IMG/VR virus record: IMGVR_UViG_3300008448_007039
Span: 1-50,393 of that record
Source: a virus
Direction: 5' to 3' (one strand)
Length of the DNA stretch: 50,393 nucleotides
Shown: piece after piece, positions 1 to 50,393 of the stretch
How positions within the stretch are numbered: position 1 is the stretch's first letter
Layout: each line of letters starts with the position of its first letter
Translations under genes and position numbers: made by a program
The notes under the pieces: model-generated
Seen by the model: the letters and a program-made list of their open reading frames with translations, nothing else
What the model was told of the DNA's origin: nothing
Database searches by the model: none

Positions 1-1
1 T

Positions 2-2749
2 ATTTTTATAATACATAGCAATGGTCAGTCTTGGGTTGAGTTAGGAAAAGAAGGTACCATTGATATGTTCTGCACTAATAGTTTTAATGTAAGAACACAG
101 GGTGATATTAATTTACATGCCGACAATAATATAAACATTCATGCTAAAAAGAAGTTAAATTTAAAAGCAGAAGATATATATCTTGAATCTGAAAAAAGCA
201 CTAGTTGTAAGATAGGAACTGATTACAAGGTACAAACTACAGGTAAATATCATTTAAAAGTAGGAGATGTAATGTCTCTAGCGTCTGGCGGTGCCGCATC
301 ATTTCTTAGTACGAACACAACCTTTATTAATGGTAGTAGAATCAATTTAAATACCGGTGAAGGTCCAGTACCAGATGAAGTAGCACCTATACCAGAAATC
401 GTTCATACAGATACCTTATTTGATAGTGTTAAAGGATTTTTAGCAGCTCCCGGAGCATTACAAAGTATAACTACTAGAACTCCTGCTCATGCACCGTGGA
501 TAAACGCGAATCAAGGTGTCAATATTCAAACTAATTCTAATTCAGATAGTGCATTAGCATCAGCACCTTCTTCCGAAGTAGCAAAGGTTAATAATGTATC
601 GGCATCTACTCCGCCCGTATCAACTTTATCTTCGGCCGCATTATCAACTGTGCCGGCTATGCCTTCAGTAAGTAGTAGCATAAACCCACAAACTACCGGT
701 GCAATAGTAGGTGCTATGGCAACTAATGTAGCGACTGGTCCGGCAGCGGCCGCTGCCGCGGCTGGAATAGGATCAATACCCACAACAAATGGAATACAAG
801 CAGTAGTGGGTAAATTTGCACAAACACCTGCACAATTAGAATCAGCCGGCATTCTTAAGCCAGGCTCATCTTCAATGGTTAATGCTTTAGTAGAAAAGGG
901 TACCTCTTTAACTCAAGCGTTCCCTCAAAATATATTTACTGGACAAGCAGGCATAACGAATATCACTGGATTCATGAACAGTGCTTCTGCACAAATTGAA
1001 AGTGTGACTACTAATTTACAAAAAGCACAAACTAGTCTTACTAATGTAGGTGTATTAACAGGCAAAGAATCTCCTACTGCAATTGCAGGATTAGTAATGG
1101 CAGGAGTAACGTCAGGTATTAATGATACTGTCAATGCTGTAAAAAATGTAGGGTCTAATATAGCAAAAGGATTAGGTTTAAGTTCCGTGGGGTCTCAGAA
1201 CCCTACGTTAACTGCAATGAACGCAGGAAATTTTGCTGCGAATGCAGCACAAAGTAGTATAGGTGGTCTGGCCCCAATAATTAATACTATTCTACCTGTT
1301 GCAGGCTTAATAGGAGGTGTTAAGTTACAACAAAAAGGCGCAGTAGCAGCAGCATTTGCTACAGTAGCAGCATCATTAGGAACATTAAGCAAACCTAATA
1401 CAACTGATCCTTTAAAGGCAGCGGCAGGATTAATTAGTAAAACTGGTCAAATATTAGGTGGAAAAGTAGGTGCTACAACTAATGCACTAACAGGAGGATT
1501 AAATTCTTTATCTCAATTAGCAAGCGGAAAAGGCTCCTTCACTCAACAATTGTCTAGTGTTAGCAATATAGTAGGTAGTATAGGTAAAATAGGTGCCATT
1601 ACTGGAAATAGTTCTCTTGCAAAAACAGCAAGTTCACTAACTAAGTCGATATCAAAAGCAGGTGCAATAACTAATAATTTGTCTACAATAAACAAAGGGT
1701 TATCTGCCATCTCACTAGCCTCTGATCCTAGACAAACATTAGGTGGCATAACAAGTATTTTAGGTGCAGCAGGCCGAACAGGTTCAATATTGGGAAATAC
1801 CGGCATTGCTAAAACAGCACTATCTCTAAGTAAAGTCACTACAAACTCATCAAAAATACTTTCGGCAGTAAATGCTCTGTCATCTAGTAAAGATATAAAT
1901 CAAACACTAGGAGCGGCTGGAAGCATACTTAGTTCGGTGAATAATATATCTAAGGCTGTGAGTGGTAATAGTAAAAGCACCGGACTGTTTAAAATACCCG
2001 GCGGATCACTTAGTGTAGGATCATTAGTAAATGCTTCATTAGGTTCTATAGGAATACCAAAAAATCCTGCACTAGGAAGTGTGATTTCCGGTGCAGTAAC
2101 GTCTGCTATCAATCAAGTGGCTTTTCCAAAAGTTATGAAAAATACTTTAGGTGGCATTACAAGCGGTACTACTCCTTCTACTCCGATGATTGCGGGATTG
2201 GCGACAGGCGTCAATAATTTAGCAGGTGGATTTGCGTCAGCTGCCAGCGGAGTATCATCATCAATACAGTCAGGAATTCAAGGCTTAGCAGGTATGACTT
2301 TGGGAGGTCTATCTTCTGCTGCATCCGGGGCATTAAGTTCTACTTTATCTTCAATTGGTTTTGGCGGTGCAAATGCTCTTAAAATTGCGACAGCCGCAAT
2401 AGATACTAATGATGTACTAGCAATAAATTCACAAGTAAATGCGGTGATAGAGGATAGTAGGGTACCAAAACCGGTATTTGGTGATTTAGATAAAGACTCG
2501 GCTGCTGAGTTAGAATCAATATTACAAAAAAATGAAGAGGTTGGTAATTTGTTATCGGAACTGGATAGTTTGCAGACAGATATAGATGAGTTACGAGAAA
2601 ACTATTATAACTTAGAACAATCTTTGCCACCGGGCGATCCTTCGATAAACGAAGCAAAAACACAATGGACAGAATCAGTAGATCAATACTTACAAGCATT
2701 GGATGCAATTAGTAATTTGATCAATGATGATACTAATGGAACAGAATAA
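2..2749 (+). CDS. gp5: Baseplate central spike protein, gp5-like (5' end outside window)
   Basis: The frame is open from base 2, so the start lies before the window; 915 residues are visible. The first 120 or so show alternating short beta-strand repeats (for example QGDINLHADNNINIHAKKKL), typical of the triple-stranded beta-helix of T4 gp5 and VgrG spikes. The lysozyme and OB parts, if present, would lie upstream. A very long Ala/Ser/Gly/Thr-rich stretch follows, with a poly-Ala run, hydrophobic helices and two loosely similar units of about 60 residues (about 1562-1920). An acidic coiled-coil-like tail ends the protein (about 2482-2740). T4 gp5 has no such extension, so this part may have a tape-measure-like or membrane-contact role (inference). 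It is followed 8 bases later by the gp25-like gene, which supports the spike assignment. Confidence 0.72.
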   Translation: MFIIHSNGQSWVELGKEGTIDMFCTNSFNVRTQGDINLHADNNINIHAKKKLNLKAEDIYLESEKSTSCKIGTDYKVQTTGKYHLKVGDVMSLASGGAASFLSTNTTFINGSRINLNTGEGPVPDEVAPIPEIVHTDTLFDSVKGFLAAPGALQSITTRTPAHAPWINANQGVNIQTNSNSDSALASAPSSEVAKVNNVSASTPPVSTLSSAALSTVPAMPSVSSSINPQTTGAIVGAMATNVATGPAAAAAAAGIGSIPTTNGIQAVVGKFAQTPAQLESAGILKPGSSSMVNALVEKGTSLTQAFPQNIFTGQAGITNITGFMNSASAQIESVTTNLQKAQTSLTNVGVLTGKESPTAIAGLVMAGVTSGINDTVNAVKNVGSNIAKGLGLSSVGSQNPTLTAMNAGNFAANAAQSSIGGLAPIINTILPVAGLIGGVKLQQKGAVAAAFATVAASLGTLSKPNTTDPLKAAAGLISKTGQILGGKVGATTNALTGGLNSLSQLASGKGSFTQQLSSVSNIVGSIGKIGAITGNSSLAKTASSLTKSISKAGAITNNLSTINKGLSAISLASDPRQTLGGITSILGAAGRTGSILGNTGIAKTALSLSKVTTNSSKILSAVNALSSSKDINQTLGAAGSILSSVNNISKAVSGNSKSTGLFKIPGGSLSVGSLVNASLGSIGIPKNPALGSVISGAVTSAINQVAFPKVMKNTLGGITSGTTPSTPMIAGLATGVNNLAGGFASAASGVSSSIQSGIQGLAGMTLGGLSSAASGALSSTLSSIGFGGANALKIATAAIDTNDVLAINSQVNAVIEDSRVPKPVFGDLDKDSAAELESILQKNEEVGNLLSELDSLQTDIDELRENYYNLEQSLPPGDPSINEAKTQWTESVDQYLQALDAISNLINDDTNGTE
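1562..1920 (+). repeat. Degenerate two-unit repeat inside the spike extension
   Basis: Two units of about 60 residues follow each other in the spike gene. Both have the order (V/L)G-(S/A)-x-G-(K/R)-x-G-x-I-x-GN, then (L/I)AKTA-SL, then a Ser-rich stretch, then QTLG-(G/A). Similarity is at protein level and was aligned by eye. The repeat suggests growth of the extension by internal duplication. Confidence 0.5.
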
Positions 2750-2752
2750 ATA
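2745..2752 (+). promoter_or_regulatory. Possible T4-type late promoter octamer (AATAAATA)
   Basis: AATAAATA overlaps the stop codon of the spike gene and lies just before the gp25-like ATG at 2758. It fits the NATAAATA form of the T4-like late promoter. If used with T4 geometry, transcription would start at about the ATG, giving an almost leaderless message. In AT-rich DNA a chance match is quite possible. Confidence 0.3.
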
Positions 2753-2757
2753 AATAT

Positions 2758-3207
2758 ATGCCACAATATATAGGATTTAGCACTATAAATGCATGTCAAC
2801 CCAAGACAACTAATCTACCTACCGGCAATAACGGTGGCGTGGGCTCATTACTACAAGGTGTGAATCCTGGCAAAAAATTCAGACTTACTGATGAAGCCGT
2901 GGTAATACGCGATTTCATTAATGCCTTAAATATCCCTCAAGGGCAAAAAGTAGGTCAACCGTCTTATGGCACAACACTGTATTCATTTGTTTTTGAGCCT
3001 AATACTGCTGATAATCAATTTAAATTAGAAACCGAAATAAAACGAGTAGCAAGTTTAGATTCTAGATTGAATGTGAATGAATTAAAAGCATTTACCTTAG
3101 AGAATGGTATCCTATTAGAAATAGAGATATCAGTATCACCATTCAATCAAGCAAGATTATTAAATTTATTCGTTGATCAGCGCACAAATAGCGCGTATAT
3201 ACAATAA
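2758..3207 (+). CDS. gp25: Baseplate wedge protein, gp25-like
   Basis: This 149-residue protein belongs to the GPW/gp25 family, the small sheath-initiating wedge component that joins the inner baseplate to the contractile tail sheath. Support comes from the central pattern FRLTDEAVVIRDFINALN, then GQPSYGTTLYSFVFEPN, then EIKRVASLDSRLNVNEL, and a C-terminal strand ILLEIEISV, which match the family's compact alpha/beta fold. T4 gp25 is 132 residues; the extra length is mostly an N-terminal segment of about 40 residues. No strong ribosome-binding site is visible. The gene lies between gp5-like and gp6-like genes, as expected for a T4-type baseplate cluster. Confidence 0.88.
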   Translation: MPQYIGFSTINACQPKTTNLPTGNNGGVGSLLQGVNPGKKFRLTDEAVVIRDFINALNIPQGQKVGQPSYGTTLYSFVFEPNTADNQFKLETEIKRVASLDSRLNVNELKAFTLENGILLEIEISVSPFNQARLLNLFVDQRTNSAYIQ

Positions 3208-3223
3208 TTCTAAAAAAGTACCA

Positions 3224-3250
3224 TTTTTAAGTATGATAAATACTTAAAAG
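3224..3250 (+). promoter_or_regulatory. Late-promoter-like GATAAATA centred in an inverted repeat
   Basis: Bases 3227-3234 (TTAAGTAT) and 3240-3247 (ATACTTAA) are perfect inverted complements around a 5-base loop GATAA. The stem extends by two T-A pairs and a T-G pair to 3224-3250. The octamer GATAAATA (3235-3242) forms the loop and the start of the right arm. A T4-type late start would fall near 3248, leaving a leader of about 15 bases to the gp6 ATG. The hairpin could instead protect the 3' end of the upstream message. Confidence 0.45.
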
Positions 3251-3262
3251 AGATATAAACCT

Positions 3263-6200
3263 ATGGCGACAAGTTCACGACAATCAGCATTATTTGGAGT
3301 AAACGATTGGCAGGCTATATACCAAACGTTTAGAGAAGCCGATTTTAGAAGTTATGATTATGAGACTTTACGTAAAAGTTTCATAGATTACTTACGATCT
3401 TACTATCCTGAAACATATAATGATTATATAGAATCCAGCGAATTTATTGCTTTGTTGGATGTTATAGCATTCATGGGGCAAGGTTTGGCTTTTAGAAACG
3501 ACCTCAATGCTAGAGAAAACTTTATCGATACTGCTGAAAGACGAGATAGTGTTATAAAATTAGCAAATTTAGTAAGTTACACTCCCAAAAGAAATTTGGC
3601 AGGTCAAGGTTATATTAAGGTAGTCAGTATACAAACTACACAAAATATTACAGATTTGAATGGTATCAATTTAAGTAATCTTCCTATATTATGGAATGAT
3701 CCTGCAAATCCAAATTGGCAAGAACAATTTAATACTATTATTAATGCTGCATTAATTGACGCACAAAAAATAGGAAGACCTGCCAATGTCTCAGAAATTT
3801 TAGGAGTTACTACTAGTGAATATTCACTCAGGATTCCTTCTAGTGCATTACCTATAATACCATTTAATACCTCAGTTGACAATATTAATATGGGATTTGA
3901 ATTGGTTAGTGTTAGTAGTGTCGATTCAGATAGCATTTACGAATTACCACCTGCACCAAGTGGAAGATTCAATATATTATATAGAAATGATAAATTAGGT
4001 TTTGGAAGTCCAAATACAGGATTCTTTTTATATTTCAAACAAGGTTCATTGCAAAATGTTGATTTTACATTAGAACAACAGATATCTAATCAGGTTATTA
4101 ATATAGATATAGAGGGCGTGAATAATGAAGATACATGGTTGTATCAATTAAATCAGAATAATGGTCTTAGAACTTTATGGACTAAAGTAGAAAATATATA
4201 TGCAAATGCATATCTACAAACAGAAACATCTAATAAAACTATATTCTCTGTAAACTCTAGATTTAATGATCAAGTTAGTTACATTTTTGGCGATGGAGTA
4301 TTCAGTCAAATACCAGTAGGTACCTTTAGAGCATATGTAAGAGCCGGCAATGCACTTACATATACTATTGATCCTTCTGAAATGCAAGGTGTTAATGTTG
4401 TCTTTACTTATCTCAATAGACTAGGTAAAACTGAAACATTAACATTAGGTTTAAGTTTACAATTACCTGTATCTAATGCTCAATCTAGAGAGCCTTTAGC
4501 ACAAATAAAACAGCGAGCACCCACTAGATATTATACTCAAAATAGAATGGTTAACGGTGAAGATTATAATAATTTTCCATATACATTGTACAGTTCTATA
4601 ATAAAATCTAAAGCAATCAATAGATCAAGTATAGGTGTTAGTAAAAATTTAGATATACTTGATCCTACTGGAAAGTATTCTAGTTTAGATAGCCTAGCAA
4701 CCGACGGAGCATTATGGCAAAACACCGATAACGGATATTTGGCATTAACCATCAATACGATCGGAAATATAATAACATTTTTGACAGATACTGTGGGTAG
4801 TGCATTATCTAGTACTAGAGTAGTTCAATATTATACACAAAATTTCTCTTCGTATAATATAAACTCTGCATCAGGAGATGGAACTGTGTACTGGAGAACC
4901 AGTACTGTAGATACAAATTCAATAACTGGATACTTCTATAATATTATAGATAATACCGAGTACCCCATCCCAATTGGTTCGTATTCTTCTTTGAATGCCA
5001 AATATATAACTAATGGGTCTCTTATAAAAATAATCGCCCCGGTCGGTTATTATTTTGATGAAAATAATAGACTAGTGGCAGGAATACCCGGACCTAGTAA
5101 TCAAACATATATATGGACTACTGCATTATCTATAATAGGCGATGGCTATAATAATGGTGAAGGTAACTTTACTAACGGAACAGGCCCGGTAACTCTAAAT
5201 GGCTATGTACCAAATGGATGTATCATCACTACTGTATTACCTAGTTTTGATAATTCATTGTCAAATGAAATTGTGCAAGAATGTATAATCAGAATGGAAT
5301 TACAGCAAGACTTTAGTCTAGTGTTTAACAATTCATTATCTATTTTACAAGATAGATGGAGTATTCAATCATTTGATGATAATAATTGGTTTATAAAATT
5401 TGAGAGTTTATCAAATAGTAGATATACTATAACTTATAGATCATTACGTTACTATTTTGGTAGTGTAAAAGATACTAGGTTTAGTTTTGATAGAAATCAA
5501 TTAGTATACGACCCACTTAGTGGGAAAATATTACAGGATTTTGTTAAGATTTTATCTACCAATACACAGCCCAATAGCAATTATCCTTTATCTAAAAATA
5601 TTACAGTAAATGTAGTAGGGCAAACTGTTGAAAGTGATGGATATATAAATGATTTTGAAATAGAAGTGGCTAGTAATGACATCAATAATAGAGGATTAAC
5701 GGTAAATCCAAATTTCTTTTCAGAAGTTACTGGATACAACATCACAGGGTCTAATACAGGTATATATGTATTTTTTGAAATAGTAGAAGATGCAATAAGT
5801 TTGTCAAGGGCACAAATTGTACCTTCAGCGGATATTACTCAGTATCAAACTAAAACAGACATTGAAGTAGTGAAATATGATTATCCATTAGGAAGATTAT
5901 TTTATGCATACGGCGACAATAAATTTTACAAAACAGTACAAGATCAAACAGTAAATACGCCCTTTTATGTATTAGTAGAACAACCGCAATATTATATTAG
6001 ATCAGGAAGACAAGGATTACAGTATCAATATAGACATAATAGTGGCAATACTACCAGAATCGATCCTGCTACAACTAATATTATTGATTTGTATGTAGTC
6101 ACTCAAAGTTATTATACTGCATATCAAAATTATATTCAAGACAGTACTAATACTATACCTATGCCAAGTAGACCCACAATTAATGAATTAACCGATTCAT

Positions 6201-6631
6201 ACAGTAAACTAAATAATTATAAGATGTTAAGTGATAGCGTTGTATTAAACAGTGTAATATTCAAACCTTTGTTTGGACCCAAAGCAAGTCCCAACCTTAG
6301 AGCAACTATAAAAGTAATTAAAAATGCTAATACTAAAGCAAGCGATAGTGAAATCAGAACATCAGTGTTAACTACCATGAATAATTATTTTAATATTAAT
6401 AATTGGAGTTTTGGAGACACTTTCTATTTTTCAGAACTAAGTGCTTTTTTACATGAGCAATTGGGTGAATTAATAAGTTCAGTAGTATTAGTTCCAAACG
6501 ATCCTACTATGAGATTTGGAGACTTGTATGAAATAAAATCTGCTCCCTATGAAATTTTTGCCAATGCAGCAACGGCTAATGATATATTAGTGATAGCAGC
6601 ACTAACTCCAACTGAATTACAAATTGCATAA
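3263..6631 (+). CDS. gp6: Baseplate wedge protein, gp6-like
   Basis: This 1,122-residue protein resembles T4 gp6, the core wedge subunit that forms the inner baseplate ring and whose core is related to the J-type baseplate proteins of other contractile systems. The N-terminus (DFRSYDYETLRKSFIDYL, then YNDYIESSEFIALLDVIAFM, then FRNDLNARENFIDTAERRDS, about residues 26-100) is the hallmark of gp6 in aquatic T4-like phages. Around residues 417-450, APTRYYTQNRMVNGEDYNNF is the J-like stretch where an 'x-T-x-x-DY' signature is expected. The C-terminal end (GDLYEIKSAPYEIF) is also typical. It is much longer than T4 gp6 (660 aa) because of beta-rich insertions. A weak AAGAGA lies 10-15 bases before the ATG. 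Confidence 0.87.
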   Translation: MATSSRQSALFGVNDWQAIYQTFREADFRSYDYETLRKSFIDYLRSYYPETYNDYIESSEFIALLDVIAFMGQGLAFRNDLNARENFIDTAERRDSVIKLANLVSYTPKRNLAGQGYIKVVSIQTTQNITDLNGINLSNLPILWNDPANPNWQEQFNTIINAALIDAQKIGRPANVSEILGVTTSEYSLRIPSSALPIIPFNTSVDNINMGFELVSVSSVDSDSIYELPPAPSGRFNILYRNDKLGFGSPNTGFFLYFKQGSLQNVDFTLEQQISNQVINIDIEGVNNEDTWLYQLNQNNGLRTLWTKVENIYANAYLQTETSNKTIFSVNSRFNDQVSYIFGDGVFSQIPVGTFRAYVRAGNALTYTIDPSEMQGVNVVFTYLNRLGKTETLTLGLSLQLPVSNAQSREPLAQIKQRAPTRYYTQNRMVNGEDYNNFPYTLYSSIIKSKAINRSSIGVSKNLDILDPTGKYSSLDSLATDGALWQNTDNGYLALTINTIGNIITFLTDTVGSALSSTRVVQYYTQNFSSYNINSASGDGTVYWRTSTVDTNSITGYFYNIIDNTEYPIPIGSYSSLNAKYITNGSLIKIIAPVGYYFDENNRLVAGIPGPSNQTYIWTTALSIIGDGYNNGEGNFTNGTGPVTLNGYVPNGCIITTVLPSFDNSLSNEIVQECIIRMELQQDFSLVFNNSLSILQDRWSIQSFDDNNWFIKFESLSNSRYTITYRSLRYYFGSVKDTRFSFDRNQLVYDPLSGKILQDFVKILSTNTQPNSNYPLSKNITVNVVGQTVESDGYINDFEIEVASNDINNRGLTVNPNFFSEVTGYNITGSNTGIYVFFEIVEDAISLSRAQIVPSADITQYQTKTDIEVVKYDYPLGRLFYAYGDNKFYKTVQDQTVNTPFYVLVEQPQYYIRSGRQGLQYQYRHNSGNTTRIDPATTNIIDLYVVTQSYYTAYQNYIQDSTNTIPMPSRPTINELTDSYSKLNNYKMLSDSVVLNSVIFKPLFGPKASPNLRATIKVIKNANTKASDSEIRTSVLTTMNNYFNINNWSFGDTFYFSELSAFLHEQLGELISSVVLVPNDPTMRFGDLYEIKSAPYEIFANAATANDILVIAALTPTELQIA

Positions 6632-6641
6632 GTGAGATAAT

Positions 6642-9600
6642 ATGTCCGCAAGAATAAGAACTTTAGATTTTTTACCAGAAGTATTCAAAACAAAAACTAA
6701 CGCTCAATTTTTGGCTGCTACGTTAGATCAAGTGGTAGCGCAACCTGAAATAAAGAAAATTCAAGGTTATATAGGTAGCAAAGTTGGTTATGGAATAAAT
6801 GCTAAGGATTATTATGTCACTGAGCCTACTAAAACTAGGACAGAATATCAATTAGACCCAAGTATAATATTTAAAAAATCAAATGAAAATACCGCAAAAG
6901 ATTTCATTACATATCCTGGCGTATTGGATGCACTGAAATTAGAAGGTGGTATCGTTGAGAATAATAATAGGTTATTTAATAGTCAATTTTATTCATGGGA
7001 TAGTTTCACTAATTTAGATAAGGTAATAAACTATAATCAATATTATTGGCTTCCAGAAGGTCCGGCTAGTGTAGTGGTCACTAACGATATCGTTTATTAT
7101 TCCAATGATTATACTATAACTGACAATCCCACTACATATACTGTCACTTCAGTAGATGAATCTGTAGGGTCGGTCAATCCTACTTTAACTTTCCTTCGTG
7201 GCGGAACATATACTTTTCACGTAAATCAATCTACTGCATTTTGGATACAAGGGGAACCTGGTACAACTGGATTTAGCGTTGCACAACCCAATATGCAGAC
7301 TAGAGACATTCTAGGAGTAACTAACAATGGAATTGACCAAGGGATAGTAACATTCACTGTTCCGCAAAAAGATGCTCAGTCAGAATATGATTTTCCAGGA
7401 AATAATTTAGTTGACGTTATTAGCAATATACCATTTAATCAATTAAATGGTTCTAGAGTCTCTGATTTAATTAATGGAGTAGACAACGTAACTCTATTGA
7501 ATGGGCTTACTGTAATGTTTTATAATACAGGTGTGCCTTCAGAAATAGGATATATATCTAACTTTTTTGATTACACTTCATATGATTATAATAACGATAT
7601 AACAAATCTTTTAACAGTTTCAATTACTGACACCAATGCAGTAACCAATGAAATTACGTGTAATAGTACTGCAAACTTATCAGTAAATAATACAATTATT
7701 TTTACAGGTGCTCCTGTTGGAAACTTAACCATATATTCAGGTGGATCCCCATACACTATATTTTACATCAAAGAAATAACAGGACCTACAACATTTATTA
7801 TATCATCTGAATTAGATTTTTATAATCCTGTTGTTTCTTCAGAAATTGAATCAGGAAGACAATACAAAATTGTTTCTTTGGGGACAACTGATTTTACTTT
7901 AATAGGTGCTGCTAGCAATACAGTAGGTTTAATTTTTACTGCAACTGGCTCAGGCATTGGCACTGGCACTGCTACATTAGATAGCACATATCAGTTAATA
8001 ACTGATACTGGTTTGACAACCGGCGTCATAAATCAAGGTGAATACGAACAAGGATACTATACTAATGTAAACGATTACTTTTATAAAATAACATACGTCG
8101 GTGATCCTTCTGATCCAGTTATACGATTGACTGAACATTCTACCATACCAACAAGTCAAAAAATAACAGCGGTATATGGTTTAGAGTACATTTCAAGAAG
8201 TTTTTATAGAAACAGTTTAGGTTATATTAATATAATACCTTATTTAAGTGCTCAACTAGACACATTATATTATCAAGATGGATCTAGTGCATCTAAGGTT
8301 GGTAAAATAAGACTAATAGAAAACAATCTAACCAATTCACTAGATGTTGATTTAGATATATTAGGTAAAGATCAGTTTACTTCTACCAATGGGGTTGTAT
8401 TTACTAATGGCCTTAAAGTCAATTTTCAAGGTGATGTTGTACCTAGTAGTTATCTAAATGGAGAATACTATGTAGAAGGGGTAGGAACAGCAATAGAATT
8501 GATTCCTACTACTGATTTTGTTACTCCAGAAAAATATACATCTACTAGTTATGTAGCATGGGATACTATGCCATGGGACAGTACAGCATGGGAAGGTAAT
8601 TCATATATACCTACAATTCCTGAGTACATTACTATTGCTAGAAATTCAATTGATAAAAATGCATGGTCTAGAGGAAATAGATGGTTCCATATTGATGTTA
8701 TTAATGCGACTGCACTATATAACAATAATCCTCAACTAGTCACCGTATACACTGGTTTAGATAATAAAGCAAAAAGACCTATTATTGAATTTTATCCAAA
8801 TTTAAAATTGTTCGATAATGGAGTGCAAGGTAAATCATCAGTAGATTTTGTTGATATACGGACTACTGATGCATTTACTTACGTATCCGGTCAGCAAAAT
8901 TATTATCCAGATATAGAGGTATATTCTGAATATACCGGAACTATTTCTAGTGTTAATTACATTGCATATAGACAAATAATATCAGGAAATAATACTACTG
9001 GTATATTTGACACGGATACCGGGTATGACACGACTGGATTTAGACTTAATGATCTAATAGTTTTTGATGATATAACTCCCACATCCGGCATCACAGCAGG
9101 TGCACCGTATTATATCTCAGAAATTGTATCTAGTACTGAATTTAAGATATCTTCTTCTAAAAACGGAAATAGTGTAATCCCTAATATTTTAATAACAGGT
9201 CCTTATGCATTTACATGGTACCCACAGAGTACTACTTTGTCTATCGATGCAGATGCTATCGTGGGAAATCTATCAGTAGGGCAATACATAACAGATTCTA
9301 CTAATGTATTACCTAGAAATTCTCAAGTTTTAGAAATCTCAGGAACAAGTACACTTACAGTAACAATAGGGTGGGATATATTATCTACCTATTTTACGAC
9401 CCAAACTAATTCATCAATTGTTGCTAGTGACACTACTGTAGATAATTATGCACTATTTGATGGTGCAAGAATAGTTTTTTCAGCTGACATGAATACTAAA
9501 AATAAGATTTATGTGAGCAGAATTTCTAAAGTTTCATCATCATCCCCTGCATTAATCACCTTATACGAAGCAGAAGATGGCGATGTATTACCTGACCAAC

Positions 9601-11237
9601 AAGTAGTTGTTTTACGGGGGTATCAAAATGCCGGACTTAATTTATGGTATGATGGAATAGATTGGGTAAATGGTCAGCAGAAAACAGATGTGAATCAGGC
9701 ACCTTTATTCGATGTGTTTGACGAAAACAATATAAGTTTTGGTGATAAAACTGTATACTTTGGTACATCCTTTATAGGTAATAAGTTATTTTCATATGGA
9801 TTAGGAACTGGCCTAGATGACAAGATTTTGGGATTCCCTATTAGGTATAGTTCTGTAGATAATATCGGCGACATTAGTTTTGATGTGTCTATAAATTCTA
9901 GCACTTTTGATTATGTTCAGGGTATTAAACCTATCACACAAAAAGTTAATACAGGGTATGTTTTTGAATATAAAAACAGAACAGAATATATCAGACAATT
10001 AGGGTGGCAAACAGCAGTTTCTCCCTCTATACAATATCAAATATTTTCTTTTAACTATGACCCGTTGATTCCAAATGTTACATTTGTATGTGATATATCT
10101 AAACTTAGTAGTACAGAAACTAATTGGCCTACCATAAAAGTATTCAATAATAATCAAATATTATCGACTACTGAGTATACTGTAACAGTAGGACCAACTA
10201 CGACGGAAGTTACATTATCGAATACACCTCTAACAGAAACAGTTATACAAATTTTTATTTTAAGTAATCAAGTAAGTAATACAGGATATTATGAAATACC
10301 TATTAACTTAAATAACAATCCGTTAAATGATGACTTAACTATAGTAGATATAGGGGATATTAGAGGACAATATCAAAGTATGTTTTTTAATAATCCAAAC
10401 TCCACCGGAAATGTATTTGGATCCAATAATTTCAGAGATTTAGGTAACATGGTACCATGGGGTGATAAGATCATTCAAAATAGCGCGTCGTTTCCGTTGA
10501 TGGGCGCCTTTTTGAGAGAACCAAAATTTAATATTTTCAATGCATTGCAATTCAATAGTAAAGAGTATATTAAATTTAAGAATTTATTAACCTTCACTGT
10601 ACAAAACACTGATTATGAACGTAGATATTCAGCAAGTGAAATGCTAGATGATGCATTAGATCAGATTACTTCTACTAAAACAGAAAACCAATCATTCTTT
10701 TGGTCAGATATGCTACCTAGCAAATCTCCTTATAGTGTAAATTCCTACAGTTTTGCCAACAGTTTAGCAGTATCAATATACCCATTAACACGTGTGTATG
10801 ATTTTACTAGTGCTAATTATTATGGAGTTTTAGTTTATTTGACTAGAACTACTAATAATATAACTACGGTTACTCAACTTATAAAGAATGTAGATTATAA
10901 TATAAGCGCAGACTCGCCGTCATTGACAGTAACTATATCATTATTACCAAATGATATAATAACTATTAAAGAATATAATCAAACATATGGTTCATATGTG
11001 CCCAATACTCCTTCAAAATTGGGTTTATATCCTTCATATGAACCTGAAGTAATATTAGATATCAATTACAATACTCCTACATATTTTATTAGAGGCCATG
11101 ATGGATCATATAACAAATTGTACGGTGAGTATAATTCATTAACTCAACAATTAGAAGATTTTAGAGATCAAGTATTACTAGAATTTGAACTCAGGATATT
11201 TAATAACTTAAAAATTTCTGCCGAGATTGCTATATAA
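6642..11237 (+). CDS. Giant virion/baseplate structural protein, N-terminal part (ends at in-frame TAA)
   Basis: 1,531 residues are translated before a TAA. The N-terminus (IRTLDFLPEVFKTKTNAQFL, then ATLDQVVAQPEIKKIQGYIG, then YYVTEPTKTRTEYQLDPSII, then FNSQFYSWDSF) matches a conserved giant structural protein that follows gp6 in marine T4-like phages. By position it corresponds to the gp7 wedge region, but no T4 number is certain. Residues 405-446 hold one copy of a small TTDFT module. The C-terminal part (IRGQYQSMFFNNP, then YFIRGHDGSYNKLYGEYNSL, then LLEFELRIFNNLKISAE) is conserved core sequence and not a natural protein end. The reading frame goes on beyond the TAA for 5,101 more codons in the same phase, so this is probably the first quarter of one gene. 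Confidence 0.82.
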   Translation: MSARIRTLDFLPEVFKTKTNAQFLAATLDQVVAQPEIKKIQGYIGSKVGYGINAKDYYVTEPTKTRTEYQLDPSIIFKKSNENTAKDFITYPGVLDALKLEGGIVENNNRLFNSQFYSWDSFTNLDKVINYNQYYWLPEGPASVVVTNDIVYYSNDYTITDNPTTYTVTSVDESVGSVNPTLTFLRGGTYTFHVNQSTAFWIQGEPGTTGFSVAQPNMQTRDILGVTNNGIDQGIVTFTVPQKDAQSEYDFPGNNLVDVISNIPFNQLNGSRVSDLINGVDNVTLLNGLTVMFYNTGVPSEIGYISNFFDYTSYDYNNDITNLLTVSITDTNAVTNEITCNSTANLSVNNTIIFTGAPVGNLTIYSGGSPYTIFYIKEITGPTTFIISSELDFYNPVVSSEIESGRQYKIVSLGTTDFTLIGAASNTVGLIFTATGSGIGTGTATLDSTYQLITDTGLTTGVINQGEYEQGYYTNVNDYFYKITYVGDPSDPVIRLTEHSTIPTSQKITAVYGLEYISRSFYRNSLGYINIIPYLSAQLDTLYYQDGSSASKVGKIRLIENNLTNSLDVDLDILGKDQFTSTNGVVFTNGLKVNFQGDVVPSSYLNGEYYVEGVGTAIELIPTTDFVTPEKYTSTSYVAWDTMPWDSTAWEGNSYIPTIPEYITIARNSIDKNAWSRGNRWFHIDVINATALYNNNPQLVTVYTGLDNKAKRPIIEFYPNLKLFDNGVQGKSSVDFVDIRTTDAFTYVSGQQNYYPDIEVYSEYTGTISSVNYIAYRQIISGNNTTGIFDTDTGYDTTGFRLNDLIVFDDITPTSGITAGAPYYISEIVSSTEFKISSSKNGNSVIPNILITGPYAFTWYPQSTTLSIDADAIVGNLSVGQYITDSTNVLPRNSQVLEISGTSTLTVTIGWDILSTYFTTQTNSSIVASDTTVDNYALFDGARIVFSADMNTKNKIYVSRISKVSSSSPALITLYEAEDGDVLPDQQVVVLRGYQNAGLNLWYDGIDWVNGQQKTDVNQAPLFDVFDENNISFGDKTVYFGTSFIGNKLFSYGLGTGLDDKILGFPIRYSSVDNIGDISFDVSINSSTFDYVQGIKPITQKVNTGYVFEYKNRTEYIRQLGWQTAVSPSIQYQIFSFNYDPLIPNVTFVCDISKLSSTETNWPTIKVFNNNQILSTTEYTVTVGPTTTEVTLSNTPLTETVIQIFILSNQVSNTGYYEIPINLNNNPLNDDLTIVDIGDIRGQYQSMFFNNPNSTGNVFGSNNFRDLGNMVPWGDKIIQNSASFPLMGAFLREPKFNIFNALQFNSKEYIKFKNLLTFTVQNTDYERRYSASEMLDDALDQITSTKTENQSFFWSDMLPSKSPYSVNSYSFANSLAVSIYPLTRVYDFTSANYYGVLVYLTRTTNNITTVTQLIKNVDYNISADSPSLTVTISLLPNDIITIKEYNQTYGSYVPNTPSKLGLYPSYEPEVILDINYNTPTYFIRGHDGSYNKLYGEYNSLTQQLEDFRDQVLLEFELRIFNNLKISAEIAI
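7854..7979 (+). repeat. TTDFT module, copy 1
   Basis: A 42-residue unit: a Y-(K/T)-I strand, then LGTTDFTLIGAASNTVG, then FTATGSGIGTGTA. Three more copies lie at 14625-14750, 20265-20393 and 23169-23294. The copies share the core G-T/N-TDFT-x-(I/V)-G-(A/S)-x-SN-x-(V/I)-G and the end GTG or GNG, but differ in codon choice, so they are old or under protein-level selection. Confidence 0.75.
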
Positions 11238-11504
11238 GAATATGAATTAATTCAGGGGTATTTTAGACAGACTGAATATTCTTCAGAGGAATGGATTAAT
11301 ATATATTCACCACAATTTTTAAATTGGATAGGTCAAAATAGGTTAAATTATAAAACTCAATTTTATAACGTAGCGAATTCTTTTACATATAATTACAACC
11401 AAAGTGGAAATTCAATAGACAAGTCTGTTATTAATCAAGGTTATTGGAGAGGAGTATATCAGTATTACTTTGACACTACTACACCTAACACTACTCCGTG
11501 GGAA
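11235..11504 (+). other. In-frame TAA followed by 89 uninterrupted coding-like codons joining the two giant open frames
   Basis: The TAA at 11235-11237 is in the same phase as both the upstream frame (from 6642) and the downstream frame (to 26543). The next 89 codons contain no stop and translate to coherent protein: EYELIQGYFRQTEYSSEEW, then SPQFLNWIGQNRLNYKTQFY, then NQGYWRGVYQYYFDTTTPN. This runs straight into the downstream protein at TPWEMLGFT. None of these codons is ATG, GTG or TTG, and no ribosome-binding site precedes the first ATG (11505). The sequence therefore looks like the middle of one protein cut by a nonsense codon. Confidence 0.85.
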
Positions 11505-14500
11505 ATGTTAGGATTTACTTCAATCCCTACTTGGTGGACTGATAGATATGGACCTGCACCATATACTAGTGATAACTTAGTGTTATGGTCGGATTTACAA
11601 GACGGATTAATTTGGAATAACGGAGATGCCTACGTAGATCCGTTATTTGCAAGACCTGGATTATTAGATATAATACCAGTGGATGACGGCGGTAATTTAT
11701 TGTCTCCTATAGATTCCGTAGTTGGAAACTATAATTCAAAATTATTTCAAAAAGACTGGAAAGTAGGAGATAATAGTCCAGTAGAATTTAGTTATAGAAG
11801 AAGTAGTACGTTCCCCTTCGATTTAATTAGAATACTTGCACTTACCAAACCTGCTAAGTTTTTTAATCTAGCGTCAAATTTAGATGATTACAAATATAAT
11901 GAAGAGTTTAATCAATATCTTGTTAATAATAGAAGTCATTTAAAACTATCAGATATATCAATTTACGGTAATGGTGTTCCGTCAACTAGTTTTATTAACT
12001 GGGTAGTTGACTATCAAAAACAAGTAGGCATCGATGCTACAGTACAACTTACTGAATATTTAAATAATATCGATGTAAGATTAGTTTACAGACTTGCAGG
12101 GTTCAGCGATAAGACTCGTTTAAAATTTTACGTAGAGAAAGGTTCACCTAATAGTAACAATGCCAGTTTGTTAATACCTGACGAAAGTTTTGGTGTATTA
12201 TTATATGACAATCAACCTTTTAATAGAATAATATATTCTGGATTAGTTGTTCAAAAAGCAGAAAAAGGATTTACAGTATACGGCAACTCACAAAATTTTG
12301 CGTATTTTAAAACATTGAAGCCAAAGTTTTCAGGTAATTATGAAAACATTACAATTGAAAAGGCATCTGTAAAAATAACTAATGAGCATTTTGCAATAGA
12401 GCAAAACATCCCGTATAATACAACTTTTTACACTATTCAAGAAGTAGCGCAATTTATATCTGATTACGGTGCATATTTAGAATATCTAGGCATGGAATTT
12501 TTATCTCAAGAGCAAGATGTTACTATTAATTGGGATCAAATGATTGCAGAATTCTTATATTGGAGTCAACAAGGTTGGACAGTAGGAAGTCTGATCACTC
12601 TTAATCCGGCTGCAAAAAATCTCACAATTAATAAAGATAGCAATATAGTCCAACCTCTTACTATACAACAACAAAATTTTGTTTTAAATCAAAACTTATA
12701 TCCTATACAAATTAAAGATTTGTGTATTGATAGACAAGATACTAGATTTAATATAGAAGCATTAAATCAAGGTGATGTAATTTCTTATGGTCAATTTAAT
12801 TTAAGTAATTTTGAACACGGAATAGTATTTGATAATGTAACTTTATTCGGTGATGTAATATATAATTTAGTTACAGGATTGAGACAGAATCGTATTTTAC
12901 TAAAGGGAGTTAAAAGTGCAAGTTGGAACGGAACCATAAACGCAGCCGGGTTTATCTATAATCAAAATAATATAGAAGAATGGAATGGTAATCGTACATA
13001 TACCAAAGGTGAAATAGTATTATATAAAAATAAGTATTGGATTTCTGAAAAAATAGTACAACCTAACTCAATTTTTAATGAGAATGAATGGAAAATAACA
13101 GATTATGATGAAATTCAAAAAGGATTATTACCTAATTCAAGCACTAGCAGTTATGAAAGCACTCTTTATTATGATGTGAATCAAGCAAACTTGGAACTTG
13201 ACGCAGATCTTTTATCATTTAGTTTGATAGGATATCGTCCCAGAGATTACATGGCATTAGCAGACTTGTCAGATATAACACAGGTTAATGTCTATAAAAA
13301 TATCATAAAAGATAAAGGAACATTAAACTCTACTAGTGCTTTTAAAGGAGCACAACTTCCGCAAGGTGGTATTAATTATGATGTTTTTGAAAATTGGTCA
13401 ATAAAATCAGGTGAATTTGGCGGGGTCCTCAATGATAATTTTGTAGAGTTTAAAGTAAATCAAAAGTACATGACAGGTAATCCTTCAATCGTAGGACTTA
13501 CCGACGGAGTACATTATGTAGGCGTACAACAAGAAGTACCATTATATTCATTGTTTAATTACGGTAGACCAATATCTACACCAAACATTTTACCTACTAT
13601 TCCCAATGAGCAGCCATCTGTACTATTCCCTACTGCAGGATATGTAAATTACAATGACGTAAAAATGTCTGCTTTTTATTATGCACAACTGTCTACTGCA
13701 ATTAATAAAAACGGAACTGTTATACCCATTCAACAATTTTATGTTAGAGATTATGCTTGGTTAGCAAATTATTTAGAAAACTGGGATATCTTTACTCCCA
13801 ATTCAATTGGGCAAGTGATATCTATCATTAATAATTTAAATGATAGTTTAACTATTATTTTCAATAAGCCACATACTCTTTCAGAATTTGAACCTTTTGC
13901 TATAGTAAATTTTGATCCAGTTATTGATGATTACTACCTAGTTGCAGTAGTGATAGATCAATACAGAGTGCTGGTTACAAAAGCTTTAGATCCCTCTATC
14001 AAAACAATAACCGGTCAAGGAATTGGTTTAAGATTTCAATCACAAAGAGTATCTACTGTGTCTGACATAGAAACTCTGCCTTTATTAGATGCTGAATTTA
14101 GAAAAAATACAGTATGGGTAGACACAGCATCTTCAGGTAGTTGGGCGGTTTATAGAAAAGATATAAATTATAAATTACAAAATCAAATTGTAAAAAACAC
14201 TACACAGTCTTTAGGTAGCGCAGTTGCAGTGGGAGAACAATTAGGTTATTTAATAGGTGATGCCGATGATGGTAAAGTATACAGGTACACATACAATAGT
14301 TTAGCAAAAGAATACCAACTAGTACAAATAATAAGTGGTAATGTGGGTTTTGGTAGTACGATTGCATACTCAGGTAATATATATGCAATAGCCCAACCAA
14401 CTGGAGTTGGTAGGACTGTAAAACTATATCAACTACAAAATACACCAGTATCTGATGATTTCATTTTAGTGCAAACTATAAGTTTTCCAACCGGTGCTAC

Positions 14501-17500
14501 TACTTGGGGAACATCTATAGCAATATCAGGTGATCAAAATTGGATATATATATCAGATATTGATAACAATATAATACATGTTTACCTGAGATCAACTGTC
14601 ATAACCTCTGCAGGATATTTAACTATAGGTGATACTTATATTATCACTGAAGTAGGAACTACTGATTTTACTTCAATCGGTTCTACTTCTAATGTAGTAG
14701 GAACTATTTTCATTGCTACTGGAATAGGATCAGGCACCGGAGTGTGTATTAACTATACCTATAGAAATGTAACATCAATTGATGGTGATGCATTAGGCTT
14801 AACTACAGCAGGTGATAATTTCGGTTACTCATTGTCTACAGATTATGACGGAGATTGTATAGTAATTGGTGCACCAAACAAAGATATTAACGGAATATCA
14901 AATTGGGGATCTGCTTATATATTCAGTCGCATAGAGCAAAATATAGAAGTACAAAATAGTATTGTACCTGCAACATATCCTCTAATTTGGACTCCTACTA
15001 GTTTATCCGGTGCGGTGACCGATACTAACTCAGTGGGAAATGTAATTACTATTACTGTTGCACTAGATGCAGTAGAAGATATAAATAAACCCATAATGTT
15101 TTCGGGCTCAGGCTTTACTGGAACTGACATAATCACGAACAACATTTACTATGTTTCTAGCATATCGGGATATGATATTACTATTAAAGAAACTAGGGAA
15201 AGTATCGTAGATGTTTCAATTATTACTGCTAGTGGTATATCAAACGCCAATGCTTATATACAAACTGAGCAATTGAACGTATTTAAAAACGGTACACTGG
15301 TTCAAGATAATAATTACGCGGCGGTTAGTAATACGTTAGTATATTTAGGTAGTGTTATACCCGGCGACATTATCACTGTAAGCGGATATGAAATTGTAAG
15401 AACTCAAACATTAACTACCGCTGAATCTCCGCAGATAGGGGCACAGTTTGGATTAAGTTTAGATACAAATACACATGCTAGCGAGATATTAGTAGGGGCC
15501 CCATTTCAGCTGAATTCTCAAGTACAAGAAGGAGTAGTTTATAGATTTACTAATGTTGGTGCAAAATTTGGTACAATAACCGGAACTACCGATTGTACCA
15601 TAACTACAACTAGAAAAATTTTAATAAATGGGTATCTAGTTACACTTGACTCTGGTAATGCAGAATCCGTAGCGACAACTATCAGAAATGCAAATATAAC
15701 AAACATAACCGCATCAAGTGATGCAGGAAAACTAACAATATCATTAATTAATAATGATCTTGCTCCAATAAATCAAAAACTATTTTTAAATTTTGATTCT
15801 ATCACTACAATACAAGAATTAGGATTGACTTTATATGTAAACACCCAAGATATTATGTGCCCACATAAGTATGGACCAACACAATTTGGTACAGTAGTTA
15901 AATTTAATCAATATGATAGTTTTGTTGCAAGTGCTCCTGTAGGTACTAGATATTCTGCTACTACTTTTGATTTTATAGATGATGAAAATCAAGATAATGA
16001 TACTATATTTGACAACAATGCTACATGTTGGGTAGATGAATCTGAGAATTTTGGTGCAGTTTATATGTTTGATTATTTGGCAGAATTTAATGCAAATATA
16101 AATAATCCTGGTAAATTCATATATGCACAAAGTGTAAACTCTCCGAATTTAGCATACACACCATTTAACACATATGATCAAACTTCAGATATAACAACAT
16201 CCAATCAGCCTAGATACGGCACAGCATTAGATTTTAATGGATATTCAGTTATAGTGGGTACTCCGAATGACATAGGATCTACATCGGGAACAAATTATGC
16301 AGGATCCGCTACTATATATTTTAATTCGTTGAATGTAAGAGATTGGTCTATATATCGCTATTCAAGTGATGTAGTGGATATAGACAAAATTTTTAATATA
16401 CAATTGTTTAATGCAGAGACAAATGTAACTATGGTTTCTTTAGATTATATTGATCCTTTGCAAGGAAAAATATTAGGTGCTGCTAGAGAAAATATAGATT
16501 TTATTTCAAATGTAGATCCGGCGCAATATAATAATTCAGAGAGTTTACCTAAAGGAATTATTTGGACTGAAAACAATTTAGGTCAAATTTGGTTAAACAC
16601 TAAAAATATGAGATATGTAAACTATCATCAAAACAATGATGTTAATTATAATTCTCAATATTGGGGAACTCTATTTCCAGGTAGCGATGTTGCAGTTTAC
16701 AGCTGGATTTCTAGTACCGTGGCACCTAGTCAGTATACTGGTCCAGGCATACCATATGATGTTAATTTGTACTCTATTCAACTAGTTTTAGATTCTTCAG
16801 ATGCATTAGTTCCTGTTTATTATTTTTGGGCAAGAAATACTAATATTATTTTTTCGAATAGAAACAAAACACTAGCTGATTCTGTAATTTCAGATTATAT
16901 ACTTTCTCCTAAGGCGTCTGGAATAAGTTATTTCGCACCATTAATGTCTAGTGTTTATGGACTGTATAATTGTGATAGTTATTTTGATGCAAACAATACT
17001 GTCTTGCACATTGGTTATAAAACAGGAGACACTAATACTCCCTCTCATTCTGAATTTAATTTAATTAGAGACGGAAATCCTGATGACTTTTTACCAGGAA
17101 TACCATTACTAAATAACAGTATTCCCGAGAATCTTTACAGTAAGTTATTAGATAGTTTATCAGGAGTTACTGTCAGCGGATCCGTAGTACCGAACCCCTA
17201 TTTACCCAAAGTAGTTCAATCAGGAGTGTTATCTAGACCTAGACAAAGTTTTTTCTACAATAGATTCACTGCATTAAAAAATTATTTACAGTACGCTAAT
17301 AATATACTAAGCAAATACCCTATAACTGAAATAAGACAAGCATCTTTTTTAAATTCTACAGGAGTATTTTTTAACACTTCAAGTTATTGGGAATATGTAA
17401 ATTGGTGGGCTTTTGGTTACAATAATACAACAAAGGCATCTTTACAAGTTCCTATATATGCATCACTCTCTACATTAAATGTGCCAATAGGTACTATAGT

Positions 17501-20500
17501 TAGTGTTTCTGCTAATGACAATGGAAATCAAGAAACATATATTTTCGAAGGTGATGGAATTTGGACTAGGATAGGATTAACAAACGGAACAATAAATTTC
17601 AAATCATCATTGTGGGATTATGAATCCAGTAGATTAGGGTATGGTGACAACTTTTTTGATACTGACTTATATGATACTTATCCAAGTGAAGAGACTCGTA
17701 ATATAATAAGAGCACTAAATGAAGAAATTTATACTAATGAACTATTGATATATAGAAATCAGAGTTTAATATTATTATTTAAATATATTCAAAGTGAAAC
17801 GTCTGAGAATCAAAATTATCTTCCGTGGTTGAATAAAACTTCATTCATTGACGTTTCTCATACCATTAGAGAACTTAGACCTATTGAGGTATATCAAGAA
17901 GATAATCAAAACTTTCTTTTTGGATATATAAATGAAGTAAAACCATATCATGTATTGATTAAAGAGTTTTTACTTAAATACACAAAAACTGAAATGTTTA
18001 GTGGTAATTTAACAGATTTTGATTTACCAGCAAAGTATAATTCTTCTTTAGGAAAGTTCGTAACTCCTGAAATAGTATACAGTAATGCTAATGATGACGG
18101 TCAGTATTTACCAAATGATCCTATATGGGAAGAACCTGAGTATAGAGAATGGAAACAAAATTATGGATTATCGTTAACCGGCGAAATAGATGTACTACTT
18201 ACTACACTAGCATCTTATATTGCACTGAATTCAACAAGTTTTATTGTTGATAATGCACAAGGATTTCCAGTTACTGGTATTATAAAAATAGATGACGAAT
18301 TGATTGCCTACGCCTCAGTTGACCGTGCGTTAAATATTATTTCTGAAATTACAAGGGGGGTAAATCAAACATCAGTGGCTACCCATATACCAAATACACC
18401 TATATATACTGATTTGCCTCCCGTAATTGTATTAGACAGCGGAAGAGCGTACATAGAACCTCCTAAAGTTACGGCATATATTGATACATCAATGTATCCT
18501 ATTCCTAGTAGACCGGCTCAATTAGAAGCAGTAATGAGTTCGGATTCTATGATAAGTGTAAATGTAATTGATGCAGGTGCAGGATATGCGGTGTTGCCCC
18601 AAATTATAATCGAACCATCAATTGTACTTACTTTTGCTAGTTCAAGTGTCAATTTATCTTCTAGTACAGTAGAGTTATTTGCACCCGTATTACAAACAGG
18701 AGACTTAATTCAATATAGTGTAGGATCAAATTCTACTAACATTATTGGTCTTAAAGAAGGACAATGGTATTATATAAATGTATTAGAAACTGTACCGTCA
18801 GTTGTGATAGGATTTTATACTAATTATTTTAATGCGATTAATGATCATGATCGTGTTGTTTTATACACTGCCGGTACAGGATCACTTCATTATATAAGTT
18901 TAGGCGCTAAAGCAACAGCAATATCTACTTCTACTCCTGTACGTGAAAATAATATTTCTTTAAAATTTGATAGAACCACATACGATTCGCAGATAATAGA
19001 TTGGAAAACTGGTTTATACTATGGTTCTTATTATGCAGGAGAATTAAACAATAGGGAATCTGTGGCAAGTTCATCAATAACATTATTTGCTACTCAACCT
19101 CCTATATCAGAAATATTAGCAAGTGCTCAGGGAATATCTTTTGAAATTAATAATGCTCAAAATGAAAGATTAATATCATACAGTTCATTTATTAGAAATG
19201 TGGATAGCACGATATCTAGTAATGACAGTATAAGGTTTACACTACAAGATGATGGAAGTGGAAATCCTAATGCGTCCGGCGGTACTAATGGCTTTTATAT
19301 AGGTATGCCTATAAAATTTAACGGTGCAGTGGGAGCAAGTGGACTGTTAGAAGAACAGGTTTATTATGTTAATAGTATTATTAATCAAACTGATTTTACT
19401 ATATCTCAAAATTCCACTGGCTCACCTATATTTACTCTTTCTAATTGGACTGTTGTAGCACCTGGATTAAATTGTTATGTTGGTCAAATAACTGATACCG
19501 CAGTTCTTACAGTTAATTATCCGGGAATCAGAAATATATCATCTACTCAAAGTGTTACAAATAAAATAACTGTACCTTTAAATCCTAGTGGTACTGGAGG
19601 TACTGAAGGATTTTATATAGATATTCCTATATTTTTTACTGGAACAAATAATACTTTACCTGAAAACGGTGTATTTGGTGGAATAGTAGAAAATGATGTA
19701 TATTATGTTACTACTATAATAGACAGTGAAACATTCACTATGTCTAAAACAAAAAATCCACAACAATTTAATGTGGTGTCAACTACTTCCGGTAGTAATG
19801 TAATAACTATAGACACTGATGAAGGTACTACGAGTTTATTATCAATAAATGAACCAATTATCTTCAATAATATGATAAATGCAGGAGTTTCGGTAACTAA
19901 TTTCGGTGGATTGGTTTCCGGCACGGTATATTACGTTTCGGCTATTATCAATACTAGTTCTTTCAAGGTTTCTACTCTAATCAATGGCTCTGTATTATCA
20001 TTGTCTACCGTATCGGCTGCATCGAATACTTCCGTATTGTTGACGAGTCAAAAGGATGTATTTCAGTTAGTTACTGAGACAGCCGATACTATGGTAGTAA
20101 ATGTTAATCTTCCAGTAAGTCCGGGACAAGTTAATGGACAACAATTTACTTTCTATCAAACTTCCTCATTATATACAGACATTAGTGGAACTGATACTCA
20201 ATTAATTGATAGGGGGATAGCAGCATTAATAGGTGATAGAGTGGTTCCTGCAACTCAATTAATTACAGGACAAGAATATACTATTCTAACAGTAGGTACT
20301 ACAGACTTCACACTAGTTGGAGCATCTAGTAATACTATTGGTGTAGTATTTACTGCTACTGAATCTGCATTGGGTACAGGAACAGTTACTATTTCAGTGA
20401 ATATTGTGGCTATGGATAACTATAATCCGGGTGATGTAGTGGCACAATTATTGAGTGGTATATATAATAATCTACCATTAGAAGTATCAGTAACGTTGGG

Positions 20501-23500
20501 AGTAGACTTTTTACAATCAGGTACAACATATTATGTTGTAGATAGTGATATAATTCAAGTTACAATAACAAGTACATCATCTACTGGAAATACATTAACA
20601 TGCGAATCTACTAGTCAATTATTTATTGATATGCCCATAACATTTTCAGGATCTGGTATGGGAGGAGTAGAGATTGACGTAGAATATTGGATAAAAACTA
20701 TAGTAGATAATCAAAGATTTGTTATTACAAATACCCCCGGAGGCATTGATTTAACTGTTACTAATGCGACCGGGTTAATGATTGGTACTGGACTTCCATA
20801 TATTAAACTGTCTACCACAGCAGGCGGAACCGTTATTGATCCAGGTGATACGCAGCAAACTGTAACTATCAGCATAGCAGGCCCAGCCGTAATTACTACA
20901 AACGAAGTTCCGGCAGTAAACACTTCCATAATCTTTAGAACTACCGGGGCTCTTCCTAGTGGCATGGCACAAAATACGATATATTATGTACAACCACTAA
21001 CACCAACTACATTTAACATTTCATCCACGTTAGGCGGAGCATTAATTACTACTACAGGAACACAGTCAGGTATACATACAATGATTGTAGTAGAAGATTG
21101 TAGATGGTATCAAACCCCAACAATAACTCCGATATTTGATATATCATATATGTTAGGTGGGTACAGAGTATTAATCAAAGATCCTGGAGAAGGATATGCA
21201 ATCGATAATGTTATAACTATACCAGGTAATTTAATAGGTGGCACAACGCCATTGAATGATTTGACGTTGACAATACTTACTGTTGATAGTAATGGTGAGA
21301 TTATAGAACTTATTAGAAACGGAACGCCGGCCGGCGACATAAACAAATATTATGTAAAAGTAATATCATCTACTCAATTCGCATTGTATCAAGATGCATT
21401 ATTGACTGTTCCTGTAAGCGGATTGGGTTTACCTTATGTTGGGCTAACAGAAACTACAGTTACAGGCTTAGATTCATCAACTGATGAATTAACTTTTGCG
21501 GATGCTTCTAATTTTATAGTAAATGATCCTATTGTTTTCACTGGCGATCTTACTCCTACAGTAGGTGCATTAACTCAAGGGCAAACATATTATATTACAT
21601 CTATCGTTGGAAATGACGTAACAGTATCTGATATTCCAGGTGGAACGAACATTAATGTAGTTACTACTATTAGTTCTGATTTCACTGTTGCTAAATTAGG
21701 TTCATTTATGTTATTGCCAGAACCCTTTATTTTCAATCAAAGCATAGTAAAATATAATAATAGAGTGTATGTTTGTATCATTTCTAATAATGATGATGAA
21801 TTTGTTTTTGGTAAATGGGAGTTACTAACTAGCGGAGACAATAGATTAAACGCTATGGATAGAGTCGTTGGGTACTATGCTCCTACCATAAACATGCCTG
21901 GCCAAGACTTAACTCAATTGTTTGAAGGAGTGACTTACCCCAATAGCACATATTTGGGTAATCCCTTTCAACCATCTCTACAATATCCCATTGATACTTA
22001 TTTGCAAGATCAAGAATTTTATCCAACTAATATCGACATAAACTCAATTATTTGGAACGGAGAAATTTATCTTGCAGGTGCAGACTCTCCTGAGTACTCA
22101 AGCATAATATCTAGTATTGATGGAGTAGAATGGTCAATAAGTAAATTGACTAATACTCCTATAGGAATAACGGATTTAATTTACACAGGTGAATATTATT
22201 TAGCAACTTCTAGCAATTCTGCAACTCCTATATTCAGAAGTAACGACGGAATTACTTGGACTACGAATGGATATTTTACTCCATGGGGGAGTGGTTCATA
22301 CGATAGCGAAAACTATGATTCAACTGCTCTTACTGTTTCATCATTGTATCTTAATTCGGTAGCCTACAGAAATAATTTGTATGTTGCGGTGGGCAATAAT
22401 ATAGTATCCAGTGATGATACGTATGTATGGAGAGAACGATTAGCATTCACTGATCCTAGACTAGAAAATAAATTATTTGGTGTTGATGGAGTAACAGTGA
22501 GTTCTTTTGTTGGGTTCGTCGCAGTCGGCAAGGGACAAACATATAATTATTCTAGTGGACTTACTGAGATAATTGACATTAACTTAATTTACACCAGTAC
22601 CGACGGAATAATATGGAATACTATTCCATATGTATCTAACTTAGGTTTATATTCAGTAACTGATAATGGCTCTGATATAGTAGCAGTAGGGGAAGAAGGA
22701 ATAATCTACATCTCAAATAATGGAACACAATGGTTAGGTATTAACGAAGTTGAGGTACTAAGTGTCAATCAAACACTAAATCAAATAATTGTAACCAATA
22801 CCTCAGGTTTTAGTGTTAATAGTGAAATAAAATTTAGCCAAAGTTTCAATGTATTCACTGCAGGTACATCTTACTATGTAAAAACAATAGTAACATCTAC
22901 TCAAATTACATTAAGTGCTACTATAGGTGGTGCAACGATATCTATAACTGATATTAATCCAATAACAACTACTTTCATGTTTTCGCCTAGAACTTCTACA
23001 TTACGAGATGTTTATTTTGACAATGGCGTGTATATTGCTGTAGGCGATTTAGGTTTAATAAAATCTTCATCAGATGGATATACTTGGACAGTCAGAAATT
23101 CAGGTACTATTGAGAATTTGAATGGGGTAAATTATACATTTGCAACAATAACTGCTGGTAGTTTTGTTATTGGCAAATCATATACTATATTGACAATAGG
23201 AAACACAGATTTTACTTTAATAGGTGCATCTTCAAATACTGTAGGAATCACATTTTTGGCTACAGGAATAGGAATAGGTAATGGTACAGCAACGACCACA
23301 GATAATTTATGGATAGTTTGTGGTGATAATAATATTATTTTAAGTAGTATTGATAATGGAATTACATGGCTAAGTTCATCAGTGTTTTCACAGGAACCTA
23401 CGTTGTATGATGTTCAAGGAAATGAATTTACATTTGGATATGGACCGGAAGAATTAGTACCAGGTAACGTAACTGATAATACTACTATCACAGTTATTAC

Positions 23501-26500
23501 TAGACCCGGAACTAATTGGGACGAGACAGTGTATCAACATGTAGGTTACAATGTAGTTTCATTAGAATTGGTCCCTGAATCCGGGACACAAACTGTGTAT
23601 AGTTTTGCTGTAGGTAATTTATATAATGTACAGAGTCCTGCAAAAATATCAGTTTTTGTGATTGACGGATCATCAGGCTTAAGTTATTCGTTGTATAGTA
23701 CCGATTATACTACAGATTGGATAAACAATACAATTACACTAAATAATCCACTTCAATATTCCCCGATAACCGATCGTCTGAGAATAGATGTTTATGAAGT
23801 GGGCAATGGTAATCAATTAGTTAAAGCAAGTACAAAAACGGATCCTATTAGAACAAACGATACGACCGGGTGGAATGAAATTTATGTCAACTGTAACTAT
23901 ACGGGTGAAATTTATTCTGGCTCAGGTATAATTAGACCTACAACATATGCAGTAGATGTCTTAGCAACAGAAACAGATAGCGTTTCTAATTCAATAACAT
24001 GTGAAAATGTTAATGATTTTATACTAAATGATCCAATAAGATTCCAAGGTTCTACATTTGGGGGAGTGTTAGAAGATACCACGTATTATGTAAAAACTAT
24101 AAGTTATATTACTAATAGAATTACAATATCTACCACTATAAATCTAGGCACAGGAACTGCAGGTCCTACCTTAGCATTAACAAATGGCTCAGGTAACATG
24201 AATGTAATCATTAAAATAGGATACGGAGCAACTTGGTCTACACCTATAATATATCATAACGGTAATAAGTTGTTGTTAGGAACTACTAGCACTGTAACTA
24301 GAACTAAAACTTCTAGTAATTCAATAGTCACTAACACAACTTCAGGTATGATATTAAATGAACCAGTGACATTCAGTAATACTATGTTTGGGGGAGTTTT
24401 ATTACCGCAGACTACCTATTACATTAAATCAATTGTTGATGATAATGAATTCACCGTATCTGCTACTCCTGGAGGCGCTGTAATTACATTAACGAATGCT
24501 ACCGGAGGTGCAGAGTTCATAACAAATGATTATGCATTTGGAATTTCACCCAACGGCATTACTGCAAAGATTATTTTTTCAAGAACCGATTATAATAGTG
24601 ATACCGATTATATAGTATACAGTTTGTTCGGAGAAACAACTCCGTTCCAATATGAATATAGTATCCCGGAGATTCAAACAATAGTCGGTGACGGCACAAT
24701 AGGTCCATTCAGTTTAGATAATTTTGTAGGGGATGCTAATCCTATAAATGCAGTAGTAGAATTAAATGGACTACGTTTGGATCAAAGTCAGTATTCTATA
24801 AGTTCAGTATTTAATGAAATAACTTTCACTTCGGCTCCTGCTATTAATGATACTATTGCTGTTACAACGTATAATTCGACAGATAGGCAATATTTTAATA
24901 CTCAATACGGTATAACCGGTAAAACAGTATCGTCTATCGTAGGTATAGATAATTCAATATCCCCGTATTCTACTATAGTATTAGTGACTAACACTACTAC
25001 AGGAACCAATTATGTGACCTGTAGTAGTACTACAGGAATGGCTTCTGGGCAAACTATAATATTTAAGGGTGCATCGGCATTAGGTAACATACAAGTAAAT
25101 GGAACCGTTTATTATATACGACAGGTTATTAACTCTACCCAATTTACTATATCAGCAACTCCGGCCGGATCTGAATTTGCATTAACAACTGCGGCAGGCT
25201 CATTGGTTGCATATGCGGGCGGGTTACCGGCAGTTAGAATAACTACTGCTAACCCTCATAATCTGACTACTAACGATTTAGTTAGAATTGACGGGGTAGA
25301 AGGATCTATTCAGTTAAATAATAATACATATTACGTTCATGTATTAAACACTACACAAGTAGATTTATATAGTGCTTCGTATAATCCTGCATTAAATGCA
25401 GTAAACTATCCAATAACGTTAATATCATCCTATATAGGTAATGGATATATTTGGGAATCTGATTCCTACGTGTTAGTGACTACCATAGTCACACAGACCA
25501 CAACTGATCCAATATTAGGAAATTATTTAACTGTTGCAGACACCGATGTATTAGTTCCCGGAACTCCGGTAATCTTTACCGGAACGTCTTTGGGCGGAGT
25601 AGTATTAAATTCGCAATATTATATAAAAGAAATTATAAGTGCTACTACTTTTAGTATTTCAGAAACAAGATACGGTGATGCATTTGTATTATCAAACGAC
25701 ACGGGCTCTATGAATATTACACAATGGGAACAAGATTACACTGATAGGCTTTGGGTAACAGTACAAGGTTATAGAGTACCTTCAAGTTCATTAAGAATTA
25801 ACAATAATAATGAAATAAGTATTCTAGTGGAAATCGGCACAACTGATGAAGTAATAATAACCAGTATGATGCCATCAGCAACCCCGAACGAAGAAATTTA
25901 TTTGTTGAACATCAATAAATATGATCAAAGTGTGGTATATAGAGCAAATACTCAGACAAGAACTTGGGTAACTCAACCAGTGTTAAGCACAGATTCTACG
26001 ATTTTTGTTTCTGATGTTACTAGAGTAACTAATGTAAAAGTACAAAATAATACTGTTCCTGTAGTCGTAGATGGTTATTATTATATAGGACTTACCGCAG
26101 ATAAAAGAATTATATCTGACGTAAAAGTCTATAATAATACCACTGGTCAATATATTTCTTCATCTCAATATCAGATAGTAATACAAAGTATTGCTCCTGT
26201 ATTAAAACTACTAGCAGGAGGAAGTTTAACCACAGGAGATGTGTTAACTATAACTGTTCTAGAAGGTAACCTAGTATATATTAACGGTGAACAGATCAAA
26301 TTTAATACTGTTGATTTAACAAACAATACGATATCAGGGTTGACTCGAGGTGTAAATGGTACTGGAGAAAATTCGTATATACCGTTGTATACTGAGATAT
26401 TTGGGTTATTATCCGATAATGAAATGCCTCCTGCTGATTATTATAAAACATGGAATTCAAATACATATAATACAGCAGAAGGAGATCCATTACAAATAAG

Positions 26501-26543
26501 TACTACTGCTTCTGCGATTTTCTTACGAGGCGATATAAATTAA
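11505..26543 (+). CDS. Giant virion structural protein, C-terminal part (same frame as the preceding gene)
   Basis: 5,012 residues from the first ATG after the in-frame TAA; the open frame itself begins at 11238, giving 5,101 codons. The first 300 or so residues (PTWWTDRYGPAPYTS, then NGDAYVDPLFARPGLLDI, then LIRILALTKPAKFFNL) continue the conserved marine-phage giant protein. Residues about 900-1610 hold FG-GAP-like propeller blades (GSSIAYSG, GYSLSTDYDGD-IVIGAP, GLSLDTNT-ILVGAP, YGTALDF-VIVGTP). Residues about 3510-3975 hold Asp-box-like blades (SIDGVEW, SNDGITW, STDGIIW, SNNGTQW, SSDGYTW, SIDNGITW). Three TTDFT modules and at least seven YY-x-(K/R)-x-I cassettes are scattered through it. 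The C-terminus (NGEQIKFNTVDL, then GLTRGVNGTG, then PADYYKTWNS) is a typical virion-protein end. A role in the baseplate periphery or a host-contact fibre is likely; it has no visible start signal of its own. Confidence 0.8.
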   Translation: MLGFTSIPTWWTDRYGPAPYTSDNLVLWSDLQDGLIWNNGDAYVDPLFARPGLLDIIPVDDGGNLLSPIDSVVGNYNSKLFQKDWKVGDNSPVEFSYRRSSTFPFDLIRILALTKPAKFFNLASNLDDYKYNEEFNQYLVNNRSHLKLSDISIYGNGVPSTSFINWVVDYQKQVGIDATVQLTEYLNNIDVRLVYRLAGFSDKTRLKFYVEKGSPNSNNASLLIPDESFGVLLYDNQPFNRIIYSGLVVQKAEKGFTVYGNSQNFAYFKTLKPKFSGNYENITIEKASVKITNEHFAIEQNIPYNTTFYTIQEVAQFISDYGAYLEYLGMEFLSQEQDVTINWDQMIAEFLYWSQQGWTVGSLITLNPAAKNLTINKDSNIVQPLTIQQQNFVLNQNLYPIQIKDLCIDRQDTRFNIEALNQGDVISYGQFNLSNFEHGIVFDNVTLFGDVIYNLVTGLRQNRILLKGVKSASWNGTINAAGFIYNQNNIEEWNGNRTYTKGEIVLYKNKYWISEKIVQPNSIFNENEWKITDYDEIQKGLLPNSSTSSYESTLYYDVNQANLELDADLLSFSLIGYRPRDYMALADLSDITQVNVYKNIIKDKGTLNSTSAFKGAQLPQGGINYDVFENWSIKSGEFGGVLNDNFVEFKVNQKYMTGNPSIVGLTDGVHYVGVQQEVPLYSLFNYGRPISTPNILPTIPNEQPSVLFPTAGYVNYNDVKMSAFYYAQLSTAINKNGTVIPIQQFYVRDYAWLANYLENWDIFTPNSIGQVISIINNLNDSLTIIFNKPHTLSEFEPFAIVNFDPVIDDYYLVAVVIDQYRVLVTKALDPSIKTITGQGIGLRFQSQRVSTVSDIETLPLLDAEFRKNTVWVDTASSGSWAVYRKDINYKLQNQIVKNTTQSLGSAVAVGEQLGYLIGDADDGKVYRYTYNSLAKEYQLVQIISGNVGFGSTIAYSGNIYAIAQPTGVGRTVKLYQLQNTPVSDDFILVQTISFPTGATTWGTSIAISGDQNWIYISDIDNNIIHVYLRSTVITSAGYLTIGDTYIITEVGTTDFTSIGSTSNVVGTIFIATGIGSGTGVCINYTYRNVTSIDGDALGLTTAGDNFGYSLSTDYDGDCIVIGAPNKDINGISNWGSAYIFSRIEQNIEVQNSIVPATYPLIWTPTSLSGAVTDTNSVGNVITITVALDAVEDINKPIMFSGSGFTGTDIITNNIYYVSSISGYDITIKETRESIVDVSIITASGISNANAYIQTEQLNVFKNGTLVQDNNYAAVSNTLVYLGSVIPGDIITVSGYEIVRTQTLTTAESPQIGAQFGLSLDTNTHASEILVGAPFQLNSQVQEGVVYRFTNVGAKFGTITGTTDCTITTTRKILINGYLVTLDSGNAESVATTIRNANITNITASSDAGKLTISLINNDLAPINQKLFLNFDSITTIQELGLTLYVNTQDIMCPHKYGPTQFGTVVKFNQYDSFVASAPVGTRYSATTFDFIDDENQDNDTIFDNNATCWVDESENFGAVYMFDYLAEFNANINNPGKFIYAQSVNSPNLAYTPFNTYDQTSDITTSNQPRYGTALDFNGYSVIVGTPNDIGSTSGTNYAGSATIYFNSLNVRDWSIYRYSSDVVDIDKIFNIQLFNAETNVTMVSLDYIDPLQGKILGAARENIDFISNVDPAQYNNSESLPKGIIWTENNLGQIWLNTKNMRYVNYHQNNDVNYNSQYWGTLFPGSDVAVYSWISSTVAPSQYTGPGIPYDVNLYSIQLVLDSSDALVPVYYFWARNTNIIFSNRNKTLADSVISDYILSPKASGISYFAPLMSSVYGLYNCDSYFDANNTVLHIGYKTGDTNTPSHSEFNLIRDGNPDDFLPGIPLLNNSIPENLYSKLLDSLSGVTVSGSVVPNPYLPKVVQSGVLSRPRQSFFYNRFTALKNYLQYANNILSKYPITEIRQASFLNSTGVFFNTSSYWEYVNWWAFGYNNTTKASLQVPIYASLSTLNVPIGTIVSVSANDNGNQETYIFEGDGIWTRIGLTNGTINFKSSLWDYESSRLGYGDNFFDTDLYDTYPSEETRNIIRALNEEIYTNELLIYRNQSLILLFKYIQSETSENQNYLPWLNKTSFIDVSHTIRELRPIEVYQEDNQNFLFGYINEVKPYHVLIKEFLLKYTKTEMFSGNLTDFDLPAKYNSSLGKFVTPEIVYSNANDDGQYLPNDPIWEEPEYREWKQNYGLSLTGEIDVLLTTLASYIALNSTSFIVDNAQGFPVTGIIKIDDELIAYASVDRALNIISEITRGVNQTSVATHIPNTPIYTDLPPVIVLDSGRAYIEPPKVTAYIDTSMYPIPSRPAQLEAVMSSDSMISVNVIDAGAGYAVLPQIIIEPSIVLTFASSSVNLSSSTVELFAPVLQTGDLIQYSVGSNSTNIIGLKEGQWYYINVLETVPSVVIGFYTNYFNAINDHDRVVLYTAGTGSLHYISLGAKATAISTSTPVRENNISLKFDRTTYDSQIIDWKTGLYYGSYYAGELNNRESVASSSITLFATQPPISEILASAQGISFEINNAQNERLISYSSFIRNVDSTISSNDSIRFTLQDDGSGNPNASGGTNGFYIGMPIKFNGAVGASGLLEEQVYYVNSIINQTDFTISQNSTGSPIFTLSNWTVVAPGLNCYVGQITDTAVLTVNYPGIRNISSTQSVTNKITVPLNPSGTGGTEGFYIDIPIFFTGTNNTLPENGVFGGIVENDVYYVTTIIDSETFTMSKTKNPQQFNVVSTTSGSNVITIDTDEGTTSLLSINEPIIFNNMINAGVSVTNFGGLVSGTVYYVSAIINTSSFKVSTLINGSVLSLSTVSAASNTSVLLTSQKDVFQLVTETADTMVVNVNLPVSPGQVNGQQFTFYQTSSLYTDISGTDTQLIDRGIAALIGDRVVPATQLITGQEYTILTVGTTDFTLVGASSNTIGVVFTATESALGTGTVTISVNIVAMDNYNPGDVVAQLLSGIYNNLPLEVSVTLGVDFLQSGTTYYVVDSDIIQVTITSTSSTGNTLTCESTSQLFIDMPITFSGSGMGGVEIDVEYWIKTIVDNQRFVITNTPGGIDLTVTNATGLMIGTGLPYIKLSTTAGGTVIDPGDTQQTVTISIAGPAVITTNEVPAVNTSIIFRTTGALPSGMAQNTIYYVQPLTPTTFNISSTLGGALITTTGTQSGIHTMIVVEDCRWYQTPTITPIFDISYMLGGYRVLIKDPGEGYAIDNVITIPGNLIGGTTPLNDLTLTILTVDSNGEIIELIRNGTPAGDINKYYVKVISSTQFALYQDALLTVPVSGLGLPYVGLTETTVTGLDSSTDELTFADASNFIVNDPIVFTGDLTPTVGALTQGQTYYITSIVGNDVTVSDIPGGTNINVVTTISSDFTVAKLGSFMLLPEPFIFNQSIVKYNNRVYVCIISNNDDEFVFGKWELLTSGDNRLNAMDRVVGYYAPTINMPGQDLTQLFEGVTYPNSTYLGNPFQPSLQYPIDTYLQDQEFYPTNIDINSIIWNGEIYLAGADSPEYSSIISSIDGVEWSISKLTNTPIGITDLIYTGEYYLATSSNSATPIFRSNDGITWTTNGYFTPWGSGSYDSENYDSTALTVSSLYLNSVAYRNNLYVAVGNNIVSSDDTYVWRERLAFTDPRLENKLFGVDGVTVSSFVGFVAVGKGQTYNYSSGLTEIIDINLIYTSTDGIIWNTIPYVSNLGLYSVTDNGSDIVAVGEEGIIYISNNGTQWLGINEVEVLSVNQTLNQIIVTNTSGFSVNSEIKFSQSFNVFTAGTSYYVKTIVTSTQITLSATIGGATISITDINPITTTFMFSPRTSTLRDVYFDNGVYIAVGDLGLIKSSSDGYTWTVRNSGTIENLNGVNYTFATITAGSFVIGKSYTILTIGNTDFTLIGASSNTVGITFLATGIGIGNGTATTTDNLWIVCGDNNIILSSIDNGITWLSSSVFSQEPTLYDVQGNEFTFGYGPEELVPGNVTDNTTITVITRPGTNWDETVYQHVGYNVVSLELVPESGTQTVYSFAVGNLYNVQSPAKISVFVIDGSSGLSYSLYSTDYTTDWINNTITLNNPLQYSPITDRLRIDVYEVGNGNQLVKASTKTDPIRTNDTTGWNEIYVNCNYTGEIYSGSGIIRPTTYAVDVLATETDSVSNSITCENVNDFILNDPIRFQGSTFGGVLEDTTYYVKTISYITNRITISTTINLGTGTAGPTLALTNGSGNMNVIIKIGYGATWSTPIIYHNGNKLLLGTTSTVTRTKTSSNSIVTNTTSGMILNEPVTFSNTMFGGVLLPQTTYYIKSIVDDNEFTVSATPGGAVITLTNATGGAEFITNDYAFGISPNGITAKIIFSRTDYNSDTDYIVYSLFGETTPFQYEYSIPEIQTIVGDGTIGPFSLDNFVGDANPINAVVELNGLRLDQSQYSISSVFNEITFTSAPAINDTIAVTTYNSTDRQYFNTQYGITGKTVSSIVGIDNSISPYSTIVLVTNTTTGTNYVTCSSTTGMASGQTIIFKGASALGNIQVNGTVYYIRQVINSTQFTISATPAGSEFALTTAAGSLVAYAGGLPAVRITTANPHNLTTNDLVRIDGVEGSIQLNNNTYYVHVLNTTQVDLYSASYNPALNAVNYPITLISSYIGNGYIWESDSYVLVTTIVTQTTTDPILGNYLTVADTDVLVPGTPVIFTGTSLGGVVLNSQYYIKEIISATTFSISETRYGDAFVLSNDTGSMNITQWEQDYTDRLWVTVQGYRVPSSSLRINNNNEISILVEIGTTDEVIITSMMPSATPNEEIYLLNINKYDQSVVYRANTQTRTWVTQPVLSTDSTIFVSDVTRVTNVKVQNNTVPVVVDGYYYIGLTADKRIISDVKVYNNTTGQYISSSQYQIVIQSIAPVLKLLAGGSLTTGDVLTITVLEGNLVYINGEQIKFNTVDLTNNTISGLTRGVNGTGENSYIPLYTEIFGLLSDNEMPPADYYKTWNSNTYNTAEGDPLQISTTASAIFLRGDIN
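14625..14750 (+). repeat. TTDFT module, copy 2
   Basis: Residues 1041-1082 of the downstream giant frame: VGTTDFTSIGSTSNVVG followed by ATGIGSGTG. It sits inside an FG-GAP-like blade, between the strand IIHVYLRST and the strand YTYRNVTSI. Confidence 0.72.
20265..20393 (+). repeat. TTDFT module, copy 3
   Basis: Residues 2921-2963 of the downstream giant frame: VGTTDFTLVGASSNTIG followed by TATESALGTGTVTI. It is one residue longer than the other copies. Confidence 0.72.
23169..23294 (+). repeat. TTDFT module, copy 4
   Basis: Residues 3889-3930 of the downstream giant frame: IGNTDFTLIGASSNTVG followed by ATGIGIGNGTAT. It splits an Asp-box-like blade between LNGVNYTF and DNLWIVCGDNN. Confidence 0.72.
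23960..25725 (+). repeat. Run of YY-cassette repeats in the giant protein
   Basis: Four cassettes of roughly 75 residues lie at about 23960-24210, 24295-24520, 24990-25215 and 25490-25725. Each reads: a Thr/Ser-rich strand, a Cys/Thr-x-x-x-(D/T/S) turn, then P-(I/V)-x-F-x-(G/N), then GGV-x-L or GNI, then YY-(V/I)-(K/R)-x-I, then (F/I)-T-(I/V)-S-x-T, then (A/L)-LTN-x-(T/S)-G. Single copies also occur near 15010-15240, 20575-20800 and 22750-22970. Similarity is at protein level. Confidence 0.65.
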
Positions 26544-26545
26544 AA

Positions 26546-26553
26546 GATAAATA
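26546..26553 (+). promoter_or_regulatory. Possible T4-type late promoter octamer (GATAAATA)
   Basis: GATAAATA begins two bases after the giant gene's stop codon and just before the 47-aa mini-gene at 26560. It matches the NATAAATA late-promoter form. T4 geometry would put the start site at or next to the ATG, and no ribosome-binding site is seen for that gene. Confidence 0.4.
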
Positions 26554-26559
26554 AATATT

Positions 26560-26703
26560 ATGAGTAATAAAGTACATGATAATAAATCTGAAGATGAAAA
26601 CAAGTCACCTAACGAAAACGGCGGGTTCTATTTTTCTTCCAGTATAAAGATTTATGACCCCAATACTAAAGAAATTTTAGTTCAAAAAAGAGGTGATAAT
26701 TAA
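26560..26703 (+). CDS. 47-aa mini-protein, similar to the N-terminus of the next gene
   Basis: The ATG at 26560 opens a 47-residue frame that ends (TAA 26701-26703) directly against the next ATG. The first 20 residues are polar (MSNKVHDNKSEDENKS). The rest, GFYFSSSIKIYDPNTKEILV followed by QKRGDN, aligns with the start of the following protein (IEGFLKVYDPNNGEIFVDKH). It therefore seems to be a partial duplicate or a solo copy of that N-terminal strand pair. Zero spacing and an AGGTGAT motif inside its last codons suggest translational coupling to the next gene. Function unknown; possibly a small virion or assembly component (inference). Confidence 0.68.
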   Translation: MSNKVHDNKSEDENKSPNENGGFYFSSSIKIYDPNTKEILVQKRGDN

Positions 26704-27324
26704 ATGTCGGGCATCACTATAACATATAAAATTGAAGGCTTTTTGAAAGTCTACGACCCTAATAATGGGGAAATTTTCGTGGACAAACATAATGCTATCA
26801 ACTATGAAAATATGTCGGAAGCAATTGCTGACACTTTGAGCAGTCGCGGTTACGGGGAAATTTATCAAATGGCTTTTGGTAACGGAGGTGCAAGTGTAGA
26901 TGCTACTGGAGTTATAACATACCTTCCTCCTAACACAACCGGACAAAATGCAGCATTGTATAATCAAACATATGCTAAAATAGTCGATGATACCAGTGTA
27001 TTTAATTTAGACCCAACACGCAATAAAATGACAGTTTCTCATACTACTGGTAAAGTGTATACTGATATATTAGTTCAATGTTTGTTGGATTACGGTGAGC
27101 CTGCAGGTCAAGGAGCATTTGATAACAGTACACAAACTGATGGTTCCTATGTTTTTGATGAATTGGGATTATTGGCAAACTATGGCACTGATAATAACGG
27201 CGATGTAATAACTAGACTTTTAACACATGTGATCTTTCACCCAGTTCAAAAGTCACTTAACAGACAAATTCAAATTGACTACACTGTGAGAATACAGGCG
27301 TTGACTAATTTGGTAACTATATAA
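26704..27324 (+). CDS. Conserved T4-like phage structural protein (206 aa)
   Basis: A 206-residue protein of a type I recognise from aquatic T4-like phages next to baseplate and tail-fibre genes. Features: N-terminal strands ending in KHNAINYENMSEAIADTL, a conserved QMAFGNGGASVDATGVITYL patch, and a C-terminal strand VIFHPVQKSLNRQIQIDYTV. There is no signal peptide or membrane segment. AGGTGAT (26691-26697) lies 6 bases before the ATG. Its place between the giant protein and the fibre genes suggests a baseplate or fibre-attachment role, but no T4 counterpart can be named. Confidence 0.72.
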   Translation: MSGITITYKIEGFLKVYDPNNGEIFVDKHNAINYENMSEAIADTLSSRGYGEIYQMAFGNGGASVDATGVITYLPPNTTGQNAALYNQTYAKIVDDTSVFNLDPTRNKMTVSHTTGKVYTDILVQCLLDYGEPAGQGAFDNSTQTDGSYVFDELGLLANYGTDNNGDVITRLLTHVIFHPVQKSLNRQIQIDYTVRIQALTNLVTI

Positions 27325-27332
27325 GATAAATA
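27325..27332 (+). promoter_or_regulatory. Possible T4-type late promoter octamer (GATAAATA)
   Basis: GATAAATA begins immediately after the stop codon of the upstream gene. T4 geometry would start the message near 27338, giving a leader of about 18 bases that keeps the CGGAG ribosome-binding site at 27341-27345 for the tail-fibre gene. Of the octamers in this window, this has the best spacing. Confidence 0.5.
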
Positions 27333-27355
27333 TAAAATAGCGGAGTAATTTAAAA

Positions 27356-28567
27356 ATGGCGTATACTATTGTTAAAAGTAATGGAACAGTATTAACTACA
27401 GTCCCAGACGGAACAATCAACACAACAGCAACATCAATTGGGTTACCGGGTAGAAATTACGCTGGTTATGGTCAAGCACTAGACACTAATTTTGTTCATC
27501 AGTTAGAAAATTTTGCTGATACTACTCCTCCACCAAATCCGTTAGCAGGTCAACTTTGGTTCGACACTAACTCTAGTACTATAAAGGTTTGTCCAGTAGA
27601 TGGGGAAACTAATGCAGCAGCTTGGCTAACACTAACCTCTACTGCTTCAGGCGGAACTACTACGTTCGGTGCGGTAACTGTTACTGGCAATGTGCAAGCA
27701 AATAATCTTTCTGCGGTTAACAATATTACTGCGAATGCAGCAAGTTTTAGTTACCTAACTATATCTGCAAATGCAAACATAGCAGATGCTAATATTACTA
27801 CTGCTAATATAGGAACATTAAGAACTACCGTAATAACAACTGGTGCTGCTACAACTGCAGGCACATTAACAGGGGGATGGACTGCGAATGGTGACGTAAG
27901 TGGAAATGCTATTGTTTATAATCAAGGAAATATCTATATTAACAACTCAGGAAACACATATGGCATTAAAACGGACAAATACATGTATGCTAATGGAGAT
28001 CCTATAAGTTTTGCAGGAACATACAGTAATAGTAATGTTGCCAGTTATCTTCCGGTGTATAGTGGAAATATACTAACTGTCAGGACTCAGGCTACCACTC
28101 TTACAACCGGTGCCAATACTACTCCAGGAACAATTACTGGAAATTGGACATTATCAGCAGGATCTAAATTAAACGCCACATACGCTGACTTAGCAGAAAG
28201 ATTCGCAGCAGATGATACATATGATCCTGGTACCGTAGTTGAGTTGGGAGGGGACAAAGAAATAACAGCAGTAAAATATGAATTAAGTGAAGATGTATTT
28301 GGGGTCATATCAAATACAGCGGGCTATGTTATGAATGCCGGAGCAGGATCAGACACTACACATCCAGCTGTGGCAGTATCAGGTAGAGTACAGGTAAAAG
28401 TTATAGGAAAGGTAGTTAAAGGTCAGCGTTTAGTGAGTGCTGGTAATGGAATAGCACGTGCGGCAAAAAGTAATGAGGCTAATGCATTTAATACTATAGG
28501 CAGATCTCTTGAAAATAAAACTTCGACAGGAGAAGGTACAGTTGAAGCAATCGTGATAATACGATAA
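27356..28567 (+). CDS. Tail fibre protein with C-terminal autoprocessing-type domain
   Basis: 403 residues. The N-terminus (about 1-75) has the pattern YAGYGQALDTNFVHQLENFA, then PPNPLAGQLWFDTN, found at the virion-attachment end of fibres from marine T4-like phages. Residues about 100-270 are a Thr/Asn/Ala-rich fibrous shaft. The C-terminus from about residue 270 (ATYADLAERFAADDTYDPGT, then VVELGGDKEI, then VFGVISNTAGYVMNA, then VAVSGRVQVKV) resembles the Peptidase_G2-type intramolecular chaperone domain of phage fibres and spikes, which helps trimerisation and is often released by self-cleavage. Cleavage itself is not shown by the sequence. CGGAG lies 10 bases before the ATG. Confidence 0.8.
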   Translation: MAYTIVKSNGTVLTTVPDGTINTTATSIGLPGRNYAGYGQALDTNFVHQLENFADTTPPPNPLAGQLWFDTNSSTIKVCPVDGETNAAAWLTLTSTASGGTTTFGAVTVTGNVQANNLSAVNNITANAASFSYLTISANANIADANITTANIGTLRTTVITTGAATTAGTLTGGWTANGDVSGNAIVYNQGNIYINNSGNTYGIKTDKYMYANGDPISFAGTYSNSNVASYLPVYSGNILTVRTQATTLTTGANTTPGTITGNWTLSAGSKLNATYADLAERFAADDTYDPGTVVELGGDKEITAVKYELSEDVFGVISNTAGYVMNAGAGSDTTHPAVAVSGRVQVKVIGKVVKGQRLVSAGNGIARAAKSNEANAFNTIGRSLENKTSTGEGTVEAIVIIR

Positions 28568-28576
28568 GGAAAAAAA

Positions 28577-29527
28577 ATGAGTTATGCACAATATGGTCTA
28601 ATAGAAGCTACTGATTTCAACAATTACGTTGGTACTAGTCCAAACACATCCAGTGGTGTTTTAAACACTGTTTGGTCTGTAGGTGGAACTACTGCAGGTT
28701 ATGGACAAACAGCAGTACCAACCGTCACTGTTGGTACTACTGTAACTGCCAGTGATTGGGCAAATTTAGTTACATCAACCTCAAATTCTGCATCTCATCA
28801 AGGAACTAGTATTTCAAGTGTAAGTACTCCTACTGCCGGAAACATAGTAACATATGTATCTTCTATTTCTACAAATCTTACATCAATTTATAATAGTAGA
28901 CTTAATGCAATAGCACAAGGTTCTACAACATCTAATACTGCGACGTATGCTACTACTTGGAGTTCAGCAATCACTTTCACTCATACCGCAACATTTGCTA
29001 ATGGTGATGCAGCCAGATATTTCTTCAATTCTGGTGGGCAATTGGCAATAACTTGCTCTCATCCTGGTGGCACCGGGATCAATCTATTATTAAATAATTT
29101 GGCTTCAAACATAGGCACCGTAGTACTTAGTGCTCCTAGTTCAGGTACTGCTACTATTGCTAGCACTTCATATAATGGAGTAACCAAGATAGGTGGCGGT
29201 GGAAATGCACCTACTATATCTCAAAATACAGGATATTATGCACTTACTACTGCAAATGCTACAGTGTTTACTCAAACTGCAAGTACAGGTCCGGCAGGAT
29301 ACTTAAGTACGTTCATAAGAGTTATAGTAAAATCTAACGGAACTCAAGGTAGCAATGGGGATACTGGATCAGTAATAACAGTGTATACTATTTGGGATGA
29401 AGTCCCGGATGGACTAGTAGCAGCTGCCAACTCAGCAACTACATTAACCGTAAGACCTCCTGCTACTACCTATATAAGTAACACTTGGGGTGCAATAACT
29501 TTATCCGGAACCGCATCAGGTTCATAA
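28577..29527 (+). CDS. Tail-fibre-like structural protein
   Basis: 316 residues, low in charge and rich in Thr, Ser, Ala and Gly, as in fibrous virion proteins. It has a globular N-terminus (AQYGLIEATDFNNYVG, then WSVGGTTAGYGQTAVP). A central DAARYFFNSGGQLAITCSHP motif recurs in many phage fibre and appendage proteins ahead of the adhesive tip. The C-terminus is beta-rich (SVITVYTIWDEVPDG). AAGGA lies 6 bases before the ATG, and the gene follows the preceding fibre gene by 9 bases. Its last codons form the left part of a terminator-like hairpin. It is probably a distal fibre or receptor-binding subunit, but the receptor is unknown. Confidence 0.68.
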   Translation: MSYAQYGLIEATDFNNYVGTSPNTSSGVLNTVWSVGGTTAGYGQTAVPTVTVGTTVTASDWANLVTSTSNSASHQGTSISSVSTPTAGNIVTYVSSISTNLTSIYNSRLNAIAQGSTTSNTATYATTWSSAITFTHTATFANGDAARYFFNSGGQLAITCSHPGGTGINLLLNNLASNIGTVVLSAPSSGTATIASTSYNGVTKIGGGGNAPTISQNTGYYALTTANATVFTQTASTGPAGYLSTFIRVIVKSNGTQGSNGDTGSVITVYTIWDEVPDGLVAAANSATTLTVRPPATTYISNTWGAITLSGTASGS

Positions 29528-29535
29528 TTTTTTTT
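29508..29535 (+). terminator. Intrinsic terminator overlapping the end of the fibre gene
   Basis: GAACC (29508-29512) pairs with GGTTC (29519-29523) around a 6-base loop GCATCA. After ATAA come eight T residues (29528-29535). The stem is inside the coding sequence and the stop codon TAA (29525-29527) sits between stem and T-run. It marks the boundary between the virion module and the following operon. The stem is only 5 bp. Confidence 0.55.
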
Positions 29536-29578
29536 AATTAACTAACTATATCCATCTAAATACTCGCAAGGAGTAATG

Positions 29579-29884
29579 ATGGATACAAAAATATTAATTA
29601 ATGAGGCACGGGCCAGATTTAATCATAATGCAGCAAGAGCCTATCTTAAAGAAAAATACGAAATTCGTCTTATTTTAGCAGATCAGGGCGGCCTTTGGAA
29701 GGTAAACCTTGAAACAATTAATTTTTTAAATAGTATAACAACAGATGATGCAATTCTTTTAGATACTTTTGAAAATCCTATAAAAGTGGATAGAAAAGAT
29801 CTATTAACTAAATTAATAGAAATATATGATAAAGTCATGCAAGAGTGGCATGAAGAATGGACTGAGTTAGAGAAAAAAAGATGA
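29579..29884 (+). CDS. Conserved phage protein of unknown function (101 aa)
   Basis: A small, mostly helical, charged protein. The N-terminus ILINEARARFNHNAARAYL and the C-terminus IYDKVMQEWHEEWTELEKKR match a small protein often seen beside fibre genes in aquatic T4-like phages; its function is not known. Two ATGs are in tandem (29576 and 29579). AAGGAG (29568-29573) is 5 bases before the second but only 2 before the first, so I chose 29579. The 3' end overlaps the next gene by ATGA. It is the first gene after the terminator. Confidence 0.7.
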   Translation: MDTKILINEARARFNHNAARAYLKEKYEIRLILADQGGLWKVNLETINFLNSITTDDAILLDTFENPIKVDRKDLLTKLIEIYDKVMQEWHEEWTELEKKR

Positions 29885-30684
29885 GCAAAGGCGCATTACT
29901 TTTTGCATTTAATTCTGAAAGTTTCAATTATTATAATATGGCAGAATTTGCTGCTAAAAGAATAAATCACTATTTAGATTTACCTGTTACTATAGTTACT
30001 GATGAAAATAGTATACCAAATAAAATAATATATAATTTTGATAAAATCATATTAGTTGAACCCGATAAAAGTAATATAAGAGAAAACAAAATATGGATTA
30101 ATAAGGGAAGATATCAAGCATTTGACTTGACTCCTTATGATGAAACTATAGTATTAGATACTGATTATGTAGTAAACAGTAATTCCTTATTAAAAACTTT
30201 TGACACATATATTGATTTTTGTTGCCATGATACTACATCATTTTTTATGTATCCAAAAGCTCCTCAGGAAATATTAAGTTCGTATAGTTTTAAAACATTA
30301 TGGGCTACCGTGATGACTTTTAAAAAAACTAAAAGAACTAAACATATTTTTGAATGTTTAGAAATGGTTCAAAAAAATTATTCTCATTACGCTAATATTC
30401 ATAGTTTCATAACTAATGTGTATAGAAATGACTATGCACTGACACTTGCATTACGAATTGCCAATGGTCATATTTTATCTGCTACCGATATAATTCCGTG
30501 GAATTTATTACATGTAGGAAAAAATACTAAGGTATATGCAAATAGTGGCACAGAATTCAATAACGAATATACAGTGTTATTTGATAATTGGCAACGAGGA
30601 AAAATTAAGAAAGAATATATAACAATCAAAGATATAGATTTTCACGTAATGTCTAAAGAAAACTTTGTGGAGTTGATAAATTGA
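29881..30684 (+). CDS. Putative GT-A-fold glycosyltransferase
   Basis: 267 residues. The layout is that of small GT-A glycosyltransferases: an N-terminal Rossmann-like half (LPVTIVTDEN), then YDETIVLDTDYVV with a DTD motif at residues 93-95, the usual metal and nucleotide-sugar binding signature, then LWATVMTFKKTKR and a late PWNLLHVGKN that could form the acceptor loop. Donor and acceptor are unknown. It overlaps the upstream gene by ATGA, and its own TGA overlaps the TTG start of the next gene, so the three genes should be translated together. Likely substrates are a virion or host-surface glycan (inference). Confidence 0.6.
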   Translation: MSKGALLFAFNSESFNYYNMAEFAAKRINHYLDLPVTIVTDENSIPNKIIYNFDKIILVEPDKSNIRENKIWINKGRYQAFDLTPYDETIVLDTDYVVNSNSLLKTFDTYIDFCCHDTTSFFMYPKAPQEILSSYSFKTLWATVMTFKKTKRTKHIFECLEMVQKNYSHYANIHSFITNVYRNDYALTLALRIANGHILSATDIIPWNLLHVGKNTKVYANSGTEFNNEYTVLFDNWQRGKIKKEYITIKDIDFHVMSKENFVELIN

Positions 30685-31487
30685 ATAAAGGATTTGTCAT
30701 AATTGCACAAGATGTGCATAATTCTACTGTATATCAGGATTGTGCATATGCGTTAGCACTAAGTATTAGAAAATCTATGCCCGAAGCAAAAATTTCTATA
30801 ATTACTGATAACGAAATAAAAAACAATGAAATATATGATAGTATTATTTCTCTACCATATGGTGATCAAGACTTAAATGGAAATTGGAAACTAATCAATG
30901 ATTGGCAAGTATATGATGCTAGTCCTTATGAATATACTATAAAGTTAGAAGCGGATCTATATATTCCTAGATCAATAGAACATTGGTGGGAAGTGTTAAA
31001 ATACAGAGATTTAGTTATATCTACTACAATACGCGACTTTAAACAAGAAATTTCGTATAGTAGAGCCTATCGTAAATTTATTGATGATAATAAATTACCC
31101 AATACATATAATGCAATCACTTATTTCAGAAAATCAACTACGGCAAAAAAGTTTTTTGATATAGTAAAAAATATATTTGAAAATTGGTCTGAATTTAGAG
31201 CGTTACTAAAGTGTAATCCATATGAAGAGGTCACTACTGATTGGGTGTACGCAATTGCTGCTCATATTATAGGTAAAGAGAATTGTACATTACCTAATTT
31301 TACAGAAATGAGTATGGTTCATATGAAGAGATTAATTAATCATTTACCTACTGAAGATTGGACTGACACTCTGATTTATGAAATTCTACCGCATACGTTG
31401 AGGATAAATTCATGTCCACAACATTATCCATTTCATTATCATATAAAACATTTTTCTAATAAAATAACGAATTCATATGGACAATAA
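30681..31487 (+). CDS. Putative glycosyltransferase-like protein (TTG start)
   Basis: 268 residues, about the same length and layout as the preceding protein. It has the N-terminal strand GFVIIAQDV, then AKISIITDNE, then YEYTIKLEADLYI at about residues 84-95 where EAD replaces the usual DxD, then YNAITYFRKS. This pattern (moved 'coordinates' strand, acidic triad, then a Y-N-A strand) is typical of GT-A-like phage proteins, but the altered triad leaves activity uncertain. The start is TTG at 30681 inside the upstream TGA (TTGA overlap); the first in-frame ATG lies over 30 codons further in and would remove the first strand. Confidence 0.55.
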   Translation: MNKGFVIIAQDVHNSTVYQDCAYALALSIRKSMPEAKISIITDNEIKNNEIYDSIISLPYGDQDLNGNWKLINDWQVYDASPYEYTIKLEADLYIPRSIEHWWEVLKYRDLVISTTIRDFKQEISYSRAYRKFIDDNKLPNTYNAITYFRKSTTAKKFFDIVKNIFENWSEFRALLKCNPYEEVTTDWVYAIAAHIIGKENCTLPNFTEMSMVHMKRLINHLPTEDWTDTLIYEILPHTLRINSCPQHYPFHYHIKHFSNKITNSYGQ

Positions 31488-31824
31488 AGAAGATAATTTT
31501 ATTGCTTGGGAAGCACCTGAGATAATCGCTCCTGAGTTTCGATTATACTATGAAAAGGATACTGGAAAAGTTATTTGTTATACATGTGAAAAACCTGAAG
31601 GTTCTTACATCATAATTGATGCTAATACGTATGCTCAAGCCAGACCCGATGTTCGCATAATAGACGGAAAAATTTCTACAGTGCAAACACATTTTGTGGT
31701 TTCTAAACTGATGCCTACTGCTTCACTAGAAGGTCAACTATGCGAAGATGCTGATGTAAGTGTGATCAGCACAGATGACGAAGGTACCATCAAATGGAAA
31801 TTGAATACATATGAACTCAAGTGA
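31477..31824 (+). CDS. Conserved phage protein of unknown function (115 aa)
   Basis: A small acidic protein. The blocks IAWEAPEIIAPEFRLYYEKD, then GKVICYTCEKPEGSYIIIDA, then TYAQARPDVRIIDGKIST match a conserved small protein of T4-like aquatic phages, always without a known role. Two Cys in a CYTC pair could bind metal, but the second pair needed for a zinc ribbon is not seen. It overlaps the upstream gene by 11 bases and the downstream gene by 14 bases, so it is part of one coupled unit. Confidence 0.68.
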   Translation: MDNKEDNFIAWEAPEIIAPEFRLYYEKDTGKVICYTCEKPEGSYIIIDANTYAQARPDVRIIDGKISTVQTHFVVSKLMPTASLEGQLCEDADVSVISTDDEGTIKWKLNTYELK

Positions 31825-32764
31825 TATTATTGATATTGCTGATTTGGATATCGTATATCTGAGTTATGACGAACCACAGAAAGAAGAATTTTGGCTTAAG
31901 ATCAAGAATATGGTACCATGGGCTAAAAGAGTTGACGGTGTAAAGGGCAGTGATGCTGCACATAAAGCGGCCGGCGAAATAAGCGATACAGAAAGATTTA
32001 TTCTTATTGACGGCGATAATATGCCAACCGAAAGTTTCTTTAACCTGCAACTAGATTTTAGCAATAAGGACCCTAAATATAAACTAGCGCAATTTCGTTG
32101 GAAAGCGGTCAATGCAGTTAATGGATTGCGTTATGGAAATGGTGGAATGAGCAGTTGGACAAAAACATATGTTGCTAATATGAAAACTCACGAGGCACAA
32201 AAAGACGGAGATGCAACTAGGATTGCTGATTTTTGTCTAGATAGTGCTGATAATTTATATTGGGCAATGCATGATTGCTATTCAACGACATATCCAAACT
32301 TTACTCCTTTTCAAGCATGGCGTGCAGGATTCCGTGAAGGTGTTAAAATGTGTTTGAATAGCGGTGAAGTCCCTAGTGTAGAAGAATTTAAACAAACAGT
32401 AGCAAGTAGAAACCTCAATAATTTGACCATATGGCATAATGTGGGCAGCGATGTAGATCAAGGTTTGTGGGCAATATATGGAGCAAGACTGGGGACATAT
32501 ATGACATTATTAACTGATTGGAATGCACATAATGTTCAATGGTTTGATAATTATATAAGTATGTGGGAAGAGCATAAATTTAGAGACCCATTAGATCAAA
32601 TAGATCAATTAGGTGAGTGCCTATCTGATAAATTAAGTTTGCCTATGTGTATGTTAAATCCTGAGCAAAGTAAATTTTTTAAACGTCACTACGGTTCTAA
32701 TTTTCATAATTTGGGACCATTAATTACAGAGATGGAAATTATTCGAGGCCTTGAAGGTTGGTAA
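31811..32764 (+). CDS. Glycosyltransferase-like phage protein with DGDN motif
   Basis: 317 residues. The start LDIVYLSYDEPQKEEFWLKI, then MVPWAKRVDGVKGSDAAHKA, then ERFILIDGDNMPT (DGDN at residues 67-70) is the order seen in GT-A enzymes: a first nucleotide-binding strand, a Lys-rich loop, then an acidic metal site. The rest is Trp-rich and helical (SSWTKTYVANM, DCYSTTYPNFTPFQAWRAGF) and resembles a conserved aquatic-phage family of unassigned function. It overlaps the upstream gene by 14 bases, and the next gene starts within its stop codon (TAATG). Confidence 0.6.
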   Translation: MNSSDIIDIADLDIVYLSYDEPQKEEFWLKIKNMVPWAKRVDGVKGSDAAHKAAGEISDTERFILIDGDNMPTESFFNLQLDFSNKDPKYKLAQFRWKAVNAVNGLRYGNGGMSSWTKTYVANMKTHEAQKDGDATRIADFCLDSADNLYWAMHDCYSTTYPNFTPFQAWRAGFREGVKMCLNSGEVPSVEEFKQTVASRNLNNLTIWHNVGSDVDQGLWAIYGARLGTYMTLLTDWNAHNVQWFDNYISMWEEHKFRDPLDQIDQLGECLSDKLSLPMCMLNPEQSKFFKRHYGSNFHNLGPLITEMEIIRGLEGW

Positions 32765-34170
32765 TGAGTGAGAATCACGAACAAAAAAGAATCAAAGAAA
32801 TAAAAATCAGGATTGAAAATGAAGTAGGTCCTACTTTTTGTTTAGCCAAATGGCACCATGTAACAATGTACTTGCAAAGTGGTGAGACACACAGTTGCTA
32901 TCACCCACAACCTCATAAAATCCCACTAGAAGAACTTTATGATAATCCTAGTGCATTGCACAACACGCAGCAGAAAAAAGAAGAACGAAAACTAATGCTA
33001 GATGGTGGTAAACCTACTGGCTGTCAATATTGCTGGAACATTGAAGCAATGGGTCCTGATTATATCAGTGATAGACATATTCGTAACGGTAGTATCTTTA
33101 CAGAAGAAAGATACGAACAGACTGCCATGGGCGCATGGAATCAAAACATCAATCCAGAGTATATAGAAATTAACTTCGGTAATGAATGTAATTTCAAATG
33201 TGGCTATTGCCACCCAAAATATTCAACTAGTTTTTATAAAGAAATTAAAGACAATGGTCCTGTAACTACAGTTAAGAATCATCGTTGCGATATTGATTGG
33301 ATGAGATTGTATCAGCGGGAGGATGAGAATCCGTATGTTGATGCATTTTGGGAGTGGTGGCCTGAAATGCGTAAGACACTGAACATCATACGCATCACCG
33401 GCGGAGAGCCTACATTACATCGTAGTACTTGGCGTTTCTTAGATCAAGTTGAACAGGATCCTATGCCATGGTTAGAAATTAACATTAATAGTAATCTAGG
33501 AACAAAGAATGTATTAATTGAAAGACTTGCTAATAAAGTTAAAAAGTTAACAGATGAAAATAAGATCAGAACTTTTAAACTTTTTACTAGTTTGGATACA
33601 TGGGGTCCTAAAGCAGAATATATTCGCACTGGACTTGATTTAGAAGTATGGGAAAAGAATTTTCACACATACTTGCAAAATACAAACAGTCCTATTACTT
33701 TCATGATTACATTCAATATTTTCAGTGTAACTACATTTAAGAGTTTCTTAGAAAAATTTATAGAATGGCGTAAAATATATGGCTGGTATGATGATCCAGT
33801 TAACCCCCAGCACCGCATACGATTTGATACTCCTTATTTGCGAGATCCAATCCAATATGATATGAATATTCTTCCTAAAGAAGAATTCATGCCTTACATG
33901 TACGAAGCATTAACCTTCATGAGAGAAAATGTTAATGATAAAAGATCAGACGCATTTTCTTCAATTGAGTATGAAAAATTTAAGCGTGTAGTTGATTACA
34001 TGGCAGAAACAGTTTATCCTGAAGAAAAACTTATAGAAGGTCGTAGAGATTTTTACAATTGGTTTAATGAATTGGATGAGCGCCGTGAAACAGATATGTT
34101 ATCTGTGTTTCCAGAAATGTTAGGATTTTATAGATTATGTCAAGAAACGAATCATCTAAACCCGTTCTAA
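32764..34170 (+). CDS. Radical-SAM protein with N-terminal twitch-like domain (1 of 4)
   Basis: 468 residues. The radical-SAM core has C142-x3-C146-x2-C149 (NECNFKCGYC), which would bind the [4Fe-4S] cluster that cleaves S-adenosylmethionine, and ITGGEPTLH (GGEP at 213-216), the SAM-binding signature. Before the core, Cys 26, 45, 87 and 90 (FCLAKWHH, SCYHP, GCQYCW) look like an auxiliary-cluster twitch/SPASM-like segment placed ahead of the core. The start is ATG 32764 (TAATG overlap) with GAAGG 6 bases before it; a TTG at 32758 is also in frame but poorer. Substrate unknown; peptide or sugar modification is inferred from the family and neighbours. Confidence 0.8.
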   Translation: MSENHEQKRIKEIKIRIENEVGPTFCLAKWHHVTMYLQSGETHSCYHPQPHKIPLEELYDNPSALHNTQQKKEERKLMLDGGKPTGCQYCWNIEAMGPDYISDRHIRNGSIFTEERYEQTAMGAWNQNINPEYIEINFGNECNFKCGYCHPKYSTSFYKEIKDNGPVTTVKNHRCDIDWMRLYQREDENPYVDAFWEWWPEMRKTLNIIRITGGEPTLHRSTWRFLDQVEQDPMPWLEININSNLGTKNVLIERLANKVKKLTDENKIRTFKLFTSLDTWGPKAEYIRTGLDLEVWEKNFHTYLQNTNSPITFMITFNIFSVTTFKSFLEKFIEWRKIYGWYDDPVNPQHRIRFDTPYLRDPIQYDMNILPKEEFMPYMYEALTFMRENVNDKRSDAFSSIEYEKFKRVVDYMAETVYPEEKLIEGRRDFYNWFNELDERRETDMLSVFPEMLGFYRLCQETNHLNPF

Positions 34171-35408
34171 ATTTAGACAAAGAATTTAATTTAACAGAAA
34201 GTAAATCTTTTTGCATTCTGCCATGGATCCATGTACATTCTTCTCCTCGTGGAAATAGTGGGCCATGCTGTATTTCAAAATCATGTGCCTCTGAAAACGG
34301 TATGGGAAATACTAAAACTAAATCTATATATGAAATAGTAAATTCTCCTGAAATGAACAAACTTAGATTGGATATGTTGTCTAATGTTTTGAATGAAGAA
34401 TGTATGGTTTGTCATATGCATGAACAACAACTAGCAAGAAGTTCTAGACAACAAAAAAATAAAATATTATCAGAATTTTATGATGAGTCTATTAGAAATA
34501 CAAATTCAGATGGATCCTTGCAAGAATTCAAAATGAGATATTTTGATATACGTATCAGTAATATTTGTAATTTTAAGTGTAGGACTTGCAATTCAGTGTT
34601 TAGCAGTCAATGGGAACAAGAAGATTTAAAAAATATTGATAATGCAGTAGTTTTTACAAAAAATAATAATAGATTATTAAATGAAATTCTACATCAAGTG
34701 CCTAATATAAAAGAGGCATATTTTGCAGGCGGAGAACCTCTCATTACTGATGAACACTATATAATATTAGAAGAAATGATAAGGTTAGATGTGGCTAAAG
34801 AAATTACTCTAAGTTACAACACTAACGCTAGTGCTTTAAAATATAAAAATAAAGATTTAATTTCACTATGGAAGTATTTTAGTAAAGGAGTAAAGGTTTC
34901 TGCTAGTATAGATCATTATGGAGAAAGAGCAGAATACATTAGACATGGTACGGACTGGGGAAAAGTAGAAAGCAATATAAAAATATTACGTAGCATTCCT
35001 AATATAGAATTTAATATGAATACTGTTCTTAGTGTATTCAATTGCCTTACCCTAAGTGATTTTTATGAATATTTAATTAAAAATAATCTCTATAATTCTA
35101 AGAATAGAATTTATTCAATTTATAATATGATTTCTCCTGATTATCTGTCCTGTCATATTTTACCTAAAGAATACAAAACAAAAAGCCTTAATGATTTAAA
35201 TAAAACTAAATTTTTATTAATGAAAAATGGCTTCACTGGCGAAAAATTATCCCCTATAGAAAATTCGATAAATTGGGTAAACTTATATGATACATGGGAT
35301 AGTCAAAAAGAACTATTTAAAAAAGAGATTAATCGAATCGACGCCATACGTAATGAAGATTTTAAAAAAACTTTTCCAGAACTAGAAAAACTATTGGACA
35401 TCGAATGA
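34137..35408 (+). CDS. Radical-SAM protein with N-terminal twitch-like domain (2 of 4)
   Basis: 423 residues. N-terminal cluster-like segment: FCILPWIH (C26), SGPCC (C44, C45) and ECMVCHMHE (C89, C92). Core: SNICNFKCRTC (C144, C148, C151) and YFAGGEPL (GGEP at 198-201). It is close to the next protein over its full length (shared FKMRYFDIR or FRMRYFDIR, HYGERAE, GTDWGKVESN), so the two are recent paralogues. Base composition is clearly more AT-rich than that of gene 1 in this series. It overlaps the upstream gene by 34 bases, and its TGA overlaps the next ATG. The duplicated pair probably acts on related substrates (inference). Confidence 0.8.
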   Translation: MSRNESSKPVLNLDKEFNLTESKSFCILPWIHVHSSPRGNSGPCCISKSCASENGMGNTKTKSIYEIVNSPEMNKLRLDMLSNVLNEECMVCHMHEQQLARSSRQQKNKILSEFYDESIRNTNSDGSLQEFKMRYFDIRISNICNFKCRTCNSVFSSQWEQEDLKNIDNAVVFTKNNNRLLNEILHQVPNIKEAYFAGGEPLITDEHYIILEEMIRLDVAKEITLSYNTNASALKYKNKDLISLWKYFSKGVKVSASIDHYGERAEYIRHGTDWGKVESNIKILRSIPNIEFNMNTVLSVFNCLTLSDFYEYLIKNNLYNSKNRIYSIYNMISPDYLSCHILPKEYKTKSLNDLNKTKFLLMKNGFTGEKLSPIENSINWVNLYDTWDSQKELFKKEINRIDAIRNEDFKKTFPELEKLLDIE

Positions 35409-36634
35409 ATAAAGAATATTTACTGAAAGATAGTAAAACTTTTTGTATGTTTCCATGGATACATTTAAATGTAACACCCAAAGGAGATATATATCCTTGT
35501 TGCAGTAATGACTATACAAATCCATATGGTAATACAAAAGAAGTTACATTAGAACAAGCATTTAATAGTCCTAAGATGAAACAATTAAGATTAGATATGC
35601 TTAGTGAAAAGAAAAATGAAATGTGTAATTTTTGCTATAAACATGAAGAAGCAGGTCCGCACAGTTTTAGAAATTATAGCAAGGAGCATTTTAGCAAACA
35701 TTTTGACGAAATAGTTCCTACTACACAATCGGATGGTACAGTAGAAGAATTCCGCATGCGCTACTTTGATATAAGATTTAGTAATATTTGTAATTTCAAA
35801 TGTAGAACCTGTGGGAGTGAATTTAGTAGTCAATGGGGTCTAGAAATGAACAAAAATTATGACCCAAAGCATCCTATATTAATCCATGCTGATAGTAATA
35901 CCGGAAAATTATTAGAAGAAGTATTAGAACATATAGAGTATATAGATTTGGCATACTTTGCCGGTGGAGAACCGTTAATTACAGAAGAGCATTATTTAAT
36001 ATTAGAAGAAATGATTCGCAAAGGACGAACTGATATTACATTGCGATATAATACGAATGCAAGTAATATAAAATATAAGAATCATGATGTACTTGACTTA
36101 TGGAAGCATTTTAAAAGAATTGAATTAAGTTGCAGTGTAGATCACTATGGCGAACGAGCAGAAATGTTGCGTAGTGGAACAGACTGGGGAAAAGTAGAAA
36201 GTAATCTACTAACATTTCGAGATTTAGATTATGTTATCTTTCAAATGAACACTGTATTTTCTATATTCAATTATCTTACTATTGGTGAGTTTTATCAATA
36301 TCTACAAGATAAAAACATAGTTCGCAGAGAAGATTGGTATCATAGTTTATATCTCGCTGTGCATCCAATGTATTATAGTGCTAAAAGTTTACCCAAATCA
36401 TTAAAGCCATTAGCACAAGAAAAGGCCTTGGCTTGGGCAGATAAGAATGATAGCAATGGAACTTGTTTATCTAGGTTAGTACGTGATGCTGTTAACTTTG
36501 CAAATGACGGTGATACTTGGAGTGAAGTTAAAACTAAGTTTTTAGGACATACCAAATCATTAGACAGGATACGAAATGAAAGTTTTTGGAAAGTGTTTCC
36601 TGAATTAAATAGTTTATCTGAATTGATGGAGTAA
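35405..36634 (+). CDS. Radical-SAM protein with N-terminal twitch-like domain (3 of 4)
   Basis: 409 residues. N-terminal segment: FCMFPWIH (C14), PKGDIYPCC (C32, C33) and CNFCYKHE (C74, C77). The order 'C, PxGxxxPCC, GNT, NSP-x-M-x-x-LR, CxxC' is SPASM/twitch-like but sits before the core, unlike classical anaerobic sulfatase-maturing enzymes, where it follows. Core: SNICNFKCRTC (C129, C133, C136) and YFAGGEPL (187-190), then IELSCSVDHYGERAEML. It overlaps the upstream gene by ATGA and is followed after 3 bases by the next paralogue. No activity can be assigned. Confidence 0.8.
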   Translation: MNKEYLLKDSKTFCMFPWIHLNVTPKGDIYPCCSNDYTNPYGNTKEVTLEQAFNSPKMKQLRLDMLSEKKNEMCNFCYKHEEAGPHSFRNYSKEHFSKHFDEIVPTTQSDGTVEEFRMRYFDIRFSNICNFKCRTCGSEFSSQWGLEMNKNYDPKHPILIHADSNTGKLLEEVLEHIEYIDLAYFAGGEPLITEEHYLILEEMIRKGRTDITLRYNTNASNIKYKNHDVLDLWKHFKRIELSCSVDHYGERAEMLRSGTDWGKVESNLLTFRDLDYVIFQMNTVFSIFNYLTIGEFYQYLQDKNIVRREDWYHSLYLAVHPMYYSAKSLPKSLKPLAQEKALAWADKNDSNGTCLSRLVRDAVNFANDGDTWSEVKTKFLGHTKSLDRIRNESFWKVFPELNSLSELME

Positions 36635-36637
36635 TTA

Positions 36638-37909
36638 ATGGACACGATAACAGTAGAAAGTTTAGTTAAACATGGTAAACATTTTTGTGTTTTGCCATGG
36701 GTCCATTTTCATAGTTGGCCTGACGGAAGAGTTCTTCCTTGCTGTGTGGCAGATAGCAATATGCCGGTAGCCAGTCTTAAAGATAATGAGTCAATTATTA
36801 ATATGATGAACTCTGCCGATTATAAAAAGTTACGCAAAGCAATGATCAACGATGAACCAGTTGAAGCATGTAAGCGTTGTTATGACCTTGAACTTATGGG
36901 TACATGGACAATGCGTCAATCTCATAATAAGCGGAAAGGTCTTGAGTATGTAAAATATATTAGCGAAAATACTCTAGATGACGGGAGCCTTATTGATTTT
37001 GAAATGAAATACATGGATTTGCGCTTCAGTAGCATTTGTAATATGAAATGCCGAAGTTGTGGTCCAGGATGCTCAAGTCAATGGGCACAAGAATTTGTTG
37101 ATCGTGTGGGTATAGATAACTATGAAAAATACTTTCACACAAAAAAGATAGTGGTTAATGCATCAGAAGAAATGAGTTTTATGAACAAACTAAAACCCTA
37201 TCTGAATGATGTAACTGAAGTTTATTTTGCCGGTGGAGAAATTGTAATTACTCCTGAGCATTATGAATGTCTAGACTATTGGATTGAAAACGGAATAAAT
37301 GAGACAATCGAATTAACATATACAACTAACTTTAGTACCCTAAAAGGGTATAAAGATAAAGACTTGATTGAATATTGGAAAAAATTTCCTAAATTAAAAA
37401 TTTGGGCTAGTCTTGATGCTCATGGTAAAGTAGCAGAATGTATCAGAAAAGGCACCGATTGGGATCGTATTGTTAATAACATTAAATTGTTAAAAGAACA
37501 AGTTCCCCATGCTGAATTTCAAATCACTCCTACTATTAGCATATGGAATGTATTTACTTTTCCTGATTTTTTTGACTATATGGTTAAAGAAGGCTTTATT
37601 GATACTAAAAGTAGTCCGCGTTTCAATTTAGCAACTAATCCATGGTATGCTAACATTATGATACTGCCTGTCAGTATAAAACGCAGACTGGCAGAACTAT
37701 ATCGAGTATATCAAAATCGTTATAAAGATAACATAGAAATACATAATGGTTTTAAAATGATAATTTATAATCTAACAGTTGGTGATGAAAACAAAAACGG
37801 TATCAAAGAGTTCATTAAATTTAACGAAGAATTAGATGACTTTAGAAAAGAAAAATTAGAAGATATTATACCCGAACTTAAAGAGGTGTTTGATTGGGCA
37901 AGAAACTAA
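36638..37909 (+). CDS. Radical-SAM protein with N-terminal twitch-like domain (4 of 4; GGEI variant)
   Basis: 423 residues. N-terminal segment: FCVLPWVHFH (C17), PDGRVLPCC (C35, C36) and ACKRCYDLELMG (C78, C81). Core: SSICNMKCRSC (C134, C138, C141), with an extra Cys at 145. The SAM-contact motif reads YFAGGEI instead of GGEP. Later motifs (WASLDAHGKVAECIRKGTDW) parallel those of the two preceding proteins but with lower identity, so it is an older paralogue. GGAG lies 6 bases before the ATG. The last 16 bases overlap the next gene. The Pro-to-Ile change may alter SAM binding or be tolerated. Confidence 0.78.
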   Translation: MDTITVESLVKHGKHFCVLPWVHFHSWPDGRVLPCCVADSNMPVASLKDNESIINMMNSADYKKLRKAMINDEPVEACKRCYDLELMGTWTMRQSHNKRKGLEYVKYISENTLDDGSLIDFEMKYMDLRFSSICNMKCRSCGPGCSSQWAQEFVDRVGIDNYEKYFHTKKIVVNASEEMSFMNKLKPYLNDVTEVYFAGGEIVITPEHYECLDYWIENGINETIELTYTTNFSTLKGYKDKDLIEYWKKFPKLKIWASLDAHGKVAECIRKGTDWDRIVNNIKLLKEQVPHAEFQITPTISIWNVFTFPDFFDYMVKEGFIDTKSSPRFNLATNPWYANIMILPVSIKRRLAELYRVYQNRYKDNIEIHNGFKMIIYNLTVGDENKNGIKEFIKFNEELDDFRKEKLEDIIPELKEVFDWARN

Positions 37910-38874
37910 TTGCTATTGAAGCACCAGAGCGTTATGTTGCCATCACGTGGCAAGTAAATAACTTCTGCAATTTTAAATGTAGTTACTGCAACCCTGGCAA
38001 TTGGGGAGGCAGTAACCGCAATGAAGGTAACTTAGACAAATACTTAGAAAACTTGGGTATAATTGTAAATCGTTATCGTAGTGCAGGTTATAAGAATTTT
38101 AAGTTCTTTTTTAGCGGTGGCGAACCTACAGCATGGGAAAACTTTATTCCTATATGTGAGTGGATACATGAAACATTGCCTAAGTCTACACTAGCAGTCA
38201 ATACAAATCTAAGCCGCCCTACTGCATGGTGGGAAAAGAACTATCATTTGTTCGATGACATTGTTGCTAGTTTTCACATTGAATTTGCAGACAAAAAAAG
38301 ATATGAAGATAACTCAATACTACTTTGTGACAAAGTAAATTACCTTTCATCTAAAATACTCATGCATGAAGAAAGATTTTGGGAAGTGGTGGAATTCGCT
38401 GAACATTTAAAAACAATAATGCCAAATTATTTTATTGAATGGACTCCTTTATATGATGAACTAAGCCATATTACTGGACCATGGCAATATAAAGATCCTG
38501 CTAAAACAGAATTTTTTAAAACACACAATATTGAAATGAAATTCACACTACCTAAACCGAATAAAAGAACTGAAAATACTGTTAGTTACAACAAATATTC
38601 TGATAATTCTACTCAGTTTTGTAATGCGAATGAATTAATTGTTAATGGAGAAAACTTTTTTAATGGCTGGAATTGTGATGTAGGTGACTGTGTTTTTATT
38701 AACCCAGTAGGTGATGTTAGTTTGGCTAGTTGTGGATTGGGGGGTTATGTAGGACATATTTTAGATGATATATCTAGAGTAATGCCTAAACAAATTGTAT
38801 GTAGCAAAGATATGTGTATGTGTGGAACTGATATCAACATACCTAAATTTTATAACACAAAGGCAATGAAATAA
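37894..38874 (+). CDS. Radical-SAM protein with C-terminal Cys-rich (SPASM/twitch-like) domain
   Basis: 326 residues. Here the core comes first: NNFCNFKCSYCNPG (C25, C29, C32) and FFFSGGEPTAW (GGEP at 75-78). The C-terminal part has FCNANELIVN (C243), GWNCDVGDC (C261, C266), PVGDVSLASCG (C280) and IVCSKDMCMCG (C303, C308, C310), enough ligands for one or more auxiliary iron-sulfur clusters in the conventional order. Its arrangement is thus the reverse of the four proteins before it. The start is TTG 37894, with AAGAGG (37881-37886) 7 bases upstream and a 16-base overlap with the previous gene. Confidence 0.78.
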   Translation: MGKKLIAIEAPERYVAITWQVNNFCNFKCSYCNPGNWGGSNRNEGNLDKYLENLGIIVNRYRSAGYKNFKFFFSGGEPTAWENFIPICEWIHETLPKSTLAVNTNLSRPTAWWEKNYHLFDDIVASFHIEFADKKRYEDNSILLCDKVNYLSSKILMHEERFWEVVEFAEHLKTIMPNYFIEWTPLYDELSHITGPWQYKDPAKTEFFKTHNIEMKFTLPKPNKRTENTVSYNKYSDNSTQFCNANELIVNGENFFNGWNCDVGDCVFINPVGDVSLASCGLGGYVGHILDDISRVMPKQIVCSKDMCMCGTDINIPKFYNTKAMK

Positions 38875-38875
38875 G

Positions 38876-40195
38876 ATGAGTACCAATTATAGTCCTATAA
38901 AAATAGTGTATAATTGGATAGGTCCTAAAGGACCTATCCCTAATACAGAAATTCCTAATTTATTAAATTTGGGCAGTACTATGGATGATGTAACTGTTTT
39001 TGGCAACAAATTTTGGGCAGACAATATATGGAGTGGTATATTTTGTAATCAATCAGGATACGACCTTAGTCCGGCTACTTATTTAGACCAAAATACCGCA
39101 TTTGTGTACCCCTTCACATTAACATGGAGAATACCTTTTCTTACCTATTTTTATAATGATTGCGGTTTATTAGAATACGGATATACTTCTAACCAGATAA
39201 AACATTTAGTAAGATTACATAAAGGATATTTCTTATTGGATGCATCGGCCGAAGCATGGGTCGAGAACTTTCACCTAACTGCTATGCACTCTTATTTTGA
39301 TTTCCATCATATTCCTTTATCAAAAATAATTTATTTGACTGGGTGTATGAATGCAAACTCGCTCTACAATGAATGGCTCAACACTAAAGGTATAGTAGAC
39401 CCCAGACAAAAAATGAATATTATTTCATTTCCCATATCACAAGATTCAATCGCTACCTATTTTGACGCTTATAAACCACAAGTTCCTGAATATAATGTAG
39501 ACAAAGTACCTGAAAAGTTGTTTTTAAGTTGGAATAGACGATTTAGGTATCATAGAATTTCGATAGCCTTAGGATTGCATAAATTGAATTTATTGGATAA
39601 GTCTTATGTGAGTATGGGAATCACAGATCCTGAAAACATTAATGTTACTATAGAAAGCAAATATAATAGTTATTATACTAATGATATAGGTATTTCTTTA
39701 GATGATATACATGCTTTTAAAAATAAATTACCGTTGGTCCTTGATGGAGAAACGGATACTACTAAAATGTGTCAAGATTTCTTGGATTTAAATAGACCAT
39801 ACTATCAAAATAGTTTAGTCAGCATTGTAACTGAGACAAATTATGATGCAAGAGAAGTTACTTTAACTGAAAAATCATTTAAACCTAGCAAAGAAAAGCA
39901 TCCGTTTATAGTTGTAGGCGCGCCTAAAACTTTACAAGCATTTAGGGATATGGGATTTAAAACATTTAATGAGTTTTGGGATGAAAATTACGATAATATG
40001 ACAGACCCAAAACAAAGAATGAATGCTATATTTGATGTATTCAAATATATAGGATCTTGGAATAAAGAACAGATTGTGGACTTTAGAAAAAAAGTAAAAC
40101 CTATTTTAGATCATAATTATGAAATTCTGAAAAAAAGACAATCTATTGTAGTTGCAGATAAAATAAGACAACTGATAATTGATAAAGGCCACTAA
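38876..40195 (+). CDS. Putative glycosyltransferase-like protein (439 aa)
   Basis: 439 residues. The first half is variable; the second half has KLFLSWNRRFRYHRISIALG and then SLVSIVTETNYDAREVTLTE directly followed by KSFKPSKEKHPFIVVGAPKT and FRDMGFKTF-EFWDENYD. That last succession (V-T-E, then E-K-(S/I)-F-KP, then HPF-(I/V)-V-G, then LGF-x-T-F) is a hallmark of GT-B-type exostosin/fucosyltransferase-like C-terminal donor-binding halves, so a nucleotide-sugar-dependent transferase is plausible. No signal peptide. Its stop overlaps the ATG of the epimerase gene (TAATG), which fits a shared sugar pathway. Confidence 0.55.
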   Translation: MSTNYSPIKIVYNWIGPKGPIPNTEIPNLLNLGSTMDDVTVFGNKFWADNIWSGIFCNQSGYDLSPATYLDQNTAFVYPFTLTWRIPFLTYFYNDCGLLEYGYTSNQIKHLVRLHKGYFLLDASAEAWVENFHLTAMHSYFDFHHIPLSKIIYLTGCMNANSLYNEWLNTKGIVDPRQKMNIISFPISQDSIATYFDAYKPQVPEYNVDKVPEKLFLSWNRRFRYHRISIALGLHKLNLLDKSYVSMGITDPENINVTIESKYNSYYTNDIGISLDDIHAFKNKLPLVLDGETDTTKMCQDFLDLNRPYYQNSLVSIVTETNYDAREVTLTEKSFKPSKEKHPFIVVGAPKTLQAFRDMGFKTFNEFWDENYDNMTDPKQRMNAIFDVFKYIGSWNKEQIVDFRKKVKPILDHNYEILKKRQSIVVADKIRQLIIDKGH

Positions 40196-41172
40196 TGAAA
40201 AAAATTCTTGTATGCGGGGGAGGTGGGTTCATAGGAACTCACTTGATAGAAAAATTAAAAGATCAAGGTAATTATGTTATTGCTGCGGACTTGCATCTTC
40301 CTTTATATAGTCAAACTGTAGCAGATGAATTTTATTTAATGGATCTCCGCTCACAAGAGAATGTAAAAAATTTGATTACATCAAATATTGATGAAATTTA
40401 TCAATTGGCAGCCGATATGGGTGGTGCCGGATACATCTTCACTGGTGATCATGATGCCGATATCATGCACAATAGTTGTCAGATAAATTTAAATATATTA
40501 GACACTATGGTAAAAAATAAAGTAAAAAAAGTATTTTATTCTAGCAGTGCGTGTATGTATCCGGCATACAATCAAGAAGATCCTACTAATCCCCTGTGTA
40601 GAGAAACTAGCGCATATCCGGCTGAGCCAGATAGCGAATATGGTTGGGAAAAATTATTTAGCGAACGACTATATTTAACATATGCAAAAAACTATAATTT
40701 AGATGTACGCATTGCACGTTTTCATAATATATTTGGTCCTAGAGGTAGTTGGAATAACGGAAAAGAAAAAGCCCCGGCTGCATTGTGTCGTAAAGTAGCG
40801 ATGTCTAAAGATAATGATACTATTGAAGTTTGGGGACCAGGGATACAAACACGTTCATTTTTATTTATTGAAGAGTGTCTTGAAGGTATACAAAGAATAA
40901 TGAATAGTAATTATACTCTTCCATTGAATTTAGGAAGTACAAAAATGATTAGTATAAATGATTTAGTTTATACAATCGCAAGATTGGCCAATAAAACAGT
41001 ACAAATAAAAAATATATCAGGTCCTGTAGGAGTAATGGGTCGTAATAGCGATAATGCTTTAATAAGACAAATGATTGATTGGGTACCTGATGAAGATTTA
41101 GAATTAGGTTTGATTAAAACGTATAATTGGATACAAGATCAAATAAAATCAAACAAACAGGATATTAAATGA
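40195..41172 (+). CDS. gme: NAD-dependent epimerase, GDP-mannose 3,5-epimerase-like
   Basis: 325 residues, an extended short-chain dehydrogenase/reductase. The N-terminus ILVCGGGGFIGTH is the NAD-binding glycine motif. The catalytic pair lies in SSSACMYPAY and EYGWEKLFSERLY (Y-x3-K). ADMGGAGYIFTGDHDADIM, ARFHNIFGPRGSW, EKAPAALCRK, TRSFLFIEECLEG and MGRNSDNALI follow the signature order of GDP-mannose 3,5-epimerase, which converts GDP-D-mannose to GDP-L-galactose or GDP-L-gulose. The protein is full-length compared with the family. AAAGG lies 6 bases before the ATG. It sits between a transferase-like gene and an SGNH-like gene, so it probably supplies an activated hexose for glycan building; a related hexose epimerisation is the main alternative. 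Confidence 0.85.
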   Translation: MKKILVCGGGGFIGTHLIEKLKDQGNYVIAADLHLPLYSQTVADEFYLMDLRSQENVKNLITSNIDEIYQLAADMGGAGYIFTGDHDADIMHNSCQINLNILDTMVKNKVKKVFYSSSACMYPAYNQEDPTNPLCRETSAYPAEPDSEYGWEKLFSERLYLTYAKNYNLDVRIARFHNIFGPRGSWNNGKEKAPAALCRKVAMSKDNDTIEVWGPGIQTRSFLFIEECLEGIQRIMNSNYTLPLNLGSTKMISINDLVYTIARLANKTVQIKNISGPVGVMGRNSDNALIRQMIDWVPDEDLELGLIKTYNWIQDQIKSNKQDIK

Positions 41173-42038
41173 AAAAACATATAGTAGGCATTGGTTGTAG
41201 TTGGACCCAAGGTGAAGGCGGATATCCTGATAAAGTATGGAAAGAGCACGGTGGTAGAGTTCAAGTGAGAATGCGTAGCGATCATTATCTGCGAAAAATA
41301 GAACATGAAAACAGTTGGGTAAACGTATTATGTCGTGATTATTTTCCTGAGTATGAATCGGTAAATTTAGGAGTCCGTGGTATAGGTAATAAAGCAGCAG
41401 TAGAACAACTATATTTCTGTGATACTATAGATTGGAATAATAGCACCGGCATAATTGTATTAATGCTTAGTGGATTTGAACGGTTTGATGTGCTTCAACA
41501 AAATCCGTATAGTTGGGACGGGGAAGATGATTTTTATTCAACTAATAAATATAGACACTATAAGTGGAGAACCGCGTGGCCCTTCACTTCAGCGGATGGT
41601 GACAAATTTTGGGAATGCTATAGCAAAGAATTATGGTCTGAACAATTTGTAGCAGGTAATCAGATGCTTGCATTACTAGAATTACAAACATTTGCCAAAG
41701 CACATGGATATAAAGTTGTAGTAGCAAATGCTTTTAATCAACGCAATGAAGGTATAGTGCAATATTTATATGATAATGCAGGATATTTGGCTGATAAATT
41801 TAATTGGGACTGTTATGTGCATAACACAACTCCTTATACTGCATTTGTGCAAAAATTAATAGAAATGGATGGATTAATCCCTCCCAATCATTGGGGAGGT
41901 TTTCATTCTTATTATCATAAACTTGACTGGCCCGCTAAATATTTGACAAACTGCGAAGGTGCCCATCCTACACTTGAGGGATATAAAGTAATAGGTGGGG
42001 AACTTGCAGACTTTATCAAATTACGCGGTTATGCCTAA
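41169..42038 (+). CDS. SGNH/GDSL hydrolase-like protein (1 of 3)
   Basis: 289 residues. SGNH blocks in order: block I GIGCSWTQGEGG with the candidate nucleophile Ser in GCSWT; block II NLGVRGIGNKAAVEQL (Gly); a middle strand GIIVLMLSGFERFD where block III Asn would be; and block V near the C-terminus, CEGAHPTLEGYKVIG, with His in AHPT. Such folds act as carbohydrate esterases or O-acyltransferases, but phage members have no proven substrate, and the missing clear Asn leaves catalysis open. It overlaps the epimerase stop (ATGA), with CAGGA 6 bases upstream, and overlaps the next gene by 8 bases. Confidence 0.68.
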   Translation: MKKHIVGIGCSWTQGEGGYPDKVWKEHGGRVQVRMRSDHYLRKIEHENSWVNVLCRDYFPEYESVNLGVRGIGNKAAVEQLYFCDTIDWNNSTGIIVLMLSGFERFDVLQQNPYSWDGEDDFYSTNKYRHYKWRTAWPFTSADGDKFWECYSKELWSEQFVAGNQMLALLELQTFAKAHGYKVVVANAFNQRNEGIVQYLYDNAGYLADKFNWDCYVHNTTPYTAFVQKLIEMDGLIPPNHWGGFHSYYHKLDWPAKYLTNCEGAHPTLEGYKVIGGELADFIKLRGYA

Positions 42039-43953
42039 AAAGAAAATAAGTTTCGTTAGTCCAAACTTTCAACAAGGTCCAAAAGAATTTAACGCATATT
42101 ATTTGCCCTATTCTTGCGGTATACTGTGGAGTTATGCTGCACAATTTCCTGAGATATATGATAACTATGAACTAGGTGAGTTCATTTGGCGCAGAGACAC
42201 CATTGAAGAAGCAATAGAAACATTGAAAGATAGTGATATTGTTGGTTTCAGTGTGTACATTTGGAATAGAAGTTACAGCAACGTATTGGCTAGAGAATTA
42301 AAGAAAGCAAATCCCGATATCTTTATTATATGGGGTGGACCTGAGCCACCTATTGAAAATCCTCATTTCTTTGACAAATTACCTTTTGTTGACATCTGTG
42401 TTAAACTTGAGGGTGAAAAGAGTTTCAAATCAATTCTATACCACTATGTCACTGATAAAGACTACACTAATATTCCTGGATTGTTAATCAATGATAATGG
42501 GAAACTAATAGATACCGGCGACAGTCTGCGTATCGATGATTTAGATACAATACCGAGCCCATATCTAACAGATGTATTCAAGCCATTAATGGAAAAGTTT
42601 CCAAAGATTCGTTGGAATGCAACATTAGAAAGTAATCGCGGATGCCCCTACGCTTGCACATTCTGCGATTGGGGAAGTCTCACATATAACAAAGTTAAGA
42701 AGTTTGGTATTGAAAGAGTGTATGACGAATTTGAATGGGTAGGTAGAAACAAGTGTGACTTTGTTAGTTTAACTGATGCAAACTTTGGCATCTTTCCTGA
42801 GCGTGATAGCATGATTGCTGATAAACTAATCGAAGTTCAAAAGAAATATAACAATCCAAAAGCATATACAATCAGTTGGGCAAAGAATCAAAAACGTGAA
42901 GTCGTAGAAATTGTTCGTAAGTTAATTTATGAAGGCGGTAGTAAATTAGGTCTTAACCTGTCAGTGCAGACAATGGATGAAAACGTATTGGATATCATCA
43001 AACGCAAAAACCTAGATACTAATAAAATCGAAGAAGTATTTGAACTCTGTGAACAATACAATATTCCATTATATACGGAATTAATCTTAGGGCTACCCGG
43101 GGAAACATTAGACAGTTGGAAAAATAATTTTTATAAATTATTTGAAGCAGGTAATCACACCGGCATCACTATCTATCAAGCACAGTTGCTTGAAAATGCT
43201 GAAATGAATTTGTCTCAGCGCAAGATGTATAGGCTAGAAGGACGTATAGTTTATGATTATCTAGTTGGGACATACAATGAACATGAACTAAAAGAAGGAA
43301 TTGAAGTTGTAATATCAACTAGAGATTTACCAAACGATAAAATGATTGAGGCACAGATATTCAGTTGGTTCATGAATACATTTCATATTAATGGAATTAC
43401 TAATTATATTAGCCGTGTTTTATATAAAAAAGGCATATCATATCAAGAGTTTTATAATAGGTTATTAGAGTTTATTAAAAAAGATGAATGGTTAAACAGT
43501 GAAATACATCGTATAAAAGAACATTATAGTAATTGGGCTAAACACGGAAGAATAGATCATGTACCTATTCAAGGTATGGAAATTCATGGTTGGAATCTAA
43601 TACATAGTACAATTATTAATTTACATAGCGAAGATAAACATGAACATATTTTTAATGTAATTAAAAAATTTTTAAAAGAATTTAATATAGAAGAATCATT
43701 ATTAAAAGATTTAATGATATTTCAACAATGTTTTTTAATAAATTATAGTAAAGCAAAATCGTATCCCTTTAAACTAAAGTTAAATCATGATATATTAGGT
43801 TATTTACAAGAAGGTAGAGATTTAAATAAAGTTTGTGAATATGAATTTGATTTTCCTGAAAATAAAGAAATGAGTTTACAGCAATTTTGTGAGCAAATAT
43901 TCTTTGCTCGTAGAAGAAACTTTGGTAAATCATGGATTACTAGGGTAGAGTAG
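42031..43953 (+). CDS. B12-binding-type radical-SAM protein (1 of 2)
   Basis: 640 residues. The N-terminal part (about 1-165) looks like a Rossmann-type cobalamin-binding domain (DIVGFSVYIWNRSYSNVLA, then IIWGGPEPP, then VKLEGEKSF), although the DxHxxG base-off motif is absent. The core has SNRGCPYACTFCDWGS (C205, C209, C212), then VSLTDANFGI, then LGLNLSVQTMDENVL and ELILGLPGET, the usual class B methyltransferase/oxidoreductase order. The last 200 residues are unassigned. The start ATGCCTAA lies inside the previous stop region; an in-frame ATG at 41995 would overlap more and add no domain. GC changes from about 43% (42601-42700) to about 15% (43621-43740) within this gene. Confidence 0.8.
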   Translation: MPKKKISFVSPNFQQGPKEFNAYYLPYSCGILWSYAAQFPEIYDNYELGEFIWRRDTIEEAIETLKDSDIVGFSVYIWNRSYSNVLARELKKANPDIFIIWGGPEPPIENPHFFDKLPFVDICVKLEGEKSFKSILYHYVTDKDYTNIPGLLINDNGKLIDTGDSLRIDDLDTIPSPYLTDVFKPLMEKFPKIRWNATLESNRGCPYACTFCDWGSLTYNKVKKFGIERVYDEFEWVGRNKCDFVSLTDANFGIFPERDSMIADKLIEVQKKYNNPKAYTISWAKNQKREVVEIVRKLIYEGGSKLGLNLSVQTMDENVLDIIKRKNLDTNKIEEVFELCEQYNIPLYTELILGLPGETLDSWKNNFYKLFEAGNHTGITIYQAQLLENAEMNLSQRKMYRLEGRIVYDYLVGTYNEHELKEGIEVVISTRDLPNDKMIEAQIFSWFMNTFHINGITNYISRVLYKKGISYQEFYNRLLEFIKKDEWLNSEIHRIKEHYSNWAKHGRIDHVPIQGMEIHGWNLIHSTIINLHSEDKHEHIFNVIKKFLKEFNIEESLLKDLMIFQQCFLINYSKAKSYPFKLKLNHDILGYLQEGRDLNKVCEYEFDFPENKEMSLQQFCEQIFFARRRNFGKSWITRVE

Positions 43954-43988
43954 CATGATGAAAAAATATTACTAATTATTTTATCATG
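43954..43988 (+). promoter_or_regulatory. Hairpin that pairs the start codon of the next gene
   Basis: CATGATGAAA (43954-43963) pairs with TTTTATCATG (43979-43988): ten pairs with one G-T, then three more after a mismatch. The right arm ends in the ATG (43986-43988) of the next gene, and no ribosome-binding site is visible. It could hold the start codon closed until the upstream gene is translated. The stem is AT-rich, so it may be weak. Confidence 0.4.
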
Positions 43989-44768
43989 AACCTAGACTGG
44001 AAAAAATATAAAAGATTTTTTACATTTGGTTGTAGTTTTACTTGTTATGTGTGGCCTACGTGGGCTGACATAATTCATCAAGAGATGCTTGATAGTGAAT
44101 TTTATAATTTTGGCAGATCTGGCAGCGGAAATACATTAATTTCATATAGAATAGCAGAAGCCAATAATCGATACCAGTTTACTGATACTGATTTAATTAT
44201 GGTTATGTTCACTACCTTTTGCCGAGAAGATAGATGGGTAAGTGACCAAGGATGGCTGACAGGAGGTAACATATTTAGCAACCAAATCTATCCAAAATCT
44301 TGGGTAAAAGAGTTTGCAGATGAAAAAGGTTATCTTATAAGAGATGCAGCAGTACTAGATTTGACTATAAAATATCTTAATAATTTATCGTCAACAAGTA
44401 TATCGATGATGGCCTCCCCTTTTGTTACTAATTCAGAAATATGTGATATTACTAGTGAAAAACCAAATGACATTATTTCTGTGTATAAAAATATGTTTAC
44501 TCAAATAAAACCTTCATTTTATGAGATAGAATTGAATGGAAATTGGACAGATTTACGAAGAGATTATATAATTGTCGACGGACATCCTGCACCAATTAGA
44601 TATTATAATTATTTAGAAAAATTAGGATTCAACTTATCTCCTAAGACAAAAGAATATGCTATTGAAATGACCGATATATTAAAAACAATTAAAATAAAGG
44701 AAAATGTACCTTTATATTTTCCTGAACAAGATGTCAATGTAACAAATTCACGCACTAAGTTATTTTGA
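43986..44768 (+). CDS. SGNH/GDSL hydrolase-like protein (2 of 3)
   Basis: 260 residues. Block I is FTFGCSFTCYVWPTWADII, with the candidate Ser in GCSFT. Block II is FYNFGRSGSGNTLISYRI. The strand LIMVMFTTFCREDR takes the place of block III without its Asn. VDGHPAPIRYYNYLEKLG supplies D-x-H-P near the C-terminus. The 'GCSFT' opening and the aromatic-rich body group it with the other two SGNH-like proteins in this cluster and with phage proteins of unknown role. The last 30 residues look disordered. It follows a B12-type radical-SAM gene, as the third SGNH-like gene also does. It has no evident ribosome-binding site. Confidence 0.66.
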   Translation: MNLDWKKYKRFFTFGCSFTCYVWPTWADIIHQEMLDSEFYNFGRSGSGNTLISYRIAEANNRYQFTDTDLIMVMFTTFCREDRWVSDQGWLTGGNIFSNQIYPKSWVKEFADEKGYLIRDAAVLDLTIKYLNNLSSTSISMMASPFVTNSEICDITSEKPNDIISVYKNMFTQIKPSFYEIELNGNWTDLRRDYIIVDGHPAPIRYYNYLEKLGFNLSPKTKEYAIEMTDILKTIKIKENVPLYFPEQDVNVTNSRTKLF

Positions 44769-44863
44769 ATAATTAAATCATATTAGTCAAGATTTTTACG
44801 TACCAGCACAGAAAAACATATCATACCGTTGCTGTAAGTAAATAGTATTAACAGGAGTTTATA
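44769..44863 (+). other. 95-base intergenic gap in the modification cluster
   Basis: This is the longest non-coding gap outside the 267-base coding-like stretch after 11237. It ends in the AGGAG ribosome-binding site of the downstream TTG gene. I see no convincing terminator hairpin, sigma-70 box pair or late octamer in it. A promoter is likely only because the next gene is well spaced and has a strong ribosome-binding site. Confidence 0.4.
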
Positions 44864-47110
44864 TTGGATTTCAATTTAAGAGATTTGGCTGTAAAAGAAT
44901 TAAAGCCTCATCAACGCCCTACAGAAGATGTTGCTGATGCCCGTCACCGTAGTATGATGGAAGCAATAGCACCTTATGCTAAAGCAACTATACAAAAAAA
45001 TCTAACACCGGTTTATGTAAATTATAAAACAAGAAATACTAAACTGATATTAGTTCTTTGCCCCGAATGGAGTCCATACATGCCACCGTTTAGTTTAGCA
45101 AGACTAAGTGGGGTAGCAAAAAGTGCAGGATACGAAACTCATATAATGGATCTTAATGTAAAGGCCTTTAACGCTTTCGAAAAAGATTGGTGGCCGAATC
45201 AAAAAATTCCTTTTAGATTGTGGGATCCTAGTTCTAGTTGGCATTGGTTAGGTGATACATATATAAAAGATATTCACCCTGTATTAGAACCCATATTAAA
45301 TGAAGCAGTAGATAATATCATAGGAATAAATCCCGATGTTGTTGGGTTCAGTGTTTACTATATTAGTGAAGAGCCCACTAAGTGGATGTGTCAAGAAATC
45401 AAACGTAGGGCCCCACACATTAAAATTGCTGTTGGAGGACCCAATGTGCATAAAAGTTGGTTCGCTATTCATCCGTACTATGATTACGTAGTAATTGGTG
45501 AAGGTGAAAATAATTTGCTAGTACTGTTGGATGAGATAGAAGAAAAGAAGAACGTAGAATATCCTCGTATATTATCACAACCGGAAGAAGAAAGAATTAA
45601 TATTAATGGTTTACCTATGCCTGATTATGAATCAATTGATTTTAGTCAGTATGAAGTTCCTAACGGGGTAAACAGTGAAATTAGTAGAGGATGCACTGCA
45701 AAGTGTACTTTTTGTGAAGAAACACACTTTTGGAAATATCGTCAGCGTCAAGCAGTAGATTTAATAACAGAAGTTGAATGGCTTTATTATAATAAAGGTA
45801 CTGATATTATTTGGTTTATTGATAGTCTTATTAACGGTAACCCCAAAGAATTGCGTGCTTTTGCATTAGCACTAAAAGAAAAAGACCTAAAAGTTCGATG
45901 GACGGGATATGCTCGTTGTGACGGACGTATGGATTATGAGTATCTAAAAGATTTAGCAGATGGCGGTTGTGTTATGTTTAACTTTGGATGTGAATCAGGA
46001 TCACAAAAAGTACTAGACGACATGGCTAAAGGTATTACCATCAAAGAAATGGAGCAAAATTTTATTGATTGTAAAAAAGTTGGTATATGGTGCGCTACTA
46101 ATTGGATTGTAGGTTTCCCAACAGAAAATTTTCAAGACTTTGCTGACACAATGACATTCATGTGGCGCATGCGTAATAATAATGTTAATAATATGGGTCT
46201 CGGAGTCGGATATGGTTTAGGCCCAGAGACCATAGTGGGACAGAATCCGGACAAATTCCAACTAAGTTGGCATAAGTATCAAGGACATTGGATCACTAAT
46301 GATTTTAGAATGGGCGGGACTCATCTAATGATTAGAGTTAAAACGATACACATGTTACTGGATTTTTTTAAAGGTTGTACCGACGTTCCAATTGGATATC
46401 CTATTAGGTTTGCATTAGCAAAAGAGCATTATAAAATTAAATTAAATAATACAAGTACTCAACGGGAAATTGAATATGAACAATTCGATTATAATATTAT
46501 TAAACCCAATATTAATTCATTTGCAGACACACTCGTTAACGAGATGTGGCCTTTCTTTAGACAACTATGGCGTATGCGAGGAGGTTATGAAGCCGAAGTT
46601 TACTTCAATCCTGAAATTGATTTAAAAGAGTTCGGTACTCAGTACGGACCCGGCATGTTCAATGCTATATACAAATTTAAAATTAGTGATGATGGTATAT
46701 GGTCTGCTGATTTTAAAATAAAATTTGATCAAATAGACAACCCATATGATGACCGATTGCCTCCTCCTGAAGGACGCAAAGGTCCATTTTATGCACAAGA
46801 TTATTCTAGAATGCAAAGTAATACAGTAAAACGTGCTAGAAAACTTGCTAAACCTAGGTGGTCAGTTACTGAGGGTCGTAGTGGGCAAGATTTCGCGGAT
46901 TTATTAAACGAAGAAAAATATTTAAATGAAACAATTGATTTTTCTTTTCATTTGCATTGGCATGGCTCAGGTGACTGGGGTAACTATAAAGAGTATGAAG
47001 TTAGAATAAGCGATAAGGCAAGAGAAATTCTCCCTGAAAAAGAAGTAATGCATACTATTCCAATAACAAATATTACTAGAAACATAATCAATTCGACAAC
47101 ACGGGTATAA
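44864..47110 (+). CDS. B12-binding-type radical-SAM protein (2 of 2; TTG start)
   Basis: 748 residues. Residues about 60-225 form a cobalamin-binding-like Rossmann domain (LILVLCPEWSPYMPPFSLAR, then VVGFSVYYISEEPTKWM, then IAVGGPNVH, then VIGEGENNLL). The DxHxxG motif is missing. The radical-SAM core follows: SRGCTAKCTFCEE (C277, C281, C284), then FIDSLINGNPKEL, then FNFGCESGSQKVLDDM and NWIVGFPTENFQDF. About 270 C-terminal residues have no recognised domain and are rich in aromatic and charged residues. The start is TTG 44864: AGGAG at 44853-44857 is 6 bases upstream, the best ribosome-binding site of the cluster. A 95-base gap before it may hold a promoter, but I cannot define one. Confidence 0.8.
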   Translation: MDFNLRDLAVKELKPHQRPTEDVADARHRSMMEAIAPYAKATIQKNLTPVYVNYKTRNTKLILVLCPEWSPYMPPFSLARLSGVAKSAGYETHIMDLNVKAFNAFEKDWWPNQKIPFRLWDPSSSWHWLGDTYIKDIHPVLEPILNEAVDNIIGINPDVVGFSVYYISEEPTKWMCQEIKRRAPHIKIAVGGPNVHKSWFAIHPYYDYVVIGEGENNLLVLLDEIEEKKNVEYPRILSQPEEERININGLPMPDYESIDFSQYEVPNGVNSEISRGCTAKCTFCEETHFWKYRQRQAVDLITEVEWLYYNKGTDIIWFIDSLINGNPKELRAFALALKEKDLKVRWTGYARCDGRMDYEYLKDLADGGCVMFNFGCESGSQKVLDDMAKGITIKEMEQNFIDCKKVGIWCATNWIVGFPTENFQDFADTMTFMWRMRNNNVNNMGLGVGYGLGPETIVGQNPDKFQLSWHKYQGHWITNDFRMGGTHLMIRVKTIHMLLDFFKGCTDVPIGYPIRFALAKEHYKIKLNNTSTQREIEYEQFDYNIIKPNINSFADTLVNEMWPFFRQLWRMRGGYEAEVYFNPEIDLKEFGTQYGPGMFNAIYKFKISDDGIWSADFKIKFDQIDNPYDDRLPPPEGRKGPFYAQDYSRMQSNTVKRARKLAKPRWSVTEGRSGQDFADLLNEEKYLNETIDFSFHLHWHGSGDWGNYKEYEVRISDKAREILPEKEVMHTIPITNITRNIINSTTRV

Positions 47111-47112
47111 AA

Positions 47113-47850
47113 ATGAAGAAAAAAATCATGTTAATATCTGGGTGTAGCCACACCTCAGGTTCTGAGATAGATGGAAATGAAGATGGTGAATACAATAGAT
47201 TGCATTCATTTGGTGGAGTACTTGCTCAAAAAATGAATTATATGCCTGTTAATATAGCAGAACCCGGATCTACCAATCCTACAATAGCCCGTTCAATCTT
47301 AGAATGGTTTAGTGCAGAGTATGATCCTGATCAAATGGAAGTATTTGTTGTGATAGGATGGACTGAAATAACACGCATGGAAGTGCCTACTGAAAGAATT
47401 AGTTGGTATGATCAAAATTCTACTCATTGGGAATGGTATCCTGAATCAAATAGATATTATTGGAGAATTAATATGGGCTGGCCAGGACATGATCCTGAAG
47501 AAAAAGAACTGATTGCTAAATACCATAGATTTATAGCAGAAAACGAACGATATCTAGAGATAGCAACTCTTAATTTAATATTACAACTACAATATTTCTT
47601 AAAATCACATGGTATTGATTACATAATGTGTAGCACTATGCCAATAGTAACAAAAAATACACACACTGACTTTTATATTGGATGCGTAGATAGAGATAAA
47701 TATATGGATTTTATGGATAATGATAAGGCGTTCTATTGGTATTATAAAAATTTAGGGTACCAAAATCCAAAAGCAAAATATTTTCATCATGATAGTACCC
47801 CTCATCGTTTATATGCAGAAAAATTATATAATTTTATAGAAAGAAAATAA
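47113..47850 (+). CDS. SGNH/GDSL hydrolase-like protein (3 of 3)
   Basis: 245 residues. Block I is LISGCSHTSGSEI with the candidate Ser in GCSHT. Block II is NIAEPGSTNPTIARSIL. VFVVIGWTEITRMEV is a strand typical of this phage SGNH-like family (the 'G-W-T-x-I-x-R' signature). KYFHHDSTPHRLYAEKLY carries D-x-x-P-H near the C-terminus, with order slightly changed from the classical DxxH. It lies 2 bases after a B12-type radical-SAM gene, and its stop overlaps the ATG of a 32-aa gene. A carbohydrate esterase or acyltransferase role is possible but unproven. Confidence 0.68.
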   Translation: MKKKIMLISGCSHTSGSEIDGNEDGEYNRLHSFGGVLAQKMNYMPVNIAEPGSTNPTIARSILEWFSAEYDPDQMEVFVVIGWTEITRMEVPTERISWYDQNSTHWEWYPESNRYYWRINMGWPGHDPEEKELIAKYHRFIAENERYLEIATLNLILQLQYFLKSHGIDYIMCSTMPIVTKNTHTDFYIGCVDRDKYMDFMDNDKAFYWYYKNLGYQNPKAKYFHHDSTPHRLYAEKLYNFIERK

Positions 47851-47948
47851 TGTTTATTGTAAAATTTTTTAAGAAGTTACTAAGAGAATACAAATATCGC
47901 AAGAGAATTAAAGAATTACGTAAACGCGATCCTTTTATCTACAAGTGA
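47850..47948 (+). CDS. 32-aa basic mini-protein
   Basis: The ATG at 47850 overlaps the previous stop (TAATG); the frame gives 32 residues and ends TGA. It opens with a short hydrophobic patch (MFIVKFFKKLL), continues as a strongly basic helix (REYKYRKRIKELRKR) and ends DPFIYK. Small proteins with this basic helix and a D-P-F-I-Y-K end occur in related aquatic phages, just before carbamoyltransferase or glycan genes as far as I recall. A nucleic-acid-binding or membrane-peripheral role is possible; no function is known. Confidence 0.62.
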   Translation: MFIVKFFKKLLREYKYRKRIKELRKRDPFIYK

Positions 47949-47955
47949 GAATTTA

Positions 47956-49428
47956 GTGAATTATGCAGGTATGAGTTTTGGATTTCATGATGCTGCAATA
48001 AGTGTGGTTGATAAAACTGGCGATATATTATATGCAGGACATAGTGAAAGATACAGTGGTATAAAGCATGATAGTAATTTGTCATCGGGGATTATTAATG
48101 ATGTATTAATGTATATCAATGATGATGTAGAATTGCATTATTATGAAAGGCCTTGGCTAAAATTATTACGACAAATAAGATCAGGTGAGTCGTTTGATAT
48201 ATCAAAATTATTAATAAAGAATTCACTAGTTAAAGAATTAAGTGACAGTAAAGTATATAAACATAATCATCATTTAAGCCATGCTGCTGCAGGATTTCAA
48301 ACAAGTCCATTTAATGATGCTACTGTTGTAGTAATTGATGCAATAGGGGAGTTTGATACTATTAGTATATGGGATGCAACATACGACATTAATGGTATAG
48401 CAAAATATAAAAAACTATGGGGTAAATCATACCCCGATAGTATAGGCTTATTTTACAGTGCTATGACTGCAAACATAGGATTGAAGCCTTTAGATGAAGA
48501 ATATATATTAATGGGTATGTCCGCATATGGTAAACCCATACATGTTCAAGAAATGCAAGAATATTTAATAGGTAATTATAAGAATTTAGATTTTAATGAA
48601 AACTTACACGTAGGTCTTCCTGAAGATTTTTTAGCAGACGCAGTTGATATGGATATAGCTGCTTCAAGTCAAGTAATAGTAGAAAAATTAATTACTAGAG
48701 TCATGGCTATTGCAAGAAGTTTAGGTAGTAGTTCTAATTTAGTGTATGGTGGAGGAGTTGCATTAAATTGTTTAGCAAATAGATTATTAGGTAATTTTTT
48801 TGATAAGATTTGGATAATGCCTAATCCCGGTGACGCCGGTTCTAGTTTAGGTGCTGCTGCTTTAGGTTACGGAAAAAAATTAAATTGGCGAACTGCTTTT
48901 TTAGGGCATAATATAATAGGAAATTATCCCACTAAGCATTTACTTGATGAGTTGTTAGAGAATAAAATAGCAGGAGTAGCAAGTGGTCGCGCCGAATTCG
49001 GACCTAGAGCCCTAGGCAACCGTAGTTTACTAGCGGACCCGCGCGGCGATACTATCAAGGATAAAGTAAATGAGATCAAACGTAGACAGAAATTTAGACC
49101 CTTTGCTCCAGTTATTTTGGAGGAGTTGGTTGATCAGTACTTCGATATGCCTTACAATTGGGATAACAGTAGGTATATGCAAGTAATCGCTACTTGCAGG
49201 TATCCTGAGTTATTTCCTGCTATCGTTCACTATGACGGGACTAGTAGGGTACAGACTGTTCCGAAAGATGGAAGCGGAATCAGAGACCTACTTGAAAAAT
49301 GGTATGACCTAACAGGTTGTCCAATGTTACTGAATACCTCATTAAATATACGAGGTGAACCAATGGTTAATAATAGAAAAGATGCTGACAGATTTGAAGC
49401 ATTATATAATGTGAAAGTAATGTCGTAA
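47956..49428 (+). CDS. O-carbamoyltransferase, NodU/CmcH/TobZ family (GTG start)
   Basis: 490 residues. N-terminal Kae1-like half: GMSFGFHDAAISVV, then KHNHHLSHAAAGF (the HHxSHA metal and carbamoyl-adenylate motif, residues 105-110), then VVVIDAIGEFDTISIW and LVYGGGVALNCLAN. C-terminal half: ASGRAEFGPRALGNRSLLAD, KFRPFAPVILEE and LLNTSLNIRGEPMV, all family hallmarks. The enzymes use carbamoyl phosphate and ATP to carbamoylate a hydroxyl group, often on a sugar. The protein is shorter than typical members (about 540-600 aa) but keeps the motifs of both halves. It starts with GTG 7 bases after the mini-gene. Base composition changes sharply near 48980. The acceptor is probably a glycan built by neighbouring genes (inference). 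Confidence 0.88.
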   Translation: MNYAGMSFGFHDAAISVVDKTGDILYAGHSERYSGIKHDSNLSSGIINDVLMYINDDVELHYYERPWLKLLRQIRSGESFDISKLLIKNSLVKELSDSKVYKHNHHLSHAAAGFQTSPFNDATVVVIDAIGEFDTISIWDATYDINGIAKYKKLWGKSYPDSIGLFYSAMTANIGLKPLDEEYILMGMSAYGKPIHVQEMQEYLIGNYKNLDFNENLHVGLPEDFLADAVDMDIAASSQVIVEKLITRVMAIARSLGSSSNLVYGGGVALNCLANRLLGNFFDKIWIMPNPGDAGSSLGAAALGYGKKLNWRTAFLGHNIIGNYPTKHLLDELLENKIAGVASGRAEFGPRALGNRSLLADPRGDTIKDKVNEIKRRQKFRPFAPVILEELVDQYFDMPYNWDNSRYMQVIATCRYPELFPAIVHYDGTSRVQTVPKDGSGIRDLLEKWYDLTGCPMLLNTSLNIRGEPMVNNRKDADRFEALYNVKVMS

Positions 49429-49431
49429 CAT

Positions 49432-50393
49432 ATGCTTAGAGATGTTTTTTACTATGGGCAGAAACCCAATGTACATCCTAGAGAAAAATTAGCAAAAAGT
49501 TTAAGTGATGCCAAGAGACAGGCTACTACTGAACATTTTTGGATTATAAATGAATTTTGTGATTACTCTAACTTTGACTGGGATTTTGATTTTGAATTTT
49601 TACCTAACGAAGAAGTATGGACCGAAAACCACATTAATGTATGGCCCAGTCAACATCAAAAAGATAGCGGTACTTGGTTAGTAAACACTAATAATTTAAA
49701 TCCTTCGATCGTTTATCGCCGAGATGTAAATCCAGTAAGACGCAAAAACATCAAGCATAGTTATTGGAAAATAGTTCAACCTATTGATGAAAATAAGTTT
49801 GATTTTAGTTGGCATCCGGATCCTACTGACCCACCTTATATATACATATTTCCTACACAATGGAATTCAGTAGGTGGTCCCGAGTATCATGTTTTAAATG
49901 CACATGAAGAAAAATATATTAACACCCAGCTTGGTATAACTGTTGTTGATTTTGATAAATGGAATATACCTAAAAATATTGATACAACTGATTTTGATTT
50001 TTCTTGGGTGCCGCATCCTAAAGATCCTCCATTCATATATCAATTCGGTACGCAATGGCAAAAGACAGGCGGCCCCTCTTACATCGTAGAGGGTGCATCT
50101 GATATAAAGTACATAGAACTTCAAAAAGTAATAGCATTGCCTACTACAAATAATTGGGTAGTTCCTAATAATCTTAATATAACTAATTTTGATTTTAGTT
50201 GGCATCCTGACAATACAGATATGCCATATATCTATCAATTCGGTACTCAATGGGCATTGAGTGGAGGTCCTAAATATATTATAGAAGGGGCTAAGGAAAT
50301 TAAGTATATGGATGATATGATAGCAACAGTATTACCTGATAAAGCGAATTGGGAAATACCTGAGTCAATAGATATTGAAAATTTTGATTATTC
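49432..50393 (+). CDS. Repeat protein with 65-residue tandem units (3' end outside window)
   Basis: The ATG at 49432 follows the carbamoyltransferase stop by 3 bases; 320 codons are open to the window end with no stop. The N-terminal 120 or so residues (MLRDVFYYGQKPNVHPRE, then ATTEHFWIINEFCDYS) form a separate domain. Then come units with the pattern FDFSW-(H/V)-P-x-(P/N)-x-D-x-P-(Y/F)-IY-x-F-(G/P)-TQW, then GGP-x-Y and a K-Y-(I/M) end. Unit starts at 49798, 49993, 50188 and 50383 are each exactly 195 bases apart. Related units occur in proteins of other aquatic phages, without a known role; glycan binding or transfer is only a guess from context. Confidence 0.75.
   Translation, partial: MLRDVFYYGQKPNVHPREKLAKSLSDAKRQATTEHFWIINEFCDYSNFDWDFDFEFLPNEEVWTENHINVWPSQHQKDSGTWLVNTNNLNPSIVYRRDVNPVRRKNIKHSYWKIVQPIDENKFDFSWHPDPTDPPYIYIFPTQWNSVGGPEYHVLNAHEEKYINTQLGITVVDFDKWNIPKNIDTTDFDFSWVPHPKDPPFIYQFGTQWQKTGGPSYIVEGASDIKYIELQKVIALPTTNNWVVPNNLNITNFDFSWHPDNTDMPYIYQFGTQWALSGGPKYIIEGAKEIKYMDDMIATVLPDKANWEIPESIDIENFDY
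49798..50393 (+). repeat. Tandem 195-base coding repeat
   Basis: Three full units and the start of a fourth begin with TTT-GAT-(T/A)-(T)-x in the same frame at 49798, 49993, 50188 and 50383. Length is constant (65 codons) while codons differ between units. This points to selection on a fixed-size protein fold and not to recent DNA slippage. Confidence 0.75.

Follow-up and report, generated by a model that had tools for sequence, protein, structure and literature searches.

A run of five radical-SAM genes behind the tail genes of a phage resembling Atu_ph07, possibly part of a variable glycan-tailoring cassette

The radical-SAM run and its neighboring genes

The window analyzed is the whole 50,393-nt stretch of viral DNA in IMG/VR record IMGVR_UViG_3300008448_007039. 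Five consecutive radical-SAM (rSAM) genes, named R1 to R5, occupy positions 32764–38874 of the plus strand (Table 1), as originally predicted from the DNA letters. The same prediction had all of them coupled by overlaps. Overlaps were found at R1/R2 (−34 nt), R2/R3 (−4 nt), and R4/R5 (−16 nt), but R3 and R4 are separated by a gap (+3 nt), and the claim is therefore wrong at one junction. The run begins with a 1-nt overlap (GTc/R1, −1 nt) and is followed by the next gene at +1 nt. An alternative TTG start, 6 nt upstream of the ATG of R1, gives the 470-aa listing of that gene.

Upstream of the run is a constant block of tail/baseplate genes followed by p102-GTa-GTb-p115-GTc. The glycosyltransferase identities of GTa, GTb, and GTc are putative. 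Searches of PHROGs, Pfam, and PDB gave no usable match for GTa, GTc, or p439, and hhalign comparisons of GTa and GTb with a phage GT8 and of GTc with a GT2 gave no support.

Table 1 Genes of the constant block, the radical-SAM run, and the downstream region
Gene	Position	Strand	Description
S206	26704..27324	+	Baseplate-type; ~50% identity to jumbo-phage proteins; fEgEco12 homologue annotated as baseplate
S403	27356..28567	+	Virion structural/fibre-type; phrog_14394 (virion structural); homologue in same order in Atu_ph07
S316	28577..29527	+	Ser/Thr-rich (31.6% S+T), conserved position; speculative glycan acceptor
p102	29576..29884	+	Small conserved protein; 95 collected loci, median identity 58%
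GTa	29881..30684	+	Putative GT-A type glycosyltransferase; invariant D93/D95; hhalign homology to GTb
GTb	30681..31487	+	Putative GT8-like glycosyltransferase; weak profile match to glycogenins (E 0.0045)
p115	31477..31824	+	Small protein, conserved neighbor
GTc	31811..32764	+	Possible glycosyltransferase, by motif only; invariant D67xD69
R1	32764..34170	+	N_Twi radical-SAM; ATG start; highest conservation of the run; single SCYHP twitch Cys; NF033640, 311 bits
R2	34137..35408	+	N_Twi radical-SAM, optional member; NF033640, 356 bits
R3	35405..36634	+	N_Twi radical-SAM; NF033640, 375 bits; AF2 model pLDDT 94.8
R4	36638..37909	+	N_Twi radical-SAM; NF033640, 358 bits
R5	37894..38874	+	TTG start; Cys-rich domain C-terminal to core; not N_Twi; AF2 pLDDT 85.5
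p439	38876..40195	+	Guessed glycosyltransferase; homologue in 147/153 loci
EPI	40195..41172	+	Nucleotide-sugar epimerase/dehydratase; PF01370 (E 4.5e-38); phrog_540
B12a	41995..43953	+	B12-binding radical-SAM; PF04055 + PF02310; nearest NCBIfam NF033712 (KedN5), below its cut-off
B12b	44864..47110	+	Second B12-binding radical-SAM protein; PF04055 + PF02310
CBT	47956..49428	+	Carbamoyltransferase (Nol-like); PF16861 + PF02543; phrog_1601

Cysteine motifs and the auxiliary domain

R1–R4 carry C-x12/13-G-x4-C and, after a gap, CxxC, all N-terminal to the CX3CX2C core, and in R5 the auxiliary cysteines follow the core (core at 25–32, then C261, C280, C303, C308, and C310); both arrangements had been predicted. 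The G-x4-C site has two cysteines in R2–R4 and one in R1. The twitch and core cysteines were 100% conserved among de-replicated relatives (R1, n = 20; R2, n = 52; R3, n = 41; R4, n = 30), and the five auxiliary cysteines of R5 were invariant in 25 relatives. Counting fragments, 595 of 732 distinct homologues carried the N-terminal motif, compared with 64 of 6000 shuffled N-termini. The N-terminal cysteines are conserved in homologues, the opposite of the pattern that had been named beforehand as evidence against the prediction.

All of R1–R4 were full-length matches to NCBIfam NF033640 (N_Twi_rSAM, twitch domain-containing radical SAM protein; curated cut-off, 170 bits), sharing its architecture in full and with no difference. 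R5 lacks the N-terminal twitch and lies outside the family (29.5 bits vs. the cut-off of 170); its Pfam Radical_SAM match was slightly below the cut-off. To our knowledge, no substrate is known for NF033640. For R1, R3, R4, and R5, each compared with its nearest relative, pN was 0.04–0.06 vs. a pS of ~0.7. The NF033640 scores, the frequency of the N-terminal motif relative to shuffled sequences, and the low pN/pS thus show that the run is not a product of chance.

The proposal that the N-terminal segment is of the auxiliary-cluster (twitch) type gained support from Pfam SPASM matches in R2–R4, from NF033640, and from a family profile that aligned this segment with the twitch domain of BtrN (BtrN 184–258; PDB 4M7T). 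The profile was built from an alignment of 65 rows, mostly R3 or R3-like, plus R4, R2, and five R1-type sequences; the link to BtrN rests on this alignment because the R1 profile by itself did not recover BtrN from PDB. The single R3 sequence gave no match in PDB. R1–R4 are like BtrN in the C-x9-15-G-x4-C...CxxC segment, with four cysteines for one auxiliary cluster. The domain order is reversed, however: the twitch is C-terminal to the core in BtrN and N-terminal in R1–R4, whereas the auxiliary domain of R5 is C-terminal. The seven-Cys SPASM motif (two auxiliary clusters) was absent, with four to five conserved auxiliary-domain cysteines per protein. Two Fe-S clusters per protein are predicted for R1–R4 from these motifs. 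Twitch-before-core order represents a natural domain rearrangement with which the role of the auxiliary cluster can be tested.

Origin and variation across phages

In the tree, R1–R4 fall into four old orthologous lineages, each forming its own clade and represented in many phages, which excludes a recent tandem duplication. Among 153 de-replicated viral loci, one to eight N_Twi genes were found downstream of the constant block, intermixed with genes for putative glycosyltransferase, epimerase, carbamoyltransferase, and B12-rSAM proteins. The core set is R1-R3-R4-R5. A phage-borne modification pathway, as had been suggested, is plausible, but a fixed five-step form is ruled out because the nearest relatives lack R2 and loci differ in how many N_Twi genes they carry.

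Two loci with N_Twi genes were found in non-phage cellular DNA, both among polysaccharide-type genes; one of these N_Twi proteins is fused to a Wzt-type ABC protein. The sole genome-contig match of R5 lay in a Rhodobacteraceae MAG, on a contig that turned out to come from a phage, and it was rejected as a cellular homologue; the search was pattern-based and may let distant homologues escape.

The present phage resembles the Agrobacterium jumbo phage Atu_ph07 (a Rak2-like relative), in which the same order was found: gp25-like, gp6-like, giant protein, S206, S403, and then rSAM genes. The three rSAM genes at this syntenic place include no clear N_Twi member, and homologues of GTa, GTb, GTc, and p439 were not detected in Atu_ph07. 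Phage modules with multiple rSAM genes are already known. Campylobacter phages CP220 and CPt10 carry five, as in the present run, in an interchangeable module (PMC2853527). That module has a glycine amidinotransferase, whereas our scan of the called genes in the window detected none, and in a fold search the CP220 and CP20 proteins matched R3 in part only. Pelagimyophages have a host recognition cluster, a tail-fibre-linked variable region with glycosyltransferases and rSAM cassettes (PMC7029224); they are T4-like SAR11 phages, a different group, likened to the present one by gene content. The original remark that such a cluster has no defined product is still true, but the protein family has a name and five-rSAM phage modules had been described. 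Our literature search found no work joining jumbo phage, radical SAM, and glycosyltransferase.

A possible glycan-tailoring cassette

We tentatively favor, at a little short of an even chance, the explanation that the run supplies the rSAM enzymes for a variable glycan-tailoring cassette in jumbo phages related to Atu_ph07, most likely decorating tail or fibre proteins. Sugar-chain synthesis would fall to the putative glycosyltransferases in the constant block. R1–R4, each with a SAM-cleaving 4Fe-4S cluster and an N-terminal twitch auxiliary cluster, would alter a sugar position by oxidation, epimerization, or deoxygenation. R5 would carry out a related step using its C-terminal auxiliary domain. 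The epimerase, the B12-rSAM proteins, and the carbamoyltransferase would complete the product, which would be placed on tail or fibre proteins such as the Ser/Thr-rich S316. Gain and loss of rSAM genes would generate glycan diversity.

Several observations support the glycan reading. The twitch profile matches BtrN, a twitch radical-SAM cyclitol dehydrogenase (PMC9012708). An epimerase and a carbamoyltransferase share the run, and EPI and CBT provide the nucleotide-sugar epimerase and sugar-decorating transferase expected of a phage polysaccharide-modification cluster. GTb weakly matches glycogenins and GTa is homologous to GTb; the constant block precedes the N_Twi genes, with S403 present in 127/153 loci; and both cellular N_Twi loci adjoin polysaccharide-type genes. 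Support also comes from Vibrio phage K566, in which N_Twi genes flank a GT8 gene, from the syntenic rSAM genes of Atu_ph07, and from the pelagimyophage pairing of glycosyltransferases with rSAM cassettes near tail fibres. Counting against it are the lack of database support for GTa, GTc, and p439, the small number of cellular loci, the action of twitch/SPASM enzymes on peptides as well, and some loci (L035–L042) that have the rSAM core but lack the tail block.

The same sugar-tailoring chemistry could instead alter the surface of the infected host, either its O-antigen or its capsule, for instance to block superinfection. We regard this as unlikely: O-antigen-type genes for rhamnose and for an ABC exporter do occur in the cellular N_Twi loci, and phage sugar clusters have been so interpreted before (PMC7029224; PMC7824862), but flippase, polymerase, initiating transferase, and exporter were absent from the called genes of the window (although the window is a fragment, and host machinery could take their place), and the cassette is packed directly downstream of tail structural genes. 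A somewhat smaller chance is given to RiPP-like modification of a protein or peptide, such as the fibre proteins S403 and S316 or the small p115 and p102. Structural and small conserved genes adjoin the cassette, many SPASM/twitch enzymes modify peptides (PMC6231123; PMC9012708), and the barrel of R3 is structurally close to CteB, anSME, and SuiB. However, no PqqD-like RiPP recognition domain was detected in R1–R5 (Pfam, E 0.1), and the epimerase and carbamoyltransferase co-occur with the run. Since 396 of 406 rSAM junctions were ≤10 nt (−34 to +3 nt in the window), no precursor peptide fits inside the run; p115 and p102 upstream could still be substrates, but in several loci a p115 homologue was undetected, with an unrelated-looking ~190-aa ORF at that spot.

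Synthesis of a small soluble compound, either a secondary metabolite or a modified nucleoside, that aids the infected cell or harms competitors appears quite improbable. The nearest folds of R5 include MoaA and BlsE, a sugar-nucleoside enzyme; carbamoyltransferase-bearing clusters of cyanophages have been read as secondary-metabolite loci (PMC7824862), and the rSAM module of CP220 was proposed to act in host fitness (PMC2853527). Tight linkage to tail genes and the GTa-GTb-GTc block in >100 loci speaks against it.

To return to the glycan-tailoring explanation, the one to eight packed rSAM genes behind tail/baseplate genes in this large, mostly uncultured giant-phage group, with sugar-handling-type genes beside them, may well form a sugar-coat tailoring line. 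If so, the radical sugar chemistry encoded by phages would serve to vary a coat on the virion or another surface, which would also account for the repeatedly noted excess of radical-SAM genes in phages such as CP220/CPt10 and the pelagimyophages; a T4-like marine phage reportedly has 12. The more specific proposal, that a large class of uncultured jumbo phages displays rare sugars, altered by radical chemistry, on its own tail fibres through an exchangeable rSAM assembly line, with the auxiliary domain before the core and varied by gene gain and loss, is rather doubtful. The question is open to culture work, with related proteins in Vibrio phage K566, Atu_ph07 (syntenic site), and KVP40 (structural match).

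Cysteine motifs and relation to BtrN

The window, a single virus record from IMG/VR (50,393 bases), is a fragment, because its 3′ end falls within an open reading frame. Five radical-SAM (rSAM) genes, R1-R5, follow one another in it and, with two B12-binding rSAM genes, make seven within approximately 14 kb. The original prediction had all five coupled by overlaps; this was true of R1/R2 (34 nt), R2/R3 (4 nt), and R4/R5 (16 nt), but R3 and R4 are separated by 3 nt. The cysteine arrangement was as predicted: R1-R4 carry C-x12/13-G-x4-C(C)...CxxC within the first 92 residues, ahead of the CX3CX2C core (residues ~129-151), and in R5 the Cys-rich part (five invariant Cys at 261-310) follows a core at residue 25. 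The expected conservation of the N-terminal Cys was also found, the R1-R4 motif Cys being 100% kept among the relatives collected.

Features of the window and of one bacterial polysaccharide locus (L144)
Sequence	Positions	Strand	Feature
Window	11505-26543		5012-aa open reading frame
Window	32764-38874	+	R1-R5, five radical-SAM genes in succession
Window	41169-42038		Small protein
Window	41995-43953		B12-binding radical-SAM gene
Window	43986-44768		Small protein
Window	44864-47110		B12-binding radical-SAM gene
Window	47113-47850		Small protein
Window	49432-50391		Protein with internal repeats, cut by record end
L144	8579-11143	-	Wzt-type ABC ATPase and N_Twi radical-SAM protein in one frame

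NCBIfam NF033640 (N_Twi_rSAM, here N_Twi) covers R1-R4 almost end to end, with scores well over cut-off, and R2-R4 also have a Pfam SPASM match at the N-terminus. When a profile of 65 family members (mainly R3-type, plus R4-, R2-, and five R1-type sequences) was searched against the PDB, BtrN was recovered: positions 14-87 corresponded to its auxiliary-cluster (twitch) domain (4m7t 184-258), and the cores matched weakly. Domain order is thus reversed relative to BtrN, the twitch-type segment preceding the core, a relation that is new here. The R1 profile alone did not recover BtrN from the PDB; R1 still has the Cys pattern. BtrN oxidizes a cyclitol, its auxiliary cluster being a proposed electron acceptor (PMC9012708); SkfB and MoaA are further twitch enzymes (PMC6231123).

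The R3 model was confident (pLDDT 94.8) and gave partial, low-TM Foldseek matches in the PDB to CteB, anSME, viperin, and similar proteins, consistent with a rearranged domain order. Its matches in a viral library were full-length relatives in uncultured phages, with Vibrio phages KVP40 and phi-pp2 more distant. The folds nearest to the R5 model (pLDDT 85.5) were BlsE and MoaA (modest TM-scores, ~0.5).

Gene order and evolution in phages

We compared 153 de-replicated IMG/VR loci, each >15 kb; as rSAM queries were used to gather them and similarity to rank them, the counts apply to this group and not to phages in general. N_Twi genes numbered 1 to 8 per locus (median 4), and 396/406 adjacent rSAM pairs overlapped or lay ≤10 nt apart. 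The putative glycosyltransferases GTc, GTb, and GTa were present in 146, 140, and 139 loci, p439 (encoded directly after R5) in 147, and the fibre-type protein S403 in 127; in 91, the N_Twi genes began immediately after a GTc. The tail structural genes together with p102, GTa, GTb, p115, and GTc form a constant block, which is followed by a variable run in which rSAM genes are interspersed with p439, epimerase, SG proteins, B12-binding rSAM proteins, and carbamoyltransferase. Loci L035-L042 have R1-R3-R4-R5 without the tail block. In two contigs >330 kb (L110, L119), strings of small ORFs break the run after R1, ahead of the next rSAM gene.

A tree of 169 proteins placed R1, R2, R3, and R4 in separate clades; of these four, R1 split earliest and R2 and R3 were sisters, some nodes being weakly supported. 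Among the window and the first 130 loci, counted without de-replication, the commonest orders were R1-R2-R3-R4-R5 (36) and R1-R3-R4-R5 (30); R1-R2-R3-R3-R4-R5 occurred in 10. R1-R4-R5 occurred in 13, several of which apparently hide an R3 missed by ORF picking, because the R3 query found the same contigs. The nearest relatives have no R2, and R1 passes straight into R3. Relative to the nearest of them, pN was 0.04-0.06 and pS approximately 0.7 (synonymous sites near saturation) for R1, R3, R4, and R5, which indicates strong purifying selection on these genes. Five loci (L063, L091, L093, L098, L103) carry another set behind R1 (an R4 ~40% identical, a divergent N_Twi, an R5 ~47% identical, and a further N_Twi), as if the downstream part had been swapped as one block.

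The baseplate-type protein S206 is ~50% identical to a protein of the jumbo phages Atu_ph07 (490 kb) and PBECO4-type phages (~350 kb), and its fEgEco12 counterpart is annotated as a baseplate protein; several related contigs exceed 330 kb. Atu_ph07 and the window share the order gp25-like, gp6-like, giant structural protein, S206, S403, after which Atu_ph07 has three rSAM genes and a cupin. The Atu_ph07 homologue of the 5012-aa open reading frame has 4449 aa and is annotated as a T4-like structural protein. In the isolate phage collection, R3/R4 relatives occurred in Vibrio phages and one marine single-virus record, and R1, R5, and GTc had no detectable relative.

Numerous rSAM proteins have been reported in Campylobacter phages CP220/CPt10 (11-12, five in an interchangeable module; PMC2853527) and a T4-like marine genome (12; PMC5332604). 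Pelagimyophages have a host-recognition cluster linked to the tail fibre, with glycosyltransferases and rSAM cassettes (PMC7029224); a jumbo-phage survey described polysaccharide clusters and left radical SAM unmentioned (PMC7824862). New here are the orthologous rSAM order, the constant-plus-variable layout, and the linkage of the run to tail genes in Atu_ph07-related phages.

Cellular relatives and proposed function

N_Twi was rare in cells (2/399 Pseudomonadota genomes and 2/385 in one class, G001 counted in both); G001 is a phage contig, and the two other genomes are G077 and G745. Locus L136 (NZVE01000006.1), a contig of a Rhodobacteraceae MAG, is a phage relative of the window, i.e., a binning error. 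G077 has four tandem N_Twi, one fused to an ABC_tran-Wzt_C protein, in the vicinity of ABC2 permease, RmlD, WbsX, and TylF genes; in G745 a single N_Twi lies near GT2, GT8, epimerase, and a B12-binding rSAM protein. In Vibrio phage K566, N_Twi genes enclose a GT8 gene. The N_Twi link to sugar genes therefore recurs in other backgrounds, the cellular sample being small (two cases).

The best reading is that the R1-R5 cassette proteins tailor a carbohydrate; the sugar itself we infer. Each N_Twi enzyme would perform one C-H abstraction step, with its auxiliary cluster serving as electron acceptor or substrate anchor. GTb is a putative glycosyltransferase by a weak glycogenin match (E 0.0045), the sole direct match among these proteins, and GTa by homology to GTb; GTc and p439 are candidates by motifs only. 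Peptide modification or small-molecule synthesis may be the role of the cassette, as may modification of the host surface; for carbohydrate tailoring, the virion is the likelier target because fibre and baseplate genes are linked to the cassette and S316 is rich in Ser/Thr (31.6% S+T).

By eye, the three small proteins of the window begin with motifs resembling those of SGNH hydrolases (GCSWTQG, GCSFT, GCSHTSG), and one matches DUF6071 weakly. Repeats in the last protein are of the type FDFSWHPDPTDPPYIYQFGTQW..TGGP.
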